Shown here piece by piece: positions 1-64,000 of a DNA stretch of 64,000 nt. Numbering within the stretch: position 1 is the first letter of the stretch; the number at the start of each line of letters is the position of its first letter. The notes below the pieces were generated by a model. The model had not been told where the DNA came from and did not search any database. It saw nothing but the letters and a program-made list of their open reading frames with translations. This stretch comes from a virus: the IMG/VR virus record IMGVR_UViG_3300017917_003446, positions 51,473 to 115,472 of that record; one strand, 5' to 3'. A program made the translations under genes and the position numbers.

Positions 1-39
1 TCTGGAAGATTAACACATTTGTTCTTTTTTGATTAATTT

Positions 40-1308
40 ATGATAAATTATAGTTTTAGTATTATAACGCCAACACATAGTCCTAAAAATATTCCATTCT
101 TACTAGAATTATATGATAGTTTAAAAGAACAAACTTATTCTAATTGGGAATGGGTGCTGTTACTTAATGGTGATTTTTTTAATTTTCTAGTACCACCTAA
201 AATTTTAAATGATTCACAAGTAAAAGTTTTTAGAACAAATAGTGAAAATAACAATATTGGTTTAGTGAAAAATTTAGCTTTTGGACAAGCAATAAATGAT
301 ATACTAGTTGAAGTAGATCATGATGATATATTAACTGATAATTGTCTATTAGAATTAAATTTAGCTTTTCAGGATCAAAGTGTAGGATTCGTTTATAGTG
401 ATGATGCTATTTTACATCATCAAAATAACTTTATCCCTTATGATCCAGCATATGGTTGGACATACAGAAATTTTCATTGGAAAAATAAAGATCTAATTTC
501 AATGAATAGTTTTGAACCGTCAAGTCAAAGCCTTTCCTTTATTTGGTTCGCGCCTGATCACGTAAGAGCTTGGCGAAAAGAAATTTATAATAGTATAGGC
601 GGACATAATAAATCTTTATCAATTTGTGATGATCATGATATCATGATAAGAACATATCTACATACTAAATTTTTTAAAATTAATAAACCTCTTTACATAT
701 ATAGAATAACGGGTGATAATACTTCAATAGATCACAAAAATGCAGAAATACAAATTGAAACAAGAAAAATATTCAATGAATATGCAGTAGCTCTAGCAGA
801 AAAAGATGCTAAAGAAAAAAATTTATTAATGATAGACTTAGGTGGAGGAATTAATGCTAAACCAGGATATACTACTATAGATTTAGAAGATGCAGATATC
901 ATAGCAGATTTAAATAATGGGATACCTTTGCCTGACAACAGTGTTGGAATAATTAATGCTAGCCATGTCTTAGAACATCTAAGAGATCCTATTAAATCTA
1001 TGAAAGAAATTCATAGAGTATTAGTTCACGGAGGATGGGCATTTATTGAAGTACCGAGTACAGACGGTAGAGGAGCATTTCAAGATCCTACTCATGTAAG
1101 TTATTGGAATGAAAATAGTTTTTTATATTATACTGAAAAAAATATGGCCAGATTTATAAGAAATACTGATATAAGATTTTCCAAATTTAGGTGTGAAACT
1201 TTATTCCCTAATGATTGGATGAAAAGTATAAATGCAAGCGTTGTTGTAGCATGGCTATGTTGTATCAAAGATGATTCAAAAAGATTTCCGGGAATTTGGA
1301 ATATATGA
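40..1308 (+). CDS. Glycosyltransferase family 2 fused to a SAM methyltransferase
   Basis: The N-terminal ~210 residues look like a GT-A family 2 glycosyltransferase: it opens with a beta strand and SIITPTHS, followed by an acidic DHDDI motif near residue 95 that fits nucleotide-sugar and metal binding. Residues ~262-380 look like a class I methyltransferase with a degenerate glycine loop (DLGGGINAKPG) and the HVLEHLRDP motif typical of methyltransferase type 11. The two activities probably act on one glycan, transferring a sugar and capping it. The start is the ATG just after a short open tail at the window edge. It overlaps the next gene by ATGA, so both are probably co-transcribed. Acceptor unknown. 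Confidence 0.8.
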   Translation: MINYSFSIITPTHSPKNIPFLLELYDSLKEQTYSNWEWVLLLNGDFFNFLVPPKILNDSQVKVFRTNSENNNIGLVKNLAFGQAINDILVEVDHDDILTDNCLLELNLAFQDQSVGFVYSDDAILHHQNNFIPYDPAYGWTYRNFHWKNKDLISMNSFEPSSQSLSFIWFAPDHVRAWRKEIYNSIGGHNKSLSICDDHDIMIRTYLHTKFFKINKPLYIYRITGDNTSIDHKNAEIQIETRKIFNEYAVALAEKDAKEKNLLMIDLGGGINAKPGYTTIDLEDADIIADLNNGIPLPDNSVGIINASHVLEHLRDPIKSMKEIHRVLVHGGWAFIEVPSTDGRGAFQDPTHVSYWNENSFLYYTEKNMARFIRNTDIRFSKFRCETLFPNDWMKSINASVVVAWLCCIKDDSKRFPGIWNI

Positions 1309-1907
1309 AATATAAAATACCACCTTATGCTAATAAAAATGAAGGGTTACCTTATGTTGAATGGAAAAATGCTTTTAGTGAGGATGAAATAAAAAAAATA
1401 ATAAATTTGGGAGAAAATTTACCCCTTAATGATGCAGGAATAGTTCCAGATAAAGATAAAACTGTAGTTAATTTAGATTTTAGAAGATCTAAAACATCAT
1501 GGATTGACCCTAATAATCAAAGTGAATGGCTTTTTAGAAAAATAGCATTTTTAGTAAGAGAAGTAAATTCTGATTTTTATAGATTTGATATAGATGGTCT
1601 ATATGAAAGTTTGCAGTATACTATCTACAATGCCAGTGATAAAGGACACTATGATTGGCATACAGATATAGGAGTATATGGGTCGGATTCTGTTACTAGA
1701 AAAATATCTATGAGTTTACTGCTGACTAATCCTGACGAATTTGAAGGAGGTGATCTTGAGATTTGGGGATCTAGATATGTAGTTGCCCCTAAAGAAAAAG
1801 GAAATCCGATTTTTTTTCCATCATTTTCTTTACATAAAGTATCACCTATTACTACTGGTATTCGCAAATCTTTAGTAGTTTGGATAGGTGGTCCAGCATT
1901 TAGATAG
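1305..1907 (+). CDS. 2OG-Fe(II) oxygenase (prolyl-4-hydroxylase-like)
   Basis: A ~200-residue double-stranded beta-helix dioxygenase. The iron-binding HxD is in HTDIG, the distal His in LHKVSPI, and the 2-oxoglutarate-binding Arg is in GIRKSLVVW. The GGDLEIW strand between them is typical of the prolyl 4-hydroxylase/PKHD family. An upstream in-frame TTG exists, but the ATG that overlaps the previous stop as ATGA is the likelier start. Such enzymes are frequent in marine T4-like phages; the substrate (protein, sugar or nucleotide) is not known. It lies just upstream of the late promoter for the structural genes. Confidence 0.82.
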   Translation: MKYKIPPYANKNEGLPYVEWKNAFSEDEIKKIINLGENLPLNDAGIVPDKDKTVVNLDFRRSKTSWIDPNNQSEWLFRKIAFLVREVNSDFYRFDIDGLYESLQYTIYNASDKGHYDWHTDIGVYGSDSVTRKISMSLLLTNPDEFEGGDLEIWGSRYVVAPKEKGNPIFFPSFSLHKVSPITTGIRKSLVVWIGGPAFR

Positions 1908-1922
1908 CCAAATTAGTACCCT

Positions 1923-1930
1923 TATAAATA
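1923..1930 (+). promoter_or_regulatory. T4-type late promoter octamer
   Basis: An exact TATAAATA, 18 bases before the ATG of the first structural gene, in the intergenic gap. In T4 this is the whole late promoter, read by gp55 with the sliding clamp; gp55 and gp45 are both encoded in this window. Confidence 0.75.
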
Positions 1931-1948
1931 TTGCTATAGGGGGAAATT

Positions 1949-2284
1949 ATGGCTGTTACATCTAATCTAGTAATAGATCAAGGTTCCAATTTTAGTATAG
2001 TTGTTAGATATTTAGACGATGACGGAACTGCAATTGATCTGACAGGGTACCAAGCACGATCTAAAATGCGCAGATCTTATTATTCTGCGAATGCTACCAC
2101 GTTTGGTGTGGATATTTCAGACCCAACTAATGGAAATGTTACAATAACATTAGATGCAAATACTACTGCTAATCTTAAAGCAGGTAGATACGTTTATGAT
2201 GTAGAAGTGGTCGCTAATGCCACTTACACTGTTACTAGAATAGTAGAAGGCACCATAACCGTTATGCCTGAGGTTAGTAAATGA
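1949..2284 (+). CDS. Predicted virion protein, beta-sandwich (BppU/Ig-like)
   Basis: A 111-residue protein of alternating beta strands, with a pattern like LVIDQGSNFSIVV, then IDLTGY and a terminal TVMPEVSK. This pattern resembles N-terminal domains of phage baseplate/tail proteins of the BppU type and other Ig-like accessory domains. A GGGGGAAAT ribosome-binding site precedes the ATG and a late promoter lies just upstream. It overlaps the fibre gene that follows by 4 bases, so it is probably an attachment or adaptor piece of the same fibre. Family assignment is by pattern only. Confidence 0.6.
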   Translation: MAVTSNLVIDQGSNFSIVVRYLDDDGTAIDLTGYQARSKMRRSYYSANATTFGVDISDPTNGNVTITLDANTTANLKAGRYVYDVEVVANATYTVTRIVEGTITVMPEVSK

Positions 2285-3162
2285 CAGTAATTTTAGCAAC
2301 CAAACCTAAAGCCGCGCAATTAGTTATTAATAAGGGCGGTGTTGCTGGTCCTCAAGGCGCACAAGGAGCCCCAGGCGCACAAGGCGCTACTGGTAGTATA
2401 GCAGGAATAACTACTGGAGTTATCGCAAGTACTTATGGTGGCACAGGTAATACTGCAGTGTTCTCTGTTGGTGCTAATGGGCAAATTTTATTTGCCACAA
2501 ATTCAGCTATTTCAACTAGTTTCACATTACAAGGTAACACTGGTTCTGACACTTTTAATACTGGTGATACATTAAGAATAGTAGGCGGTAATGGTATAAC
2601 TACTGCTGCTACCGATAACACGATATCTGTAGCATTAACTCAAAATTTAACAGTTAATGGTAGTTTAACTGTAAGTGGTAATCTTTATGTAGAAGGTAAC
2701 ACTACATATCTGAATACAACAACTGCAGTTATAGAAGATGCACTTATAAAACTAGCAAACAATAATATCGCTGACACTGTCGATATAGGATTTTATGGTC
2801 AATATCAAAATGGTGGAGTAAAATATGCGGGTTTGTATAGAGATGCTGCAGACAACAAGTTTAAGTTATTTACAGGTTTAGAAGTAGATCCATCTGATCC
2901 CAATTTAGTAAGTATTCCTGCTGCTGGTTATACAAGAGGTAAACTTTTAGCTGACGTTGAAGGCGGCACAGTTTCTGAACTAATAAGTCCCATCGCTGTA
3001 GAAGATGGCGGTACGGGAGCAGCAGTATTTACTTTGAATGGTATTTTATATGGTTTAAGTACAAGTTCTTTAGGATTTGCTACAGGTAGTAATGGTCAAG
3101 TTTTACAAATAGGTGATACCGGATCGCCTGTATTTGCCGTATTAGACGGTGGAGAATATTAA
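2281..3162 (+). CDS. Tail fibre-like protein with collagen-type repeats
   Basis: Residues ~20-40 carry Gly-X-Y triplets (GPQGAQGAPGAQGATG), the collagen-like trimer stem common in phage fibres. Two copies of a GGTG-containing repeat follow (STYGGTGNTAVF near residue 50 and VEDGGTGAAVF near 245), each followed by a GxNGQ(I/V)L turn. The middle segment (NLTVNGSLTVSGNLYVEGNT) is a beta-helical fibre shaft pattern. It is translationally coupled to the genes on both sides. It probably belongs to a tail or neck fibre that touches the host; which fibre cannot be told. Confidence 0.75.
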   Translation: MTVILATKPKAAQLVINKGGVAGPQGAQGAPGAQGATGSIAGITTGVIASTYGGTGNTAVFSVGANGQILFATNSAISTSFTLQGNTGSDTFNTGDTLRIVGGNGITTAATDNTISVALTQNLTVNGSLTVSGNLYVEGNTTYLNTTTAVIEDALIKLANNNIADTVDIGFYGQYQNGGVKYAGLYRDAADNKFKLFTGLEVDPSDPNLVSIPAAGYTRGKLLADVEGGTVSELISPIAVEDGGTGAAVFTLNGILYGLSTSSLGFATGSNGQVLQIGDTGSPVFAVLDGGEY

Positions 3163-3905
3163 TGTCTAATCCAACATCAAGACAGGGATTAATAGATTAC
3201 TGTCTAAGAAAATTGGGGCATCCCGTTATAGAAATAAACGTAGATGATGATCAACTTGAAGATCGTATAGATGAAGCTCTTGGATTTTATAGAGAGTTTC
3301 ATTATGATGCTGTAGAATTAGTTTATTTAAAACATCAAATAACACAAACAGATATAGATAATCAATACTTATCTATAAGTGACGCTGTTACAGGTGTTAC
3401 CAAAATATTTCCTTTTTCTAACAGGACAACAGGTATAAACATATTTGATATTAGATATCAAATTCTTATTAATGATCTTTACAGTTTAATGTCTACTGAT
3501 TTAATCTATTATTCTCAGGTAAGACAACATCTTGAATTAATTAATATGATGCTAATAGGGCAAAAGCCTATACGTTTTAATCGTCATATGAACAGACTAT
3601 TCATTGATATGGATTGGGAAGAGGATGTTGATGTAGGAGATTACATAGTTATCGAATGCTATCGAATTCTCGATCCTGATACTTATACAGATGTTTATAA
3701 TGATAGAATACTTAAAAAATATGCAGCTGCTTTAATTAAAAGACAATGGGGAGCAAATCTAAAGAAGTTTAGTGGTGTTCAATTACCCGGTGGTGTACAA
3801 CTTAATGGACAAGTGATATTCGATGAAGCAATGCAAGAAATAAAAGAAATTGAAGAAGAAACAAGGAATACTTATGAGCTTCCTGTTGATATGTTTGTAG
3901 GCTAA
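3162..3905 (+). CDS. gp13: Neck protein gp13 (head completion)
   Basis: A 247-residue protein opening with RQGLIDYCLRKLGHPV and followed by an acidic helix (DEALGFYREFHYDA). This is the typical N-terminus of T4-like gp13, which seals the filled head and joins it to the tail. It is shorter than T4 gp13 (about 309 residues), as usual in marine relatives. Its place directly before gp14 and gp15 supports the call. The start overlaps the fibre stop by one base. Confidence 0.82.
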   Translation: MSNPTSRQGLIDYCLRKLGHPVIEINVDDDQLEDRIDEALGFYREFHYDAVELVYLKHQITQTDIDNQYLSISDAVTGVTKIFPFSNRTTGINIFDIRYQILINDLYSLMSTDLIYYSQVRQHLELINMMLIGQKPIRFNRHMNRLFIDMDWEEDVDVGDYIVIECYRILDPDTYTDVYNDRILKKYAAALIKRQWGANLKKFSGVQLPGGVQLNGQVIFDEAMQEIKEIEEETRNTYELPVDMFVG

Positions 3906-3970
3906 TATCATCTAGGCTCATAGAAGAGAATAACACCTTGTCTATACTTTGTCAATAGAAAAGAACAACA

Positions 3971-4720
3971 ATGGCAACCAATCATTATTTTCAATCAGGT
4001 ATACCAATGGGGATTCGGCCAGAAAGCCATCTCCACGAAGATCTAATAATTGAGTGCCTAAAAATTTACGGTTTCGATGTTTACTATCTTAATAGAGAAT
4101 CAGTAAATGAAGATTTAATTCTTAACGAAGATCCTTTGAATAAATTTACCAGCGCATATCAAATTGAAATGTATTTGGAAAATGTAGATGGATTTGGTGG
4201 CGATGGTGATTTGATGACAAAGTTTGGTTTGGAGCTTAGAGATACTGCCACATTTATAGTATCAAGAAGAAGATGGGATTTGGAAATAGGTAGAAGTGGA
4301 AATGCTATTTTATCAAATAGACCATCTGAAGGCGATCTTATATATTTTCCATTAACTAAATCCTATTTTGAAATTAGAAAAGTTGTAGCAACTAATCCGT
4401 TTTTCCAAGTGGGACAATTGTATGTCTTTAAACTAGAATGTGAATTATATCAATACAGTTCTGAAGAAATTAGTACTCAAGATTCTACTATAGATGATAA
4501 CATTACAGAACATTCATTGAATATTAGTGATTATGAAATTTTGTTAGAAGATGGTTCAAATTTACTATTAGAATACGAAGTACATTCCTCACTAATAAGA
4601 GAAGAATATAATTTAAGAGTAATAGATGTAATATCTGACAATGAAAACTTTGAAACTAATATATCAGATATTTTAGACTTTACTGAACGTAATCCTTTTG
4701 GTGAGGTCCATAATGCTTGA
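3971..4720 (+). CDS. gp14: Neck protein gp14
   Basis: A 249-residue protein with the conserved gp14 opening: a short lead, then an acidic ED(L/I)IIECLKIYGFDVYYL stretch. gp14 forms the neck with gp13 and closes the head after packaging. The 65-base gap before it holds AAGAACAACA near the ATG but no clear promoter. It overlaps gp15 by 8 bases. Confidence 0.83.
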   Translation: MATNHYFQSGIPMGIRPESHLHEDLIIECLKIYGFDVYYLNRESVNEDLILNEDPLNKFTSAYQIEMYLENVDGFGGDGDLMTKFGLELRDTATFIVSRRRWDLEIGRSGNAILSNRPSEGDLIYFPLTKSYFEIRKVVATNPFFQVGQLYVFKLECELYQYSSEEISTQDSTIDDNITEHSLNISDYEILLEDGSNLLLEYEVHSSLIREEYNLRVIDVISDNENFETNISDILDFTERNPFGEVHNA

Positions 4721-5462
4721 TAAATTTTATCATAGTACAATTCGTAAATCCATTATAGCTTTTGGTAATATGTTTAATAATATTACCATAGATAGAAAAA
4801 ATTCTAGTGGTGCTGTAGTACAATCGTTAAGAATACCTTTAGCATATGCCCCAAGACAAAAATTCTTAGCAAGAATAGCACAACAACCTGTAGTAGAGGA
4901 AACTAGTCAACAAGTAATATTGCCTAGAATGTCATTTGAAATGACTGGTATAATGTATGATCCTCAAAGACGAATTAGTTTGGTGCAGCAAAACAGATCA
5001 TTAAATACTTCAACTACATCTTTGAATGCTCAGTATGCGCCTACTCCTTATAATATGAATTTGAGTTTATACATTTATTCTAAAAATCAAGATGATGCTT
5101 TACAAATTGTAGAACAAATACTGCCATACTTTAATCCAGATTATAATTTATCCTTTAAAGCTATTCCTTCCATGGGAATAACACATGATTTACCGATACT
5201 TTTAGAAAATATAACTTATGAAGATGATTATGAAGGAGATCTAAGTACAAGAAGATCTATTATATGGACTTTAAATTTTGTAATGAAACTAAACTTCTAT
5301 GGACCAATCAATAGACAAGGTATCATTAGAAGAGTGGATGTGGACACATATTCCGACGCAGAATTATCAAAACGAATTAACCAATACGATGTAACGGCAT
5401 CTCCAAGTACAGCGGTACCAGGAGATACAATAGATTTTGTTGAAAATTTTGAGGACTTCTGA
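4713..5462 (+). CDS. gp15: Tail sheath stabiliser/completion protein gp15
   Basis: About 249 residues, matching T4-like gp15, which caps the tail end and joins it to the neck. The ATG giving MLDKFYHSTIRK is preferred over an upstream TTG because it has a GTGAGG sequence before it and is the family's usual N-terminus (FYHxxxRKxIIAFGxMF). The central MTGIMYDPQRR motif and the long beta segments fit the family. It is followed immediately by gp16 (TGATG overlap). Confidence 0.85.
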   Translation: MLDKFYHSTIRKSIIAFGNMFNNITIDRKNSSGAVVQSLRIPLAYAPRQKFLARIAQQPVVEETSQQVILPRMSFEMTGIMYDPQRRISLVQQNRSLNTSTTSLNAQYAPTPYNMNLSLYIYSKNQDDALQIVEQILPYFNPDYNLSFKAIPSMGITHDLPILLENITYEDDYEGDLSTRRSIIWTLNFVMKLNFYGPINRQGIIRRVDVDTYSDAELSKRINQYDVTASPSTAVPGDTIDFVENFEDF

Positions 5463-5875
5463 TGAAGAATATGGAAAATTTAAATGCTCTATTTAATATA
5501 GAGCCGACTCAAACCACGGCTTTAGTATTGCCTTCTTCAAATAGAGAAGATGATAAGGATGATGACTATCAACTAGCAAGACAAACACTTCGCAAATTAA
5601 TTATTAAAGGTGAAGATACTTTAGACGAGATGATTAATCTTGCTAAAAATTCAGAGCATCCAAGAACATATGAAGTTGCTGGACAACTAATTAAAACTAT
5701 GTCAGATGTTGCTAAAGATTTATTATCTTTACAGAAGCAAATTAAAGATATAGACACACCTTCAAAGAATCAAGGGCAGATAGGTAATCAAACAAATAAT
5801 GTTTTTGTTGGTTCTACAGACGAATTGCTTAAGTTGTTAAAGAAAGAAGACGGCAAAACAATTGAGCAACGATAA
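5462..5875 (+). CDS. gp16: Small terminase subunit gp16
   Basis: A 137-residue helical protein with the central helical pair (ARQTLRKLIIKGEDTLDEMI and a following HPRTYEVAGQLIKT) that forms the oligomeric core of T4-like small terminases. The N- and C-terminal parts are low complexity. It recognises concatemer DNA and regulates the ATPase and nuclease of gp17, whose gene overlaps it by 14 bases. Confidence 0.88.
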   Translation: MKNMENLNALFNIEPTQTTALVLPSSNREDDKDDDYQLARQTLRKLIIKGEDTLDEMINLAKNSEHPRTYEVAGQLIKTMSDVAKDLLSLQKQIKDIDTPSKNQGQIGNQTNNVFVGSTDELLKLLKKEDGKTIEQR

Positions 5876-7568
5876 TCACTCATATAACGGCAATCCAAAT
5901 TTAAAGCCTATTGATTATGCTTTAAATTATACAATGGATCAGGTAAAGGAGATACTAAAATGCTCCGGTGATCCTATCTATTTCATAGAAAATTATTGTC
6001 ATATAGTATCATTAGATCAAGGCCTTGTTCTTTTTAAACTATACGATTGCCAAAAAGAGAAAGTAGATACTATTCTCAATAATCGTAAAGTGATTCTAAT
6101 GGAAGGCAGGCAACAAGGCAAGACAATAACAGCTGCTGCTTGTATCTTATGGTATACATTGTTTCAATCAAGTAAAACTGTAGCTATCCTAGCTAATAAA
6201 TCATCGTCTGCCAGGGAAGTGTTGCATCGTTATCAAATAATGTATGAACATTTACCTATATGGATGCAACAAGGCGTAAAGACTTGGAATAAGGGGGATG
6301 TTGAACTTGAAAATGGATCAAGAATAATTACTGCAGCTACAAGTTCTTCTGGTATTCGTGGTAAATCTGTGAACTGGTTATACATAGATGAGGCTGCTAT
6401 TATTCCTAATACTGTTGCTGAGGATTTCTTCACATCTGTTTATCCGACGATATCAGCAGGTGAAACTACCAAAATTCTTTTAACATCTACTCCTTTGGGT
6501 TATAATCATTTTTGGAAGTTTTGGAATGAAGCAGAACAAGGCAGAAACGGATTTACGCCTTTGTTTATTCCATACAGTAGAATACCTGGTAGAACTGAGA
6601 AATGGGCTGAAGAACAAAAAGCTATGTTAGGTGAACTTAAGTTTAATCAGGAAGTTTTATGTAGATTCTTAGGTTCATCGAATACTTTAATAGCTCCAGA
6701 CATTATTGGTAGAATGTCCGCTTTACCCTATATCCATTCTAAAGATGGTCTTGATATTATAGAAGAACCAATACGAACAGTAAAAGATCGTGAGGGCAAA
6801 TTGGTACATAAAGGTCATATCTATATCATTATAGCAGACACATCTAGAGGAGTTGGTGGAGATTACTCAGCATTTACTGTTATCGACATCACAGAATATC
6901 CATATAAAATAGTAGCAAAGTATAGAGATAATAATATAAACCCATTATTGTATCCCACGGTCATTGCTAAGGTGGGTAATGATTACAACAAAGCATATGT
7001 ACTAGTAGAGATTAATGATAACGGACAACAAATTGCTAACACTATGTATATGGATTTAGAATATGAAAATGTATTAGCTGTAGGATATGATGGTAAAAAC
7101 GGACAATACTTATCAGCAGGATTTAAATCTAATACTACACTAGGTATAAGAACAACAAAACAAGTGAAACGACTAGGTTGTGCTTTGTTCAAGGGTTTAG
7201 TTGAAAACAATAAGTTGTTAATTCATGATGCAGATATAATTTCAGAAATTTCTACATTTATAGAGTCCAAAGGTACGTATGCTGCAGACTTGGGGTATCA
7301 TGATGATCTTGTAATGACATTGGTATTGTTTGCTTGGGTCACTAACGAACTTTACTTCAAGGATATGACTAATAGTGATCTGAGATTAGAATTATATGAA
7401 AATCAAATAAGAGATATAGAAGATGAATTGACACCCTTCGGATTTGTAGATGACGGTATAGATGATCTGGCACCTGAATTAGATAAATTCGGAGGCGATC
7501 TATGGTTTCATAAAGACTTAAATGCTGAAATGGAAAAACTAAAACATAAATGGTTAGATAAAGTCTAA
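5862..7568 (+). CDS. gp17: Large terminase subunit gp17
   Basis: The packaging motor. The N-terminal ATPase has Walker A GRQQGKT near residue 82, Walker B WLYIDEAA near 172 and the coupling motif TSTPLG. The C-terminal RNase H-like nuclease has Asp at IIADTSRG (~325), the EINDNG acidic site (~381) and GYHDDLVM (~479). The proposed start is a TTG: the N-terminal NPNLK and the following lines match T4 gp17 upstream of the first in-frame ATG, so starting at that ATG would remove conserved residues. It overlaps gp16. Confidence 0.95.
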   Translation: MSNDNHSYNGNPNLKPIDYALNYTMDQVKEILKCSGDPIYFIENYCHIVSLDQGLVLFKLYDCQKEKVDTILNNRKVILMEGRQQGKTITAAACILWYTLFQSSKTVAILANKSSSAREVLHRYQIMYEHLPIWMQQGVKTWNKGDVELENGSRIITAATSSSGIRGKSVNWLYIDEAAIIPNTVAEDFFTSVYPTISAGETTKILLTSTPLGYNHFWKFWNEAEQGRNGFTPLFIPYSRIPGRTEKWAEEQKAMLGELKFNQEVLCRFLGSSNTLIAPDIIGRMSALPYIHSKDGLDIIEEPIRTVKDREGKLVHKGHIYIIIADTSRGVGGDYSAFTVIDITEYPYKIVAKYRDNNINPLLYPTVIAKVGNDYNKAYVLVEINDNGQQIANTMYMDLEYENVLAVGYDGKNGQYLSAGFKSNTTLGIRTTKQVKRLGCALFKGLVENNKLLIHDADIISEISTFIESKGTYAADLGYHDDLVMTLVLFAWVTNELYFKDMTNSDLRLELYENQIRDIEDELTPFGFVDDGIDDLAPELDKFGGDLWFHKDLNAEMEKLKHKWLDKV

Positions 7569-7579
7569 AACCATTTATT

Positions 7580-7587
7580 TATAAATA
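7580..7587 (+). promoter_or_regulatory. Late promoter octamer inside an 18-bp palindrome
   Basis: TATAAATA, 50 bases before the gp18 ATG. It sits in a perfect palindrome at 7573-7590 (centre TTTATAAA), so an identical octamer also reads on the minus strand at 7576-7583. Confidence 0.7.
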
Positions 7588-7637
7588 AATAGTAATTTAG
7601 TTTGGCATGAAAAGTTAAAATATACAAGGAGAACAAG

Positions 7638-9323
7638 ATGGCATTTCAGCTTTCACCAGGCGTGCTAGTAACTGAAAAGGACCTTACATCGATCGTCCCA
7701 ACAGTTTCTACTACTGCTGGCGCATTCGCTGGCGCCTTTCAATGGGGTCCTGTAGACGAGGTTACATCTATTGATTCTGAAAATAGATTGGTGGAAGTAT
7801 TTGGAAAGCCAAATGATACCACATTTCAATCATTCTTTACAGCAGCAAATTTTTTATCTTATGGTAACAACCTACAAGTTATCCGTGTTGTAAACAAGGC
7901 AACAGCTAAAAACGCTATATCAAATACATTAGGCGCAGCGCAATTAATTACCAATGAAGATAGTTACGTCGCTACTTATGCTTCAGGTAATGTTTCTTTG
8001 GGTGTTGCTATAGCAAAATATCCCGGTACACTTGGAAATTCTTTAAAAATATCTGTTGCAGACGGCGCAACTTATTCTGGCTGGAATTATGCTACAAATT
8101 TTGATTCTGCTCCTAGTACATCCACTTTTGTCTCGGCAGCAGGTGGTAGACATGACGAAGTACATGTTATAGTTATAGATGAAGATGGGGTTTGGACCGG
8201 CACAGCTGGAACTGTTCTCGAAAAATTCCCTAACGTATCTAAAGCATCAGATGCTAAGAAATTTGATGGATCTACTAATTATTACAAGAATGTTTTAAAT
8301 AATAGTTCTAAATACGTATGGTGGGGTTCACATCCAACTGATCTTACTAGTAATAACTGGGGGTCAGCATCCACAACGACATTTGGTAATTTAAATGCAA
8401 ATGTTCAAGTTTCGCTTGCTAGTGGCGTATCCGCTGATTCCTTAACAGATGGTAATTTAATGTCTGCCTATGCGGAATTTGCTAATGACGAATTGTATGA
8501 TGTAAGTTTAGTTCCATTAGGTAATGTAAGCACCACTGTAGCAACTTATGTAATTAATAATGTTTGCGAAATAAGAAAAGATTGTATAGCTTTTGTTTCT
8601 CCTGACCAGTCCCAAGTAGTAGGTATTACAAGCAATTCTACACAAACTACAAATATCACAGGATATAGAGATTCCTTACCATCAAGCTCGTATGGAGTAA
8701 TGGATTCAGGATTTAAGTATCAGTTTGATCGTTACAACGATGTTTATCGTTGGGTCCCAGCAAACGGCGATACAGCAGGTACAGTTGTGAGAACAGATTT
8801 TACAACAGATCCTTGGTTCTCTCCTGCAGGCTTCAATAGAGGCCAAATTAAGAATGTTGTTAAATTGGCATACTCACCAAGACAAACAGATAGAGATACT
8901 CTGTATAAGAAAGGTGTAAATCCAATTGTAACATTCCCAGGACAAGGCACAGTATTATTTGGTGATAAAACACTATTATCTAAGCCTAGCGCTTTTGACA
9001 GAATCAATGTTCGTAGATTGTTTATTGTTCTAGAGAAGGCTATAGCAACTGCTGCCAAGTTCCAGTTGTTTGAGTTTAACGACGCCTTCACACGTGCGCA
9101 GTTTCGTAATTTAGTTGAACCTTTCCTTAGAGATGTTCAAGGTCGCAGAGGTATTACAGACTTTAAAGTAGTTTGCGACGAAACTAATAATACAGGTGAG
9201 GTGATTGATAGAAACGAATTTGTTGCAGACATTTTTATTAAGCCTGCACGTTCTATTAACTTTATTCAACTTAACTTTATTGCGACACGAAGCGGTATTA
9301 GTTTTGAAGAAGTTGGCGCATAA
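7638..9323 (+). CDS. gp18: Contractile tail sheath protein gp18
   Basis: 561 residues, opening with the sheath signature (FQLSPGVLVTEKDLT...GAFAGAFQWGPV). The C-terminal domain holds the hallmark strands RRLFIVLEKAI, RGITDFKVVCDETNNT and RSINFIQLNFIATRSG, which link neighbouring subunits by strand exchange. It is a little shorter than T4 gp18 (659), so the outer domains are smaller. The ATG has an AAGGAGAAC ribosome-binding site. Codons are richer in GC than in neighbouring accessory genes, as expected of a highly expressed protein. Confidence 0.95.
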   Translation: MAFQLSPGVLVTEKDLTSIVPTVSTTAGAFAGAFQWGPVDEVTSIDSENRLVEVFGKPNDTTFQSFFTAANFLSYGNNLQVIRVVNKATAKNAISNTLGAAQLITNEDSYVATYASGNVSLGVAIAKYPGTLGNSLKISVADGATYSGWNYATNFDSAPSTSTFVSAAGGRHDEVHVIVIDEDGVWTGTAGTVLEKFPNVSKASDAKKFDGSTNYYKNVLNNSSKYVWWGSHPTDLTSNNWGSASTTTFGNLNANVQVSLASGVSADSLTDGNLMSAYAEFANDELYDVSLVPLGNVSTTVATYVINNVCEIRKDCIAFVSPDQSQVVGITSNSTQTTNITGYRDSLPSSSYGVMDSGFKYQFDRYNDVYRWVPANGDTAGTVVRTDFTTDPWFSPAGFNRGQIKNVVKLAYSPRQTDRDTLYKKGVNPIVTFPGQGTVLFGDKTLLSKPSAFDRINVRRLFIVLEKAIATAAKFQLFEFNDAFTRAQFRNLVEPFLRDVQGRRGITDFKVVCDETNNTGEVIDRNEFVADIFIKPARSINFIQLNFIATRSGISFEEVGA

Positions 9324-9340
9324 TAAAGGGAGAAGAATAA

Positions 9341-9904
9341 ATGTCAACAACATTTAATGTTAATCAGTTTAAAGCAGCACTAGTTAATGGTGGTGCTCGC
9401 CCTAATCAGTTTGCTGTCCAACTTAGTTTTCCAACTTATGTTACCGGACAAGCAAATGCTGTTAGACGTGCACCATTTTTAGTTAACATTGCTGAGTTAC
9501 CAGGTCAGACTGTAAATCCTGCAATTGTTCTTTACAGAGGCAGAGAGGTAAAATTTGCAGGCGATAGAGTTTTCGCACCTTGGACTATTACTGTTCTAAA
9601 CGATGCAGACATGTCTATTAGAAATTCATGTGAGCAGTGGATGAACGGTATGGATGATCTTGTATCAAAGATCGGAAGATTAAATCCTGCAGAATACCAA
9701 AGAGATTTGGATATATTCCAATTAGACAGAAATGGAAATATACTAAAAAGCTATAAATTAGTTAGTGCGTTTCCAATAGATGTTTCTCCTGTAGGATTAG
9801 ATTTTGGCGCCAATGATACCATTTCATCATTTTCAGTAACATGGCAGTACCAGCATTTTACGACTTCGCAAAATACTGGTTCTTCATTTGCTTTACCATT
9901 TTAA
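9341..9904 (+). CDS. gp19: Tail tube protein gp19
   Basis: 187 residues (T4: 163) with the tube-protein pattern: RPNQFAVQLSFP, AELPGQTVNPAIV, then a GDRVFAPWTITVLND strand and a final SVTWQYQHF strand. It polymerises into the inner tail tube. It follows gp18 by 17 bases with a GGGAGAAG ribosome-binding site, the universal order in T4-like phages. Confidence 0.93.
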   Translation: MSTTFNVNQFKAALVNGGARPNQFAVQLSFPTYVTGQANAVRRAPFLVNIAELPGQTVNPAIVLYRGREVKFAGDRVFAPWTITVLNDADMSIRNSCEQWMNGMDDLVSKIGRLNPAEYQRDLDIFQLDRNGNILKSYKLVSAFPIDVSPVGLDFGANDTISSFSVTWQYQHFTTSQNTGSSFALPF

Positions 9905-9920
9905 TAGTTGAATTTATAAT

Positions 9921-11441
9921 ATGGCGCTTTCGTTATTTGGCTACACAATATCTAAAGATGAACCGGCAAATCTGGAGGTAAGGAAGAATACCTTTATACC
10001 TCCAGATGACGACGAAGGCGCATCTGCGGTTGCTGGAGGTGGTTATTTTGGAACATATGTAGATTTAGATGCTACTGCAAAATCTGAATCTGAAGTAATT
10101 ACTAAATACAGAGAGACGTCTATGTATTCAGACGTCTCTAATGCTATTGATGAAATAGTTACAGAAGCAATAGCAGGTACTGATACAGATAGATTAGTTG
10201 ATATAAATTTAGATAATGTTTCTTTATCCGATAATATTAAATTAAGTATTAGAAATGAATTTTATTCCATACTTAGAATGTTGGAATTTAAATCTAAAGG
10301 TCAAGATATCTTTAGACGTTGGTATATAGATGGTAGAATTTACTATCAGAAAGTAATAGATAACACCAATCCAAGAAAAGGTGTTCTTGAGCTTAGATAT
10401 ATTGATCCAAGAAAAATTAAAAAAGTAAGAGATATTAAAAAGAAAAGATCTCCTTCTGGTATAGACATTATAGAAAAAATTGAAGAGTTTTACATTTATA
10501 ATGAAAAAGGATTACGTTATACTCAGCAATATGGCAATGTGCCAGGATTAAATCAGGGAATTAAAATATCACCTGATACTATTACATTTGTCCCATCGGG
10601 CGTAATGGATTTAGAAAAAAGTATTGTCTTAAGTTACTTGCATAAGGCGGTAAAGCCTGCCAATCAACTTAAGATGATGGAGGACTCCTTGGTAATTTAT
10701 AGAATATCAAGAGCCCCTGAACGAAGAATATTTTATATTGATGTTGGCAATTTACCCAAGATCAAAGCAGAACAATATTTGAAAGATGTAATGAATAAGT
10801 ATCGTAATAAAATTGTTTACGATTCTAATACAGGTGAGATTAAAGACGATAGAAAATTTATGTCAATGCTCGAAGATTTCTGGCTACCTCGCAGAGAAGG
10901 TGGTAGGGGCACAGAAATTACTACATTGCCAGGTGGCGAAAACTTGGGTCAGATAGATGATATAAATTACTTTAAGAATAAGTTGTATCAATCTTTAAAT
11001 GTACCCATGTCTAGATTAGAAGCATCTACAGGAATGAATTTCGGTAGGGCTGCTGAAATAACTAGAGATGAATTAAAATTTGGTAAGTTTGTAGATAAAC
11101 TTCGCAAAAAATTTAATGAATTATTTAGTGATGTAATGCGAACACAACTTATTCTAAAAGGAATTATGACTGATTCTGATTGGAATGAAATTAAAGAGGA
11201 TATTAATTTCATATATTCTCAGGACAGATATTATTCAGAATTAAAGGATGCTGAAAATTTAAGAAATAGAGTAGATGTTCTTAATCAAATGGCACCGTTT
11301 ATTGGGACGTACTTCAGTCAAGAATATGTTATGAAGAAAGTTTTAAGATATACCGATGATGAAATGATAGCGGTTAAAGAGCAAATCCAAAATGAGGGAC
11401 CACCTCCACAACCAATAAATAATGCTGAGCCACAACAATAG
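9921..11441 (+). CDS. gp20: Portal vertex protein gp20
   Basis: 506 residues, the usual size for marine T4-like portals. Recognisable blocks include AIDEIVTEAI, FRRWYIDGRIYYQK, LELRYIDPRKI, RAPERRIFYIDVGNLPK, the FWLPRREGGRGTEI motif and LNVPMSRLEAS. It forms the dodecameric ring for head assembly, DNA packaging and neck attachment. The weak late-promoter-like TATAATAT overlapping the ATG is probably chance. Confidence 0.96.
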   Translation: MALSLFGYTISKDEPANLEVRKNTFIPPDDDEGASAVAGGGYFGTYVDLDATAKSESEVITKYRETSMYSDVSNAIDEIVTEAIAGTDTDRLVDINLDNVSLSDNIKLSIRNEFYSILRMLEFKSKGQDIFRRWYIDGRIYYQKVIDNTNPRKGVLELRYIDPRKIKKVRDIKKKRSPSGIDIIEKIEEFYIYNEKGLRYTQQYGNVPGLNQGIKISPDTITFVPSGVMDLEKSIVLSYLHKAVKPANQLKMMEDSLVIYRISRAPERRIFYIDVGNLPKIKAEQYLKDVMNKYRNKIVYDSNTGEIKDDRKFMSMLEDFWLPRREGGRGTEITTLPGGENLGQIDDINYFKNKLYQSLNVPMSRLEASTGMNFGRAAEITRDELKFGKFVDKLRKKFNELFSDVMRTQLILKGIMTDSDWNEIKEDINFIYSQDRYYSELKDAENLRNRVDVLNQMAPFIGTYFSQEYVMKKVLRYTDDEMIAVKEQIQNEGPPPQPINNAEPQQ

Positions 11442-11449
11442 GAGATATT

Positions 11450-11659
11450 ATGACTGATACTGTAGAAACAGAAATTGAAAATGAAGAAGAAACAACAACA
11501 AACGATGTTATTAGAAGTATGGTAGATACTATTCTACAAGGCGATGCGGTAAATGCACAAGCAACCTTTGCTTCTTTAATGTCTGGTAAAGTTGCTGATG
11601 CCATAGACAATAGACGTTTAGATATATCACAATCTTTATATTCGAGAGAAAAAGAATGA
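11450..11659 (+). CDS. Prohead core protein (gp67-like)
   Basis: A 69-residue acidic protein between the portal and protease genes, in the place of T4 genes 67/68. Its second half (QATFASLMSGKVADAIDNRR) is the conserved segment of small prohead core proteins from marine T4-like phages. It is probably an internal scaffold component cleaved by gp21. Good ribosome-binding site (AGGAGA) before the ATG; ATGA-type overlap with the next gene. Confidence 0.7.
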   Translation: MTDTVETEIENEEETTTNDVIRSMVDTILQGDAVNAQATFASLMSGKVADAIDNRRLDISQSLYSREKE

Positions 11660-12354
11660 AAGACTTTAAGTCCTTTAAAGTAGATATGTTCGAGGCAATG
11701 AATCGTAGCCCATATGCTATTGGTATGGCACAAGCTATGAAGTCAACAGGTGATAAACCGCCCTTAGAAAAATCTACAATAAAGAAAGCTCATAAAATTG
11801 CTAAGTCAATTATGAAAAATGAGTCAGTGGACGATGAAGGAAATATGGCAAGAGGTGAATTAATGCGCATGTCAAAGCAAGCAGCTGATCTTGCTATGAT
11901 GATGACAGATGAAAAACAATTAGATGGGTGGGTGCAGGCAAAAATTACTAAAGCTGCAGATTATTTAGATTCTGCACACGATTATCTAATGTTTAGCAAA
12001 CAAGAAGTAGATGAGAATCAACATTACTGTGCCAAGCATGTATACTCAGACATATTTGGTGAAGGTATTGTACTTGAAGCTGAACACGCTGAACCTAATG
12101 CCGATGGTGAAATTGAATGGTATACAGTAAAATTTGATCATGGTGACGAAGTGGTATTCACAGAAGACCTTACAATTCTTATGGCAGAATATCATAACAA
12201 CCATAAGAAAAAGAAAGAGAAAAAAGAAAATGAGATGAATGAAAAACTTCATCCTAATCAGCAAAAGATAGATGTACATGAACCCGAAAAAGATGAAATC
12301 ACTGCTGCTGATTTTGCCAAGTTACGTGCTATAAGAAAAGGTAAAGGAAAGTAA
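11656..12354 (+). CDS. Prohead-associated protein of unknown function
   Basis: A 232-residue charged protein. The middle (LADLAMMMTD-like, then GWVQAKITKAADYLDSAHDYL) is a helical motif found repeatedly in small structural proteins of marine T4-like phages. A lysine/glutamate-rich stretch follows near residue 180 and a basic tail ends it. Its place between gp67-like and gp21 suggests a core or head-assembly role, but no enzymatic motif is visible. Confidence 0.6.
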   Translation: MKDFKSFKVDMFEAMNRSPYAIGMAQAMKSTGDKPPLEKSTIKKAHKIAKSIMKNESVDDEGNMARGELMRMSKQAADLAMMMTDEKQLDGWVQAKITKAADYLDSAHDYLMFSKQEVDENQHYCAKHVYSDIFGEGIVLEAEHAEPNADGEIEWYTVKFDHGDEVVFTEDLTILMAEYHNNHKKKKEKKENEMNEKLHPNQQKIDVHEPEKDEITAADFAKLRAIRKGKGK

Positions 12355-12357
12355 TAA

Positions 12358-12768
12358 ATGGCTGCTACAGTTACCATTCTTAAAAAGGTTAGACAACAAG
12401 CTATAGTAAAGGTAATAGGTGATGGTGTTGCTAACGTAGATATAAAAACCTTGGCATTAGCAGATGAAACTTTTGCTGATTATACAGGTAATGCCAACGT
12501 AACAATAAATTCTGTGCTTTGGTCATCAACAGATGCCAATGCTCCTATTTTAGTTAAAAGACCATACAATGGTGCAAATGTAATGATATTGCATGGTAAT
12601 GATAATTGGTCATTATCTCAGATGATGGGATTCGTAGAATCTACAAATAGTACTGCTAATATATCTGTTACTATGCCAGGGTCCGGCGGAACATTGTATT
12701 TAGGATTAACTAAGAATAATGGATTTACTGAACCTAATCAGCAAGTCATTACTAAGGTAACAAGCTAA
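12358..12768 (+). CDS. Predicted virion protein, beta-rich
   Basis: 136 residues with mostly beta-strand pattern (VTILKKVRQQAIVKVIGDG and later NVMILHGNDNWSL), no Cys and few charged residues. It lies between head-assembly genes, so a head or head-decoration role is likely. I do not recognise the family. It overlaps gp21 by one base. Confidence 0.55.
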   Translation: MAATVTILKKVRQQAIVKVIGDGVANVDIKTLALADETFADYTGNANVTINSVLWSSTDANAPILVKRPYNGANVMILHGNDNWSLSQMMGFVESTNSTANISVTMPGSGGTLYLGLTKNNGFTEPNQQVITKVTS

Positions 12769-13412
12769 TGAAACTTATAAAAGAAATTCATCAAGACTTA
12801 GAATATATTACTGAAGAAAAATCTGGAGGCAAACACAATACCTATATCAAAGGTATTTTTATGCAGTCAGAACAACAAAATAGAAATGGTAGAGTATATC
12901 CTAAATCTGTTTTAGAAAAAGAATTACAAAGATATCAGAATATGATATCTGAAAAAAGATCATTGGGCGAATTAGGTCATCCTCCTAATCCCCAGATTAA
13001 TCTTAATAATGTATCACACCTTATTACCAATCTACAATGGGAAGGTAACGATATAATTGGCACAGCAAAAATCTTAGATACTCCAATGGGTAAGATTGCT
13101 AAGAACTTCATTGAAGAAGGAGTTCGCCTAGGTGTTTCCTCAAGAGGTTTAGGATCACTTAAAGAAAGAAACGGTATAAACGAAGTTCAAGATGATTTTC
13201 ATCTTGCAACTGTAGATATTGTAGCTGATCCATCAGCACCAGATGCTTTTGTTGAAGGCATTATGGAAAATGCAGAATGGATTTGCGAAAATGGTGTTTG
13301 GAAAACTATAGAAGTAGAACAAGCACAGAAAGTAATTAGAAAAGCATCAAATAAACAATTAGCCGAAACTAAGCTTAAAGTATTTGAAGCATTTTTAAAT
13401 TCTATCAAATAA
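12768..13412 (+). CDS. gp21: Prohead core protease gp21
   Basis: 214 residues with the serine protease fold of the T4 gp21/herpes assemblin group. It shows the GIFMQSEQQNRNGRVYP entry, the catalytic His in LGELGHPPNP, and the nucleophilic Ser in LGVSSRGLGSL. The downstream VDIVADPSAPDA motif is also conserved. It matures the prohead by cleaving core and capsid proteins, whose genes lie on both sides. Confidence 0.94.
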   Translation: MKLIKEIHQDLEYITEEKSGGKHNTYIKGIFMQSEQQNRNGRVYPKSVLEKELQRYQNMISEKRSLGELGHPPNPQINLNNVSHLITNLQWEGNDIIGTAKILDTPMGKIAKNFIEEGVRLGVSSRGLGSLKERNGINEVQDDFHLATVDIVADPSAPDAFVEGIMENAEWICENGVWKTIEVEQAQKVIRKASNKQLAETKLKVFEAFLNSIK

Positions 13413-13420
13413 TCAAATCT

Positions 13421-13428
13421 TATAAATA
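13421..13428 (+). promoter_or_regulatory. T4-type late promoter octamer
   Basis: An exact TATAAATA in the gap between gp21 and gp22, 34 bases before the gp22 ATG. It would drive the scaffold and major capsid genes at high level. Confidence 0.75.
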
Positions 13429-13462
13429 TTAAAGTTAGATTAATAACTCATAGGAGAGAAGG

Positions 13463-14572
13463 ATGTCAGTAGACTCTAAAATAAAGGAATTGCTAGAGCG
13501 CGTTAAAGCTCAGGCAACTGACGCCGAGACTCTGTCGGAAGAAGGTGCACAGCCAATGGGATCTACTTCCGTAGCCAAGGATTCAAGTATCAAAGCAGCT
13601 AATGCTGGAGATGCTACATATCCTATGCAGGGCTCGTCTCAGAAGGCAAGTGTAGAAACACGGGATGAAGAAGAACCTAATCAAGGTATGAAAGCTTCAG
13701 CACCAGTTTCCAAGAACAATCTTACAGCACAAGGTGTAGGTGCTGCACCTAATTTTACTACAGTTGGAGATCCAACAATGGCAGTTAATCAGCCTAATAG
13801 TAAAGGTAATGTTACTAAAGAGAATGTTGAAGATCAAGACGCACCTTCTCTTAAAGAACAAATTGTTTCTATCTTCGGAGAAGATGTATCAGAAGAATTT
13901 GCTGATAAAGCAACATCTATTTTCGAAGCTGCAGTAGTTGCTCGTGTTAATTCCGAAATGGAAAAAATTGTTGAGCAATTAGAAGAACAAAAAGCTACAG
14001 AACTTACTGAAGCTAAAGAGCAGATGGTAGAAAAAATTGACTCGTTTTTAAATTATGTCGTTGATCAGTGGATGACAGAAAATGAGCTAGCAATCGAAAA
14101 TGGTCTTCGTACAGAAATCGCCGAAGATTTTATTGTAGGATTGAAGTCTCTATTTAAAGAACATTACATCGAAGTACCTGAAGAAAAGTACGATGTAATT
14201 GGAGAACTACAAGGTAAAGCCCAAGATCTTGAAGACAAACTTAATGAAGCCCTTAATGGCAACATTGAAATGAAGAAAGAACTTGAGGATATGAAACGTG
14301 CTGCTGTATTGGAAAGCGCATCAAAAGATTTAGCTGACACCGAAGCTGAAAAGCTAGCTAAACTTTTAGAAGGCGTAGATTTTGAAAACGAAGAACTTTT
14401 TGCAGAAAAAGTTTCAGTGATCAAGGAAAATTATTTTCCAAAGAATAGCAAACCAGTAAGCACAAATTCTATTACTGAAGATAGTTCAGAGCCACCTGCT
14501 GATATGCTTGTTGAAGATAGCACAGTATCAAAATATGCTAGAGCGCTATCAAGAACAATTAAAAAGAATTAA
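13463..14572 (+). CDS. gp22: Prohead scaffold protein gp22
   Basis: 369 residues, acidic and largely coiled coil in the second half. A PSLKEQIVSIFGEDVSEEFADKA block sits near residue 127 and a long Glu/Lys-rich helix follows it (residues ~155-320). Position between protease and major capsid protein, and composition, fit the T4 gp22 core scaffold, which is degraded by gp21. The first ~120 residues are low complexity and unlike T4. Ribosome-binding site AGGAGAGAAGG. Confidence 0.9.
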   Translation: MSVDSKIKELLERVKAQATDAETLSEEGAQPMGSTSVAKDSSIKAANAGDATYPMQGSSQKASVETRDEEEPNQGMKASAPVSKNNLTAQGVGAAPNFTTVGDPTMAVNQPNSKGNVTKENVEDQDAPSLKEQIVSIFGEDVSEEFADKATSIFEAAVVARVNSEMEKIVEQLEEQKATELTEAKEQMVEKIDSFLNYVVDQWMTENELAIENGLRTEIAEDFIVGLKSLFKEHYIEVPEEKYDVIGELQGKAQDLEDKLNEALNGNIEMKKELEDMKRAAVLESASKDLADTEAEKLAKLLEGVDFENEELFAEKVSVIKENYFPKNSKPVSTNSITEDSSEPPADMLVEDSTVSKYARALSRTIKKN

Positions 14573-14591
14573 TCCCATAGGAGTAATGTAA

Positions 14592-15890
14592 ATGTTTTTA
14601 TCCGAACAACTACAAAAGAAGTGGCAAGCCATTCTTGACCACGCTGACCTTCCTGAAATTAAGGACAGCTATAAAAGAGCAGTTACATCTGTTCTTTTAG
14701 AAAATCAAGAACGTGCATTGCGTGAAGAGCGTTTTTCTCTCTTTGAAGGTCCAGCAGCAAACAACATTCAGTCAACAGGCGGTCTTGACACATACGATCC
14801 TATCCTTATCGGATTAGTTCGTCGTTCTATGCCTAATCTAATGGCTTATGATATTTGCGGTGTGCAGCCAATGACAGGTCCAACAGGACTTATTTTTGCA
14901 ATGCGTGCTCATGTAGGTTCAGGTCGTTCTAATACTGATCCAACACTAGAAGCATTGTTCAATGAAGCCAACACAATGGTTTCTGGTGCTAATAGCCCAA
15001 CACATGCAGGTACCAACCCAGCTGATTCTCCATATACAACTGCAGGTGGTATGTCAACAGCATTTGCTGAGCAGTTAGGAACTTCAGGTAATGCTGCATT
15101 CAACGAAATGTCTTTCAGTATTGATAAGACAACAGTTACTGCTGAGACACGTGCTCTAAAAGCTGAGTACACAGTTGAATTAGCACAAGACTTGAAAGCA
15201 ATTCATGGTCTTGATGCTGAAGCAGAACTTTCAAACATTCTTTCACAAGAGTTTATGTTTGAAATCAATCGTGAGATTGTACGTTTAATCTATACAGTTG
15301 CGAAGACAGGTTCTCCTGCAACAGCAACAGCAGGTACATTTGACCTAGATGTAGATTCAAATGGACGTTGGTCTGTTGAGCGTTTCAAAGGTCTTCTATT
15401 CAATATTGAGCGTGATGCTAATCATATTGCGCAAGATACTCGTAGAGGAAAAGGTAACATCATCGTTTGCTCTGCAGACGTAGCTTCTGCTCTAGCAATG
15501 GCTGGTGTTCTTGATTACGCTCCTGCTTTATCAACAAGCCTAAATGTTGATGACACAGGTAATACATTCGCAGGTGTTCTAAATGGACGCTTCCGTGTTT
15601 ATGTTGATCCATATTCAGCTAACCTAGGCGCAAGCAGCCAGTTCTATGTTGTAGGTTATAAGGGTTCTAGCCCATATGACGCTGGTTTGTTCTATTGCCC
15701 ATATGTTCCTCTACAGATGGTTCGTGCTGTTGATCCTAACAGCTTCCAACCAAAGATTGGCTTCAAGACACGTTATGGCTTGATTGCTAATCCATATGTT
15801 GTACAGGCAAATGGTACAGTAGATGCTGATACATTTACAGCAAATCGTAATCAGTACTATCGTCGTACCAAGGTTACAAATCTAATGTAA
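14592..15890 (+). CDS. gp23: Major capsid protein gp23
   Basis: 432 residues with gp23 hallmarks: the N-terminal RFSLFEG region before the expected gp21 cleavage site, DPILIGLVRRSMPNLMAYDI, GPTGLIFAMRA, the EYTVELAQDLKAIHGLDAE block, and YVGYKG-type C-terminal strands. It forms the hexamers of the head. GC-rich preferred codons are evident, consistent with very high expression. A strong terminator follows. Confidence 0.97.
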   Translation: MFLSEQLQKKWQAILDHADLPEIKDSYKRAVTSVLLENQERALREERFSLFEGPAANNIQSTGGLDTYDPILIGLVRRSMPNLMAYDICGVQPMTGPTGLIFAMRAHVGSGRSNTDPTLEALFNEANTMVSGANSPTHAGTNPADSPYTTAGGMSTAFAEQLGTSGNAAFNEMSFSIDKTTVTAETRALKAEYTVELAQDLKAIHGLDAEAELSNILSQEFMFEINREIVRLIYTVAKTGSPATATAGTFDLDVDSNGRWSVERFKGLLFNIERDANHIAQDTRRGKGNIIVCSADVASALAMAGVLDYAPALSTSLNVDDTGNTFAGVLNGRFRVYVDPYSANLGASSQFYVVGYKGSSPYDAGLFYCPYVPLQMVRAVDPNSFQPKIGFKTRYGLIANPYVVQANGTVDADTFTANRNQYYRRTKVTNLM

Positions 15891-15918
15891 TCATTGAGCC
15901 GACACAGATCGGACTTAA

Positions 15919-15940
15919 GGGGGAGCAATCCCCCTTTTTT
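15919..15940 (+). terminator. Intrinsic terminator after gp23
   Basis: GGGGGA, loop GCAA, TCCCCC, then six T: a compact rho-independent terminator 29 bases after the gp23 stop. The GCAA tetraloop adds stability. It separates the capsid transcript from the next late promoter. Confidence 0.9.
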
Positions 15941-15945
15941 GTCTT

Positions 15946-15953
15946 TATAAATA
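15946..15953 (+). promoter_or_regulatory. T4-type late promoter octamer
   Basis: An exact TATAAATA directly after the gp23 terminator and 18 bases before the next ATG, so a new late transcript starts here. Confidence 0.75.
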
Positions 15954-15971
15954 ATAGTGAAAGGAAGTTAA

Positions 15972-16562
15972 ATGGCATATACTGCAAATATTTCACTATT
16001 ACAAGATTCATATACAAACAATAGGCCTACGACTTATAATTATCTAAGACCTAATGGTTTTAGATTTACTATAAAAGAAATGCCTTATGTTGCATATACT
16101 TGTCAATCAGCAAATATACCCGCATTGCAACTTGGTAATGCCATTTTGCCTACACCTTTTGTTGATATTCCTATAGCGGGCGATAAAATTAATTTTGGAG
16201 ATCTTACTTTAAGATTTTTGATTCAAGAGGATATGTCAAATTATATAGAAATTTTGGGTTGGTTAATTGCTTTGGGGTTCCCAATTGAACACAAACAATT
16301 TACATCATTTGTTCAAAAGAGAGAAAATAGGTTCCCATATTCACAAGGCGGCAAAAGAACAGATGCTTTGGCATACTCGGATGCAACTTTGACTATTTTA
16401 GACTCGACAAACACACCTAAAACCGATATAATGTTCTATGATTTGTTCCCAATCTCAATAGAAGCTTTGGATTATGACGTGACCACAACCGATGTACCAT
16501 TTATGGTAGGAATTGCGTCTTTTAAATATAAGTATTTTGATATTAAAACATTAACAGTATAG
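15972..16562 (+). CDS. Tail tube-like protein (gp3/gp54-type candidate)
   Basis: 196 residues with tube-protein logic: NGFRFTIKEMPYVAYTCQSANIP resembles the gp19 entry, and GDKINFGDLTLRFLI matches the tube strand that packs rings. A long insert (PIEHKQFTSFVQKR) precedes the last strands. In marine T4-like phages a tail-terminator or tube-initiator protein commonly sits just after gp23. It may be a gp3 or gp54 counterpart; I cannot choose between them. It has its own late promoter. Confidence 0.65.
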   Translation: MAYTANISLLQDSYTNNRPTTYNYLRPNGFRFTIKEMPYVAYTCQSANIPALQLGNAILPTPFVDIPIAGDKINFGDLTLRFLIQEDMSNYIEILGWLIALGFPIEHKQFTSFVQKRENRFPYSQGGKRTDALAYSDATLTILDSTNTPKTDIMFYDLFPISIEALDYDVTTTDVPFMVGIASFKYKYFDIKTLTV

Positions 16563-16570
16563 AGGTAATT

Positions 16571-17446
16571 ATGTCTGAAAATATTGATCCTACCGTTGAA
16601 AATACAGTGCCTTTGGTTGAAGCAGATGTTCCGCAACAAGATGATGGTAAAATTACTATCAGTATTGATGAATTGAGAAGTAGCAAATTCTTTATTGCTA
16701 CTCCTTGTTATGGTGGTGCTCTCACCGAACCATATTTTAGGTCTGTTATTAAATTGATGACCTTCTTCAATCAGCACAGAGTACCATTAGCGTTTGGCAC
16801 AATTGCTAACGAATCTTTGGTTACTCGAGCAAGAAACGTTTTACTTGCATATTTCTTAGCATCAGATTATACTCATTTGATGTTTATTGATGCAGACATT
16901 GAGTTTCAAGTAGATGATATTATGAAACTGTATGCCCATCAAAGAGATGTGTGTGTTGGTGCTTATCCCAAGAAAGGTGTAAATTGGGATAGAATTAAAG
17001 AAACAATTTTAACGGAACCTGAGAAGGCAAAGTCTCCTGGAGAAATTGCAGCACTCGGTGCAGATTATGCAGTTAACTTTAAGTTCTTAAATAAAGAAAC
17101 AAGAACAATTGCTGTAGATCGAGGGGTTGTAAAACTACATGATGCCGGTACAGGTTTCATGATGATCAAGCGCAATGCTATTCTTAAACTAATTAAAGCA
17201 TATCCTGAATTAAAATACAATAATGACGTCCAATTGAATCAAGATTTGTCTGATCATTTTTATGCTCTGTTTGATACAATGATCGATCCTGTTGATCGTA
17301 GATATTTGTCTGAAGATTATACCTTCTGTCGTAGGTGGCAAGACATTGGTGGAGATATTTGGCTTGACCCAAGTATTAGTTTAAATCATTATGGATCATT
17401 CTGTTTTTCGGGTAACCCAGCTCAAATTATTCAATTTCAAAAATAA
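16571..17446 (+). CDS. GT-A glycosyltransferase-like protein
   Basis: 291 residues. After a ~35-residue acidic lead it shows FFIATPCYGGALTEPYF, the ARNVLLAYFLASDYTHLMFIDADIEF core with a DAD metal site, and a late EDYTFCRRWQDIGG acceptor motif. This is the Anp1/GT2-like family recurrent in T4-like marine phages. It sits between a structural gene and uvsY, so it is probably late expressed. Substrate unknown: glycosylation of virion protein or of DNA are both possible. Confidence 0.75.
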   Translation: MSENIDPTVENTVPLVEADVPQQDDGKITISIDELRSSKFFIATPCYGGALTEPYFRSVIKLMTFFNQHRVPLAFGTIANESLVTRARNVLLAYFLASDYTHLMFIDADIEFQVDDIMKLYAHQRDVCVGAYPKKGVNWDRIKETILTEPEKAKSPGEIAALGADYAVNFKFLNKETRTIAVDRGVVKLHDAGTGFMMIKRNAILKLIKAYPELKYNNDVQLNQDLSDHFYALFDTMIDPVDRRYLSEDYTFCRRWQDIGGDIWLDPSISLNHYGSFCFSGNPAQIIQFQK

Positions 17447-17449
17447 ATT

Positions 17450-17890
17450 ATGAAACTGTCCGAACTCCAGGAAATGTGGGCGGAGGACTGTAAAATTGAT
17501 GAAACAAATCTTGGCAAGGAGTCAGCTAGAGTTCCTACTCTCCATGCCAAGTATATCAACTTTCTTTCCTCAACTAGACTCAATCTGCGTAAAGCAGAAT
17601 CTGATTATTTTAACTGTAGAAGAAAAAAATATAGATACTACAGAGGTGAAATGTCTCGTGCGGAATTAGAGTCCGAAGGTTGGATACAATGGCAAGGAGC
17701 TAAACCCCTAAAGAATGAAATTGATGAGTTTCTTCAGGGAGATGCTGATTTAATTTTATTACAAGATAAAGTAGAATATTTTAAAACAGTATTATATCAA
17801 TTAGAACAAATAATTCGGTCAATAAATTCAAGAACATGGGATATAAAGTCCTCAATTGAATGGACAAAATTTACTAATGGATTAATGTGA
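17450..17890 (+). CDS. uvsY: Recombination mediator UvsY
   Basis: 146 residues opening with LSELQEMWAEDCKID, the classical UvsY start, followed by HAKYINFLSSTRLNLRKAE and a conserved YYRGEMSRAEL block. It loads the UvsX recombinase on gp32-covered single strands. It overlaps uvsW (TGATG). uvsX itself is not in this window. Confidence 0.93.
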   Translation: MKLSELQEMWAEDCKIDETNLGKESARVPTLHAKYINFLSSTRLNLRKAESDYFNCRRKKYRYYRGEMSRAELESEGWIQWQGAKPLKNEIDEFLQGDADLILLQDKVEYFKTVLYQLEQIIRSINSRTWDIKSSIEWTKFTNGLM

Positions 17891-19374
17891 TGGCAGACAT
17901 TAGTATTAGAAAGAAAAATGAAGTACATCTTATTGTAGATTCAGATCCTTCAATTGCTCAAGAATTAAACGATCATTTTTCGTTTGATGTGCCCGGAGCA
18001 AAATTTCATCCATTGTATAAGTCTCGTATGTGGGACGGAAAAGTTCATTTGTTTTCTATGTTTACAAAAGAATTATACGTTGGCTTGAAGGAGTATCTTG
18101 AAAATTTTGCAGTTGAACGTGATTATCAAATAGATGAAAGTAATTATAAACCTGCTAAAGATGAATGCACTATAGAAGAAGTAAAAGATTTTTGTGAATC
18201 GTTAAAATTATCATCAAAAGATCAACCAATTCAAATTAGGGAATATCAAATAGATGCAATCTATCAGGCAATTATCAACGGAAGACGCCTTTTATTATCG
18301 CCAACTGGTTCGGGAAAATCTCTTATTATTTACTGCCTCATACGATGGCATCAAAAGTATGGAAGACGACAACTTATTCTTGTCCCTACAACAAGCCTTG
18401 TGGAACAGATGTACTCAGATTTCCAAGACTATTCAGGATTAAATGGTTGGAAAGCTACAGAAAATTGTAGAAGAATTTACGGTGGGCATGAAAAAGTAAA
18501 TGATTATAATGTAGTAATAAGTACATGGCAATCACTTTATAAAATGCCTAAACAATTTTTTGCTGAGTTTCAAACCATATACGGAGATGAAGCACATCTA
18601 TTTAAGGCAAAAAGTTTGACCGGTATTCTTAACAAGTGTGCTATCAGCCCATATAGAATAGGTACTACCGGAACATTGGATGGAACTAAAACTCATAAGT
18701 TGGTGCTTGAAGGATTATTTGGTCCTGTTTATAAAGTAACAACTACCAAAAAATTAATAACAGATAAAACACTAGCTGATCTTCAGATATACAATCTAAT
18801 TCTTGAATATCCTGAAGAAATTAGAAAATTATTGCGAGGCAGAACATATCAGGAAGAAATGGATTTTCTTGTCCAATACCCTGCAAGAAATAAATTTATT
18901 CGAAATCTAGCATTGAAACAAAAAGGAAACACATTGGTGTTGTTTCAATTTGTAGAAAAACACGGAAAATTGCTATATGATATGATTCAGGCAAAGTGCG
19001 AGGATAGGCAAGTCTTTTTTGTTTATGGTGGAACAGATACAGAACAACGTGAACTCGTAAGACAATTGACAGAGAAAGAAAATGATGCTATAATAGTGGC
19101 ATCGTATGGCACATTCTCAACTGGGATAAATATTAAAAATCTTCACAATATTATTTTTGCTTCTCCATCCAAATCTAGGATTAGAAATTTACAATCAATT
19201 GGAAGAGGATTGAGAACAAGTGAAACCAAACAGGCATGTAACTTATACGATATAGGCGACGATTTATCTTGGAAATCCAAAAAAAATTATACGTTATTAC
19301 ATATGATTGAGCGAATAAAAATCTACAATGATGAGCACTTTGATTACAAACTACTAAAGGTGCCGATTCAATGA
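17890..19374 (+). CDS. uvsW: DNA/RNA helicase UvsW
   Basis: 494 residues, superfamily 2. The N-terminal ~100 residues match the UvsW substrate-binding domain (FDVPGAKFHPLYKSRMWDGK). Then come Walker A SPTGSGKS (~136), the DEAH box GDEAHLF (~231), TGTLDG, and the C-terminal helicase motifs ASYGTFSTG and QSIGRGLRTSE. It unwinds R-loops and branched DNA, switching origin-dependent to recombination-dependent replication. The ATG overlapping the uvsY stop is preferred over the GTG just upstream. Confidence 0.95.
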   Translation: MADISIRKKNEVHLIVDSDPSIAQELNDHFSFDVPGAKFHPLYKSRMWDGKVHLFSMFTKELYVGLKEYLENFAVERDYQIDESNYKPAKDECTIEEVKDFCESLKLSSKDQPIQIREYQIDAIYQAIINGRRLLLSPTGSGKSLIIYCLIRWHQKYGRRQLILVPTTSLVEQMYSDFQDYSGLNGWKATENCRRIYGGHEKVNDYNVVISTWQSLYKMPKQFFAEFQTIYGDEAHLFKAKSLTGILNKCAISPYRIGTTGTLDGTKTHKLVLEGLFGPVYKVTTTKKLITDKTLADLQIYNLILEYPEEIRKLLRGRTYQEEMDFLVQYPARNKFIRNLALKQKGNTLVLFQFVEKHGKLLYDMIQAKCEDRQVFFVYGGTDTEQRELVRQLTEKENDAIIVASYGTFSTGINIKNLHNIIFASPSKSRIRNLQSIGRGLRTSETKQACNLYDIGDDLSWKSKKNYTLLHMIERIKIYNDEHFDYKLLKVPIQ

Positions 19375-19838
19375 AAACCAAATTAAATTACAAATTTATT
19401 AAATTAACAAATGGTGATGATATAATTTGTACTTTGGATTCAGATACAACCAAATTAAAACAGAACGAAAAATTATTTGTTGTTGATCCTGTCTTGGTTG
19501 TTAGAATGAGATATCCTAGAGGTATGTCTATGGTAGAAGGATACGTATTTCAACCATGGGTAAGTTATGCTGCTCAATCTGTTTTTGAAATACCTGCATG
19601 GAGTATAGTAACATCTGCAGATTTAGAAGATAAAATTAAAGAGACTTATATCAAATATATTACTGAAGAAGTGTCTACCAATGTAGTACAAAAAACAACT
19701 GAAGATGATCCGCAAATATCTAAGGAAGAAGCAATAAGAATTGCAGACATGCTTAGTTCAATTACAATGTCACAAAAGGATGAAGAAGATGCCGAGGAAG
19801 AAACAAGTAGTCCCCGCGGGCGACGCACTCTCCATTGA
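19371..19838 (+). CDS. Sm-like fold phage protein
   Basis: 155 residues. The first ~90 residues begin FIKLTNGDDIICTLDSD, a pattern like the Sm1 motif of LSm proteins, and align by eye with the smaller protein at 45108-45392. The acidic C-terminal tail (DEEDAEEETSS) overlaps the gp55 start. Such proteins recur beside gp55 in marine T4-like phages; function unknown, perhaps RNA binding. The ATG overlaps the uvsW stop. Confidence 0.6.
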   Translation: MKTKLNYKFIKLTNGDDIICTLDSDTTKLKQNEKLFVVDPVLVVRMRYPRGMSMVEGYVFQPWVSYAAQSVFEIPAWSIVTSADLEDKIKETYIKYITEEVSTNVVQKTTEDDPQISKEEAIRIADMLSSITMSQKDEEDAEEETSSPRGRRTLH

Positions 19839-20391
19839 AGAACCTATTCCTGTTTCTTCTCATTATGTAGATAATAAGAAATTTCTACAAGCATTAATTG
19901 AGTATAGAGCAAGTATAGAAAGTGCAAAAGCTGCAGGTAAAGAACAACCACAGGTGCCTAATTATATAGGTGAATGTTTTATAAAAATAGCCACTCATTT
20001 ATCATATAAATCTAACTTTATTAATTACACTTTTAAAGATGATATGATTAGCGATGGTATTGAGAATTGTCTCACAGCTGTTGCTAAATTTGATCCAGCA
20101 AAATCATCTAATCCTTTCGCATATTATACTCAGATAATTTATTTTGCCTTTTTGCGTAGAATTCAAAAAGAAAAGAAAATGCAGGCAACTAAATATAAGA
20201 TGATTGAATCTATGGATTTGGATGCTATTATTACTCAAGAACATGATAGTGGAGAATTTAATAATCAATTCTTAGATTATCTAAAGAAACAATTGGATCA
20301 AGTAGATATTGATAAACGAGTAGTTAATCTACCTAAAAAGAACAAATTAGCTGAGGAAGAAACCAAAAGTACACTTGATCTAGATGATTAG
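19789..20391 (+). CDS. gp55: Late sigma factor gp55
   Basis: 200 residues. The core (YKSNFINYTFKDDMISDGIENCL, then FDPAKSSNPFAYYTQIIYFAFLRRIQKEKK) is the sigma70 region-2-like part that melts TATAAATA promoters. The start chosen has AAGGA eight bases upstream and gives MPRKKQ; an upstream ATG lacks room for a ribosome-binding site. The C-terminus (STLDLDD) is acidic with hydrophobics, as expected for the sliding-clamp contact. It overlaps the Sm-like gene by 50 bases. Confidence 0.9.
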   Translation: MPRKKQVVPAGDALSIEEPIPVSSHYVDNKKFLQALIEYRASIESAKAAGKEQPQVPNYIGECFIKIATHLSYKSNFINYTFKDDMISDGIENCLTAVAKFDPAKSSNPFAYYTQIIYFAFLRRIQKEKKMQATKYKMIESMDLDAIITQEHDSGEFNNQFLDYLKKQLDQVDIDKRVVNLPKKNKLAEEETKSTLDLDD

Positions 20392-20404
20392 TTTACTATA
20401 TAAT
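20375..20404 (+). promoter_or_regulatory. Putative sigma70-type promoter for the modification operon
   Basis: TTGATC, an 18-base spacer, then TATAAT, ending 26 bases before the queE ATG. It overlaps the end of gp55. The -10 box is perfect and the -35 is four of six. Suggests early or middle expression of the 7-deazaguanine genes by host polymerase. Confidence 0.5.
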
Positions 20405-20429
20405 ATAAGATTATTTACTGGAATATGTT

Positions 20430-21275
20430 ATGAGCAAAATTAAAATATCGGAGTTATTTTATTCTATTCAAGGTGAAGGCCGATTCATGGGTGTGCCTTC
20501 AGTCTTTTTAAGGACATTTGGCTGTAACTTTACTTGTGACGGTTTCGGTAAACCTAAAGGAGAAAAGAGTGACGAGCGAGACATCATTGCACAACACGCG
20601 GATCAGTACAAAAATTATAAATCTTTGCCTTTGGTTACTACAGGCTGTGATAGTTACGCTAGTTGGGATGTTAGGTTCAAGCATCTTAGCCCTGTTGTGT
20701 CTATTGATGTCATTGTTGATGCCATTCTACATATGCTACCTCATGGCAAGTGGACAAGTGAGCATCTCGTTATTACAGGAGGCGAACCACTCCTTGGGTG
20801 GCAAAGAGCGTACCCTGATCTCCTCTCGCATCCCGATATGGTCAATCTTCAAGAGCTCACGTTCGAGACCAATGGAACACAAAAACTAGAAGCAAAATTT
20901 TCTGAATATCTTAAGACTCATTGGCGTAAAGGTTGGGATAAGCTTACTTTTAGTGTAAGTCCCAAGCTAAGTGTTAGTGGCGAAAAATGGGAAGATGCCA
21001 TACAACCTGAAGTAATTGAACAGTATCAGGAACATGGATATGTCTATTTAAAGTTTGTAGTTGCAGATGAAAAAGATGTAGCAGAGGCAGCTATGGCGGT
21101 TGAATGTTATAGAGATAATGGATTTACAGGTCCAGTTTATCTAATGCCTATTGGTGGAGTAGAATCAGTTTATGCTATGAATAATAAAAATGTTGCATTG
21201 ATGGCAATGAAGAAAGGCTGGCGTTATAGTGATAGACTTCAGGTGCCGTTATTTAAAAATGAGTGGGGAACTTAA
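20430..21275 (+). CDS. queE: 7-carboxy-7-deazaguanine synthase QueE (radical SAM), with long cluster-loop insertion
   Basis: 281 residues. The QueE start (ISELFYSIQGEGRFMGVPSVFLRTFGC) and the SAM-binding VITGGEPLLG are clear. QueE rearranges carboxy-tetrahydropterin to 7-carboxy-7-deazaguanine. The usual compact CxxxCxxC is broken here: Cys32 and Cys36 are followed by a 36-residue Lys/Asp-rich insert before Cys73 (TTGCDSYASWD, the equivalent of CDTxYAW). All three cluster ligands are therefore present. A patch at about 20740-20880 has visibly higher GC than its surroundings. First gene of the modification block; its stop overlaps folE. Confidence 0.88.
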   Translation: MSKIKISELFYSIQGEGRFMGVPSVFLRTFGCNFTCDGFGKPKGEKSDERDIIAQHADQYKNYKSLPLVTTGCDSYASWDVRFKHLSPVVSIDVIVDAILHMLPHGKWTSEHLVITGGEPLLGWQRAYPDLLSHPDMVNLQELTFETNGTQKLEAKFSEYLKTHWRKGWDKLTFSVSPKLSVSGEKWEDAIQPEVIEQYQEHGYVYLKFVVADEKDVAEAAMAVECYRDNGFTGPVYLMPIGGVESVYAMNNKNVALMAMKKGWRYSDRLQVPLFKNEWGT

Positions 21276-22009
21276 TGAATAGTAAACTTGTAGAAGAAGC
21301 ACCGTATCATCCTGGATATGAGGGTGCCGTTTTTGGGCGCCCAATGAGTCAAGTGATTCGTGAACGTATAAAGGAAGGACAGGCTAGATTTTTTGCCAAT
21401 GATAATATTTCACCTTTTATTCATAATGAAGATGAGATTGAATTGCTTGTAGATGAAGTAGCAGATAAGTTTCAACAAGTTTTACATTCTTTGTGTATTG
21501 ATACTCTTAACGATCATAATACACAGGACACAGCACGTCGTGTGGCTAAAATGTTTATAAAAGAAACATTTAGGGGTCGCTATGCTAATCCGCCTAAAGT
21601 TACAGCATTTCCTAATGTAACAGAATATGATGAATTATATGTGACAGGTCCTATTACTATAAGGAGTACTTGTGCCCATCATTTTCAAAACATTGTTGGT
21701 AAAGCATATATTGGCGTATTTCCGGGCAAGAATGTTATCGGCCTTAGTAAGTTTAATCGTATCACGGATTGGATCGCTTCTCGCCCGCAGATTCAAGAAG
21801 AAATGACTGTTCAAATTGCTGATGCTATTCAGAAAGAAACCGAAGCAGAAGGTGTTGCAGTATTGATCCAAGCAGAACATCATTGTATGACGCATAGAGG
21901 TGTAAAGGAACATGAATCAGATATGACTACATCTGTTATGCGAGGCGCATTCAGAGAACATCCTCATTTGAAACAAGAGTTTTTTAACATCATTCATAAA
22001 ATGAAATGA
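21275..22009 (+). CDS. folE: GTP cyclohydrolase I (FolE)
   Basis: 244 residues. It has TARRVAKMF-type GTP-binding elements, the zinc Cys and catalytic His in TCAHHF, the GLSKFNRI block, and the second zinc Cys in HHCMTHRG. It converts GTP to dihydroneopterin triphosphate, the entry to 7-deazaguanine as well as folate synthesis. The N-terminal ~60 residues (HPGYEGAVFGRPMS) are an extension over bacterial enzymes. The ATG overlaps the queE stop (TAATG); an upstream GTG is rejected. Its neighbours favour the 7-deazaguanine role. Confidence 0.93.
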   Translation: MNSKLVEEAPYHPGYEGAVFGRPMSQVIRERIKEGQARFFANDNISPFIHNEDEIELLVDEVADKFQQVLHSLCIDTLNDHNTQDTARRVAKMFIKETFRGRYANPPKVTAFPNVTEYDELYVTGPITIRSTCAHHFQNIVGKAYIGVFPGKNVIGLSKFNRITDWIASRPQIQEEMTVQIADAIQKETEAEGVAVLIQAEHHCMTHRGVKEHESDMTTSVMRGAFREHPHLKQEFFNIIHKMK

Positions 22010-23379
22010 AACTATATAGCAAACGAATAGCATTTTGTATTAGTGATCAACATCTTGTATCTCACGGTGGTATAGGTCAATTTGCCAAAGGATTTACTGA
22101 AATGGCAAATAGACTAGGTTGGAAAGTAGATATAATTATGGACAAGGCCCCAACAGGAGGTTTTAGTTCTGTTGTTGAGGGATTTGGAGCTACATTAGTC
22201 TATCCAACAACTTCAAATTCTTATTCGGAACATACTGGCACATTTGCATTTAATGATTCAGTAAATTTTGAGAAGATAATAAATTTTAGACGAGCATTAA
22301 TGTATGCTATGTCTATGAATCTTTATGATATGATTGTGTGCAATTCTATGGAGTCTATGCCCGCAGCATTCTCTCTTGATCTCGGTAGAAATATCCCTGT
22401 GGTATTTTATACACATGAAGAGTCTATGGTCTTTAGAGATACTAGAAAATTTAAAGGCGTATTTACAGAAAGTTGTAATGAATTTTTTAATAGATTAATG
22501 ACGGTAGAACATGCTTTCGTTGGCACACAATCGCAAAGAAATGTTGATGAATTAAAGTCGAATGGTAGTAACAATGCAACTTTGCTTCCAATGCCTATGT
22601 CAGAGCGAGATCTACTTACTCCTAACTATGAAGAAAGAACAGGTGTATTATACATAGGTAGATGGGAAGATAGAAAAAATCCAGAAGCATTTTTAGATGT
22701 AATAAAGAAGACTGGATTGCCTGCAAAAATTATTACAAATAGTAACGGAAAAAAGAAATTTGAAATACGTCTTGCTGAATTAGGTATTACAGATTATGAA
22801 TTAAAAGCCGGGATAGTAGGTAAGGAGAAAGTTGATTTTATAAAATCTGCAAGAGTGCACTTTAATCCTTCACTAAGAGAAAATTATCCATTTACATTCT
22901 TTGAATGTATGGGGCATATGCCAAGTATCGTTATAGATAAATCTGAATGGGTAACTAATTTCGATAAGAAATATTATGCTAGAATTAAAACAGAAGAAGT
23001 ACCTGCATTCATTAAAAAGATATATGAAAATATGAATCCTAAAGAATGGTATGATACTGGCGCTTTAGAATACGTAAAACAGTTAGATGAGAACACTGCA
23101 GATAAATGGGTAAACTTTTTGGACTCATACTCGCCTTCATCTATATCTAAATCTGATTCGGCAAAAATTAATACATATGATACAGTTAAATATTTGGATT
23201 TCATAAAAGAATTAAATAGAAAGTCTTTGGCTATCGAAGACATTAAAAGTGTATTGACAAATAAGCATAAGTATAATATAATCTATACTGATGACAACAC
23301 CTATCTATCAAAAGACAAACACTTTGTCCCCAACGAAAAGACTAGTAATAGTGCTAGTCTAGAGGATTTATTTGCATGA
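22006..23379 (+). CDS. GT-B glycosyltransferase in the modification block
   Basis: 457 residues. The N-terminal half has the GGIGQFAKGF loop of GT4-like enzymes. The C-terminal half has GVLYIGRWEDRKNPEAF and the FNPSLRENYPFTFFECM acceptor/nucleotide-sugar motif with the E-x7-E-like pattern. A ~90-residue charged tail ends in SLEDLFA, identical to the end of the DpdA encoded next. The gene is coupled to folE and dpdA by ATGA overlaps. It might glucosylate the modified base, by analogy to T4 DNA glucosyltransferases, or act on glycans; the context favours DNA. Confidence 0.75.
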   Translation: MKLYSKRIAFCISDQHLVSHGGIGQFAKGFTEMANRLGWKVDIIMDKAPTGGFSSVVEGFGATLVYPTTSNSYSEHTGTFAFNDSVNFEKIINFRRALMYAMSMNLYDMIVCNSMESMPAAFSLDLGRNIPVVFYTHEESMVFRDTRKFKGVFTESCNEFFNRLMTVEHAFVGTQSQRNVDELKSNGSNNATLLPMPMSERDLLTPNYEERTGVLYIGRWEDRKNPEAFLDVIKKTGLPAKIITNSNGKKKFEIRLAELGITDYELKAGIVGKEKVDFIKSARVHFNPSLRENYPFTFFECMGHMPSIVIDKSEWVTNFDKKYYARIKTEEVPAFIKKIYENMNPKEWYDTGALEYVKQLDENTADKWVNFLDSYSPSSISKSDSAKINTYDTVKYLDFIKELNRKSLAIEDIKSVLTNKHKYNIIYTDDNTYLSKDKHFVPNEKTSNSASLEDLFA

Positions 23380-24659
23380 AGATTTTCGAATATGTGATTT
23401 CCGGTCCTGCGTATCTGCGCCTTGGTGCAGAACAATGTAACGACCCGGAAACACTTGACATGATTAATACTCTTATTTCAAAGACATGCCATAATCAAAA
23501 TAATCATACCTTCTCACTTTTGTATAACGGTTTTACAGAAAAGAACTTTGGTGCTAAACTACAAAAGTACAGACCTGCTATTAAACAGATTCACGCAGAC
23601 TCAGGCGGTTTGCAGATTATAACTCGAGGATTACAAAATACTCCTGAGGTAAGAGATAAAGTATATACCAATCAAGGCACTTATGCAGATATAGGTATGG
23701 CTTTTGATGAGATTCCTGTTAAGGCTACTCAGGATGGTAAATCATCTAAGATAGATACCAAGCGTAGATTCTTTGACAGAGAAAATTTTGATGCGTATGC
23801 TACTCAAACAGGCAAAAATGTTCGAGCACAAATAGAAAAATTTGCAGAACTTAAATCTAATTGTAGACCATTTGTAATTATACATGGCGCATCCCATGAT
23901 ACATATCAACAATGGGCGGAGGCAATTTTAAGAGAAGTATCTGAACCATTACATGATAGAATCGGTGGTGTAGCTATGGGATCAGCTGCACTTGGTATGG
24001 GGCAGTTAGAAGATGTAAAAAGAGCATTCTATGTTACTCTAATGCCTTTTAGTAAACCATTTCATCTACACGTACTTGGTGTTGGTGCATTAAGACGTAT
24101 GCTTCCTTATTTACTATTCAGTCAAACAGGTTTATATGATGGCATTGATATCTCTTATGATTCTACTACTCATTCTATGTCCTTGGATAATGGTCTCTTT
24201 TATTTCTCACACTATAAAAAGACTCCGGGCTCCGCGTATGGCGGTACGTCGGTTAAAATGGGACGAGAATACTCAAACATTTATAGAACAGTGACAGAAG
24301 AAATTAATAATGTTTGTGGTACTACTTACGAGCCAGAAGAATATCACAAGTTAATGAACTATCAGGTAACTGCCTATTTAGAAAAAGGTGGTAAGTTCAT
24401 AGATGTTATGAGAGCAAGATTAGCGTTTATTCTAACTAATGTACATAACTTTACTAAAGATGTTTCAGAACTTACTCAATCTAAAGAACAATTCTTAAAA
24501 TTTGCGAGAGACAAGGGTTGTGAAAATGAATATGCTACATTATTTGAAGTGAAAAATTTAACAGACTTTCTACATTGGGAAAAGCATGTGGGATGTCATA
24601 TGGAATCAGAATCAGTTGCAGATAAACCACCAGTATCGTTAGAGGATCTATTCGCATGA
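23376..24659 (+). CDS. dpdA: DpdA: TGT-like 7-deazaguanine DNA transglycosylase
   Basis: 427 residues. The TGT-like beta-barrel signature IHADSGGLQII near residue 75 carries the base-exchange Asp. The barrel continues through FVIIHGAS and GGVAMGSAALGMG, a tRNA-guanine transglycosylase-like substrate site, then HVLGVGALRRMLP. Phage TGT homologues next to FolE/QueD/QueE are DpdA enzymes that swap guanine in DNA for a 7-deazaguanine. The zinc-Cys pattern of bacterial TGT is not evident. It ends SLEDLFA. Overlaps both neighbours by 4 bases. The alternative of a tRNA-acting TGT is less likely in a phage. Confidence 0.8.
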   Translation: MKIFEYVISGPAYLRLGAEQCNDPETLDMINTLISKTCHNQNNHTFSLLYNGFTEKNFGAKLQKYRPAIKQIHADSGGLQIITRGLQNTPEVRDKVYTNQGTYADIGMAFDEIPVKATQDGKSSKIDTKRRFFDRENFDAYATQTGKNVRAQIEKFAELKSNCRPFVIIHGASHDTYQQWAEAILREVSEPLHDRIGGVAMGSAALGMGQLEDVKRAFYVTLMPFSKPFHLHVLGVGALRRMLPYLLFSQTGLYDGIDISYDSTTHSMSLDNGLFYFSHYKKTPGSAYGGTSVKMGREYSNIYRTVTEEINNVCGTTYEPEEYHKLMNYQVTAYLEKGGKFIDVMRARLAFILTNVHNFTKDVSELTQSKEQFLKFARDKGCENEYATLFEVKNLTDFLHWEKHVGCHMESESVADKPPVSLEDLFA

Positions 24660-25039
24660 TTATTAAACAAGACGTCAGACCAAGAACAGAAACCTATATT
24701 AAAATTAGAACTGAATTTGAAGGATATCATCGTTATCCTATTGCTAGTCAAATTGATCCTCGTATTGCCTTTCTTGAAAATGAACACAGGCATATGTTTA
24801 AGGTTGAGGTTAAAATCTCTGTATCACATCTTGATAGAGAGCTAGAGTTCTTTTTAGTTAAATGGGCACTGCAAGATTTTATCAAAGGCGGCAATATGAA
24901 TCATAAATCTTGTGAAATGATTGCTACAGATATTCTTGAACAACATCTTATTCCAAAGTATGGGCAAAGATTTTATGAGATTGTAGTATCAGAAGATGGT
25001 GAGTCTGACGGTATCGTAACATATTATCCGGGTGAGTAA
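24656..25039 (+). CDS. QueD-like T-fold protein retaining zinc triad only
   Basis: 127 residues that line up by eye with E. coli QueD. FEGYHRYP matches FEAAHRLP (first zinc His, residue 25) and EHRHMFKVEV matches LHGHSFMVRL (His44, His46). The C-terminal SCEMIATDILE and the final VTYYPGE match SEVLAKWIWD and IYRGE. It lacks the catalytic Cys and the Asp-His pair. The other QueD homologue, 27235-27744, has the opposite set. It may be a partner subunit or an evolved paralogue. Conserved position directly after dpdA. Confidence 0.6.
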   Translation: MIIKQDVRPRTETYIKIRTEFEGYHRYPIASQIDPRIAFLENEHRHMFKVEVKISVSHLDRELEFFLVKWALQDFIKGGNMNHKSCEMIATDILEQHLIPKYGQRFYEIVVSEDGESDGIVTYYPGE

Positions 25040-26205
25040 TGGGCAAACTATATTATATGGGGCTGGAGCCTTACGAGGGCCGTTACACTTTGCAGTTACA
25101 GCATTGGAGTGAGGAAGTATTCAAGCGTAGAGGTATTGAATATGAGGTGATTCATGGTGAGTTACTTGATACTTCAAAGTCTATTGTTACGGGGCAAGTA
25201 TTAGATGCCCATGGTCGCAGCTATTATTCTTTGACACAGATGGCAAAACTTGTAGCAAAAATGAAGGCGGGTGAAGTAACTTGGGAAGATACTATTTTCT
25301 TTGAGGATATGTTTACTCCTGGTATGGAAGCATTGCCTTACATCATGGATCAGACTACTCCAGAATTTTGCCCTAATGTGTGGGTAAGATGTTTGGCACA
25401 AACTATTGATCCTGACGACTTTCTTCATGTGTGGCACATGGAAGAATGGATGAGTAAATATGAGCATATGGTCAATACATTTGTCAAAGGTGTTTTGGCA
25501 TCTAATGAAGAAATGGTTGCTCATATGAAAATTGCAGGTTGGAATGTTCCTATTCATAATATTTCTGGTCTAGCATTTGGTAAAGAAGAAGTACAATCTA
25601 GAGTATCTGTTAGAAAAGACTTTCATAATCGTAAAAGGCGTGTATGTTTTGCTGCTAGATTTGATCAGGAAAAGCAACCTAATTTCTTTATGGATATGAT
25701 CGAAAGATTAAAACCATATCATGATATAGAGTTTTGTGTCCTATCAGGTGGACCTTTGCGTAGTAATGATGAATTGATACTTCAAAGGGCAAGAGAACTT
25801 AAACAAAAAGGTATGTTAACTATTCATGAGAACTTGAAGAAGAATGAGTATTATGAAATACTAGCAGATTCCCGAGTATTGTTTAATTGTGCTCTACAGG
25901 ATTGGGTATCTAATACAGCATCAGAAGCAGACGCACTTGGTACTAATTGTTTATATCCTGCGTATCGTTCTTTTCCTGAGACTTTCGCAAATGATTCTGA
26001 GTGTTTGTATATTCCTTGGTCTTGTGAAGATGCTGACACTAAATTAATTAAATTGCTTAATAAGCCAAGGCAAAATTTAGGCAAATTATCTGATTGGACA
26101 AATGGCACTATTGATCGTTGCTTAGACATAATGTATGATGAATCAGGTCAATGGTATAGAGGCGGCATAAGGTATCGTAATCATGTCACAGAATCTAAAT
26201 ACTAA
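25039..26205 (+). CDS. GT-B glycosyltransferase (GT4-like)
   Basis: 388 residues. The C-terminal domain has RRVCFAARFDQEKQPNFF, the classical GT4 entry, then a stretch of DSRVLFNCALQDWVSNTASEA, with an S/T-x-SEA acidic motif binding the nucleotide-sugar diphosphate. The N-terminal half includes a conserved DTIFFEDMFTPGMEALPYI segment. It overlaps the following epimerase gene by 23 bases. It sits between two QueD-like genes, so base or glycan decoration are both open. Confidence 0.75.
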   Translation: MGKLYYMGLEPYEGRYTLQLQHWSEEVFKRRGIEYEVIHGELLDTSKSIVTGQVLDAHGRSYYSLTQMAKLVAKMKAGEVTWEDTIFFEDMFTPGMEALPYIMDQTTPEFCPNVWVRCLAQTIDPDDFLHVWHMEEWMSKYEHMVNTFVKGVLASNEEMVAHMKIAGWNVPIHNISGLAFGKEEVQSRVSVRKDFHNRKRRVCFAARFDQEKQPNFFMDMIERLKPYHDIEFCVLSGGPLRSNDELILQRARELKQKGMLTIHENLKKNEYYEILADSRVLFNCALQDWVSNTASEADALGTNCLYPAYRSFPETFANDSECLYIPWSCEDADTKLIKLLNKPRQNLGKLSDWTNGTIDRCLDIMYDESGQWYRGGIRYRNHVTESKY

Positions 26206-27175
26206 AAATATTTTAGTAACAGGAGCCGCCGGTTACATTGGCGGTATAACTTGTATTGAATTAAAACGTAAAGGATATAATGTTTATGGTGTAGATAGAA
26301 GATATTTTGCACACTTAAATAAATTTTACGATGAATTTTTACAGTGTGATTTTACTGATTATGAAACATATCTGTTAATTAAACGAGTAAAACCTGCAGC
26401 AATTATTCATTGTGCTGGTACAAGTTTAGTTGGTCCTAGCTTTAAATCTCCAGGTGTGTACTTTGATAATAATGTAGCCAGAACAAATCGCCTACTTAAT
26501 TTTATTAAAGATGAATTACCGAATACCAAGTTTATTTTTAGTAGTAGTGCAGCAGTATATGGTAATTGGAATAAAGATGCATATAGAGAGTTTGATGACA
26601 CTAAACCGGTGTCCCCTTACGGGCAAACTAAATTAATGGCAGAAGAGATACTACATTGGTATCATAAAGCATATGGTTTAAAATATGTTGCACTAAGATA
26701 TTTCAATGCGTGTGGCGCAGACCCTGAAGGTGAACACGGTCAAGAACCAGATGCTACACATATTTTTGCTAAATTATTCGATGCTGCATTGAACGATAAA
26801 CCTTTCAATTTAAATGGTGCAAATTTTCCCACAAAGGATAATACCTGTATACGAGATTATGTGCATGTAACAGATATTGCAGATGCACATATAAAATGTA
26901 TTGACACTGATACTCAAGGGATATATAATTTAGGAAGTTACAAAGGAACTTCTAATCTTGACTGTTTAGAATATGTTGAAACTTTACTAAAAAAAGAGAT
27001 TGTCGTAAATGTTCAACCTGCTCTTGAAGGAGACCCTGCTATTTTAGTGGCAGATCCTACTAAATTTACAGCAAAAACAGGATGGACTGCTTGGAGAACT
27101 ATACCTATGGTAGTAAACAATTTAGAAAAATGGTATAATTCTAATATCTATAAAAATTATCTCAAGCGGCCTTAA
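26183..27175 (+). CDS. UDP-glucose 4-epimerase-like SDR (GalE family)
   Basis: 330 residues. Extended short-chain dehydrogenase with the NAD loop VTGAAGYIGG at residue ~13, the catalytic Ser-Tyr-Lys set (FSSSAAVYG, then PYGQTKLMAEE), and RYFNACGADPEGEHGQ, which is the typical GalE stretch. It likely interconverts UDP-Glc/UDP-Gal or the HexNAc forms, and could supply a sugar donor to the two flanking transferases. About 60 bases without a gene follow. Confidence 0.85.
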   Translation: MSQNLNTKNILVTGAAGYIGGITCIELKRKGYNVYGVDRRYFAHLNKFYDEFLQCDFTDYETYLLIKRVKPAAIIHCAGTSLVGPSFKSPGVYFDNNVARTNRLLNFIKDELPNTKFIFSSSAAVYGNWNKDAYREFDDTKPVSPYGQTKLMAEEILHWYHKAYGLKYVALRYFNACGADPEGEHGQEPDATHIFAKLFDAALNDKPFNLNGANFPTKDNTCIRDYVHVTDIADAHIKCIDTDTQGIYNLGSYKGTSNLDCLEYVETLLKKEIVVNVQPALEGDPAILVADPTKFTAKTGWTAWRTIPMVVNNLEKWYNSNIYKNYLKRP

Positions 27176-27234
27176 GACGCTCATCCCGCTCAATAAATTC
27201 TGCGTGTCATCAAACTTACTCAACGAGGCAAGAG

Positions 27235-27744
27235 ATGGCTTTAATCAACCTATCAAGACCATACAAATACACTAGTACAAAAGAATACCATGATGCATTT
27301 CCGTGTGCATATAGACAATGGCGCGCCGATAGTCATTGTAACTTAATACATGGTTATAGTTTTTCAATGAAGTTTTATTTTGGCACAGATCATTTAGATG
27401 TTCGTAATTGGGCGGCAGATTATGGTGGTCTAAAAGAACTAAAGAAAATACTTGAAGATCAGTTCGATCACACTTTGCTAGTAGCACAAGATGATCCAGA
27501 GCTTGAAACTTTTAAATTATTACAAGAAAAGAATCTAGCTAAACTAACTATTCTACCAAGACTAGGTTGTGAAGGTTTGGCAGATATGTTATACAAATAT
27601 GTAAATGGTGTTTATATCCCAGATATGTGGGGTCCTGGTGAAGCAGAAAGACTTTGGTGTTATCGTGTAGAAGTTAGAGAGACGCAAAGTAATATGGCAT
27701 TCAGAGAAGGGCACCGAGAATGGAACGAGGATTTGTTTAGCTAA
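27235..27744 (+). CDS. queD: QueD-type 6-carboxytetrahydropterin synthase with substituted zinc site
   Basis: 169 residues of the phage QueD family. Catalytic residues are seen: Cys35 in SHCNLIHG, Asp-His in QFDHTLL, Glu in CEGLADML and in VEVRET. Two of the three usual zinc His are replaced: FPCAYRQ has Tyr26 where QueD has His, and HGY has Tyr41 for the second His of HGH, leaving His39. Canonical role: dihydroneopterin triphosphate to carboxy-tetrahydropterin, feeding QueE. Ribosome-binding site GAGGCAAGAG. It ends NEDLFS, resembling the tails of DpdA and its GT. Confidence 0.82.
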   Translation: MALINLSRPYKYTSTKEYHDAFPCAYRQWRADSHCNLIHGYSFSMKFYFGTDHLDVRNWAADYGGLKELKKILEDQFDHTLLVAQDDPELETFKLLQEKNLAKLTILPRLGCEGLADMLYKYVNGVYIPDMWGPGEAERLWCYRVEVRETQSNMAFREGHREWNEDLFS

Positions 27745-28787
27745 TGAAAATATGTTTACTAGGCGATACACATTTTGGAGTCAGAAATGACTCCAAAATC
27801 TTTCATAAGTATTTTGAAAAATTCTATAGTAATATCTTTTTTCCTGCCTTAAAAGAACATGGTATAGAAATAATAGTTCAGCTAGGTGATCTATTCGATA
27901 GAAGAAAGTATATTAATTTTTTAACACTATCTGAATCTAAAAGATACTTTTTTAACGAATTACGAAAACGAGAAATAGAATTACATGTTCTTATAGGCAA
28001 TCATGATATATTCTGGAGAGAAAACTTAGGAGTAAATTCTCCTAATCTTTTACTTAATGAATATTCAAATATACTCATCTATGAGGAACCCACAACATTA
28101 AAAATAGGGCAAATGTCTATTGATATTATACCTTGGATATGTAAAGATAATCAAGCTGAGATTTTAAAATTTATAGAAAACACTGAGTCTAATCATTGCT
28201 TGGGACATTTTGAGATATCAGGTTATGAAATGATGAAAGGTGTTGAAAGCCATGAAGGTATAGATAAAAATTTGCTAAAGAAATATAAGCATGTTTATAG
28301 TGGACATTTTCATACTGCATCATCTAAAGGTAATATTACTTATTTAGGTACGCCTTATGAACTTATGTGGTCCGATTGTAATGATCCAAGAGGATTTTAT
28401 ATACTTGATACAGTTACAGAAGAACTAGAATTTATTAAGAATCCATATACTATATTTACCAAGTATTATTACAATGAATACGAACATCAACCATTAGAAG
28501 AGGTTGAAGATAAATTTATCAAAATTATAGTAGTGGATAAGAAAGACTATAACTTGTTTGATAATTTTGTAGAAAATCTTTATAAAAATAATCCATCAGA
28601 AGTTAAAATAATTGAGGACATGTCTGAGTTCGAAAGTTCTGCGGTTGACGATAATATTAATTTAGAAGATACTATGACACTATTGTCGGAGTATGTTGAT
28701 GGTCTTGAAACAGATGCAGACAAATTAAGATTAAAAACTATTCTAAGAGAGCTTTATGTAGAAGCGCATGATTACGAGGAAACATGA
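27744..28787 (+). CDS. gp47: Recombination exonuclease subunit gp47 (Mre11-like)
   Basis: 347 residues. Metallophosphoesterase motifs in order: GDTHFGVR (~7), QLGDLFDRR (~47), IGNHDIFW (~84), GHFEISG and SGHFHT (~188). These coordinate two metal ions. With gp46 it resects DNA ends for recombination-dependent replication and degrades host DNA. The TAATG overlap with queD and ATGA overlap with gp46 show translational coupling. Confidence 0.95.
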   Translation: MKICLLGDTHFGVRNDSKIFHKYFEKFYSNIFFPALKEHGIEIIVQLGDLFDRRKYINFLTLSESKRYFFNELRKREIELHVLIGNHDIFWRENLGVNSPNLLLNEYSNILIYEEPTTLKIGQMSIDIIPWICKDNQAEILKFIENTESNHCLGHFEISGYEMMKGVESHEGIDKNLLKKYKHVYSGHFHTASSKGNITYLGTPYELMWSDCNDPRGFYILDTVTEELEFIKNPYTIFTKYYYNEYEHQPLEEVEDKFIKIIVVDKKDYNLFDNFVENLYKNNPSEVKIIEDMSEFESSAVDDNINLEDTMTLLSEYVDGLETDADKLRLKTILRELYVEAHDYEET

Positions 28788-30496
28788 TAAGATTCACTAG
28801 AATAAGATGGCGTAATTTTTTATCTACGGGCAATCAGTTTACAGAAATACAACTGAATAAAAATCCCACAACACTTATAATAGGCGAGAATGGCGCAGGT
28901 AAAAGTACTATTCTCGATGCTATTTGTTTTGGTCTTTTCGGTAAGGCATTTAGGAACATTAATAAACCACAACTTGTTAATTCTATTAATCAAAAGAATT
29001 GTACTGTAGAAGTAGAATTCATTATAGGTAAAAAAGAATATAGAATAGTTAGGGGTATGAAACCTGGTGTATTTGAAATATATCAAGATGGTACTATTAT
29101 AAGCCAGGAAGCAGCTAATAGAGATTATCAGAAATATCTTGAAGACAAAATACTTAAACTAAACTATAAGTCTTTTACTCAGATTGTTATACTTGGGTCT
29201 GCATCTTTCACACCCTTTATGCAACTATCGTTAGGAAATAGACGAGAGATTATTGAGGATATATTAGATATACAAATATTTACAGTAATGAATTCTATTC
29301 TCAAAAATAGAATGATAGATCTAAAAGAAGAATTGAGAACATTAGACGCTATAATAGAGATAGGAAAACAGAAAGTAAAACTTCAAACTGATTATATCAA
29401 ACAACTTGAGGAAGATCAGAAGAAACGAGAAGCAGATGCACAACTTGCCATTATACAATCACAAGCAAATATTAATAAGCTACAAGAAGAGGCAGAGAAG
29501 TTGGTTAAAGATCTCGAGACTCTCAAAGAATCAACCAGGGATGAGCAGACTGTCTCGCAAAGAAGAACTGAGATGGTTACTTTACTTAAATCACTCACTC
29601 AGCGTATCGACTCTGCCCGGGATCAGATTACCTTCTACGAAGAACATGATAATTGTCCAACATGCGCTCAATCACTTACAGGAGAGCTTAAAGATACAGC
29701 GATTGAGAAACACTCGCATAAAATCGAAGAAATCAACGCAGCACTTGACTCGCTTAATAACAAAATCTCAGAAGTTGAAACAAGAATTGATGAGATATCT
29801 GCTATCAAGAACTCAATTGCCGATATACAAGATTCGATCGTTGACACTAACAGCAAAATCATCAGCGAGCAAACTTTTATCCGCAAGATACAAACAGAAG
29901 CAGAGAGATCGATTGATTCAGAGAACAGTTTGGCTAGTGCTAAATCAACCCTCAAGGACCTTGCCAAAGAGGTTGTATCGTCGGCAGAAAGTAAAAGTAA
30001 GCTTAAAGAGAACTCGTATTATTTTGAAGCCTGTGCCACGCTACTCAAGGATACTGGAATCAAGACTAGAATTATAAAACAGTATCTTCCTGTCATAAAC
30101 AAATTGGTAAATAAATATTTAAACGCCATGGACTTTTTTGTTTCATTTGAGTTGGATGAAGCATTTAATGAAACAATCAAGTCAAGACACAGAGATGACT
30201 TTAGTTATGCTTCATTTAGTGAGGGCGAGAAACAAAGAATTGATCTTGCATTATTATTTACTTGGCGCACTATTGCTAAAATGAAAAATAGTGCTGCAAC
30301 TAATCTACTGTTACTAGATGAAATATTTGATAGTAGCCTTGATGCTATGGGTACAGAGTTTGTTATGACTCTTCTAAACACTATAGGTGATGATATAAAT
30401 GTATTTGTGATTTCTCATAAGGGAGATCAACTTATAGATAAATTTGGTCATCTTATAAAATTTGAGAAACATCAAAACTTTAGTAGGATTGTATAA
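28784..30496 (+). CDS. gp46: Recombination endonuclease subunit gp46 (Rad50-like)
   Basis: 570 residues. ATPase head: Walker A IGENGAGKST (~34), ABC signature FSEGEKQRID (~478), Walker B LLLLDEIFD (~506). Between them is an antiparallel coiled coil with a zinc hook CPTC at ~291. Partner of gp47. The coiled-coil part (about 29500-30060) is clearly richer in GC and in CTC/TCG codons (roughly 41% against 31% on either side by hand count), so that segment may have a different history. Confidence 0.95.
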   Translation: MIRFTRIRWRNFLSTGNQFTEIQLNKNPTTLIIGENGAGKSTILDAICFGLFGKAFRNINKPQLVNSINQKNCTVEVEFIIGKKEYRIVRGMKPGVFEIYQDGTIISQEAANRDYQKYLEDKILKLNYKSFTQIVILGSASFTPFMQLSLGNRREIIEDILDIQIFTVMNSILKNRMIDLKEELRTLDAIIEIGKQKVKLQTDYIKQLEEDQKKREADAQLAIIQSQANINKLQEEAEKLVKDLETLKESTRDEQTVSQRRTEMVTLLKSLTQRIDSARDQITFYEEHDNCPTCAQSLTGELKDTAIEKHSHKIEEINAALDSLNNKISEVETRIDEISAIKNSIADIQDSIVDTNSKIISEQTFIRKIQTEAERSIDSENSLASAKSTLKDLAKEVVSSAESKSKLKENSYYFEACATLLKDTGIKTRIIKQYLPVINKLVNKYLNAMDFFVSFELDEAFNETIKSRHRDDFSYASFSEGEKQRIDLALLFTWRTIAKMKNSAATNLLLLDEIFDSSLDAMGTEFVMTLLNTIGDDINVFVISHKGDQLIDKFGHLIKFEKHQNFSRIV

Positions 30497-31089
30497 TGCT
30501 TATTCGTAAAAGTCAATTACAACTTGTGAAACCCGAAGATCCTATATTACATAAAGTGCCTGCTCCTTATGTGTTTGAGGACTACGAGGATACTACAGAG
30601 TTATTTGCTAATCTAATGTTTGATAGAATGCAAGAACTAAAAGGTATGGGTTTAGCTGCAAATCAAGTGGGTGTAAATACTCAATTTTTTACTATGGGTG
30701 TAGATGTACTTCGTATTGATGTATTCAATCCTAAGATTGTTTCAATGAGCGGAGAAGTAACAACAGAAGAAGGATGCTTAACTTATCCTGGGATTTTTCT
30801 ACAAATTAAAAGACCATTGAATATAGGTGTTGAATTTCAAAATGTCAAAGGTGAACTGGTAAAGATGAATCTTACTGGTCTAACTGCGAGAATATTTCTA
30901 CATGAATATGATCATCTTATGGGCAAAACATTTAAGGAAAAGGTATCTAATCTTAAATGGTCACTTGCTAATAAGAAGCTTAAGAATGTAAGAGATAAAC
31001 TTAAGAAAGAAATAAGACAACGATACATTGTCGACACTTATAAGGAAATGTCAAATGTCGCAAGTAGTGTTACAGGAGTACGAGAATAG
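30496..31089 (+). CDS. def: Peptide deformylase
   Basis: 197 residues with all three motifs: GMGLAANQVG (~50), EGCLTYPG (~91; Cys is a metal ligand) and HEYDHLMG (~135; two His ligands and the catalytic Glu). It removes the formyl group from nascent proteins. Viral versions are usually shorter at the C-terminus; this one has an extra ~45-residue basic helix (KWSLANKKLKNVRDKL). It overlaps the next gene. A phage initiator-like tRNA-Met at 58328 is a natural functional companion. Confidence 0.95.
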   Translation: MLIRKSQLQLVKPEDPILHKVPAPYVFEDYEDTTELFANLMFDRMQELKGMGLAANQVGVNTQFFTMGVDVLRIDVFNPKIVSMSGEVTTEEGCLTYPGIFLQIKRPLNIGVEFQNVKGELVKMNLTGLTARIFLHEYDHLMGKTFKEKVSNLKWSLANKKLKNVRDKLKKEIRQRYIVDTYKEMSNVASSVTGVRE

Positions 31090-31471
31090 TTTTGATTTCG
31101 GATTTACCGCAGTTGATTCAGAAGAATCAATAGTAGAAAAACCTGTAGTAAACACGCAGGAGATAGTACAGCCAGTATCTGACGAAATAGCTGCACTTAA
31201 GACAACCATAGATGCAATTTATGGAAAATTGGACAGTCTTGAGGAAGTCATATTGGCAGGCTCTGGTTCATCGTTTGATATCGATTCTTATAAAGGTCTT
31301 GTTGATAAGGAAGCAACAGCAAAACTCAAAGCAGTAGAGGGTTTAATTATGCCTCTTTTAGTTAATCTTATGAAAAATCCTACGAAAGATTACATCAAGT
31401 GGCCAAATAGAGTACCTGTTATTGAAGCGCAGATAGCCAAAATTTTAGCAATAACACGCCCATCTTCGTAA
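31055..31471 (+). CDS. Conserved T4-like hypothetical protein
   Basis: 138 residues. The ATG chosen has AAGGA eight bases upstream, inside the deformylase gene; an earlier TTG is less likely. The C-terminal part (LIMPLLVNLMKNPTKDYIKWPNR) recalls small proteins common in T4-like phages, with a helical region (EIAALKTTIDAIYGKLDSLEE) that could be a short coiled coil. No catalytic motif. Function unknown. Confidence 0.7.
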   Translation: MSQVVLQEYENSFDFGFTAVDSEESIVEKPVVNTQEIVQPVSDEIAALKTTIDAIYGKLDSLEEVILAGSGSSFDIDSYKGLVDKEATAKLKAVEGLIMPLLVNLMKNPTKDYIKWPNRVPVIEAQIAKILAITRPSS

Positions 31472-31521
31472 GTCGTTGAATTCAAAATACATTTTTTCTG
31501 ACGTATACTTTTAAAAAAGTA

Positions 31522-31550
31522 TTGACACCTGTTACTTTTACATATATAAT
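31522..31550 (+). promoter_or_regulatory. Consensus sigma70 promoter
   Basis: TTGACA, exactly 17 bases, TATAAT: a perfect match to the bacterial consensus, 24 bases upstream of the next ATG in an AT-rich 102-base gap. Likely a strong early promoter read by unmodified host polymerase. Confidence 0.85.
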
Positions 31551-31573
31551 TATGTATATCGTGAGGAGTCCAG

Positions 31574-33715
31574 ATGTCCATCAACAATATTTCCAATCAA
31601 AAGTCTGTGCTGGCAAAGTTGCTAGCACAAGAGAATCTCACTGTAGAACATAAAAAGGTTCCTACAGCATATTTTGATCCCAAGAATAGAATCCTGTGCC
31701 TTCCTATTTGGAAAGATATGTCTGCTGACGTTTATGATTTATTAGTAGGTCATGAAGTCGGTCATGCTTGGGAAACGCCACCAGAAGGTTGGCATAGCGC
31801 TATTGAAGAAAAGGGTAAAGCATTCAAGTCTTTTCTTAATGTAGTAGAAGATGCTCGTATTGAAAAGCTAATAAAGAGCAGATATCCCGGTCTTAAAGCA
31901 CCTATGTATCGGGGCTACAAAGAATTATTTGATCAAGATTTTTTCGGTGTACGAGATCGTGACATTACTAGATTAAATTTAATTGATCGCTTGAATATCC
32001 ATTTTAAGCTTGGTTCTCTTATGAATGTTCCGTTTGAAGAGGAGGAGGAACATTTCGTAACTAGAATGGACAACCTGCGTTCATGGGAAGATGTTTACAC
32101 GTTGGCATGCGAGCTCTTTCAATATGTGAAAGAAAATCCAACTACTAATTTTGATGATCTCGAAGATGGTGAAATGCAGTATTCAGAAGATTGGGATGAT
32201 GATGCAGATTATGATGAATTAGATGAGGATGAAGCAACTAGTATACGTGGTAATAAGGCTTCTAAGGGTGGAGAAGATCCTGAATCATTAACTGACAAAT
32301 CTTTTAGAGAAAAAGAAAAATCATTATTGGCAAGTGATATGCACCCATATGTCTATACTAATCTTAATACTGTGGACATAAAGGATTTCGTTATTCCTCA
32401 CAGTGTTGTCTATACAAGAGTTGATTTTTCTTCGTTTGATAATTATTCAGAGTTTGCTCAAGCTAATTTACACGGCGATCCAAGTGTCCCAGAATTTATT
32501 GCAGAATTAAATGTATTTGATTCAGCAGCACTATTTTATGAGTATAGAACAAGAAATACTAAATTTATTGCTTATCTTGTTAAAGAATTTGAACTTCGCA
32601 GAAATGCTGCACAATATGCAAGAGCAAGTGTAGCTAAAACTGGGGAATTAGATACTGAAAAGGTATGGTCATACAAATTAAAGGATGACCTATTCAAACG
32701 AGTTACTAAGATTCCTTTGGGTAAGAATCACGGTATGATTATGTTCATAGATTGGTCTGGTTCTATGTCAGACAATATTACAAACACTATAGAACAGTTT
32801 TTAGTTCTTGGTGATTTCTGTAGAAAGGTAAATATACCGTTTGAAGTTTATGCATTTTCAGATCAAAGTATGAAGGCCTTTGCAAAATCTGATGAGGACG
32901 TGTACAGAAAAAGATTCTCCAGAAAAAACAAAGATTTATATTTTGAAAATTCTCATTTTAAACTGTTGAATTTGCTTTCATCAACTATGAGTAATTCACA
33001 ATACAGAACTGCTCAAGTTAGATTGTTGCAGTATGCTAAGGCTTCTGATAGAGATAAATTTAATAGTTTTAGTAGATTTAGATACCATGCTATTCCTAAA
33101 ACATTGTCATTAGGTGGCACTCCTTTGAATGAAGCTATTCTTTTAGCAAACTATATCGTCCCTGAGTATAAGCGTGTAAATAAAATTGACGTTATCAATA
33201 CTATCTTTTTGACGGATGGTGAAGGTGTAGAAATAAATCACACATTTGACAATGATAGAATGTCTTCATTAAGATATCAAGCGCAATCTAATCTATATAA
33301 TTTAGTTTTAAAAGACAAATCAACTAATATTTCGGTTACAGCTAAGCCCGGTGAACTTGTTACTTCAGCTCTCTTAAGAATGTTGAAAGCTAGATCTGGT
33401 ACTAATCTTATTGGATATTTTATTACTAATCGTAGTATTAAAAATACTTCTTTGAATCTTGCTACAAATTATGGCAATCCAGTAACACCAGAACAAGTGC
33501 AAGAAGAAATGAAAAAATCCAAATTCTATAGTGTTAAAAATGTGGGGTATGATGAATACTTTGTTGTACAAAGTAAGGATCTTGAAATTCAAGAAGACAA
33601 ACTTGAGGTGGAAGGTAATTTGAAACGCGATTATTTAAAAGCTTTTATGAAGAACCAAAAAGCTAAATTAATTAACCGTGTTCTTTTGAACAAGTTTATT
33701 GAACAAATCGCTTGA
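31574..33715 (+). CDS. Zincin-motif plus VWA-domain protein (CobT-like partner)
   Basis: 713 residues. An HEVGH metalloprotease-type motif lies at residues ~59-63. An acidic linker (EDWDDDADYDELDEDEA-like, ~205-225) resembles the CobT middle. The C-terminal half is a von Willebrand factor A domain with MIDAS residues in FIDWSGSMSD (~392), and a later FLTDGEG Asp. CobT-like VWA proteins work with CobS-like AAA ATPases, and such an ATPase is encoded next. Phage target unknown. Driven by a consensus sigma70 promoter; GTGAGGAG ribosome-binding site. Confidence 0.8.
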   Translation: MSINNISNQKSVLAKLLAQENLTVEHKKVPTAYFDPKNRILCLPIWKDMSADVYDLLVGHEVGHAWETPPEGWHSAIEEKGKAFKSFLNVVEDARIEKLIKSRYPGLKAPMYRGYKELFDQDFFGVRDRDITRLNLIDRLNIHFKLGSLMNVPFEEEEEHFVTRMDNLRSWEDVYTLACELFQYVKENPTTNFDDLEDGEMQYSEDWDDDADYDELDEDEATSIRGNKASKGGEDPESLTDKSFREKEKSLLASDMHPYVYTNLNTVDIKDFVIPHSVVYTRVDFSSFDNYSEFAQANLHGDPSVPEFIAELNVFDSAALFYEYRTRNTKFIAYLVKEFELRRNAAQYARASVAKTGELDTEKVWSYKLKDDLFKRVTKIPLGKNHGMIMFIDWSGSMSDNITNTIEQFLVLGDFCRKVNIPFEVYAFSDQSMKAFAKSDEDVYRKRFSRKNKDLYFENSHFKLLNLLSSTMSNSQYRTAQVRLLQYAKASDRDKFNSFSRFRYHAIPKTLSLGGTPLNEAILLANYIVPEYKRVNKIDVINTIFLTDGEGVEINHTFDNDRMSSLRYQAQSNLYNLVLKDKSTNISVTAKPGELVTSALLRMLKARSGTNLIGYFITNRSIKNTSLNLATNYGNPVTPEQVQEEMKKSKFYSVKNVGYDEYFVVQSKDLEIQEDKLEVEGNLKRDYLKAFMKNQKAKLINRVLLNKFIEQIA

Positions 33716-33740
33716 CACAGTAATCAAATTAATATATACT
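33712..33740 (+). promoter_or_regulatory. Near-consensus sigma70 promoter
   Basis: TTGACA (overlapping the upstream stop codon), 17 bases, TATACT, 29 bases before the next ATG. Same architecture as the promoter at 31522, so the two CobS/CobT-like genes are expressed early but independently. Confidence 0.8.
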
Positions 33741-33768
33741 ATTGATATAATTGAGGAGTGACTTTAAC

Positions 33769-34941
33769 ATGAAACTATCAGATATCCAAAAACGCACTAT
33801 TGTTTCCAGTCTTGCTACTATTTTCGGTAAGCAAGCAACCCGCAAAGACATCATTGATCATTTCAAAAATAAGAATGAATCTGTCCCTAATTGGTTGATC
33901 AACGGTGCTCAATATAGACTTGATCGAGGTCTTATTAATCTAGTTATGCCCTCAGATACCACACCTGTTATCCGGGAAGAATTAAAACAAGAAGAACTTG
34001 TGCCTGCCTTACAAGCACAAGTAGTTCCTATTCGACAAAAGAAAATGATACAGGAAGTAGATAATCTTGTACCTTCAAAAGATGAAACTTATGTTCCGTT
34101 TGGTTTCTTCAGGGATTTAGAATCAATTATTAAATCAAATGCCTTCTATCCGTTATTCATTACTGGTCTAACAGGTAATGGCAAGACAACTATGGTCGAG
34201 CAGGTATGTGCCAAGTTGAAACGTGAGTGTATTCGAGTAAATATTAGTATCGAAACAGATGAGGATGACCTTGTAGGTGGTAATACTCTGGTTGATGGCA
34301 ACGTAGTATTCCGTGAAGGTCCGGTTATTACTGCAATGCGACGTGGTGCGATACTTCTTATAGATGAGATTGACCGTGGTAGTAATAAGCTTATGTGTAT
34401 TCAGGGTATTCTTGAAGGCAAGTCATTCTTTATTAAGAAGACCGGGGAAGTAGTATCACCTAAAGCAGGTTTCAATATTATTGCAACTGCTAATACTAAA
34501 GGTCGTGGTACAGATGACGGCAAGTATATTGCAGCACAGATTTTAGATGAGGCATTTCTTGAGCGTTTTCCTATTACTGTAGAACAAGAATACCCTAATC
34601 CGACTATTGAGCGCAAGATTATTATCAATAACATGGAAGCGATCAATAACGTAGATGAAGAGTTTGCAGACAAGCTTGTATCCTGGGCTGAGATTATTCG
34701 TAAGACTTATATGGAAGGCGCAATAGACGAACTTATTTCTACTCGACGTCTAGTTCATATTGTTAAGGCATTTTCTGTGTTTAAAGATAGACAAAAAGCG
34801 ATTAATCTTTGTATCAATCGTTTTGATGCCGACACAAAGACTGCGTTTATGGATTTATACTCTAAGATGGACAATCCACCTGAGGAGAAAGTCGTCAGTG
34901 GAAACACCCAAGAAAATGTGAATGAAGAAATACCATTCTAA
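33769..34941 (+). CDS. cobS: CobS-like MoxR-type AAA+ ATPase
   Basis: 390 residues. The N-terminal ~75 residues (IVSSLATIFGKQATRKDIIDHF) form a small helical domain. The AAA module has Walker A GLTGNGKTT (~132), Walker B ILLIDEIDRGS (~195), a sensor-1 ATANTKG, and the FLERFPIT arginine-finger region. It resembles the cobS genes long noted in cyanophages and probably remodels the VWA partner encoded just upstream. No other cobalamin gene is here. The ATG follows GAGGAG; an in-frame TTG upstream is rejected. Confidence 0.85.
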   Translation: MKLSDIQKRTIVSSLATIFGKQATRKDIIDHFKNKNESVPNWLINGAQYRLDRGLINLVMPSDTTPVIREELKQEELVPALQAQVVPIRQKKMIQEVDNLVPSKDETYVPFGFFRDLESIIKSNAFYPLFITGLTGNGKTTMVEQVCAKLKRECIRVNISIETDEDDLVGGNTLVDGNVVFREGPVITAMRRGAILLIDEIDRGSNKLMCIQGILEGKSFFIKKTGEVVSPKAGFNIIATANTKGRGTDDGKYIAAQILDEAFLERFPITVEQEYPNPTIERKIIINNMEAINNVDEEFADKLVSWAEIIRKTYMEGAIDELISTRRLVHIVKAFSVFKDRQKAINLCINRFDADTKTAFMDLYSKMDNPPEEKVVSGNTQENVNEEIPF

Positions 34942-34958
34942 ATACTAAATAACTAATG

Positions 34959-34990
34959 CCCCGGTTGGATCCCGGGGTGTCTTACTTTTT
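34959..34990 (+). terminator. Probable intrinsic terminator
   Basis: CCCCGG and CCGGGG form a six-pair GC stem with a 7-base loop, followed by TGTCTTACTTTTT. It ends the cobS transcript. The stem was also readable as an N-terminal extension of the next gene, which is rejected. Confidence 0.65.
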
Positions 34991-35000
34991 GGAGATACTT

Positions 35001-35528
35001 ATGGGAATGCTAAGTTTAGAGCTACTTAGTCAATATGCTGAGGGAGACACATTCATAGAGACAGGTACTTATATGGGTGATACTGTACAATTAGCATTGG
35101 ATTATGGATTTAAAAATATTCACAGTATAGAATTAAATTTAGATTTATATGGAACATGTGCTAAAAGATTTGAGGATAGAAATAATGTAAAAATTTGGCT
35201 AGGCGAATCTCAAGATAAAATAGATGAAATTTTACAAACGCTTGAAGGTCAAGCTACATTTTGGTTAGATGCACATGCAAGTGGACCTTTACCTGGCGGT
35301 AGATTCGGCGGGTCTCCTTTGGTGCAAGAACTTAATAATATAGGTAAGCACCATGTAAAAAATCATGTTATTATCATAGATGATTGTAGGTTATTTGGAA
35401 GTGCAGAGTGGTCTGGTCTTAAGAAAGAACAAGTTACAGATGCTCTGTTAGATATAAATAATAGATATCGAGTTACCTATGTAGATGGTGAAATTCCTGG
35501 AGATATTATGATTGCAAGAGTGATCTAA
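35001..35528 (+). CDS. Rossmann methyltransferase-like protein (paralogue of 45796)
   Basis: 175 residues. GDTFIETGTYMGDT forms the SAM-type glycine loop, HSIELN the acidic ribose site, and TFWLDAHASG the following strand. It aligns by eye with the protein at 45796-46371 almost throughout. The ATG after GGAG is preferred, giving MGMLSLELLSQY, which fits the paralogue start. Probably methylates a sugar or another small acceptor in the glycan block it opens. Confidence 0.7.
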   Translation: MGMLSLELLSQYAEGDTFIETGTYMGDTVQLALDYGFKNIHSIELNLDLYGTCAKRFEDRNNVKIWLGESQDKIDEILQTLEGQATFWLDAHASGPLPGGRFGGSPLVQELNNIGKHHVKNHVIIIDDCRLFGSAEWSGLKKEQVTDALLDINNRYRVTYVDGEIPGDIMIARVI

Positions 35529-36460
35529 TGCAAGAAAAAAGCAAAATATTCGTAGCTGGCCATAAGGGAATGGTAGGGTCTTCTTTGGTAAGAAGACTTC
35601 AGTATCATGGTTATATGAACATCAAAGGTGTGAATAAATCTACCTTAGATCTTACTAATCAAAAAGAAACCAGAGAATATTTTGAAGAAGAACAATTTGA
35701 TTACGTGTTTTTAGCTGCGGCTAAGGTGGGAGGTATTATAGCAAATAGTACCTATCCAGCAGAATTTATTTACAATAATCTTCAAATACAAAACAACATT
35801 ATTCATAGTTCGTATTTGACGAACGTAAAGAAGCTATTGTTCTTAGGATCATCTTGTATCTATCCTAAGATGGCACCGCAACCTATGCAAGAAAAGGATT
35901 TACTGTCTGGGTATCTTGAACCTTCTAACGAAGCATATGCGCTTGCTAAGATAGCAGGATTAAAAATGTGCCAGTTCTACAATAAGCAATATCAAAGCAA
36001 ATTTATTTCTTGTATGCCATGTAATCTTTATGGTGTCAATGATAATTTTCATCCAGAAAATAGTCATGTTATACCTGGTTTGATTCGTCGTTTTTTAGAA
36101 GCAAGAAAAAATAATTTAGAATCGGTATCATGTTGGGGAACAGGTTCTCCGATGCGAGAATTTCTTTTTGTGGATGATCTTGCTGATGCTTGTATTTTAT
36201 TAATGAATAAGTATGAAGATTACTCTGAAACTATTAACATAGGGTCAGGTGAGGAAATTTCCATAAAAGAACTAGTTGAACTTGTAGCTTCTATTATTAG
36301 ATATGAGGGTAAAATAGAATGGGATACTAGCAAACCTGACGGCCATCCAAGAAAAGTTATGGATGTTTCTAAAATTAAAAATTTAGGTTGGTCTCCCAAG
36401 TTTAATTTAAAGAATGGAATTACTACATCTGTTGCTTGGTATCTAATGAATCAGTTATGA
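35528..36460 (+). CDS. fcl: GDP-L-fucose synthase
   Basis: 310 residues. KIFVAGHKGMVGSSLVRRL is the NADP loop, FLGSSCIYPK the Ser, and EAYALAKIAGLKMC the Tyr-x3-Lys of the Fcl/WcaG family. PCNLYGVNDNFHPENSHVIP is diagnostic. It makes GDP-L-fucose from GDP-4-keto-6-deoxymannose. The dehydratase Gmd needed before it is not in this window. The next gene is a GT10 fucosyltransferase, so product and user sit side by side. Confidence 0.92.
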   Translation: MQEKSKIFVAGHKGMVGSSLVRRLQYHGYMNIKGVNKSTLDLTNQKETREYFEEEQFDYVFLAAAKVGGIIANSTYPAEFIYNNLQIQNNIIHSSYLTNVKKLLFLGSSCIYPKMAPQPMQEKDLLSGYLEPSNEAYALAKIAGLKMCQFYNKQYQSKFISCMPCNLYGVNDNFHPENSHVIPGLIRRFLEARKNNLESVSCWGTGSPMREFLFVDDLADACILLMNKYEDYSETINIGSGEEISIKELVELVASIIRYEGKIEWDTSKPDGHPRKVMDVSKIKNLGWSPKFNLKNGITTSVAWYLMNQL

Positions 36461-37335
36461 AAAAATTAAAAATTCAATTTATAGACACATGGGATGCATG
36501 TGTTCAGTTTTTTGTAGATGTTCTTAGTAATCGTTATGATATAGAAATAACTAATGATGCAGAGTTTTTACTATTCTGCGATGAAAATTTTGGCAATGGT
36601 AATTTAGTTTATTCTAAAAATGATATTACTAAAGTTTTATTCACCGGTGAGAATAGAAGACCTGAAAATTATGATTGCCATTATGCTATAACTTTTGATC
36701 ATAATCATAGTCCATGGCATTATAGATTACCATTATATGTGATGGATATGTGGGCAATTGAAGTATTTCATAAAATGGCAAGTAGACCGTATGGTTATTT
36801 GTTTCAAAAAAATATAGTAAACGTAACCAATAAAACAGATTTTTGCGCATTCGTTCATAGAAATCCCAACAATCCTATCAGAAATAATTTCTTTAAAAAA
36901 TTAAACAGTATAAAAACAGTTAATAGCGCAGGCAAACTTTATAATAACACTGGATTAGATTTACCAGATGTACCGTCAAAAATAGATTATTTTACTAAGC
37001 ACAAATTTAGTTTATGCTTTGAAAATTCATCTCATCCTGGATATGTAACTGAAAAAATTCTACATGGTTTTTATGGTAATACTATTCCTATTTACTGGGG
37101 ATCTAAAACTATAGCAAAAGATTTTAATCCTGGTTCGTATCTAAATTATTTTGATTTTAGAAATGAAGATGAACTGATACAAAAGATTTTGGAGATTGAT
37201 TCTAATGATAATTTGTACAACAGAATAGTAAACACGCCCAAGTTTTTATATAATATTCCTAACGAATGTGTTATACTTAATAATTTTTTAAACTGGTTTG
37301 ATGCAGTAGTTTACGAGAAAAGATATTCAAAATGA
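36457..37335 (+). CDS. GT10 alpha-1,3-fucosyltransferase-like enzyme
   Basis: 292 residues. The GT10 donor-binding signature FSLCFENSSHPGYVTEKI lies at ~184, followed by PIYWGSKTIAKDFNP. This family uses GDP-fucose to decorate lipopolysaccharide or Lewis-type glycans. The ATG overlaps the fcl stop (ATGA); a start 21 bases upstream is less likely. Low GC content and the clean operon spacing match its neighbours. Confidence 0.9.
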   Translation: MKKLKIQFIDTWDACVQFFVDVLSNRYDIEITNDAEFLLFCDENFGNGNLVYSKNDITKVLFTGENRRPENYDCHYAITFDHNHSPWHYRLPLYVMDMWAIEVFHKMASRPYGYLFQKNIVNVTNKTDFCAFVHRNPNNPIRNNFFKKLNSIKTVNSAGKLYNNTGLDLPDVPSKIDYFTKHKFSLCFENSSHPGYVTEKILHGFYGNTIPIYWGSKTIAKDFNPGSYLNYFDFRNEDELIQKILEIDSNDNLYNRIVNTPKFLYNIPNECVILNNFLNWFDAVVYEKRYSK

Positions 37336-38153
37336 AAGATTTAGTTATAGGCGGGTTCACTAGATATGGTTGGGATCAACTTAAAAATTGGGTATTGTCT
37401 CTAAAAGATACCGGATATTCAGGTGATATAGTTCTAGTAGCATTTGAAACAGATCAGGGAACTATAGACAAACTAACAGAACATGGAGTAGAAGTTATAC
37501 CGGTAAACAAGGAGCTGAACTACAGAAGCAAAATACCTATACATGTTGAACGCTTTGTATTCATGTATCATAATATAAAAAATAGAAAATATAGATATGT
37601 GCTTACAACTGATGTCAAAGATGTAATTTTTCAAACTAATCCTTTTTATTGGGTAGAACACAATTTAAAAAATAAAAAGGTAGTTATATCTTCTGAAAGT
37701 TTAAAGTACAAAGATGAACCCTGGGGTAATGAAAATTTATTGCAGACTTTTGGTAAGTATATTTACAATGAGTTTTCAAATAAGGAGATCTTTAATGTCG
37801 GAGTGATTGCTGGCGAATATGAATATGTCAAAGACTTAATGCTACAATTATTTGTAATGTCAATAAACAGACCTATACCCATTGTAGATCAAGCTACATT
37901 CAATTTTTTAATGCATACCGAACCATGGTTGTCAGTAACTAAACGAGTTAGATCTGAGGATGGGTGGGCATGCCAATTAGGTACTACTATGGATCCGAAT
38001 AAAATTGATGCATTTAGACCTTATCTTTTAGAAACAGAACCTAAAGTCCGCAACGGATTAGTTTTTACCAACAAAGATATAAAGTACCACATTGTTCATC
38101 AATATGATAGAATACCTTCCTTAAAAAAATATATAGATGAAAAATATTCTTAA
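37332..38153 (+). CDS. Predicted GT-A glycosyltransferase
   Basis: 273 residues. YRYVLTTDVKDVIFQTNPF holds a DxxD-type metal site; the N-terminus KDLVIGGFTRYGWDQLKNWV and the late FNVGVIAGEY fit retaining GT-A enzymes of the nucleotide-diphospho-sugar transferase group. A DQATFNFLMH block follows. Substrate unknown; the context is the fucose cluster. It overlaps the next gene by 17 bases. Confidence 0.65.
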   Translation: MKDLVIGGFTRYGWDQLKNWVLSLKDTGYSGDIVLVAFETDQGTIDKLTEHGVEVIPVNKELNYRSKIPIHVERFVFMYHNIKNRKYRYVLTTDVKDVIFQTNPFYWVEHNLKNKKVVISSESLKYKDEPWGNENLLQTFGKYIYNEFSNKEIFNVGVIAGEYEYVKDLMLQLFVMSINRPIPIVDQATFNFLMHTEPWLSVTKRVRSEDGWACQLGTTMDPNKIDAFRPYLLETEPKVRNGLVFTNKDIKYHIVHQYDRIPSLKKYIDEKYS

Positions 38154-38850
38154 AATTGCTTGTTGCATTTCAGGACAGCCTCGATCTTATAAAATTGGGC
38201 ATGAATACATACGAAAAAATTTATTAGATGTCTATGATGTGGATGTCTTTTATCATACTTGGTTCAACGATACTGTTGACTTTGATGAAATAGAACATTT
38301 ATACGAACCTAAAAATTTAGTAGTGGAAAAACCTTTGCCTAACGTATATGTAGAAAAATATCCAAGAATACCTGGTCCTAAATTTCCTGCATATTTTACA
38401 GTATCAGCATTTTATTCTATATACACCGCAAATCTTTTAAAGCAACAATATGAAAAAGAAAATAATTTTGAATATGATTGGGTAGTAAGAATAAGATTCG
38501 ATTATGCTTTAAATGGTGATCCTGATTTCTTAACTAAAGATAACACCAAACTTTATATTCCTAATTGTAGAATAGTGCCTGAAAGAAATTTTGGCAATGA
38601 TCAGTTTGCTATGAGTTCGTCAAAAAATATTGACAAATATTCAAGTACACATACACACCTTGATGAATTTTATAATAAAGGTACTACTATGATAGGTGAG
38701 GATATGTTAAAAGAAAATTTGATATATCATAATCTTGTTGGTGAAAATTTAGTCTATATGGATATGAATAATCCTTTTCCTCCTGGTCCTCATAACGGTA
38801 CCTGGCATTCATTAATAAGAGAAGATTATGAAAATTGGACCGCCAGTTAA
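38137..38850 (+). CDS. Glycosyltransferase-like protein
   Basis: 237 residues opening KIACCISGQPRSYK, with WVVRIRFDYALNG near residue 115, a pattern shared by viral and bacterial capsule-type transferases in which an RxRxD acts as the metal/donor site. FPPGPHNGTWHSL closes it. No exact family name can be given. It shares overlapping ends with both neighbours, so it belongs to the same glycan operon. Confidence 0.5.
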   Translation: MKNILKIACCISGQPRSYKIGHEYIRKNLLDVYDVDVFYHTWFNDTVDFDEIEHLYEPKNLVVEKPLPNVYVEKYPRIPGPKFPAYFTVSAFYSIYTANLLKQQYEKENNFEYDWVVRIRFDYALNGDPDFLTKDNTKLYIPNCRIVPERNFGNDQFAMSSSKNIDKYSSTHTHLDEFYNKGTTMIGEDMLKENLIYHNLVGENLVYMDMNNPFPPGPHNGTWHSLIREDYENWTAS

Positions 38851-39529
38851 TAATTTATTTTTAGTCACATCTTGTATCAATACTGATTTTGGAATCTATA
38901 AACCACAACAAAGATTCGAACAGACTATTGAGACTATTGCCTCTATTCGTAAGTATGCACCTAATAGTAAAATTTTTATAGCTGATAATTCCTATATTAA
39001 AGAATTAAATGAGAACGTGTATAAATTTTTTACGCAATCTTGTGATTTTGTAGCAAATTTTAGCAATGAAACAAATTGTAAAAATTTAAATGCTGCAAGA
39101 TTAAAAAGTGCAGCTGATACTGTTTTGACCTTAAAAATGGTAGAGTTAATACTTAGCCATAAAGATGGTATGAAATTATTAAATGGTGCGAAAAGAATTT
39201 ATAGAATATCTGGTAGATATCAACTTACAGAAGACTTTGATGAAAATAGGTTTGACTATTTTGGAAAATTTGTTTTTAGACGACATGACACCTGGAGACA
39301 AGAAAAAGATATAGATGGGTTATACATTACAAGACTAATGGGAATTTGCCCATCTTTATGTAGCATGTATCATACTGCTCTTACTAAATCTGTAGAAACA
39401 ATTTTAGAAACAGGTGTCGATATGGAACACGCCATTTATAAAAATATAGATAGAAATTATGTAGTTGATATAGATAAATTGGGCGTTAAAGGAAACGTAG
39501 CTCCTAATGGGCAACTTCATATTGATTAA
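38828..39529 (+). CDS. Hypothetical protein of the glycan cluster
   Basis: 233 residues. NNLFLVTSCINTDFG, ETIASIRKYAPNSKIFIADNS and KRIYRISGRYQL are reminiscent of a GT-A-type fold (start strand, then an IADNS acidic turn), but no firm donor motif is visible. Gene overlaps on both sides place it in the operon. It may be a diverged transferase. Confidence 0.5.
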   Translation: MKIGPPVNNLFLVTSCINTDFGIYKPQQRFEQTIETIASIRKYAPNSKIFIADNSYIKELNENVYKFFTQSCDFVANFSNETNCKNLNAARLKSAADTVLTLKMVELILSHKDGMKLLNGAKRIYRISGRYQLTEDFDENRFDYFGKFVFRRHDTWRQEKDIDGLYITRLMGICPSLCSMYHTALTKSVETILETGVDMEHAIYKNIDRNYVVDIDKLGVKGNVAPNGQLHID

Positions 39530-40269
39530 TGAAACTTATAAAAGAACTAAGGGGATATTCTGGCAGTAAAGTATATCTTATGAAATCTAATAATGAATAC
39601 TTTGTTAGAAAACAAGGTAACGTTAGTAGAAACTACGAACGACTGAACCAGTTGTATTCTATTGGTTTGCCTGTAGTAAAAGTATTGAATTATGAGAAAG
39701 ATACTTTAGATTTAGAGTACATACAAGGGTTCGATATGGAAACATATCTTCAAAAGAATAACCCTATTTTATTATCAAAATTTATAATAGAATCTCTTGA
39801 ACAAGTAAAAAGAACAGAACAAGAATTAAAAGATTATACTGACACATATAATGAAAAATTAAATTGGATAAACAATTTAAACTTTAGTTTCAGTGCATCC
39901 TCTCTTATTGAAACATTGCCTAAAAAGATAAAGAAATCTGAGTATTTTGGTGATCTTACCTTAGAAAATATATTGTTCAATAAGCATAAAGGCTTTATAA
40001 TTATTGATCCTGCAACCATAGAATATGACTCTTGGATTTTCGATCTAGCTAAACTTAATCAGGATATAACTTGTAAATGGTTTTTGCGAAATAGTAAATC
40101 AAATTTGGATCACAAATTAACTTTATTGAAGAACAATATAGAAAATGTATATGGACCTTTAGATAACTATTTAACTATAGTAATGTTAATCCGAATATAC
40201 AGACACGCAATTAATGATTTAAAGACAAGAATTTTTTTAGACAAGCAAATAAAACTATTATGGAAATAA
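39529..40269 (+). CDS. APH/choline-kinase-like small-molecule kinase
   Basis: 246 residues. The N-lobe starts with GYSGSKVYLMKSNNEYFVRKQG, a glycine loop and Lys as in APH folds. The catalytic loop is degenerate: YFGDLTLENILFN in place of HGDxxxxN, with Phe-Gly-Asp and a conserved Asn. The metal Asp lies in IIIDPATI. A sugar or amino-alcohol kinase is likely, feeding the nucleotidyltransferase encoded next. The missing catalytic-loop His is common in some APH branches. Confidence 0.65.
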   Translation: MKLIKELRGYSGSKVYLMKSNNEYFVRKQGNVSRNYERLNQLYSIGLPVVKVLNYEKDTLDLEYIQGFDMETYLQKNNPILLSKFIIESLEQVKRTEQELKDYTDTYNEKLNWINNLNFSFSASSLIETLPKKIKKSEYFGDLTLENILFNKHKGFIIIDPATIEYDSWIFDLAKLNQDITCKWFLRNSKSNLDHKLTLLKNNIENVYGPLDNYLTIVMLIRIYRHAINDLKTRIFLDKQIKLLWK

Positions 40270-41291
40270 TTGTTCCGGCGGCAGGATTATCGACACGATT
40301 CCCTGGTACTAGACCTAAATACTTATTGTATGATTACTCAGGTGAACTAATGCTTAAACGAGCATTAGCACCTTTCCTAGGTAAATTTAATATTACTATT
40401 GGTATATTGCATCAACATGCTGTGCAATATGATGCAGTTAAAATTATTGATAGAGAAATAGGTAATGTTAAAATAGTAATACTGAATGAGCCAACCAAAG
40501 GACCAGCTGAAACAGTATATAAAATTTTAGAAAGATTTGAAGATGATGTTGAATTTCTAGTTAAAGATTGTGATAATTTTTTTAACATAGAATATGAAAC
40601 AGGAAATATAGTATATTCAAGTGATATTAAATACCACGAAACATTAAGAAAATTATCTTCTAAATCTTTCGTTACCTTAAATAGCCAAGGTGTAATTTTA
40701 GATATAGTTGAAAAAGAAATAGTTAGTAATCACTTTTGTATAGGTGCTTATAAATTTGATTCGTCCAAAGCATATAAAGATGCATACGAAAATATTTCCA
40801 AGAATATCAGTAAAGAAATATATGTATCACATGTTATTAGTTATCTCATAAGTAATAATCATGTTTTTGTGAATCAAGATGTAAGAGAGTTTGTAGATGT
40901 TGGTACCTTAGAAGATTGGAATAAGCACAACTATAAACCTACCATCTTTTGTGATATAGATGGTACGTTAGTGAAATCAATGCATCGACCATATGATGGT
41001 GAGTATGAGGTGCTTGAGAAAAACTATAAAGTTATAAAATCTGAGTATGATAGGGGATGTCAAATCATTTTTACAACGGCGAGACCATCGTCAGCACAAG
41101 AAGTAACTATGATGATGTTACGACAGCTTGGATTTACGAATAATTGTAAATTAATAATGGACCTACATAATGCGCCTAGAATATTAATTAATGATTATCA
41201 TCCTACAAATAGATATCCTAGTGCGATAAGTTATAATGTTAAACGAGATGGAGATGACTTAAGTGACCTATATTATAGACAAAATAATTAA
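40260..41291 (+). CDS. Sugar nucleotidyltransferase fused to HAD phosphatase
   Basis: 343 residues in two domains. Residues ~1-225 are a nucleotidyltransferase with a PAAGLSTRFPGTRPKYLL signature and a VDVGTLEDW end. Residues ~228-335 are a HAD domain with FCDIDGTLVK (both Asp), TTARP and INDYHP. The combination with the kinase upstream suggests synthesis of a nucleotide-activated small molecule. It overlaps the kinase by 10 bases and the following gene by 29. Confidence 0.8.
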   Translation: MEIIVPAAGLSTRFPGTRPKYLLYDYSGELMLKRALAPFLGKFNITIGILHQHAVQYDAVKIIDREIGNVKIVILNEPTKGPAETVYKILERFEDDVEFLVKDCDNFFNIEYETGNIVYSSDIKYHETLRKLSSKSFVTLNSQGVILDIVEKEIVSNHFCIGAYKFDSSKAYKDAYENISKNISKEIYVSHVISYLISNNHVFVNQDVREFVDVGTLEDWNKHNYKPTIFCDIDGTLVKSMHRPYDGEYEVLEKNYKVIKSEYDRGCQIIFTTARPSSAQEVTMMMLRQLGFTNNCKLIMDLHNAPRILINDYHPTNRYPSAISYNVKRDGDDLSDLYYRQNN

Positions 41292-41583
41292 TTACAAGTA
41301 TAACGAAGATAAACTTATACGAGAGCTACAAGACTATGTAGACTCTACCTACGGACAACACTATGCTCAGGGAAAAATACAAACTACAGAATTCATTATT
41401 GATAATGGTCATGGTATTGGTCATACTGTCGGTAATATAATTAAGTATGCCCAAAGATATGGAAAGAAAGCCGGAAGGAATAGGAAAGACATACTAAAGA
41501 TATTACACTATACTTTAATAATGCTATATGTACATGATATTGAAACAGCCAATGAAAAGGAACTAGATGATGCAGATCAGTAA
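41263..41583 (+). CDS. DUF3310-like protein (SaV-like)
   Basis: 106 residues. YVDSTYGQHYAQGKIQTTEFI and GHTVGNIIKYAQRYGKK match the DUF3310 group, frequent in phages beside replication genes. Function unknown; a nucleotide-kinase-related role has been suggested for the family. The start is GTG, inside the HAD domain gene; the end overlaps the clamp gene. Confidence 0.7.
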   Translation: MTYIIDKIINYKYNEDKLIRELQDYVDSTYGQHYAQGKIQTTEFIIDNGHGIGHTVGNIIKYAQRYGKKAGRNRKDILKILHYTLIMLYVHDIETANEKELDDADQ

Positions 41584-42226
41584 AGAAACAATTGACATTC
41601 TAAAGAATTTTGCGAGTATCAATAGCAATATTCTTATTCGTAAGGGCAAAACTCTTTCTACAATTAGTACAGCTAAAAGTATTTTTGGTCGTGCTACAGT
41701 AGCAGAAGATTTTCCTGTGGAAGTACCCATCTATGATTTAAACTCTCTGTTAGCATTGCTAACACTGATGGAAAATCAGAATGTAGAATTCGGTGATAAG
41801 TCCTTAACTATCTCTAAAGATGGCGGTAAGTTTGAATACTTTTATTCTAACCCATCTGTTATTGTTGCAGCACCAGATAAAAGTATTGAATTGGATAGTC
41901 ATTTCCAATTTAAACTCACAGCTGAAGATGTTCAAATGATTATGAAAGCGGCTGCTATTACCTCGGCGCCTACAATTTCAGTTGCTTGTAAACATCAACA
42001 AGTAGTACTTACTGTAGGCGATAAGAAGTTTGACACTGCTAATACTTATAAAAAGATTATTGGTCCAGGGATCGAGGACTTTGAATGTCATATCTCAGTA
42101 GAGAATTTTAAAGTTATTCCTGATGCATATTCTATTACTATTTCTAAAAAGAAGTTCTTGCATCTAAAGCATGAAACTAAAAGCATAGAATACTTTATTG
42201 CGATGGAACCAGATTCTGTGGTATGA
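41567..42226 (+). CDS. gp45: Sliding clamp gp45
   Basis: 219-220 residues (T4: 228). SKETIDILKNFASINSNILI is the classical gp45 start, and the two-domain repeat continues to FIAMEPDSVV. It is the trimeric processivity ring for polymerase, and a co-activator of late transcription through gp55. Two in-frame ATGs 3 bases apart are possible. A clamp client must have a C-terminal or internal clamp-binding peptide; see the SLEDLFA tails. Confidence 0.9.
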   Translation: MMQISKETIDILKNFASINSNILIRKGKTLSTISTAKSIFGRATVAEDFPVEVPIYDLNSLLALLTLMENQNVEFGDKSLTISKDGGKFEYFYSNPSVIVAAPDKSIELDSHFQFKLTAEDVQMIMKAAAITSAPTISVACKHQQVVLTVGDKKFDTANTYKKIIGPGIEDFECHISVENFKVIPDAYSITISKKKFLHLKHETKSIEYFIAMEPDSVV

Positions 42227-42405
42227 ACGATACACCATTAAGTAAAGCTGAAGAAAATATTCGTTATGTCGCTCGTATAATTAGCGAGCGAGAATGTGGA
42301 TCTCAAGAACAATGGGAATACTATATTTCTCGTGCTTGGGATATTATATTATTAGTAGAGCAACTAGGATTTTTAAATAAAAAAAGATTCTGGGGCGAAA
42401 AGTGA
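42223..42405 (+). CDS. Small conserved hypothetical protein
   Basis: 60 residues, helical: ENIRYVARIISERECGSQEQWEYY... ending LGFLNKKRFWGEK. It sits between the clamp and clamp-loader genes with an ATGA-type overlap, so it is a genuine small gene of the replication operon. No motif recognised. Confidence 0.6.
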   Translation: MNDTPLSKAEENIRYVARIISERECGSQEQWEYYISRAWDIILLVEQLGFLNKKRFWGEK

Positions 42406-42415
42406 TGGAGTTAAT

Positions 42416-43357
42416 ATGGAATATCGTGAGGATCAATTTCTTTGGGTTGAAAAGTATCGCCCAAGAAAATTAGATGATTGCATCTTACCCGAAAGCCAAA
42501 AGACTATCTTTGGTGATATGCTTGAAAAGGGTGAGATACAAAATATGTTATTATGTGGTTCAGCAGGTGTAGGTAAAACTACAGTTGCCAGAGCTTTATG
42601 TGAACAATTAGGTTCAGATTATATTATTATAAATGGTTCTGAAGAATCAGGTATTGATGTCCTAAGAACTAAAATCAAACAGTTTGCTTCTACAGTATCC
42701 TTTAGTGGTAAGACTAAAGTTGTTATTCTAGACGAGGCAGACTATCTCAATCCTAATTCTACACAGCCTGCCTTAAGGGCATTCATTGAAGAATTTTCTT
42801 CTAATTGTAGATTCATTTTTACTTGTAACTTTAAAAATAGAATCATTCCTCCTTTACATTCTAGATGTGCAGTAATTGAATTTAAGATAAGTAAAGATGA
42901 GAATCTTAAGATAAAGGCAAAATTCCATAAAAGAATTATGCAAATTCTTGAGATAGAAAAGATTGATGCAGATAAAAAAGTAGTAGCCAGAGTTATTGAT
43001 AAGCATTTTCCTGATTATAGAAGAATTCTAAATGAACTTCAGCGATACTCAGTATCAGGTAAGATAGATGAAGGTATTCTAGTAGATCTCAGTGATGAGA
43101 ATATGAATTCTTTGAAGAATACTTTGAAGGAAAAAGATTGGAAAAAGATGAGAGCATGGGTTGTAAATAATCTTGATAACGATCCATCATCTATTTTTAG
43201 AAAAATCTATGATACACTATTGCCTGAGGTTGTAGAAGTTCCTCATATGGTATTGCTACTAGCAGATTATCAATATAAAGCAGCTTTTGTAGTAGATAAT
43301 GAGATTAATCTAGTTGCCTGTCTTACAGATATTATGTCTACGGTGAATTTCAAATGA
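42416..43357 (+). CDS. gp44: Clamp loader large subunit gp44
   Basis: 313 residues. AAA+ ATPase: WVEKYRPRKLDDCI entry, Walker A CGSAGVGKTT (~48), Walker B VILDEADYLN (~105), sensor-1 FTCNFKNRI and the SRC arginine finger. It forms the gp44/gp62 complex that loads gp45. The gap before it has a GATGGAG ribosome-binding sequence. Confidence 0.95.
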   Translation: MEYREDQFLWVEKYRPRKLDDCILPESQKTIFGDMLEKGEIQNMLLCGSAGVGKTTVARALCEQLGSDYIIINGSEESGIDVLRTKIKQFASTVSFSGKTKVVILDEADYLNPNSTQPALRAFIEEFSSNCRFIFTCNFKNRIIPPLHSRCAVIEFKISKDENLKIKAKFHKRIMQILEIEKIDADKKVVARVIDKHFPDYRRILNELQRYSVSGKIDEGILVDLSDENMNSLKNTLKEKDWKKMRAWVVNNLDNDPSSIFRKIYDTLLPEVVEVPHMVLLLADYQYKAAFVVDNEINLVACLTDIMSTVNFK

Positions 43358-43800
43358 CTTTGTTCGGCGAAAAACCTGTAGAACTAATTAAAGAGGAACC
43401 CTGGAAAGCTCCGGCTATTACGCCCTTCGATTTTATAAATGCAATAAATGAAACTAAAGAAAATCTTATTGTCGATGATTGGTCAGAGAAACAATACAAT
43501 CCTTATATTATAAACAAGGGTTTGTCTTATGGTAGAGACACTATTCATGCAGCAAATGCGATGAATGGGCGTCCACACCTGGATAAGGCTCTTCAGTTTT
43601 CGTTCTTAATAAATATAATTAGGCCCAAAAAAAGATTCAATAAATGGATCAAAGCCGAAAAAATTGATGCGCTAGAAGTAATCAAGGAATACTATGGATA
43701 TAGCACAGCAAAAGCCCGCCAAGTACTTCCTCTTCTCGACGACTCAAAAATAGATTATTTAAGAACAAAACTAATAAAAGGTGGAAGAGATGTCCGATGA
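43354..43800 (+). CDS. gp62: Clamp loader small subunit gp62
   Basis: 148 residues, shorter than T4 gp62 (187). It is recognised from its position between gp44 and regA, and from PFDFINAINETKENLI and KARQVLPLLDD blocks seen in marine T4-like gp62. It completes the clamp loader. Overlaps both neighbours. Confidence 0.85.
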   Translation: MTLFGEKPVELIKEEPWKAPAITPFDFINAINETKENLIVDDWSEKQYNPYIINKGLSYGRDTIHAANAMNGRPHLDKALQFSFLINIIRPKKRFNKWIKAEKIDALEVIKEYYGYSTAKARQVLPLLDDSKIDYLRTKLIKGGRDVR

Positions 43801-44215
43801 GTTCTTTAAGATAGATTTTCCTGGTTACTCTCCTTTGGAAATAAACTTGTTGCAACCTGACGATTTTTTAAAGGTCAGAGAAACCTTGACGAGAATAGGT
43901 GTAGCTTCTAGAAAAGACAAAGTTCTTTATCAATCCTGTCATATTTTACATAAGCAGGGTCGCTATTTTATAGTACATTTTAAAGAATTATTTGCTCTTG
44001 ATGGTAAGCAAGCTGATCTAACTGATAATGATTTACAACGAAGAAATACTATAGCTAAATTACTTGTGGATTGGGGTCTTGTAAAGATTATTGATGCATT
44101 TAAATATAACGATTTAGCACCTTTATCCCAGATTAAAGTCATTGCTTTTAAAGAAAAGGATGACTGGGATTTACAAACAAAGTATAATATTGGTAAGAAA
44201 AAGCAGTCTGTGTAA
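43790..44215 (+). CDS. regA: Translational repressor RegA
   Basis: 141 residues. FFKIDFPGYSPLEINL and RETLTRIGVASRKDKVLYQSCHILHKQGRYFIVHFKE match RegA, which binds ribosome-binding sites of early phage mRNAs. The ATG with upstream GGAAGAG is chosen over a GTG. It ends the replication operon; a structured intergenic region follows. Confidence 0.93.
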   Translation: MSDEFFKIDFPGYSPLEINLLQPDDFLKVRETLTRIGVASRKDKVLYQSCHILHKQGRYFIVHFKELFALDGKQADLTDNDLQRRNTIAKLLVDWGLVKIIDAFKYNDLAPLSQIKVIAFKEKDDWDLQTKYNIGKKKQSV

Positions 44216-44230
44216 TAAATAATAATATCC

Positions 44231-44302
44231 CTGGGATGGGAACTAGCATGCCAGCGAAGGCTAGTAAAATATCCACTGGTGCCAACGCCATTTGGGTTGG
44301 CA
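44231..44302 (+). ncRNA. Candidate structured leader RNA upstream of hsp20
   Basis: Two good stem-loops lie between regA and hsp20: CTAGC/GCTAG (44243-44247 with 44260-44264) and TGCCAAC/GTTGGCA (44280-44286 with 44296-44302). A possible closing pair GGAT/ATCC (44234-44237 with 44271-44274) encloses the first. The region is more GC-rich than its surroundings and lacks a U tract, so it is not a plain terminator. It could be a regulatory leader or a small RNA; class unknown. Confidence 0.4.
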
Positions 44303-44333
44303 ATTAATTAACTCGCTTAATAGGAGAACTAAA

Positions 44334-44837
44334 ATGACGTTGTTACTTAAAAACGGACCTTTCGATATGTTTAAAGATTTTGAAAAACTATTTGTAGGTT
44401 TTGATGATACTTATAGTCGCATGGCTAAATTTCATGACGATGTGACCAAAAATATTCCAAATTACCCTCCATATAATATTCGTAAAGTAGAGGACAATAA
44501 GTATGTCATTGAACTTGCAGTAGCAGGATTTGCAAGACAGGATATTGATATTACCTTTGAAGATAATAAGTTAATTATCAGTGGTAAATCACAAGATGAT
44601 AATGATAATTTCTTATTTAAGGGTATTGCAAACAGGGCTTTTACTCGTACTTTCTTTTTAGATGACACCATTGAAATCAATGATGCAGCTATGATGAATG
44701 GTATGCTTAAAATTGCTTTGGAAAAAATTATTCCTGAGCACAAAAAGCCAAAAAAAATTGAAGTGAAGGATAGAGAATCTACTACAAAATCATCTAAGAA
44801 ACTTCTTACAGAAAATAAAGATGACGTCAATATTTAA
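44334..44837 (+). CDS. hsp20: Small heat-shock protein Hsp20
   Basis: 167 residues. Alpha-crystallin domain with YNIRKVEDNKYVIELAVAGF, a DIDITFEDNKLIISGKSQ block and an MNGMLKIAL strand; a short acidic/basic tail ends it. A holdase chaperone common in marine T4-like phages, thought to help folding of virion proteins. The ATG with AGGAGAAC upstream is chosen over a start 42 bases earlier inside the leader structure. Confidence 0.92.
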   Translation: MTLLLKNGPFDMFKDFEKLFVGFDDTYSRMAKFHDDVTKNIPNYPPYNIRKVEDNKYVIELAVAGFARQDIDITFEDNKLIISGKSQDDNDNFLFKGIANRAFTRTFFLDDTIEINDAAMMNGMLKIALEKIIPEHKKPKKIEVKDRESTTKSSKKLLTENKDDVNI

Positions 44838-44958
44838 TTGGCTAGGAAAATTTTTTGATCCAAGATTATCTTATGTGGAGTACATGTTAAAAGATGTAAA
44901 AGATTTCGCAGAACTAGAATATAAAATGAAATGCCTTAGAAATAGGGGATACTTATGA
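44821..44958 (+). CDS. Small hypothetical protein (45 aa)
   Basis: Starts MTSIFNWLGKFFDPRLSYVE and ends RNRGYL. An amphipathic helical protein overlapping the end of hsp20 by 17 bases and the next small gene by 4. The coupled arrangement supports translation. Unknown function. Confidence 0.55.
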   Translation: MTSIFNWLGKFFDPRLSYVEYMLKDVKDFAELEYKMKCLRNRGYL

Positions 44959-45065
44959 TAAAGAAAATTCTTTTAAGTATTTGGCATTTTATAGAAGCGG
45001 TAGGTGAAGGGAGAAGAATGCGAGTCGATAAACATGTAAGAGAATTGACAAAAGATAGAAAATGA
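44955..45065 (+). CDS. Small basic hypothetical protein (36 aa)
   Basis: MIKKILLSIWHFIEAVGEGR, then a basic tail ending TKDRK. It overlaps the previous stop as ATGA and ends six bases before a perfect terminator hairpin. Probable hydrophobic N-terminal helix. Unknown function. Confidence 0.5.
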   Translation: MIKKILLSIWHFIEAVGEGRRMRVDKHVRELTKDRK

Positions 45066-45070
45066 AACAA

Positions 45071-45097
45071 GGGGCACTTAAGTGCCCCTACACTTTT
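45071..45097 (+). terminator. Intrinsic terminator after the hsp20 operon
   Basis: GGGGCACTTAAGTGCCCC is a perfect inverted repeat (45071-45088), followed by TACACTTTT. It closes the transcript after the 36-residue gene. Confidence 0.8.
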
Positions 45098-45107
45098 AAG
45101 GTAAAAT

Positions 45108-45392
45108 ATGATTAAAGTGATTAAATTAAGTACAGGTGAAGAAATTTTAGGTGAGATTGATAATGATTATAAGATGAAGGAACCTTGTATTCTACAAATG
45201 ATGCCTTCAAGATCAGATCCTACTAAAATGATGATGGCTTTATTGCCTTATGCTTCCTATGTAAAAAATTCTACTATAGAATTATCCCCAGAACATATTA
45301 TTTGGGAAGGTGAACCTGTTGAGGAACTGTATAATCAATATAATTCTATCTATGGTTCTGGTATTCAACTTGCATCAAGTATTTTAAGATGA
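45108..45392 (+). CDS. Sm-like fold phage protein (small paralogue)
   Basis: 94 residues. IKLSTGEEILGEIDND at the start and ALLPYASYVKNSTIEL in the middle parallel the 155-residue protein at 19371 (IKLTNGDDIICTL, PWVSYAAQSVFEI). The fold resembles LSm proteins. Function unknown; an RNA-binding ring is possible. Overlaps the next gene by 4 bases. Confidence 0.6.
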   Translation: MIKVIKLSTGEEILGEIDNDYKMKEPCILQMMPSRSDPTKMMMALLPYASYVKNSTIELSPEHIIWEGEPVEELYNQYNSIYGSGIQLASSILR

Positions 45393-45694
45393 GATCATAT
45401 AAAAAACCTGGCCCTGTAGTATACATTGATCCAGCAACAAATCTACCCAAGTGTACTCCTGTGTCTTGTATAGACAAATTAAAAGAATATTTTGAGATTA
45501 AGGAAACAAACTATAAATGGGTAGGTGGTCCTGTACTGCATAAGTTTTATTATTCTATTTGTAGTGATTGTAATACTAGAACTATTACTAGTAAAGATAA
45601 AAAGCAAACCGACGAGTCCTATAAACGTGCTATAGAAAATAATGGCAGCGATCCAGATATAAAGGAGCATATTGATGGCAGACAAGAAGCATGA
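45389..45694 (+). CDS. Hypothetical protein with Cys-rich motif
   Basis: 101 residues. It contains LPKCTPVSCIDK and ICSDCNTRT, four Cys that could form a zinc site. The C-terminal end is charged. It overlaps the following small gene by 20 bases. No family recognised. Confidence 0.5.
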   Translation: MRSYKKPGPVVYIDPATNLPKCTPVSCIDKLKEYFEIKETNYKWVGGPVLHKFYYSICSDCNTRTITSKDKKQTDESYKRAIENNGSDPDIKEHIDGRQEA

Positions 45695-45794
45695 ATCAGT
45701 ATTCAAAAGAACAAGACAAAATGGTAGTAAAACTGCCACAATGAATAAGCACAAGAAAAGATCATATAAAAAATATAGAGGCCAAGGAAAATAA
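45675..45794 (+). CDS. Small highly basic protein (39 aa)
   Basis: MADKKHESVFKRTRQNGSKT, then a strongly basic tail KHKKRSYKKYRGQGK. The AAAGGAG ribosome-binding site at 45661-45666 sits nine bases upstream of the ATG. It is too short for automatic calling but the spacing and overlap support it. Could bind nucleic acid. Confidence 0.6.
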   Translation: MADKKHESVFKRTRQNGSKTATMNKHKKRSYKKYRGQGK

Positions 45795-45795
45795 T

Positions 45796-46371
45796 ATGCC
45801 TGTCTTAAGTTATGATTATTTAGAAAAATGGGGTAGGGGTGACACTTTTATTGAAACTGGCACCTATACTGGATTTACAACCATGATGGCAAGAGGATGG
45901 GGATTTAAGAAAATACATACAGTAGAACTTATGCCTCATCTATATGAAAAAGCCTTAGATCGTTTTAAGGACGAGGACAGAATTACTTGTTGGTTAGGTG
46001 ATACGCCAGATGTCTTAAGAGAAAATATTCTTCCAAGTTTAGAAGGTGAAGCAACATTTTGGCTTGACGCTCATATGATGGGTCCAACAAATCATGTACC
46101 AAATGGTGTAGCAGGTAGTAATAAATATGGACCTGCTCCTATATTACATGAACTAAAAGCCATATCAGAACACCCGGTAAAGACACATACTATTTTTATT
46201 GATGATCAAAGATTGTTTGATACGCAGGTTTGGAACAATGTCAAAAGGTCTGATGCTTTAAGAATTATTAAGCAAATTAATCCAAGATATGAATTTGAAT
46301 GGTTGGATGGTGGAGTCGGTGATTGGCAACGGCATCTTGCTAATGATATTATTGTAGCTTATATTAAGTGA
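45796..46371 (+). CDS. Rossmann methyltransferase-like protein (paralogue of 35001)
   Basis: 191 residues. GDTFIETGTYTGFT, HTVELMPHLY and EATFWLDAH repeat the pattern of the protein at 35001-35528. The later FIDDQRLFDTQVW strand is shared too. This copy is longer at the C-terminus (EWLDGGVGDWQ). Two paralogues flank the two glycan blocks, so they may modify related sugars. Confidence 0.7.
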   Translation: MPVLSYDYLEKWGRGDTFIETGTYTGFTTMMARGWGFKKIHTVELMPHLYEKALDRFKDEDRITCWLGDTPDVLRENILPSLEGEATFWLDAHMMGPTNHVPNGVAGSNKYGPAPILHELKAISEHPVKTHTIFIDDQRLFDTQVWNNVKRSDALRIIKQINPRYEFEWLDGGVGDWQRHLANDIIVAYIK

Positions 46372-47021
46372 TGGAAAATTTAGATAATGTTGTTGTGAAA
46401 AAACCTTGGGGATATGAATATCTTTGTTACAAAAATAAAAATTTAGCTATATGGTTTTTACATATAGAAAAAAATAAATCTACTTCTTTGCATTGCCATC
46501 CTAAAAAACATACTAGTCTTATAGTTATTAATGGTGAAGTAAATATTAGTTTCATGCGAGGTAGCACTAATCTAAAAGCATTAGATAAAATTGGTATTTT
46601 TAGAAGTAGATTTCATTCTACCTGTGCTTTAACAGATGATACTTTTATTTTAGAGGTTGAGACTCCTGAGGATAAGCATGATCTAGTTAGATTAAAAGAT
46701 TCATATGGTAGACAAAATATTGGTTATGAAACCGCTGAACATCATTTTCCTAAAGACAAAAGTCATTTATGGGTAGAAGATCCTGAATGGGATCATGTTC
46801 AAAATTTTAATCTAATTAAACTTAACCATTTTATAGCTGACGAAAGAGTAAAATCTTTTACCTCAGATGATCTTATGATTGTCACAGAAGGTGGTGTTAT
46901 TACAAAAAATTATGAGCAATTAGTTTATCCGGGTGATACTATAGACGGAGAATCTTTGAATATCCTATCAGATTCATTTAATCTGTTACCATACACGACT
47001 TTAATTCATATTAAACGATGA
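46371..47021 (+). CDS. Cupin protein, mannose-6-phosphate isomerase type II-like
   Basis: 216 residues. KPWGYEYLCY at the start is the mannose-6-phosphate isomerase type II signature, followed by a cupin metal site SLHCHPKKHTSLIVI and ILEVETPEDKHDL. A second half (GGVITKNYEQLVYPGDTI) may be a second cupin. It could isomerise or epimerise a sugar phosphate. The ATG overlaps the previous TGA. Confidence 0.75.
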   Translation: MENLDNVVVKKPWGYEYLCYKNKNLAIWFLHIEKNKSTSLHCHPKKHTSLIVINGEVNISFMRGSTNLKALDKIGIFRSRFHSTCALTDDTFILEVETPEDKHDLVRLKDSYGRQNIGYETAEHHFPKDKSHLWVEDPEWDHVQNFNLIKLNHFIADERVKSFTSDDLMIVTEGGVITKNYEQLVYPGDTIDGESLNILSDSFNLLPYTTLIHIKR

Positions 47022-47491
47022 TACACATTTTTGATTTAGATAAAACTATTTGGGATACCCAAGATAAGCATGGTAATTCTATTTGGGCAAAACAACTTAT
47101 TTTTCCTTTAAATTTTCTTAAGGCAAATAAAGTGATTGATGACGTATATTCTCAATGCACTTTAAGAAATGGTGTAAAGAATTACATTAAAAAATTGCAT
47201 GATTCCGGGCATCAAATAGGTTTTATTTCTAATGCAAGACATCATGATTTTGATGACAGGTATCAACCTTCATTAGAATTATTAAAGATGTTTGGGTTAT
47301 GGGATTATTTTAATAGTATAAAAATATTACAATATAAATCTATTAGTAAAGCTATTCATTTAGAAAAATTAGAAGGACATGTTGTTTTTTATGATGACGA
47401 CATTAAAATAAGAAGCGAGGTATCCTATCTAAGTAATGTGACAGTAATAGATAGTTCTAATATATTTAACTGGGAAAAAATAGATGCTTGA
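47018..47491 (+). CDS. HAD-like phosphatase
   Basis: 157 residues. IFDLDKTIW holds the nucleophilic and acid Asp; FISNARHHD is motif II; VVFYDDDIKI is motif IV. A short single-domain phosphatase, probably acting on a sugar phosphate in this cluster. Overlaps both neighbours. Confidence 0.8.
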   Translation: MIHIFDLDKTIWDTQDKHGNSIWAKQLIFPLNFLKANKVIDDVYSQCTLRNGVKNYIKKLHDSGHQIGFISNARHHDFDDRYQPSLELLKMFGLWDYFNSIKILQYKSISKAIHLEKLEGHVVFYDDDIKIRSEVSYLSNVTVIDSSNIFNWEKIDA

Positions 47492-49004
47492 TATTTTATT
47501 TGTTCATCCTAATGCTTCAGCTAAAATTTATCAAGGTTTGGCCAACAATCATTCAGCTATTGAACCGCCTATCTGGGCAGCGATGCTTGCTAACTCTGTA
47601 AGAAAACAAGGCAATAGTGTAGCTATATTTGATGCCGAAGCAGAAAAATGTGATTATATTGAAGCAGCTAATAGAATTAAAGACTATAAGGCAAGAATAG
47701 TTTGTTTCGTTGTGTATGGTCAGCAACCCAGTGCATCCTCACAGAATATGGAAGGAGCGACTGCTACTGCAAGGTTATTAAAACAAGAGTTACCAGAGCA
47801 GTTTATTTTATTTTGTGGCGGCCATGTAGCAGCATTACCTGTAGAAACGCTTACTAAAGAAACATTTATAAATGCAGTATGTCAAAATGAGGGTGTTTAT
47901 ACTATAAGAGATCTAGTAAAAGTAGAAGATCTCACTGATAGTAATTTATTAAAAAAGGTAAATGGACTTTGTTTCAGATCAGATAAATCAGATTTCATTT
48001 ATACTAATCCAGCATCCCCCATTGTCCCAAGAGAAAAATTAGAAGAGGATTTGCCAGGGATGGCATGGGATTTGTTACCTTCGTTTGATAAGTATAGAAC
48101 AGCAGGTTGGCATTCTTGGTCTAATAATAGTGAGAATGCGCCTTTTGCTGCACTGTATACTAGTCTTGGGTGTCCCTATAGATGTTCTTTTTGTATGATT
48201 AATATCATAAACAGAACAGACCCCGGTGAAAATATTTCAAGTGCAGACAGTAACTATTTTAGATATTGGTCCCCAGATTTTATTATAAATCAATTTGATT
48301 TATTTGCTAAAGCTGGAGTAAAAAATGTAAAGATAGCAGATGAATTATTTGTCTTAAATCCAAATCATTTTTTAAAAATTTGTGAACTAATTGCAGAAAG
48401 AAAATATGAATTTAATATTTGGGCATATTCTAGAGTAGATACCTGCAAACCTAAATATTTAGATGCACTAAAGAAAGCAGGTGTTAATTGGCTTGGTCTT
48501 GGAATTGAAAATCCTGACACTGTAATTAGAAAAGAAATCCATAAGGATGGATTTAAAGATGTTAAGATATTAGATTTAATGAATTTAATACACGAGGCAG
48601 GAATAAATGTAGGTGGTAATTATATTTTTGGATTACCACATGATACACATGAATCAATGAAAAATACTTTAGATTTTGCTTTGTCTCATAAGACAGAAAT
48701 GGTTAACTTTTATTCTGCTATGGCATATCCCGGCAGTCCATTGTATTTACAGGCAAGGCAACAGAATGTAAAATTACCTGATACTTATGTTGGTTATAGC
48801 CAACACGCATATGAAACATTGAACATGGCTAATGAAAATCTAAGTGCTGCAGAGATACTTAGATTTAGAGATTTTGCCTGGAATAAGTATAACACAGATA
48901 AAGATTATTTAAATTTATTAGAAACGAAATTTGGTTCTGCAGCTAGAGTAAATTTAGAAAATACAACCAAAATTAAATTGAATAGAAAATTGCTTGGAGA
49001 TTAA
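47484..49004 (+). CDS. B12-binding-type radical SAM protein
   Basis: 506 residues. Residues ~1-160 form a cobalamin-binding-like Rossmann domain (DILFVHPNAS, CGGHVAALP). The radical SAM core follows with LGCPYRCSFC near residue 229 (CxxxCxxC) and a downstream NWLGLGIEN and GNYIFGLPHDT. Such enzymes methylate or rearrange unactivated carbons; in carbohydrate clusters they make branched or deoxy sugars. Substrate unknown. The cobalamin-binding His of the usual DxHxxG motif is not obvious. Confidence 0.82.
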   Translation: MLDILFVHPNASAKIYQGLANNHSAIEPPIWAAMLANSVRKQGNSVAIFDAEAEKCDYIEAANRIKDYKARIVCFVVYGQQPSASSQNMEGATATARLLKQELPEQFILFCGGHVAALPVETLTKETFINAVCQNEGVYTIRDLVKVEDLTDSNLLKKVNGLCFRSDKSDFIYTNPASPIVPREKLEEDLPGMAWDLLPSFDKYRTAGWHSWSNNSENAPFAALYTSLGCPYRCSFCMINIINRTDPGENISSADSNYFRYWSPDFIINQFDLFAKAGVKNVKIADELFVLNPNHFLKICELIAERKYEFNIWAYSRVDTCKPKYLDALKKAGVNWLGLGIENPDTVIRKEIHKDGFKDVKILDLMNLIHEAGINVGGNYIFGLPHDTHESMKNTLDFALSHKTEMVNFYSAMAYPGSPLYLQARQQNVKLPDTYVGYSQHAYETLNMANENLSAAEILRFRDFAWNKYNTDKDYLNLLETKFGSAARVNLENTTKIKLNRKLLGD

Positions 49005-49005
49005 G

Positions 49006-49578
49006 ATGATAAAGGCATTAATTATTACTTGGGAAAATTTCCAAGACCAAGAAGTAGTATACCCATTTTACAGACTAAAAGAAGAAACCAACGATGTGGT
49101 TATTGCTGCTAATGTACTTGGAAAATTTTATGGCATTATGGGTGTGAATATGACAGCCCATGTTCATTTAAATACACTACATAATCTTTCTAATGAAGAA
49201 AGTAAATACAATTATTTTATGGATAATTATAATCTATTAGTGTTACCTGGTGGCGTAAAATCTTTAGAAAAATTAAGACAAGAAAAACATGTGCTTAATT
49301 TTATTTCTGATTGGAATAACAAAGGCAAGTATATTGCTTCGACGTGCCATGGCGCACAATTACTTATATCTGCTAGAGCAGTACATGGTAAAAAAGTAAG
49401 CGGATACTATAGTATAAAAGACGATATAAATAATGCAGGAGCCATTTATGTAGATGAACCAGTGGTTATAGACGGCAATTTAATTACCTCACCTCATTAT
49501 GATCATATGGGTATATGGATGAAAGCTGCCATTGAGATGGTCAAAACTTCAGGATATAATACTGCTCATGTTATTTGA
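49006..49578 (+). CDS. DJ-1/PfpI family protein
   Basis: 190 residues. The nucleophile elbow IASTCHGAQLL (~113) has Cys-His, and an upstream LLVLPGG has the conserved turn. Possible chaperone, deglycase or amidotransferase-like role. The ATG directly after the previous stop is preferred. It overlaps the E1 alpha-like gene by 11 bases, so it may act on the same metabolite. Confidence 0.8.
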   Translation: MIKALIITWENFQDQEVVYPFYRLKEETNDVVIAANVLGKFYGIMGVNMTAHVHLNTLHNLSNEESKYNYFMDNYNLLVLPGGVKSLEKLRQEKHVLNFISDWNNKGKYIASTCHGAQLLISARAVHGKKVSGYYSIKDDINNAGAIYVDEPVVIDGNLITSPHYDHMGIWMKAAIEMVKTSGYNTAHVI

Positions 49579-50407
49579 AAAAATATACAATAAGGCATCA
49601 CTATGCCGCGAATTTGAAACAGAAGTATTTAAACAAGTTCAAAATAAAAATGTAACTATACCTGTTTATCTATCTGCGGGGCAGGAATATATTCCTGCCA
49701 CTATTGCTGCCTTTGTAGAAGATATGGGGTTTGAAGATCGGCAAATCTTTATTCAGCATAGAGGACATTCATCATATCTTTCTTTCGGTGGCGATGTAAA
49801 TGAACTTATTTTAGAATTACTCGGTGATTCTGAAGGATGTGCTAATGGAATGGGAGGCTCGGCATCCATTCAATCTAAAAAAGCTAAAATTTATGGACAT
49901 GATGGTTTAATGGGTTCACATGGACCTATTGCTGTGGGCATGTGTTATGCTAATAAAAAACCTACTATAGTTTTTACTGGTGACGCTGCAGCAGAAGAAG
50001 ATTATTTTTTAGCTTCAATAGCTTGGGCAGCAACAAAGAATCTTCCTATTCTATTTGTTGTGGAAGATAATAACTTAAGTATTTTAACTGAAAAGAAGGT
50101 TAGAAGATCTTGGGAAATGCATGATGTTGCGCGAGGCTTCGGTATGACAGCACATGATATAAACGATGATCCCAATGAAATAATTCCTGCACTTAAAGGT
50201 ATATTTGAAAAACCTATTTTACTAAATATAAAAACTAATAGAATGTTTTGGCATGCTGGCGCAGGCATCGATGATCCAAATATTTTTGACAGGCATAAAG
50301 AGTTTGCAAAAAATTTAGATACATCATATGTTAAATACACTGATTTTGAAAATTCTAATCTTGTGAGACTCTTATGGAATCAAGCAGTAAACCGCTTAGA
50401 GAAGTAA
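49568..50407 (+). CDS. TPP-dependent dehydrogenase E1 alpha-like subunit
   Basis: 279 residues. AGQEYIPATIA and HRGHSSYLSFGG match E1 alpha starts. The TPP motif is GDAAAEEDYFLASIAWAATKN (~138-158), ending VVEDNN. Canonical E1 alpha proteins are about 320-370 residues, so this one is compact. It works with the beta-like subunit encoded next. No E2/E3 partner is visible, so a decarboxylase-carboligase role is as likely as dehydrogenase. The ATG giving MLFEKIYN is the chosen start. Confidence 0.85.
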   Translation: MLFEKIYNKASLCREFETEVFKQVQNKNVTIPVYLSAGQEYIPATIAAFVEDMGFEDRQIFIQHRGHSSYLSFGGDVNELILELLGDSEGCANGMGGSASIQSKKAKIYGHDGLMGSHGPIAVGMCYANKKPTIVFTGDAAAEEDYFLASIAWAATKNLPILFVVEDNNLSILTEKKVRRSWEMHDVARGFGMTAHDINDDPNEIIPALKGIFEKPILLNIKTNRMFWHAGAGIDDPNIFDRHKEFAKNLDTSYVKYTDFENSNLVRLLWNQAVNRLEK

Positions 50408-51285
50408 TCAGGGATATAGTTAGATTACATCTAACTGAAAATAAAGGTATAGCTATGGGGCAATGCCTGACTGCTGTTGGTTGGGTAGGTGGAACTTTAC
50501 CTGAGCTATATGAAGAAGATGGTATGATAGAGTTGTCAATGGCAGATGTTGCAGGAAGTGGATTCGCCGTAGGTGCTGCATTGGCAGGCAAAAGACCTAT
50601 GTATATAATTAGATACCAAGGATTCAATTGGTATAATGCTGCTATGCCTGTTAATTATGCTGCTAAATCTAAAGACATTTGGAAGGTACCCTGTCCAATG
50701 TTTATTAGATCAATTGCAATGGAAGGGGGTATAGGACCTGTTGCAGGATCATCGCATCACGCATTATATTATAGAATGCCAGGAGTAAAAATATTTTCTC
50801 CAATGTCGCCTAAAGAATATAGTGAAGTTTATAATAAATTTATGGCAGATGATGATGTTTACTATGTTTCGGAGCACAGAGGAGCATATGGTAACACTGA
50901 AGAATTACCTGAAGTTGTAGTTAGAGAACCCCATTTTACTTTATTCCCCATATCAATAACGAGATTTGCTGCGATGGAAGCAGCAGATGAATTATTAAAG
51001 GAAGGCATCAGAGTTGCGGTTCATCATATTATGCAAATCAAACCATTTAAACCTTCATTACTTGCTTTAGATTCTTTAGCTGAATCTAAGTATGGTGGTA
51101 TAGTTTTAGATGATGATTATACAAATGGTATAGCAAAATCTTTAGCGTTTGATTTAGGAAGTATTACTGGTGCAAAGATGAATGTAATGGGATTAGAAGA
51201 TAAAACTGCGGGGTTTTATAGACAAGTAGATAATCTTCCTCCAAATAAAGAACAAATAATTAATAAAATTAAAAGCTTAATTTAA
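50374..51285 (+). CDS. TPP-dependent dehydrogenase E1 beta-like subunit
   Basis: 303 residues. VIELSMADVAGSGFAVGAALAG contains the conserved Glu-type pyrimidine-binding region, and GPVAGSSHHALYY the activity-related His pair; VKIFSPMSP and the C-terminal transketolase-type domain follow. With the alpha-like subunit it forms an alpha2beta2 enzyme. Overlaps the alpha gene by 34 bases. Very unusual as a phage gene pair. Confidence 0.85.
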   Translation: MESSSKPLREVIRDIVRLHLTENKGIAMGQCLTAVGWVGGTLPELYEEDGMIELSMADVAGSGFAVGAALAGKRPMYIIRYQGFNWYNAAMPVNYAAKSKDIWKVPCPMFIRSIAMEGGIGPVAGSSHHALYYRMPGVKIFSPMSPKEYSEVYNKFMADDDVYYVSEHRGAYGNTEELPEVVVREPHFTLFPISITRFAAMEAADELLKEGIRVAVHHIMQIKPFKPSLLALDSLAESKYGGIVLDDDYTNGIAKSLAFDLGSITGAKMNVMGLEDKTAGFYRQVDNLPPNKEQIINKIKSLI

Positions 51286-51321
51286 ATCTGTCGTATTGAC
51301 GCTTAAAATAAAAATTTTACT

Positions 51322-52170
51322 ATGAAATCTGACGTATTGATGCTATTTCATTTGCATAAAGATTTTGTCTTTGATCATACAAGCACATGGATCAAACCTG
51401 CATATACAGGACATGAAGAAGAATGGATGCCATCATCTAATGCAGAAAATTATATAAATGTATGCGATTCCCCGAGAAATATTTTAGAAAAGAAAAAGTA
51501 TTATCCAAATCAAACATATAAAGAATTCTTTTGGGCGATGGGAGTGGCATCTTGTCATTACTATTTAAACTATAATGATCTTGAATATAATTATCTTGGA
51601 ATTTCCTGTTATGGAAGATATCTTTTAATACATAATCCGAACGATATTCAAGAGCATAAGATTACAGTTCCTATTACTCAAGACAAAGCAGAAGAACTAA
51701 GTTCTGATAATCATCTTGTAGAAGCGTTAGATATTCTAAATACTTATGATATTATTACAAATCATGATAGAGTAATTAATATGTCTATACAAGATCAATA
51801 TTGTATGCATCAATCTATTGAGCATTGGAATAAATTTAAAGAGGGTATAGACGCTTTATTTCCTGAATATAGACCTTACATGGATTGGTTTACGAATTCA
51901 AATAAGGCAAATTTTCAATCTTCAAGTCTGTGCAGAAAGGAAGTTTTCAATAAAATATATACTGAGTATTTTGCTGTTATGGATTATGTTTGGCAAAATG
52001 TTTCAAATACTTTTCCGTTACATGGTAACAGTATAGCAGAAGAATTTCCTTTTAGATATCCTGGATTTTTAGAAGAAAGATTTATACCTTTTTTTCTGTA
52101 TGCAAACGATATAAAAAGATATAATGTTCCTTTAATAGAACTTCGCAGTTACAATAAACAAGTATACTGA
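51322..52170 (+). CDS. DUF4422-type glycosyltransferase-like protein
   Basis: 282 residues. LEYNYLGISCYGRYLLIHN recalls the DUF4422 motif YIGLxHYRRYF; YMDWFTNSNKANFQSSSLCRKEVF and FRYPGFLEERFIPFFLY are the later DUF4422 blocks. These are capsular polysaccharide transferases in bacteria. The 36 bases before it hold no clear promoter. Ends seven bases before the next gene. Confidence 0.65.
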   Translation: MKSDVLMLFHLHKDFVFDHTSTWIKPAYTGHEEEWMPSSNAENYINVCDSPRNILEKKKYYPNQTYKEFFWAMGVASCHYYLNYNDLEYNYLGISCYGRYLLIHNPNDIQEHKITVPITQDKAEELSSDNHLVEALDILNTYDIITNHDRVINMSIQDQYCMHQSIEHWNKFKEGIDALFPEYRPYMDWFTNSNKANFQSSSLCRKEVFNKIYTEYFAVMDYVWQNVSNTFPLHGNSIAEEFPFRYPGFLEERFIPFFLYANDIKRYNVPLIELRSYNKQVY

Positions 52171-52177
52171 GGCGACG

Positions 52178-53083
52178 ATGAATAGTTTAAGTGTTCGAAA
52201 AGATAGATTTAATAATTTACAAAATTTTTATGGTGTAAACAAGTATAATAATTTGCTTGGAAATTGGGATATACCTGAAGATTTATTAATAGAATTTAAA
52301 CGTAGTATAATGTTGTATATCTCAGCTGCTATGCACTTTGAATTTGTAGATGATGAAAATAGATTCATGCAAAGACTAGAAGAAAATAAAGGCAACAATT
52401 TAAACGTAACACCTAATGGCGCAGTTGTTCCTAAGAAAGAATATACTTTAGAATACAATTACTTTATAAAAAATTACTGTAAAATCATTAGTAAACTTAT
52501 AGAAAATAAACCGGAATATCTTTCTGGATTTAGATTGACGCCTAATGTAAGGGTAAAATTTTCAGATGAACCAGAGGTAAATAAGACCAGACCACAAAGC
52601 ACTGCTTTTCCACATACTGACGCTTGGTTAGAAGGTCCCTGGGGAATTATTTGTCATATTCCAATTTTAGGAGATTGTGATAAAAATTATCTAAGAATGT
52701 ATGATATTAAAGATGAGAATACATTTAATGATAATCTTTTATCTCTATCAGAAAATTTTGAGAGTATGCAGTGGGTAAAAGAACATTATGTAGTTAGTCC
52801 TTACAAAACTAAAAAGTATGCATTAAATTTTTGTGATTATGCTTTATTACATGAAACTTATAGAACTGAAGGCGCAGGCGGAAGAGTATCTATAGATTCT
52901 ACTTTATATTTTGGTGAATTTGATGTTGTAGAAAGTAGAAAATCTGAGTATATTAATTACGTACCTAATGTAGGCGAGGATATTTTTATAAAAGTAAAGA
53001 ATAGCGAAAACGAAAAGTATTATGAAAGGGCAAATGCCCAATATCATTATACATATGACAGTTTAGAACACATTATGTTATGA
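52178..53083 (+). CDS. 2OG-Fe(II)/phytanoyl-type hydroxylase-like protein
   Basis: 301 residues. FPHTDAW gives the iron HxD, LLHETYRTE a distal His, and GGRVSIDSTLYF the Arg and last strand. The first ~110 residues are an unrecognised helical extension. A dioxygenase acting on a sugar or lipid-like substrate is the best guess. Overlaps the next gene by 4 bases. Confidence 0.65.
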   Translation: MNSLSVRKDRFNNLQNFYGVNKYNNLLGNWDIPEDLLIEFKRSIMLYISAAMHFEFVDDENRFMQRLEENKGNNLNVTPNGAVVPKKEYTLEYNYFIKNYCKIISKLIENKPEYLSGFRLTPNVRVKFSDEPEVNKTRPQSTAFPHTDAWLEGPWGIICHIPILGDCDKNYLRMYDIKDENTFNDNLLSLSENFESMQWVKEHYVVSPYKTKKYALNFCDYALLHETYRTEGAGGRVSIDSTLYFGEFDVVESRKSEYINYVPNVGEDIFIKVKNSENEKYYERANAQYHYTYDSLEHIML

Positions 53084-54063
53084 TTGTTTCAAAAACACCT
53101 TTTAGATTATCTTTATTTGGTGGTGGTACAGACTATCCTGCTTGGTATGAAAATAATCAATGCAGTTTAATTACTGCAGCAATGAATCAATATACATATA
53201 TTTCAATCAAAAATTTACCACCATTTTTTGATTATAAAACTAGAATAATGTATTCTATAGTTGAAAAGGTAAATTTATTAAATGAAATAAAACATCCTGC
53301 AGTTAAAGCTTGCCTTTCATATTTAAGTATAGATGATGGTATGTCTATAGGATATGATGGAGATCTGCCTGCCAGGTCTGGAATAGGATCAAGTTCATCA
53401 TTTACTGTTGGATTATTGAATGCTTTGTATGCATATAAAGGTATAAAACTTAATAAAAGACAATTAGCAGAAGAAGCTATTCATGTTGAACATAATATTA
53501 TAAAGGAATCAGTAGGTATCCAAGATCAAATTGCTGCTGCTTATGGTGGCATAAATCTTGTAAAGATGGGGCAAAAATGGTCTGTTAAAAATTTATCATT
53601 AAGCGATGAATACATAAAGGAATTGGAATCTCATATTTTATTAGGCTATTCTAACGTAAGTAGATTTGCTGAAATACAAGCTAAAAAGAAAATAGATAAC
53701 ATAAAAGAAGGCAAATCTGAAAATGAACTTAATGAGATTTCCGGGATAGCTTATGATGCTATAAATACAATGATCCATGAAGATGACATATTTAAATTAG
53801 GTGAGTACTTGCAACAAAGTTGGGAAATAAAAAAGAAACTCGCTGATGGTATTACGACTGATTGGATAGATGAAATATATAAAACAGGTATTAAGTACGG
53901 TGCTTATGGTGGTAAACTTATGGGAGCAGGTGGGGGAGGATTCTTTTATTTCTTAGCTCCTCCTAAACTACATGATAAAATTAAAAAAGAATTAATAAGT
54001 ATTAATATTTGGGTACCTTTTAAATTTGATTTTGAGGGTAGTAGACTTTTAACATTAGGATGA
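53080..54063 (+). CDS. GHMP-family sugar kinase (HddA-like)
   Basis: 327 residues. KTPFRLSLFGGGTDYP at the start, the ATP loop PARSGIGSSSSFTVG (~92), and the C-terminal GKLMGAGGGGFFYF motif place it with heptose 7-phosphate and related sugar kinases. It phosphorylates a sugar at C1 or C7 before nucleotide activation. Stop and next start overlap (ATGA). Confidence 0.9.
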   Translation: MIVSKTPFRLSLFGGGTDYPAWYENNQCSLITAAMNQYTYISIKNLPPFFDYKTRIMYSIVEKVNLLNEIKHPAVKACLSYLSIDDGMSIGYDGDLPARSGIGSSSSFTVGLLNALYAYKGIKLNKRQLAEEAIHVEHNIIKESVGIQDQIAAAYGGINLVKMGQKWSVKNLSLSDEYIKELESHILLGYSNVSRFAEIQAKKKIDNIKEGKSENELNEISGIAYDAINTMIHEDDIFKLGEYLQQSWEIKKKLADGITTDWIDEIYKTGIKYGAYGGKLMGAGGGGFFYFLAPPKLHDKIKKELISINIWVPFKFDFEGSRLLTLG

Positions 54064-55241
54064 TTATGAAATATCCATTGATGAGAAATAACATTACCAG
54101 AGAAGATCTTGATTTAGTGATCGAACATCTTAAACAAGATAATCCTATTTTAACTAATGGTCCTCATATCAAAGAGTTTGAGGAACAGTGGTCTAATTGG
54201 CTTGGATGTAAATATAGTGTATTTGTAAATTCTGGTGCTTCTGCTAATCTCTTGACTATGGCTATGTTGAAGATTAAGCACCCAGAGGGAGGCGAAGTTA
54301 TTGTCCCTCCGTTCACTTGGGTATCAGACATAGCATCAGTTATTCAATGTGGATTTACCCCAGTGTTTGTTGATATTAATCCGAACACATTGGCAATGGA
54401 TACTGACCTTATTTTAAAAGCTTTAACGCCAAGAACAAGAGCAGTTTTTATGACTCATGCTCAAGGGTTTGTTGGACTAACTTATAAGTTATTGTATTGG
54501 CTACATCAAAAGAAAATACCTCTTATTGAAGATGTATGTGAATCTCATGGCGCAAAATTTAATGCAAGTACACAGAAAGTAGGAACATTTGGTTGGGTAT
54601 CTAATTTTTCCTTTTATTATGCACATCATATGTCTACTATTGAAGGCGGCATGGTCTGTACTAATGATAAAGATGTTTACCATACAGTTAGAATGTTAAG
54701 ATCACATGGCATGGTAAGAGAATGTAATAGTGATGAAATCAAATCGCAGTATATTTCAGATCATCCAGATCTAAATCCTAGTTTTATTTTTGCGCATCCT
54801 GCATACAATATGCGAGGTACAGAAATAGGTGGAATCTTAGGCAAAAGTCAATTGAAACGCTTAGACGAAAATATTGAAAAGCGTAATAGAAATCACGAGT
54901 ATTTCTTAAGTAAACTTGACCCGGTAAAATATAAAACTGATTTTTATCTTGATGGTGCAAGTAACTATGCTTTTAATCTTGTTCTAAATGCTCCAGATTT
55001 TGTGTTTGTAGAAAAATTAATGAATACTATGGATGATCATGGTATTGAATACAGAAGAGGTAGTGCAGGTGGTGGTAATCAATTAAGGCAACCTTATCTT
55101 AAGAATCATGTACCTGAAGGGTTTGCCGAACAGTTTCCTGAGACAGATCATATGCATTTCTTTGGATTTTATATAGGTAATTATCCCGAGCTTACCTTTG
55201 AGGAAATAGATGAAATTGTTGGAGTTTTAAATAATGCGTAA
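54060..55241 (+). CDS. DegT-family PLP enzyme with Lys-to-His change (ColD/RfbH-type 3-dehydratase)
   Basis: 393 residues of the DegT/DnrJ/EryC1 family. The PLP Lys site is FSFYYAHHMSTIEGGM: the usual Lys is His (His190). That change defines the sugar C3-dehydratases ColD and RfbH/E1 and marks dehydratase rather than aminotransferase chemistry. The four-Cys [2Fe-2S] set of RfbH is not seen, which leans to a ColD-like cofactor-only enzyme. It probably makes a 3-deoxy or 3,6-dideoxy sugar. IEDVCESHGA holds the conserved Asp. Confidence 0.85.
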   Translation: MIMKYPLMRNNITREDLDLVIEHLKQDNPILTNGPHIKEFEEQWSNWLGCKYSVFVNSGASANLLTMAMLKIKHPEGGEVIVPPFTWVSDIASVIQCGFTPVFVDINPNTLAMDTDLILKALTPRTRAVFMTHAQGFVGLTYKLLYWLHQKKIPLIEDVCESHGAKFNASTQKVGTFGWVSNFSFYYAHHMSTIEGGMVCTNDKDVYHTVRMLRSHGMVRECNSDEIKSQYISDHPDLNPSFIFAHPAYNMRGTEIGGILGKSQLKRLDENIEKRNRNHEYFLSKLDPVKYKTDFYLDGASNYAFNLVLNAPDFVFVEKLMNTMDDHGIEYRRGSAGGGNQLRQPYLKNHVPEGFAEQFPETDHMHFFGFYIGNYPELTFEEIDEIVGVLNNA

Positions 55242-56190
55242 AATTTTAGTGACAGGTGGTGCTGGATATATTGGCTCAATACTATCACAGCAGTTGCTTA
55301 CTTATAACTATGAAGTAATTATACTTGATGATTTTAGATATAAGCAAAATATTAATCATTTATGCTATTTGGATAGTTGTGAAATCATAAAAGGAGATGT
55401 GAGAGACGAATCATTAATGCGTTCACTTATGAAAAAAGCTGACGTTGTGATTCCTTTAGCAGCACTTGTAGGCGCACCGATATGTAAAGCAGATCCTATC
55501 AATGCTGATTCTATAAACAAAGATGCTATTCTTAAAATGTTAGAAATGAAGGCAAAAGATCAGATTATTATGATGCCTACTACTAACAGTGCTTATGGAT
55601 CAGGCCATGCTTTGAATGGTGATTCTACAATAAACAACTATTGTGATGAAAATTCACCTTTGAATCCTATATCAAAATATGCCGTTGATAAAGTAATGAT
55701 TGAAAAAGAACTAATGCAACATGAAAATGTTATTAGTTTTCGTTTAGCTACAGTGATGGGTATGTCCCCAAGAATGAGATTAGATCTATTAGTAAATCAA
55801 TTTGTATATAGAGCACTTACAGATAAGACTATTGTAATGTTTGAGGGGCATTTTAAAAGAAACTATATTCATGTTAGGGACGTTGCTTTTGCAATGCTTC
55901 ACTCTTTAAGTATGTTTACTAAAATGAAAAATAATATTTACAACTTAGGATTATCTGACGCTAATATTTCTAAAATGGAACTTGCTAATCTAATTAAAAA
56001 TTATATACCCGATTTTGTTGTTATGGAAGCAGAATATATTAAAGATCCTGATCAAAGAAATTATATAGTATCTAACGATAAAATAGAAAAAACAGGTTGG
56101 CGTCCCATGTATAATTTAGATAAAACAATAAAAGAATTGATGAAGGGTATTCCTACTCTTAAGAATACTGTGTACGATAATTTGATATGA
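55234..56190 (+). CDS. NAD-dependent sugar epimerase/dehydratase
   Basis: 318 residues. VTGGAGYIGSILSQQL is the NAD loop; MPTTNSAYGSG the Thr/Ser site; PISKYAVDKVMIE the Tyr-x3-Lys. Extended SDR, probably acting on a nucleotide sugar in the deoxysugar pathway. It overlaps the DegT gene by 8 bases and the hydroxylase gene by 4. Confidence 0.85.
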   Translation: MRKILVTGGAGYIGSILSQQLLTYNYEVIILDDFRYKQNINHLCYLDSCEIIKGDVRDESLMRSLMKKADVVIPLAALVGAPICKADPINADSINKDAILKMLEMKAKDQIIMMPTTNSAYGSGHALNGDSTINNYCDENSPLNPISKYAVDKVMIEKELMQHENVISFRLATVMGMSPRMRLDLLVNQFVYRALTDKTIVMFEGHFKRNYIHVRDVAFAMLHSLSMFTKMKNNIYNLGLSDANISKMELANLIKNYIPDFVVMEAEYIKDPDQRNYIVSNDKIEKTGWRPMYNLDKTIKELMKGIPTLKNTVYDNLI

Positions 56191-56942
56191 TCAATCAACG
56201 AAATTTTTACGACATAGAAAAATTAAGATCAGATTTTCTATCGGCTAAACCTTTCAACTATGTAGTTATAGATAATTTCTTAGAAGAATGGTTAGCAGAA
56301 AAAATTTACGACGAAATACCTAATTGGGATGATGATAAAGCATGGGGAGTTTTTTATAATAATCCGATTGAAGTGAAGAAAACAACTAATCATTGGGATA
56401 AATTTAAAGAATATACTTATAAAACTTTTCATTATTTAAATTCAAAACAATATTTAGATGAAATAAGATATATTACAGATTGTCAAGGATTAGTAGCAGA
56501 TGAAGGACTACATGGTGGAGGATATCATTGCCATGGTAATGGTGGAAAGTTAAATGTGCATTTAGATTATAATATACATCCTAAGCTAAAACTACAAAGA
56601 AAACTAAATATTATAATATACTTAGCAAAAAATTGGAAAAAAGAATATGGTGGAGAATTACAACTATGGCATGGAGATAATGAAAAAGCTATTAGTTGTG
56701 AGCAAGTAATAGATATAAAATTTAATAGAGCTATTCTATTTGATACTACACAAAATTCTTGGCATGGATTCCCCGGCACAATAAAATGTCCCGATGAAAT
56801 TAGTAGAAAAAGTTTAGCTGTGTATTACTTACAACCACCTAAAGATAGTAACAATAGATATAGAGCATTGTATGTTCCCTCAAAAGAACAAGAAAATGAT
56901 CCCAGTGTTGTTGAATTTTGTAAAGAGAGAAGTAAATTATGA
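56187..56942 (+). CDS. 2OG-Fe(II) oxygenase (prolyl-4-hydroxylase-like)
   Basis: 251 residues. KLNVHLDYNIHP gives the HxD, NSWHGFPGTI the distal His, and SRKSLAVYYL the Arg. GGELQLWHGD is the intervening strand. One of three such oxygenases in this window. Target unknown. Confidence 0.85.
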   Translation: MINQRNFYDIEKLRSDFLSAKPFNYVVIDNFLEEWLAEKIYDEIPNWDDDKAWGVFYNNPIEVKKTTNHWDKFKEYTYKTFHYLNSKQYLDEIRYITDCQGLVADEGLHGGGYHCHGNGGKLNVHLDYNIHPKLKLQRKLNIIIYLAKNWKKEYGGELQLWHGDNEKAISCEQVIDIKFNRAILFDTTQNSWHGFPGTIKCPDEISRKSLAVYYLQPPKDSNNRYRALYVPSKEQENDPSVVEFCKERSKL

Positions 56943-57586
56943 ATTTGTGGAACGAATTTAAAACTAATCAACATAAGATTATACATAAGTGGTCACACTA
57001 TTTTCCAGTTTATGATAAACTACTATCAGAATATAGAAACAAAAATATAAATGTCTTGGAAATAGGTGTGCTTGATGGTGGTTCTTTAGAACTATGGCAT
57101 AGATATTTTGGACCTAATGCTCTCATTGTGGGCATAGATAATCACTTTCAACCCAATAGCCAGGGATTATCTTTTGATAATCCCATGATACAATTTAGAA
57201 GAGGCGACCAATCTGATACTAATTTTTTAAATGAAGTTGTAAAAGAGTTTGGTGAATTTGATATTATTATAGATGATGGATCTCATGTGTCGCAGCATGT
57301 AATAAAATCATTTAATGCTTTATACCCATATGTTACTAAGAATGGTATGTATATTATAGAAGATACGCATACTTCATACTGGGGTTCTCACGGTGGAGGA
57401 TTGAAACTACCGAACACTACAATAGAATTTGCTAAAGAATTAGTAGATGAACTAAATGCAGTACATACTAAAATTTTACCAGTAACAGATTTTACAGAGC
57501 AAACTCATAGCATTACTTTTTATGATAGTATGATTGTAGTACAAAAAGGTGGTTCACGTTGGAAACAAGCAGTGAGTAGTTCATGA
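56939..57586 (+). CDS. SAM-dependent methyltransferase (MycE/CmcI-like)
   Basis: 215 residues. NVLEIGVLDGGSLELW is the glycine loop, IVGIDNHF the acidic site, FDIIIDDGSHVSQH a metal-type Asp/His motif, and IIEDTHTSYWG the next strand. This pattern is that of sugar O-methyltransferases such as MycE. Methylation of a completed glycan is plausible. ATGA-type overlaps on both sides. Confidence 0.82.
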   Translation: MNLWNEFKTNQHKIIHKWSHYFPVYDKLLSEYRNKNINVLEIGVLDGGSLELWHRYFGPNALIVGIDNHFQPNSQGLSFDNPMIQFRRGDQSDTNFLNEVVKEFGEFDIIIDDGSHVSQHVIKSFNALYPYVTKNGMYIIEDTHTSYWGSHGGGLKLPNTTIEFAKELVDELNAVHTKILPVTDFTEQTHSITFYDSMIVVQKGGSRWKQAVSSS

Positions 57587-58323
57587 AATCCGCACTAGTA
57601 ATTACGCCCACTACAGGAGCATCTGTACTAAAAGATGCTATGGAATCAGTGCAGAATCAATACTATGACAATGTGGAACATTTGATAGTAATTGATGGAG
57701 AAAAATTTGCAGATAGAGCATATAAAACTATAAAGGAATCAGGTTTAACCAAAAAACATAAAGTGCAAATTAGTCTTGTGCCATATAATACAGGCGGAGA
57801 AGGATACTACGGACACAGAGTAATGGCAGCATATAGTCATCTATGTCCCCATGATTATATTTTATTTTTAGATCAAGACAATTGGTATGAGCCTAATCAC
57901 GTATCAAGTTTAATAAAAGAAATAGAAGAATTTAATTTTGAATGGGCACACAGCTTAAGAAATATATATACTGAGAACAAAGAATTTGTTTGCAGAGATG
58001 ACTGTGAATCGTTAGGTAGATGGCCTGTTTGGGTTAAAGAAGACCAGCACCTAGTTGATTCAAGCTCTTATTGTTTCACTAATAAATTTTTACGAATGGT
58101 TGGACATATTTGGGATCATGGGTGGGGTGCAGATAGAAGATTTTATATGATTCTAAAGAACGATATGATGCATAAAAATTATGGGTGTAGTGGCAAATAT
58201 ACTATGAATTATAGATTAGGTGGCAATGAAGGATCAGTAACACCCGATTTCTTTATTAAAGGTAATGAAATATCTAAACAAAGATACGGTGATAAATATC
58301 CATGGTCTACAGAATTGAAGTAA
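57583..58323 (+). CDS. Glycosyltransferase family 2
   Basis: 246 residues. ALVITPTTGASVLKDAMESVQNQYYDNVEHLIVIDG is the GT2 entry; YILFLDQDNWYE the DxD site; GWGADRRFYMIL a late acceptor motif. Last gene of the second glycan block, five bases before the tRNA. Confidence 0.88.
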   Translation: MKSALVITPTTGASVLKDAMESVQNQYYDNVEHLIVIDGEKFADRAYKTIKESGLTKKHKVQISLVPYNTGGEGYYGHRVMAAYSHLCPHDYILFLDQDNWYEPNHVSSLIKEIEEFNFEWAHSLRNIYTENKEFVCRDDCESLGRWPVWVKEDQHLVDSSSYCFTNKFLRMVGHIWDHGWGADRRFYMILKNDMMHKNYGCSGKYTMNYRLGGNEGSVTPDFFIKGNEISKQRYGDKYPWSTELK

Positions 58324-58327
58324 CAAG

Positions 58328-58402
58328 CGCGGGGTAGTTCAGTAGGAGAACAGTGGACTCATAATCCACAGGTCGGAGGTGCGAATCCTTCCCCCGCATC
58401 CA
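58328..58402 (+). tRNA. tRNA-Met (CAT), initiator-like
   Basis: A 75-base cloverleaf with CCA encoded. Acceptor CGCGGGG pairs with CCCCGCA, leaving a C1-A72 mismatch, the hallmark of bacterial initiator tRNA. The anticodon loop is CTCATAA, as in tRNA-fMet; the anticodon stem has GC pairs at 29-41 and 30-40 and AU at 31-39. D-stem GTTC/GAAC. Oddities: discriminator U, G at T-loop position 55 (TGCGAAT), and elongator-like Y11-R24. Ile2 (lysidine) identity is less likely given the mismatch. Confidence 0.85.
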
Positions 58403-58409
58403 TCACTTT

Positions 58410-58428
58410 TTGCAGATTGATTCTGCAA
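58410..58428 (+). terminator. Weak hairpin after the tRNA
   Basis: TTGCAGA and TCTGCAA form a seven-pair stem with a 5-base loop, followed by TATCTTTATT. It may end the plus-strand transcript or guide tRNA 3' processing. The downstream T run is poor. Confidence 0.4.
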
Positions 58429-58453
58429 TATCTTTATTACCAATCATAAAATA

Positions 58454-58488
58454 GGGTGCGTACCAGAGCATTACCCAGTACGCAACCC
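58454..58488 (-). terminator. Convergent terminator for the minus-strand cassette
   Basis: GGGT-GCGTAC pairs with GTACGC-a-ACCC (one bulged A). Read on the minus strand the stem is followed by TATTTTAT, 15 bases after the last minus-strand gene. It marks the strand switch of the window. Confidence 0.75.
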
Positions 58489-58502
58489 ACACATCTAAAA
58501 CG

Positions 58503-58889
58503 CTATTTACCATCGTCTTTCTTATCTTTGGCATCTTTGTCAGCTGCCCTTTGTGCGGCAGCTCCAGCCATTGCTGCTTCCTTACCTGTACCTGCCAACA
58601 TTATACCTGATAATGTACCACATAAAAATGTTGCTACAGGAATAATAAGTTCAAAGAATTTTTGATCTATAGGGCTAATAGCATTAAGAGGTTGAGTAAC
58701 AAACATAATACTATACAACACCGTAAACACAATACCAATAAGAGTAAAGGCTAGGCAACATCCAATAATAAACTTAAGACGAACCATAAGTTCGTTTTCT
58801 GTATAGCGCTCACCTTTTTTACTTCTATTAGAATCTGTTTTAGGATCTTCAGCTTTAGCCATAACTTTGTCTACAATATTATCTAGCAT
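58503..58889 (-). CDS. Small membrane protein with two transmembrane segments
   Basis: 128 residues. A basic N-terminus, two hydrophobic segments (LKFIIGCCLAFTLIGIVFTV and LIIPVATFLCGTLSGIML), then an Ala-rich and strongly charged tail (AADKDAKDKKDDGK). Two membrane segments and a charged tail recall holins, but nothing is specific. The ATG overlaps the lipoprotein stop (TAATG), preferred over a GTG upstream. Confidence 0.6.
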   Translation of the reverse strand: MLDNIVDKVMAKAEDPKTDSNRSKKGERYTENELMVRLKFIIGCCLAFTLIGIVFTVLYSIMFVTQPLNAISPIDQKFFELIIPVATFLCGTLSGIMLAGTGKEAAMAGAAAQRAADKDAKDKKDDGK

Positions 58890-59071
58890 TATTTGCACTC
58901 CTTCTTAGCTTCTTCCTTAAATATATGCTCAGGACAAGTCTTGTTTATTTCGCACCAAGGTTTTTTACATATATCTTTATCCCAATTGTCTGGATTTTGG
59001 CAGGGATATCTGTAGTAATCTGAGCATCCTGCCAATAAAGCTAAACTAAATAAAGCTATTAGCCTAGCCAT
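58889..59071 (-). CDS. Small lipoprotein
   Basis: 60 residues. MARLIALFSLALLAGC is a clear type II signal with lipobox LLAGC. The mature part has six Cys including the lipid-bearing one (CQNP, ICKK, WCEI, TCPE). It could be a spanin outer-membrane subunit or a superinfection factor; the Cys content suggests disulphide bonding in the periplasm. It overlaps the upstream gene by 13 bases. Confidence 0.75.
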   Translation of the reverse strand: MARLIALFSLALLAGCSDYYRYPCQNPDNWDKDICKKPWCEINKTCPEHIFKEEAKKECK

Positions 59072-59589
59072 GGTGCCCACATCCACAATGCCTGGCTAAC
59101 TATTAAAGCACCAGCTGCGCCTACAACAGTACTTACGTAGAACATAGGCATACTGGCGGCTAAAATACTAGCTGTTAGTAAGACGATAGCTATTTGTAAT
59201 ATACTACCACCCCAAGTAAACCATGGACTACGCTTTTTAGCTTCATCACGTTCTGCTTCTAATGCCTTAGCCTTTTCCATAATCTCTTTTTTGTCGTCAC
59301 TCATACGCTTTGCTTCAGCTTCAAATTTTTCTTTGTTTGCAGGAATCTGTGATTCTGCAGCATTTATTTCATAAAGTACACCGCGTACATTTTTTGCCTG
59401 ATACCAAGCCCACATATTGTTAGCTTGTATAGTATTATTTTGTATTTTGCTACTATTGGAACCACCTATCATAGTATTAATGGCCAATAGAGCAGCAAGA
59501 AATACAATTACAAATCCAGCTTTATCTTTAATCTTAGCTTCGCGTTCACTACGTGTTAAAGGTTTTACTTCAGGTTTAGTATCTGACAT
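59059..59589 (-). CDS. DUF4337-like membrane protein
   Basis: 176 residues. One N-terminal membrane segment (AGFVIVFLAALLAINTMI), a soluble NNMWAWYQAKNVRG block typical of DUF4337, a coiled coil (~80-120), and two C-terminal hydrophobic segments. Function of the family is unknown. With the lipoprotein beside it, an inner-membrane/outer-membrane pair such as spanins is conceivable, but the topology is unlike Rz. Confidence 0.7.
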   Translation of the reverse strand: MSDTKPEVKPLTRSEREAKIKDKAGFVIVFLAALLAINTMIGGSNSSKIQNNTIQANNMWAWYQAKNVRGVLYEINAAESQIPANKEKFEAEAKRMSDDKKEIMEKAKALEAERDEAKKRSPWFTWGGSILQIAIVLLTASILAASMPMFYVSTVVGAAGALIVSQALWMWAPWLG

Positions 59590-59599
59590 ATTATTCTCC

Positions 59600-60253
59600 T
59601 CATTTATTTGCCAGTGGATTATCTAATGCCTTCTTCAAATCTTCCGAAATCTTTTTATCGAGTGCTTTCATACGACTATCAATCTCTTTATTGTTAGCAG
59701 CAATAGCCTTAGTATTCTCTGCCGCCATTCGATTCATTTCCTTGGTAGCAGCATTCATGCTAGCATCAGCAGATTTTTGTATATTTCTTACTTCAGTTTT
59801 TACTTCTGCTACGGTTCTGTCGATTTCTCTTTGTTGAGTTTTATTACTTCTCTCAACTTCTTCTACTGTCTTTTCAATACGACGAATATCATTCTTCAAA
59901 TCATTTTTAATATCGCGAGTATATTCAGCAGTTTTGTCTGATCCTTCTTGTACTGCCTTTGCTGTTTTAGCTGAGTTTTCTTCTATAACTGCTAGACGTT
60001 TATCAAACTCTGAAAAATCTGGCGCTACATATTCTGCGATTTTCTTTTTCATTCCCATATAATCTTTGTATACCTCAAAGACTCCATACAATCCACCTAA
60101 TGTGCTACTAATTAATGTAGCAGCTACCATTAATTTTGCCGGAGTAAATTCATAACCACCTATACTGATTACAGTATCTTTACTAGCATACTTCTTCATA
60201 GCCGCTTCGGCATCATCTATTTTCTTATTTATATCTACCTTTTCTTCTGACAT
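59600..60253 (-). CDS. Membrane-anchored coiled-coil protein
   Basis: 217 residues. A hydrophobic segment near residues 38-62 (PAKLMVAATLISSTLGGLYG) followed by an extended coiled coil (~70-210) rich in Lys/Glu/Asn and ending LDNPLANK. It could span the periplasm like an inner-membrane spanin, or be a virion internal protein. Ribosome-binding site AAGGAAA precedes its ATG. Confidence 0.6.
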   Translation of the reverse strand: MSEEKVDINKKIDDAEAAMKKYASKDTVISIGGYEFTPAKLMVAATLISSTLGGLYGVFEVYKDYMGMKKKIAEYVAPDFSEFDKRLAVIEENSAKTAKAVQEGSDKTAEYTRDIKNDLKNDIRRIEKTVEEVERSNKTQQREIDRTVAEVKTEVRNIQKSADASMNAATKEMNRMAAENTKAIAANNKEIDSRMKALDKKISEDLKKALDNPLANK

Positions 60254-60319
60254 TTATTTTCCTTAATGTTTGTCGTGAATCTACTCAATAACAATTCTTG
60301 CATCAACATCAATTCGTTA

Positions 60320-60430
60320 TCATTTATCAGTTAAAAATTTTTTAACTAAAAACGTTGAAGTAGTAACAAAATAAGCTACAGTTGCTATACAAAAGTAAAT
60401 AGTGACATATCTTAATCTGAGGTAGTTTAT
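60320..60430 (-). other. Possible small membrane ORF without a standard start codon
   Basis: In the 179-base gap after the 870-residue gene, an open frame of 36 codons starts with ATA behind AGGAG and encodes a hydrophobic segment (IYFCIATVAYFV) with a basic end (LVKKFLTDK). No ATG, GTG or TTG is in frame. A near-palindromic AT hairpin lies at 60329-60347 (AGTTAAAAA/TTTTTAACT). The rest of the gap shows nothing. Confidence 0.2.
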
Positions 60431-60432
60431 TA

Positions 60433-63045
60433 TTATCTCCTGTATTGCAAATCTATCATTTCTTGATGTAATCTATCACTTGCCAATTGTCTTAATGCTC
60501 TGGCATTATCTACATTACGCTGATTTCTATATATTTCTTTTGGTGCGTAGAAATTTGCATCAGTTAAAGCTACCATATAAGTATTGAAACCAACAGGAGT
60601 CCTAGCGATAGAAGCAATAGAAACTCCAGCGGCTGCATCGTTGTCCTGAACATTTGATTTAACCTGTTGTGTGTTTGTGTTGTTGCGGTCCGCTTCGGGC
60701 ATAACCGGTTTAGCTTCAATAATATCGTTGATTGGGTTAGTCCTGTCACTTATAAAATTCATCTGTTGCTGTGGTATGTCAACGGTTACTACGGGAGCTA
60801 TTGTAGCTGTTTGAATTGTGGTCTGTGGAATACTTGTTACGACTTGTTGGGGTTGTAGTATGGCTATTTGATTGTTATTGGTATTTACAGCCTGCTCCAT
60901 GATCTGATTAGAATCTGATGAACGTGTTTCAAAGGTTTGTGCTTGTACAGGTGGAGTGTAGGGCGTTGCTGTTGGCTGTGTCACTGCTGAAAATACTGGT
61001 GGCTGTAGCGGATTAAACATCTGAACTGGTTGTACTGTAGTAGTTGCCATGGCATTAAATTGAACTACGGCACTGGTACTGGTCGATGCTGTAGATTGTT
61101 GCTGGGGCATATCGACTATAGTTTGACCCGGAGTAGATCTTTGTTGTATGGCCATGTTTACTACACTGGTGCTGCCTGGTGTAGGACCCATGTTAAAAGT
61201 TTGTTCTCTATTACTAGACACTATACTTTCGGTTCCAGTTACTTGCTGTTGAGTCTGTGCAGTTTGTTGACTTCGATTAACAGCATCCAGGGCAACAGCT
61301 TCGGCTTGTCTGATGCTAGCAGTTGCTGCTATGCTAGCAGTTTGCATGGCATTTTGACTGGCAGTTGAAGCTATGGCAGTTTCTCTTTGTTGATTTTGTC
61401 TGATTAGATTAAGAGCCATGCTAGTCGAATCCGAAGTAGATTCTACTCGAACAGTTGCTCTTGGTGCAGCATCTCTAGATTCCTGTCTTGGTGTTTCTTG
61501 TCTTAGTTCTTCTCTGGGTACTGGTGCGCCAGCCACACTAGTTGTCTGTGGAGGAGGCGGCGGTGGTCTACTAGAAGTCGAATCTTCAGGCGGAGGTTTA
61601 TCTGGAGGTGGAGGGTTAGTATTTACTGTTATACTAGGATTAGTTGTGTTGGCATCATTTATGGTTGTTGTTACAGTGCCCCCTGGAGTAGTTGCTGTGC
61701 TGGTTACGGATGCTATTGTGCTGGACAATGCAGCTTCCTGCCTATCCTGTTCCAGAGCAGCTAATCTTTTTATCTCATCATTGTAATTGCTGCAATTTTT
61801 ACTGTACAGCGGTTGATCATAGCAGGGGTCAGGAGTCCATATGGGTCTGGTATATGCTGAAAATCCCATGTTGTCACCATAACCACCATATATGTTCCAG
61901 GAAACATATCCCATGTTTAAACTGTTCTGGGTTTCAGTAAATATAACTCTACCGCTTCTGGAACCACCGCTATAATTGCCTTCGACCCACCAGGTATCGC
62001 TAAAAAGACTAGATCCATTTTTATCAGTAATGTTTAAAGTTACATTCCTGCCATTGGCTCCACTACTAGATGTACACCAAAACAAAAAAGTGTTAGTACA
62101 ATAATCTCCAGCATAATAACCAAAGCCATAGTCGAATCCATGCAACTGTACACCTCCACCTATGTGTGGCAATTTTTGTGCTATGTTATATCCGAACCAA
62201 ATCAAAGGACTTTGACCGTTCTGAAGAATATTATTGAATCCCGGACAACTAGGATTGAAAGCAGGATTTAGAATGCAAGGATCAACACTATAGGTTGCTC
62301 TAACATATGCATCTTTTACCTGAGGTCCATAACAACTGTTAGGAGCTCCAGCATTAGGTAAACAGGCCCAAAATCCTGCATCCATTCCATAGATGCCCAT
62401 GTTTACTGAACCAGCTTGAGCCAAAGGTTTTGCTCCGGCAAAGGTAACAGTTTCTGCAAGTGTTTGCCAGTTAGGATTATAAGCAGGATTACCGTCGTTA
62501 ATATTTTTTAAACCTAGCTGATGCGTATAAAAAGTAGCAGCACCTGAAGATGGATAATAACCTACCTCTACTCTTAGTGTATCTTGAGGTCCACTTAAGT
62601 TTTCACAACTACCGCCTATACTATTAGCGCAGGGGAAACGATATTTTACACCGTAGATGAATCCTGTGACAAATACTGCACTGGTATTCTGATATCCATG
62701 AACTATATTACTAAGATTAATACCCGCAACACCCATTTCTTCACCAAGATAACTAAAAGTATAACCATTGCTTGGATCAAAACTACCCTGTGGGCTACCA
62801 TAAGGAGACCAATTGCCTGCTGATCCGGTAGTGCTAGTCCAACCGTTATTGGTTTTTAGACTACTATCATAAGGTATCAAATTACCTGAAATGGAGTCAA
62901 TGCTATACCCGCTAGGAGTATTCACAGAGCCCGACACAACCTGAGCATAAGCACTGCCTACAAGTAAAACCAAGGCAATGAATATGGCTATGCCAAAGCC
63001 CTTGGTCCACTTATAGTTAAAATGCTTGTGATTAAATTCTTCCAT
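60433..63045 (-). CDS. Large secreted or virion protein with low-complexity C-terminal half
   Basis: 870 residues. An N-terminal hydrophobic signal (GFGIAIFIALVLLVGSAYA) is followed by a ~370-residue Cys- and Trp-containing beta-rich region with two 'DPC.L.P..P.C' motifs. Then come a Pro-rich hinge (PPPPDKPPPEDS), a Gln/Thr/Ser/Ala-rich stalk, and a conserved end (FYAPKEIYRNQRNVDNARALRQL) seen in large structural proteins of marine T4-like phages. Probably a virion or cell-surface-exposed protein. Immediately follows the N-rich gene. Confidence 0.65.
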   Translation of the reverse strand: MEEFNHKHFNYKWTKGFGIAIFIALVLLVGSAYAQVVSGSVNTPSGYSIDSISGNLIPYDSSLKTNNGWTSTTGSAGNWSPYGSPQGSFDPSNGYTFSYLGEEMGVAGINLSNIVHGYQNTSAVFVTGFIYGVKYRFPCANSIGGSCENLSGPQDTLRVEVGYYPSSGAATFYTHQLGLKNINDGNPAYNPNWQTLAETVTFAGAKPLAQAGSVNMGIYGMDAGFWACLPNAGAPNSCYGPQVKDAYVRATYSVDPCILNPAFNPSCPGFNNILQNGQSPLIWFGYNIAQKLPHIGGGVQLHGFDYGFGYYAGDYCTNTFLFWCTSSSGANGRNVTLNITDKNGSSLFSDTWWVEGNYSGGSRSGRVIFTETQNSLNMGYVSWNIYGGYGDNMGFSAYTRPIWTPDPCYDQPLYSKNCSNYNDEIKRLAALEQDRQEAALSSTIASVTSTATTPGGTVTTTINDANTTNPSITVNTNPPPPDKPPPEDSTSSRPPPPPPQTTSVAGAPVPREELRQETPRQESRDAAPRATVRVESTSDSTSMALNLIRQNQQRETAIASTASQNAMQTASIAATASIRQAEAVALDAVNRSQQTAQTQQQVTGTESIVSSNREQTFNMGPTPGSTSVVNMAIQQRSTPGQTIVDMPQQQSTASTSTSAVVQFNAMATTTVQPVQMFNPLQPPVFSAVTQPTATPYTPPVQAQTFETRSSDSNQIMEQAVNTNNNQIAILQPQQVVTSIPQTTIQTATIAPVVTVDIPQQQMNFISDRTNPINDIIEAKPVMPEADRNNTNTQQVKSNVQDNDAAAGVSIASIARTPVGFNTYMVALTDANFYAPKEIYRNQRNVDNARALRQLASDRLHQEMIDLQYRR

Positions 63046-64000
63046 TTAACCTTCTTTGACTGGCTTAGGCATTTTGTCTGGATTCTTTAACCAGGCTTCT
63101 TTGGCTTGCTCGCCTATCATGCCTTCGTATGGGCAGGGAGTACCAGCCTGCATCATGGCATCGAATACTCTACGATCCTGACACATGGTAGCAACTGCAG
63201 CAACCTTCATGCCCATGTCATATAATGTCTTGCTTAGTTTCAATCGTTCGCAATTCATGTCCCTTTGTGTACCACCTAAGGCAAAACCTAAGAATTGAGT
63301 CTGTGCTGCACCTGATACACCTGTAGTACAAAGGTCTGGACTACCACCAGACATCATGGCAGGAGCTATGGCAGTAGGCGGAGGCTGTATGACTCGTTGA
63401 GTAATCTCTGTCTGATTAATATTGCGATTTGTCATATCACCTGTTTGCACGTTCTGATTAATGGCTGTGCTGGTGCTTTGATTTACATTAGTGTTTACAG
63501 TAGTGGCAGTTGTTGTGTTGATATTTCTGTTAGTCATATCACCAGTTTGTACATTGTTGTTATTATTTGTAGTTGTGGCGGTTGTTGTATTGATATTTCT
63601 ATTGGTCATATCACCAGTTTGTACATTGTTGTTGGTGTTAGTATTATTAGTAACACCCACACTGCTATTGTTATTGTTGTAAGTCATAGTCCCTGTGTTT
63701 ACATTATTATTGGTGCTAACACTTGTTGATGTACTAATATTAGTATTCTTATTGTCACTAACACTGGTACTTGTGTTAATGTTACGATTTGTCATGTCAC
63801 CAACATTAATATTTGTATTCTTATTTTCACTAGTAGATATATTGTTGTTATTGTAGGTTACTGATCCAGACATAATGTTGCGATTAGTATTATCCGATGT
63901 ACTGGTGCTTTGATTGATGTTGGTTATTTGTCCAGACTGAATATTTTGATTTACATTAGTACTTGTGTTAGTACTTGTACTGGCATTATTATTGTTGTAG
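63046..64000 (-). CDS. Asn/Thr-rich repeat protein, 5' end cut by the window edge
   Basis: At least 317 residues. An in-frame ATG at 63873 exists, but the same frame stays open to 64000 with the same composition (YNNNNASTST), so the true start is outside. The N-terminal part is repeats with GDMTNRNINT and YNNNN; near 63513-63632 two 72-base units (24 residues) are almost identical. The last ~110 residues form a Cys-containing globular domain (PDLCTTG, RDMNCERLKL, TMCQDRR, GTPCPYEG). May form a beta-solenoid stalk on a secreted or virion protein; not a known family to me. Confidence 0.7.
   Translation of the reverse strand, partial: YNNNNASTSTNTSTNVNQNIQSGQITNINQSTSTSDNTNRNIMSGSVTYNNNNISTSENKNTNINVGDMTNRNINTSTSVSDNKNTNISTSTSVSTNNNVNTGTMTYNNNNSSVGVTNNTNTNNNVQTGDMTNRNINTTTATTTNNNNNVQTGDMTNRNINTTTATTVNTNVNQSTSTAINQNVQTGDMTNRNINQTEITQRVIQPPPTAIAPAMMSGGSPDLCTTGVSGAAQTQFLGFALGGTQRDMNCERLKLSKTLYDMGMKVAAVATMCQDRRVFDAMMQAGTPCPYEGMIGEQAKEAWLKNPDKMPKPVKEG
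63513..63656 (-). repeat. 72-base tandem coding repeats
   Basis: Two consecutive units of 72 bases share the core that codes VQTGDMTNRNINTT, with a few silent changes; further diverged copies lie on both sides. In-frame, so the protein is repeated too. Confidence 0.7.

Follow-up and report, generated by a model that had tools for sequence, protein, structure and literature searches.

The gene block described here, carried by a T4-like phage, very probably rebuilds guanines of the phage DNA into a 7-deazaguanine with a QueD-like enzyme in the place of QueC, and may add a sugar as well, as hinted by a glycosyltransferase (GTa) that is almost always encoded beside that enzyme, a member of family phrog_17812. 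The DpdA part of this story is known biology, while the link between a glycosyltransferase and a deazaguanine block appears to be new.

A compact gene block on one strand

The window, that is, the whole stretch of 64,000 nucleotides analysed, belongs to an IMG/VR record of 115,472 bases. QueE, FolE, a transglycosylase of the DpdA2 type and two QueD-fold proteins lie in one run at positions 20430-27744 of the window, all on the + strand (Table 1). From QueE to GalE, neighbouring genes overlap by 13, 4, 4, 4, 1 and 23 bases, in that order; a gap of 59 bases separates GalE from QueD, which overlaps the next gene by 1 base. An earlier sequence-only reading had named QueE, FolE, a DSGGLQ-containing DpdA and two QueD-like proteins, mostly overlapping, and all of them were located in this run, but its gene list omitted the two glycosyltransferases and the GalE-like epimerase.

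Table 1. Genes of the block, with positions in the window and the matches that support each assignment.
Gene product	Position	Strand	Evidence
QueE, CDG synthase (radical SAM)	20430..21275	+	phrog_2076 E 2e-51; TIGR03365 E 1e-16, below cut-off; 6nhl_A E 2e-8
FolE, GTP cyclohydrolase I	21263..22009	+	PF01227 E 1.9e-50
GTb, GT4-like glycosyltransferase, 457 aa	22006..23379	+	EX7E motif (ENYPFTFFE); itself unmatched in Pfam
DpdA2-type DNA-guanine transglycosylase, 427 aa	23376..24659	+	phrog_10773 E 7e-97
QueD-fold protein of phrog_17812, 127 aa, predicted CDG-processing	24656..25039	+	phrog_17812 E 3e-20; AF2 fold
GTa, GT4-like glycosyltransferase, 388 aa, ExxExRYT motif	25039..26205	+	PF00534 E 8e-6, just below cut-off
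GalE-like UDP-sugar 4-epimerase	26183..27175	+	PF01370 E 2e-50; TIGR01179 galE E 4e-76, just below cut-off
QueD, 6-carboxytetrahydropterin synthase, 169 aa	27235..27744	+	PF01242 E 1.8e-15; phrog_2389 E 1e-36

Scans confirmed at least 584 stretches with phrog_17812, at least 379 with DpdA2 and at least 392 with GTa, and each locus survey covers the best 80 loci only. Genes in this order were met again in 39 DpdA2-seeded IMG/VR loci of at least 14 kb, among the best 80 of that survey, so the block is not due to chance. PADLOC models gave no useful match.

QueE carries Cys32-x3-Cys36, with Cys73 lying beyond an insertion that is common to phages BUCT-ZZ01, Paride and X1. QueD retains C35 and FDH and has HGY instead of HGH; its family is also found in loci of the QueC type. 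The epimerase scores 255.9 bits against TIGR01179, where the cut-off is 262.3.

The transglycosylase belongs to the phage DpdA2 family

Direct sequence searches of DpdA2 and of the 127-residue family against PDB chains returned nothing significant, so structure models were needed. DpdA2 is homologous to the nt-1/KVP40 DpdA2 group (tblastn to KVP40, E 3e-49), and the best solved-structure matches of its AF2 model (pLDDT 91.4) are tRNA-guanine transglycosylases (TGT), with Z. mobilis TGT 6yry as the top Foldseek match in the PDB (E 2.5e-8). D75, in the DSGGLQ motif at residues 75-80, and D262, in SYDST, are invariant in 30 relatives, and we equate them, putatively and from motif position rather than superposition, with the catalytic aspartates of TGT. 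The CxCxxC zinc motif of tRNA-TGT was found in none of the 30. The TGT-like model, the invariant aspartates and the missing zinc motif thus support the earlier reading of the run as a phage block for 7-deazaguanine modification of DNA that has a DpdA-family enzyme and lacks QueC; the comparison with TGT structures that had been suggested for the 427-residue protein does retrieve TGTs, and the family is phage DpdA2. The predicted function of the enzyme is very probably the insertion of a deazaguanine into DNA.

A QueD-fold protein takes the place of QueC

The sequence-only reading had noted the absence of QueC and QueF from the window, and this holds for the rest of the contig: neither QueC (PF06508) nor QueF (PF14489) was found in the full 115,472-base record, which may be a fragment. 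A GATase_2 search of the contig also gave no match, but the same search missed KVP40, whose record cites GATase_2, and the negative is therefore weak evidence about amidotransferases. Two relatives with complete records, BUCT-ZZ01 and ACP17, lack QueC too, and no QueC over the cut-off was found in 15 of 16 large contigs or in any of the ten phage records carrying phrog_17812. The preQ0 pathway (FolE, QueD, QueE, QueC) is thus incomplete, QueC being absent from the record and from its complete relatives.

The 127-residue protein has a T-fold similar to that of QueD: among PDB structures, its AF2 model (pLDDT 91.6) comes closest to E. coli QueD 4ntk (E 9e-5, TM about 0.7). Residues H25, H44, H46, E87 and E113 are invariant in phrog_17812; the catalytic cysteine that precedes HxH in QueD is missing, and an invariant L40 stands there. 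Among 57 distinct DpdA2 loci (best 80 loci per survey), 46 contain phrog_17812 only, ten QueC only, one neither, and none both. Fisher's test for this mutual exclusion gives 2.5e-10 (best 80 loci per survey), a value that overstates independence, since loci within phage groups are related. The 127-residue protein is a stand-in for QueC across public phages. It is probably a CDG-processing enzyme (CDG, 7-carboxy-7-deazaguanine), judging from its fold and genomic company, and most likely a CDG decarboxylase, a candidate for DpdL, which we take to be the name of the CDG decarboxylase of the literature. On that assignment the expected base would be 7-deazaguanine, not CDG or preQ0. Two parts of the sequence-only reading accordingly need revision. 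The pathway does not simply end at QueE, one of the two "QueD-like" proteins being a separate family that replaces QueC and probably consumes CDG; and the product it predicted, CDG, or preQ0 given a QueC from outside, fits poorly with a family that excludes QueC and probably uses CDG.

A glycosyltransferase family linked to phrog_17812

Of 100 distinct phrog_17812 loci, 92 also carry GTa; 86 of 87 GTa loci in turn carry phrog_17812, and none of 13 QueC loci has GTa (best 80 loci per survey in each case). The pairing is seen with two transglycosylase types, in phages of Synechococcus, Acidovorax, Xanthomonas, Pseudomonas and Sinorhizobium, and also in Magnetospirillum islands. Eight distinct phrog_17812 loci, including that of Cellulophaga phage phiST, have a short co-occurring protein of another kind and no GTa (best 80 loci per survey), showing that the sugar is not a required part.

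Invariant residues of GTa lie in both domains and include R207 and K212 (candidates for the Arg/Lys donor site) as well as nine positions in the N-terminal, acceptor-side half (22 diverse members). In the clade of this phage the first Glu of EX7E is replaced by Asp (DX7E) and a conserved His by Leu, while other clades keep EX7E; activity could differ as a result. The D/L active-site variant is scored 43:6 for the presence of GalE and the E/H variant 2:35. For GTb, a relative in BUCT-ZZ01 (41% identity) matches PF13692 (E 3e-5, below cut-off). Since GTa is tied to phrog_17812, never accompanies QueC and has a variant that tracks GalE, we propose that the base is glycosylated.

Glucosylation of hydroxymethylcytosine by GTa was considered as well. 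No member of the TS/dCMP-hydroxymethylase family was found in this contig or in three GTa phage records (BUCT-ZZ01, ACP17 and X1), and the family is missing from most large contigs, which weakens that idea and makes 5-hydroxymethylpyrimidines formed by this route unlikely acceptors. A point against the sugar step is that C7, once decarboxylated, has no group left for O-glycosylation of the usual kind; the 2-amino group, O6 or C7 itself would have to carry the sugar.

Proposed pathway and alternatives

The enzyme families, their folds, the absence of QueC and the strict linkage are supported by sequence or structure. On these we build the following model, in which the order of the modification steps is itself conjectural. 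FolE, QueD and QueE would produce CDG; the 127-residue protein, and not QueC, would act on it, most likely removing the carboxyl to give 7-deazaguanine; DpdA2 would exchange guanine in DNA for this base; GTa and GTb, supplied by the GalE-like epimerase, would put a sugar on the inserted base, with acceptor and donor both presumed; and the glycosylated DNA would resist host nucleases, a protective role that we suppose. Parallels have been proposed for both reactions: in tubercidin synthesis, a UbiD-family decarboxylase working on a CDG nucleotide (PMC6112128), and in huimycin synthesis, a glycosyltransferase that has a 7-deazaguanine as its substrate (PMC7439116). We consider the complete model, from decarboxylation to nuclease-resistant glycosylated DNA, a real possibility that falls somewhat short of an even chance. 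Its extension, a widespread QueC-independent branch in which a QueD-fold CDG decarboxylase and a dedicated glycosyltransferase family yield glycosylated 7-deazaguanine in the DNA of phages and of some bacteria, is put forward tentatively.

The chief alternative stops at plain 7-deazaguanine: the 127-residue protein would decarboxylate CDG, DpdA2 would insert the product, dDG would be final, and the glycosyltransferases and epimerase would act elsewhere, for instance on sugars of the host surface or on a different base. Cui et al. 2023 reportedly detected dDG in the DNA of phages and predicted that an enzyme, DpdL, decarboxylates CDG. The eight phrog_17812 loci devoid of GTa (best 80 loci per survey) indicate a base pathway that stands alone, and glycosyltransferase clusters of T4-like cyanophages have been assigned to surface polysaccharides (PMC7824862). 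Against this, GTa is tied to phrog_17812 both in bacterial islands and in phages whose hosts are unrelated, and nine invariant N-terminal positions in 22 members are unlike what changing host glycans would lead one to expect. We hold this alternative to be rather unlikely.

It is improbable that, as the sequence-only reading would have it, DpdA2 inserts CDG itself and dCDG is the final base. QueC, QueF and GATase_2 are unmatched in the contig (the last in a search that also missed KVP40), and CDG was considered by Hutinet et al. for mycobacteriophage Bipper, which lacks QueC only (PMC6884629), but no role would be left for the conserved second QueD-fold family that replaces QueC. Insertion of preQ0, for which the host or some missing stretch of the genome would provide QueC, we judge very unlikely: the contig may be a fragment and DpdA2 phages such as nt-1 carry dPreQ0 (PMC12028318), yet complete relatives with similar genes and 15 of 16 large contigs lack QueC, and QueC and phrog_17812 never occur together (best 80 loci per survey). 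Equally unlikely is retention and glycosylation of the CDG carboxyl, with the 127-residue protein binding or activating CDG and GTa forming a sugar ester or related adduct; this would account for the pairing of GTa with phrog_17812 and supply an obvious acceptor for the sugar, but phrog_17812 loci without GTa would have no obvious product. That the transglycosylase acts on tRNA, the block boosting queuosine-type modification of host tRNA, is scarcely plausible, for although the structures that match it best are tRNA-guanine transglycosylases, its family is phage DpdA2, the tRNA-TGT zinc motif is missing from it, and a block without QueC cannot make preQ0.

To our knowledge, the known sugar-bearing bases of phages are pyrimidines. 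If the preferred model of a glycosylated 7-deazaguanine is true, phages also glycosylate a purine in DNA, mostly unannotated protein families in hundreds of viral contigs gain a function, and the making of 7-deazaguanines gains a QueD-fold CDG decarboxylase. Hosts are known for BUCT-ZZ01, ACP17 and Paride, in which the prediction is testable now.

Comparison with known systems

The Schizotequatroviruses KVP40 and nt-1, T4-like phages with preQ0 clusters of the DpdA2 type, share FolE, QueE and a DpdA2 homologue with this phage. KVP40 has QueC and QueF and lacks phrog_17812 and GTa, and the DNA of nt-1 contains dPreQ0 (PMC12028318). The complete genome of Synechococcus phage BUCT-ZZ01 (ON615601) has QueE, QueD, FolE, GTb, DpdA2, phrog_17812 and GTa in one run and no QueC, several of these proteins being annotated as hypothetical; it differs in that no GalE was found beside GTa and a phosphoribosyltransferase lies within the run. 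Acidovorax phage ACP17 (KY979132) also combines QueD, FolE, DpdA2, GTa, phrog_17812 and QueE without QueC, but in another gene order, and GTb and GalE were not found in its run. The Cellulophaga phage phiST group shares QueD, QueE, FolE, phrog_17812 and the lack of QueC, but is without GTa and DpdA2 and has a 259-residue protein (TGT275) nearby instead. TGT275 was not adopted as a transglycosylase, hhalign having given no link to DpdA2.

Cui et al. 2023 are also said to have described a pathway without QueC that leads from CDG to deazaguanine-containing DNA, with a predicted CDG decarboxylase, DpdL, and dDG or dCDG in phage DNA; that work is not known to include a glycosyltransferase. TubF of tubercidin biosynthesis resembles the proposed step in that a 7-carboxy-7-deazaguanine compound is decarboxylated (PMC6112128), but TubF is of the UbiD family and is proposed to act on the nucleotide, whereas the candidate in this phage is a QueD-fold protein.

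Organization of the gene block

Eight genes of the same direction lie between the UvsW/late-sigma genes and gp47/gp46, and the nearest relatives of the adjoining gp46 homologue are found in T4-like phages of Methylophilales and Synechococcus (~47-51% identity). The sequence-only reading had described a run of overlapping QueE, FolE, DpdA and QueD-like genes; 6 of the 7 neighbouring pairs do overlap, by 1 to 23 bases each, the sole exception being GalE-QueD, with a 59-base gap. It had also reported the absence of QueC and QueF from the window, which spans bases 51473-115472 of an IMG/VR virus record, and neither was found when we extended the search to the full 115,472-base record. QueE has a 36-residue spacer between its second and third cluster cysteines (C36 and C73), and a similar insertion is present in phages BUCT-ZZ01, Paride and X1.

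Block genes (window positions, plus strand, in block order) and comparison loci
Feature	Location	Family or example
QueE	20430-21275	
FolE		
GTb	22006-23379	glycosyltransferase
DpdA2	23376-24659	phrog_10773, 427 residues
127-residue protein	24656-25039	phrog_17812
GTa	25039-26205	glycosyltransferase
GalE-like	26183-27175	epimerase
QueD	27235-27744	likely the block's QueD
Bacterial run	L344:6179-12675	Magnetospirillum aberrantis SpK
Archaeal run	L333:4840-10388	Methanoperedenaceae archaeon
520-residue family	L008:6218-7837	Paride_0115, alignment A6
260-290-residue family	L007:9819-10598	alignment A8
130-180-residue family	L048:7973-8494	alignment A7
130-180-residue family	L005:11594-11992	phage ACP17
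Phosphoribosyltransferase	L055:14056-14577	
Phosphoribosyltransferase	L004:8733-9194	BUCT-ZZ01

DpdA2 resembles tRNA-guanine transglycosylases

The 427-residue protein is a relative of KVP40 DpdA2, and the seven best solved-structure matches of its AlphaFold2 model (built from 30 sequences, pLDDT 91.4) are all tRNA-guanine transglycosylases (top 6yry, E 2.5e-8). D75 (DSGGLQ) and D262 (SYDST), which we take to be the two catalytic aspartates of TGT, are invariant in DpdA2 relatives. The CxCxxC motif through which tRNA-acting enzymes bind zinc occurs in 0 of the 30 family sequences, in agreement with the DpdA identity first proposed. As follows from its family, the enzyme would swap guanine in DNA for 7-deazaguanine.

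A QueD-fold protein in place of QueC

The 127-residue protein has no Pfam match. Its model (pLDDT 91.6) shows the strand and helix order of a T-fold, the closest structure being E. coli QueD (4ntk, E 9e-5, TM ~0.7). Invariant H25, H44 and H46 of phrog_17812 fall at the zinc-binding positions of QueD, and L40 occupies the place of the catalytic cysteine. The last protein of the block retains this cysteine, as C35, and its family is the one that provides QueD in QueC-type loci; therefore this protein is likely the block's QueD and the 127-residue protein has another role. Of the two proteins initially called QueD-like, both have the fold, but the smaller probably does not share the function. In QueD itself HGY replaces HGH, and a tyrosine stands where the first zinc histidine would be expected; phage relatives, QueC-type loci included, are similar.

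By family assignment, FolE, QueD and QueE would convert GTP to 7-carboxy-7-deazaguanine (CDG), and here the pathway had been thought to stop. Instead, phrog_17812 replaces QueC: the distinct DpdA2 loci whose flanks were adequate, 57 among the matches listed, divide into 46 with phrog_17812 only, 10 with QueC only, none with both and one with neither. This record and ten phage records have phrog_17812 and no QueC over the cut-off (in X1 QueC matched with 16 bits only, below it), while KVP40 shows the reverse. In surveys of the best 80 loci per scan, 15 of 16 large contigs with phrog_17812 are without QueC, and in the sixteenth the QueC model is matched twice, each time partially and within its last quarter; loci of one phage group are kin, so statistical values overstate independence. 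Because the QueD-fold protein appears wherever the CDG-to-preQ0 step is missing, it most probably consumes CDG. Given the replacement of QueC, the reaction that fits best is decarboxylation, in which the enzyme would strip the carboxyl group from CDG. We regard a deazaguanine core free of QueC as highly probable. In tubercidin synthesis, a CDG-derived nucleotide is proposed to be decarboxylated by another enzyme type (PMC6112128).

A glycosyltransferase linked to phrog_17812

GTa resembles GT4 proteins and carries an ExxExRYT motif; 22 diverse members (median 33% identity) share nine invariant positions before residue 150, in the N-terminal half. Among the matches listed, GTa is present in 92 of 100 distinct phrog_17812 loci and in 0 of 13 QueC loci, and phrog_17812 in 86 of 87 distinct GTa loci. 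In the same matches, the transglycosylase that goes with the pair is DpdA2 in 51 loci and, in 41, a member of a second family, of 520 residues, which has a DSGGFQ motif and is related to DpdA2 by hhalign (E 1.1e-6); in one further pair locus, of Sinorhizobium phage Phosso, the 520-residue copy lies elsewhere in the genome. Eight of the phrog_17812 loci listed have instead a short protein, TGT275, without GTa. The hosts of GTa phages include Synechococcus, Acidovorax, Xanthomonas, Pseudomonas and Sinorhizobium, and in Magnetospirillum genomes GTa is accompanied by phrog_17812, a QueD and the 520-residue family.

An active-site variant of GTa, with Asp for Glu and Leu for His (DL), has an adjacent GalE in 43 listed matches and none in 6; for the ordinary form (EH) the counts are 2 and 35. 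The 520-residue background alone gives the same trend in small numbers (4:4 for DL, 2:22 for EH). Since the variant tracks the adjacent GalE, this suggests that GalE supplies the sugar donor for GTa. From gene linkage, GTa, perhaps with GTb, would attach one or two sugars to the base exchanged into DNA, the donor coming from the epimerase, a step to which we give slightly less than an even chance. A glycosyltransferase is proposed to put a sugar on a 7-deazaguanine in huimycin synthesis (PMC7439116). Hydroxymethylpyrimidines made via TS/dCMP-hydroxymethylase are unlikely acceptors, because this family is absent from this contig, BUCT-ZZ01, ACP17 and X1.

Related loci

The M. aberrantis run comprises a CoiA-type nuclease, GTa, phrog_17812, a 520-residue transglycosylase-like protein and a QueD with the usual LHGHSY motif, with an integrase nearby; similar runs are found in loci L342, L343, L346 and, in part, L345. 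It may be a DNA-modification or defence island. The archaeal run (QueD, QueE, FolE, then a linalool dehydratase-like protein, phrog_17812 and a methyltransferase; L332 is similar) contains no GTa or transglycosylase match and looks like a small-molecule cluster. The 520-residue family is unannotated, occurs in numerous viral contigs as well as in jumbo phages of Pseudomonas, and probably represents an additional DpdA type. The short TGT275 family that lies near phrog_17812 where GTa is missing has 260-290 residues and no link to DpdA2 detectable by hhalign. In many loci phrog_17812 also has a member of a 130-180-residue family upstream. In 35 loci among the matches listed, the block has a phosphoribosyltransferase nearby, as has BUCT-ZZ01; it could salvage the free base to the nucleotide.

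Comparison with known systems

The pairing of such modification clusters with the dedicated GTa family, the co-variation of GTa with the epimerase and the bacterial islands are not mentioned in those portions of the literature on such clusters that we consulted. A CDG decarboxylase, DpdL, was reportedly predicted by Cui et al. in 2023, who are also said to have found the deoxynucleosides of 7-deazaguanine and CDG (dDG and dCDG) in phage DNA. DpdA2 and clusters without QueC are already described (PMC6884629).

Follow-up and report, generated by a model that had tools for sequence, protein, structure and literature searches.

The locus described here raises the question of whether the single tRNA gene of a virus encodes an initiator tRNA. 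The window, which is the whole 64,000-nucleotide stretch of DNA that was analysed, corresponds to positions 51473-115472 of a 115,472-bp IMG/VR record. One tRNA gene was found in it, on the + strand at 58328-58402, and this is the sole tRNA of the entire record. ARAGORN identified it as tRNA-Met(cat), and Rfam family RF00005 matched it with 63.2 bits (E = 2e-11). The minimum free energy fold is a cloverleaf in which 1:72 is open, and the sequence, divided into its structural segments, is CGCGGGG-UA-GUUC-AGUAGGA-GAAC-A-GUGGA-CUCAUAA-UCCAC-AGGUC-GGAGG-UGCGAAU-CCUUC-CCCCGCA-U-CCA. The gene has the following parts, which were read from the sequence unless another basis is given.

58328-58402, + strand: initiator-like tRNA(CAU) gene with encoded CCA (ARAGORN, Rfam RF00005)
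58328-58334, + strand: 5' strand of the acceptor stem, CGCGGGG (C1, G2, C3), the same as in E. coli tRNA-fMet
58341-58347, + strand: D loop AGTAGGA
58344-58345, + strand: A18 G19 in the D loop, with A18 as the partner of G55 (perfect 18:55 coupling among 7-nt D loops)
58353-58369, + strand: anticodon arm GUGGA-CUCAUAA-UCCAC, with G29-C41 and G30-C40 kept and A31-U39 in place of G31-C39 (sequence and survey of viral anticodon stems)
58380-58386, + strand: T loop UGCGAAU, with G55 at 58381 (sequence and Rfam alignment)
58392-58398, + strand: 3' strand of the acceptor stem, CCCCGCA, with A72 last
58399-58402, + strand: U73 (58399), followed by CCA (58400-58402)

Genomic context of the tRNA gene

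The virus is placed among the T4-like myoviruses because it encodes a terminase, a contractile tail sheath, and a gp46-like protein, and its terminase is ~47-48% identical to those of cyanophages such as S-RSM4 and of Pelagibacter phage Mosig. The G+C content of the phage is 34%. The tRNA lies between two protein-coding genes.

57583-58323, + strand: GT2 glycosyltransferase gene (PF00535), with its stop 4 nt 5' of the tRNA
58503-58898, - strand: phrog_25359 gene, convergent and downstream of the tRNA; relatives also have it beside the tRNA

Since the tRNA begins so soon after the glycosyltransferase stop codon, it is probably the end of the glycosyltransferase transcript. The order of these two genes is retained at L093 (90% protein identity) and in L466/G010 (60%). 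A sugar-modification cassette (45796-58323), composed of radical SAM/B12, transketolase halves, GHMP kinase, DegT aminotransferase, epimerase, methyltransferase, and GT2 genes, ends at the tRNA. This cassette is absent upstream of the tRNA in the relative G109, while the tRNA and both outer neighbours are still there; the tRNA therefore lies at the border of a variable region. An Hsp20 small heat-shock protein is encoded at 44292-44837, with TTG as its listed start.

Initiator and elongator signals

The preliminary description, made from the sequence alone, considered the tRNA to be an initiator-like hybrid with C1-A72, two of the three GC pairs of the anticodon stem, Y11-R24, U73, and G55, and each of these features is indeed present. 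The acceptor stem, with the pairs C1-A72, G2-C71, C3-G70, G4-C69, and G5-C68, matches that of E. coli tRNA-fMet base for base, C1-A72 included; the reference sequence used for E. coli tRNA-fMet is present in 5395/5426 E. coli genomes. The open 1:72 that characterizes a bacterial-type initiator is therefore found in the form of C1·A72. It is accompanied by G2-C71 and C3-G70, and C1·A72 and G2-C71/C3-G70 are formylation determinants (PMC7949028). The rest of the molecule departs from the canonical initiator. U11-A24 occupies the place of A11-U24, a minor initiator determinant, and of the three consecutive GC pairs at 29:41, 30:40, and 31:39, the first two are found (G29-C41 and G30-C40) and the third is A31-U39. 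With only two of the three GC pairs, the tRNA is filed as initiator-like and not as a canonical tRNA-fMet.

Log-odds of an initiator profile over an elongator profile, the former built on 16 canonical sequences, separate the parts of the molecule. The acceptor of the window tRNA gave +31.7 bits, equal to E. coli fMet, whereas E. coli Met gave -18.8 and Ile2 gave -31.8. The D stem (-8.7 bits) and the anticodon stem (-18.0 bits) fall on the elongator side, and the median log-odds of the viral class described below are likewise negative for both stems. The CTCATAA loop, which had been counted as a tRNA-fMet feature, was rejected as an initiator mark; its log-odds are zero, and the elongator Met and Ile2 references carry the same loop.

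Two other identities must be weighed here. A tRNA-Ile2, in which C34 is converted to lysidine and AUA is read, would have the same CAU anticodon and the CUCAUAA loop that is common to Ile2. An Ile2-type acceptor contains C4-G69/C5-G68, the pairs that are the determinants of TilS, together with A73. In contrast, the window tRNA has G4-C69, G5-C68, and U73, and its acceptor score is opposite in sign to that of E. coli Ile2, which leaves this identity with almost no credence. The U73 is also unusual among CAU tRNAs, nearly all of which have A73, and it counts against a working initiator. Alternatively, the gene could encode an elongator tRNA-Met with an odd acceptor that serves internal AUG codons, a reading that agrees with Y11-R24, A31-U39, and the elongator-like D arm. 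However, an elongator tRNA-Met has a paired 1:72, while the window tRNA has C1·A72, which is the chief barrier to EF-Tu binding. The comparison with other viruses bears further on this alternative.

Distribution of the hybrid tRNA

IMG/VR was scanned for the GGA/UCC hybrid with the pattern CGCGGGN{19,27}GGACTCATAATCC, in which position 72 was left free, and at least 119 stretches matched. At least 106 well-folded viral hybrids with C1 and the anticodon stem GGA/UCC were obtained. Among the 106 that were listed, position 72 was A in 98; U and C occurred in 4 each, and G was absent; the 67 distinct hybrid sequences among the matches listed comprised 60 with A72, 4 with U72, and 3 with C72. Because the viral scans match fixed strings at the start (CGCGGG) and in the loop (CUCAUAA), variants such as U1-A72 escape them. 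Viral sequences are kin, so the p-values given for them overstate independence, and cluster counts lessen this kinship but do not remove it.

The hybrid pattern with 3' CGCA gave five matches in 84,980 prokaryote genomes, four of which were rejected as elongators preceded by CGC by chance. The one true hybrid (L137:2296-2367) has no encoded CCA; its contig, 15 kb long and from a Kapaibacterium MAG, may be phage sequence. A canonical GGG/CCC match exists elsewhere in four of the five genomes with pattern matches. The CGCGGG...CGCA frame occurs in 4/148 and 2/61 genomes of the phyla of two MAG matches, and the seven matches in these phylum samples (six GGG/CCC and the hybrid already found) say little about bacterial anticodon stems, the frame being uncommon there. 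With at least 106 viral hybrids against one true match in 84,980 genomes, the GGA/UCC hybrid C1·A72 tRNA is mostly viral. In addition, 346 phage records resemble tRNA-fMet at E<=1e-3, a number that may include some elongators. These counts contradict the earlier statement that such a tRNA is rare among phage tRNAs.

The initiator-like tRNA was the only tRNA in the stretch examined at 64/108 carrier loci, compared with 22/100 control loci (p=6e-8). Since carrier loci often have this tRNA alone, codon compensation does not explain its presence.

Conservation within the anticodon stem

A further viral scan left the anticodon stem unconstrained and prescribed the ends of the acceptor, the loop, and CCA. 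The stems among its listed matches were AGG/CCU (30), AGU/GCU (24), GGG/CCC (14), GGA/UCC (13), UGG/CCA (10), and GGU/GCC (9), plus others. Some of the AGG/CCU tRNAs have a canonical body and are probably host DNA at provirus ends. The AGU/GCU tRNAs (24/116 listed in this sample; L144, L147, L185, L206, and similar loci) form a second large type of viral C1·A72 tRNA, which has a U31·G39 wobble and an A11-U24-like D arm.

G30-C40 was found in 73/76 listed viral C1·A72 tRNAs of the stem-free sample, canonical bodies excluded, compared with 58/90 viral CAU tRNAs whose 1:72 is paired (p=2e-7). This elongator control includes some GGA-selected loci, which raises its share of G30-C40 and makes the test conservative; its pattern replaced a first one that yielded six loci only. 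By 85% clusters, the figures among the matches listed are 69/72 for C1·A72 tRNAs and 43/71 for CAU controls with a paired 1:72, and 73/76 is the cleaner figure since the cluster set includes GGA/UCC-selected loci that have G30-C40 by design. The pairs 29:41 and 31:39 vary freely in viral C1·A72 tRNAs, and position 11 is C or U in 32/76 listed members of the class. On the ribosome, 16S A1339 and G1338 make A-minor contacts to the 30-40 and 29-41 pairs, and flipping of G30-C40 to C-G decreases initiation 20-fold (PMC11497404). The window tRNA retains exactly these two contacted pairs, while the third pair is changed. As judged from sequence, keeping 29-41 and 30-40 while changing 31:39 is the outcome that would be expected of selection for P-site initiation.

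The initiator-like character thus gains comparative support, as C1 is never combined with G72 in the 106 viral homologues listed and G30-C40 is kept while its neighbours drift. In contrast, relaxed use as an elongator predicts no near-invariant G30-C40 confined to the C1·A72 class, nor does the class contain a single C1-G72 among the matches listed. The elongator reading is consequently considered unlikely.

The 18:55 contact and relatives of the tRNA

The G18·Ψ55 contact is near-universal in tRNAs. G55 was found in 33/144 listed viral C1·A72 tRNAs, compared with 11/1587 other tRNAs of the same loci (p=2e-28). Among C1·A72 tRNAs with a 7-nt D loop, A18 G19 occurs with G55 in 28/28 and G18 G19 with U55 in 53/53; the corresponding figures for other isotypes are 5/5 and 364/365. 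The swap is present in at least eight 85% clusters and leaves G19-C56 unchanged. Since A18 G19 always comes with G55, and G18 G19 with U55, A18·G55 appears to stand in for G18·Ψ55 in the window tRNA; as position 55 is G, no pseudouridine is possible there. The strict coupling also rules out G55 as a sign of decay. U73 accompanies G55 in 8/9 distinct U73 sequences among the matches listed, and the U73 and G55 of the window would therefore represent one sub-lineage or one structural solution. The term hybrid stands, but the oddities are a coherent viral pattern and not those of a broken initiator because A18 compensates G55 and A31-U39 lies outside the 16S-contacted pairs. Another group of C1·A72 tRNAs has the T loop CGCG... 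(C54 G55), U73, and CCC instead of CCA (L033, L049, L051, L053, L057, L066, L126, and L128).

The departures at 11:24, 31:39, 55, and 73 could also be expected of a functionless, decaying gene derived from a host initiator. However, the stems are intact, CCA is encoded, the A18-G55 swap is exact, and the changes seen in relatives are compensated. The tRNA of G025 (locus L093) is 74/75 identical to the window tRNA in a syntenic region where most neighbour proteins are 85-96% identical, and that of G109 (L102) is 71/75 identical and is followed by the same downstream genes; in both cases, this identity sits beside diverged flanks. In the G010 tRNA, the stem changes at 27:43 and 11:24 are both compensated, and in the G110 tRNA, positions 18 and 55 are altered jointly. 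C1·A72 is retained in all four relatives. Decay is therefore highly improbable.

Peptide deformylase

The preliminary description paired the tRNA with a phage peptide deformylase (PDF) encoded in the same window.

30496-31089, + strand: peptide deformylase gene (PF01327, 117.3 bits)

The enzyme itself was identified correctly. The PF01327 fold and the three metal and active-site motifs, GMGLAANQ, EGCLT, and HEYDH, are all present, and the gene is intact in sequence, as expected of a peptide deformylase. The two genes could be a functional pair that boosts or rescues initiation based on formyl-methionine, and both occur in the window phage and in the near relative G025. PDF was found in 7/40 carrier contigs and in 2/47 control contigs of at least 30 kb, a difference with p=0.07, and 33/40 carrier contigs, which may be partial, show no PDF. 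Moreover, 27 kb separate the two genes in the window, and of the seven PDF carriers, the six other than G025 lie outside the tRNA subtype of the window. PDF directly follows a gp46/SbcC-like gene (28784-31089 for the two together), an order that is kept in G025, G093, G094, and G073, and the C1·A72 tRNA pattern had no match in the PDF-bearing G093, G094, and G073. PDF is a lineage gene, and the proposed pairing is very unlikely.

Proposed role of the tRNA

Taken together, the tRNA is probably a working phage tRNA of the initiator type and a member of a widespread viral class. The sequence features, distribution, covariation, and conservation are best read as those of a tRNA that would be charged and formylated by the host and used as an initiator, and from them we infer a course that leads from expression, charging, and formylation through EF-Tu exclusion to start-codon use and a benefit to the phage. 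The tRNA would be made as the last part of the upstream operon's transcript, from which host enzymes would trim it. The CAU anticodon would let host MetRS charge it, and host Met-tRNA formyltransferase would formylate it, with 1:72 open and G2-C71/C3-G70 present. C1·A72 would hold it off EF-Tu. Once IF2 had brought it to the P site, its pairs G30-C40 and G29-C41 would be gripped by A1339 and G1338. Three canonical features would be dispensable: A31-U39 would have taken the place of the third GC pair, U11-A24 that of the A11-U24 type D stem, and A18·G55 that of G18·Ψ55. During infection, the tRNA may supplement the initiator pool of the host or take its place.

The likeliest benefit is that the initiator pool is refilled, whether or not the tRNA also resists VapC and other nucleases that cut initiators. 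In the Shigella case studied in PMC10264068, tRNA-fMet is generally avoided by phages. VapC is an enzyme that cleaves initiator tRNA, and according to a proposal discussed in the same paper, phage tRNAs escape such enzymes. It is possible, though rather doubtful, that the initiator was selected specifically to resist host nucleases such as VapC in an abortive response, with 31:39 and the elbow as escape changes. Besides the proposal for phage tRNAs, this reading is favoured by the position of the variable pair 31:39, which adjoins the loop, and by the 18:55 swap, which gives the elbow a different contact; both changes are rare outside the viral class. However, the CUCAUAA loop, the usual escape site, is unchanged (the loop was fixed by the search patterns).

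Implications and comparison with known initiator tRNAs

What is essential in an initiator tRNA has been learned mostly from a small number of E. coli mutants, and unconventional initiator tRNAs are reportedly a subject of the Varshney laboratory. The literature searched, which included few subscription papers, contained no description of viral initiator-like tRNAs of this pattern or of the A18·G55 swap. The viral tRNAs amount to a natural experiment, which suggests that C1·A72 and G30-C40 are the core and the rest is replaceable, in agreement with the contacts in ribosome structures. They keep the features that are checked by the ribosome and the formylating enzyme, and others have changed that bacteria hardly ever change, including clean covariation at 18:55, a contact usually held as fixed in tRNAs. 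It can tentatively be hypothesized that viruses of bacteria possess an extensive set of initiator tRNAs with an evolution of its own, in which the three-GC rule is largely lost except for the middle pair gripped by the ribosome and A18·G55 has appeared repeatedly; such a set might evade host nucleases or modification enzymes directed at initiators, or shift start-site choice to phage mRNAs. A lone initiator-like tRNA, unexplained by codon compensation, also bears on why phages carry tRNAs. Because cultured phages have the same type (Philippe, RiverRider, and RHph_X66), the idea is testable.

The closest tRNAs are those of L093 (G025) and L102 (G109), which share the neighbours, U73, and A18·G55 of the window tRNA but, unlike it, have G26. 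Stenotrophomonas phage Philippe, Xanthomonas phage RiverRider, and Rhizobium phages RHph_X66 and B1VFA, which belong to unrelated phage groups, have tRNAs with C1·A72, the GGA/UCC stem, and Y11-R24 as in the window. In contrast, these tRNAs, annotated as tRNA-Met only, have U55 with G18 G19 and A73 and are located within tRNA arrays. Rhizobial initiator tRNAs with A29-U41, found on provirus-like contigs and apparently host genes, are a natural case in which one GC pair is relaxed and G30-C40 is kept; they differ from the window tRNA in that the change is at 29:41 and the D arm is canonical. The E. coli metY/metZ tRNA-fMet and the window tRNA have in common the whole acceptor stem, C1·A72, CAU, G29-C41, and G30-C40, whereas the window tRNA has A31-U39 for G31-C39, U11-A24 for A11-U24, A18·G55 for G18·Ψ55, and U73 for A73.
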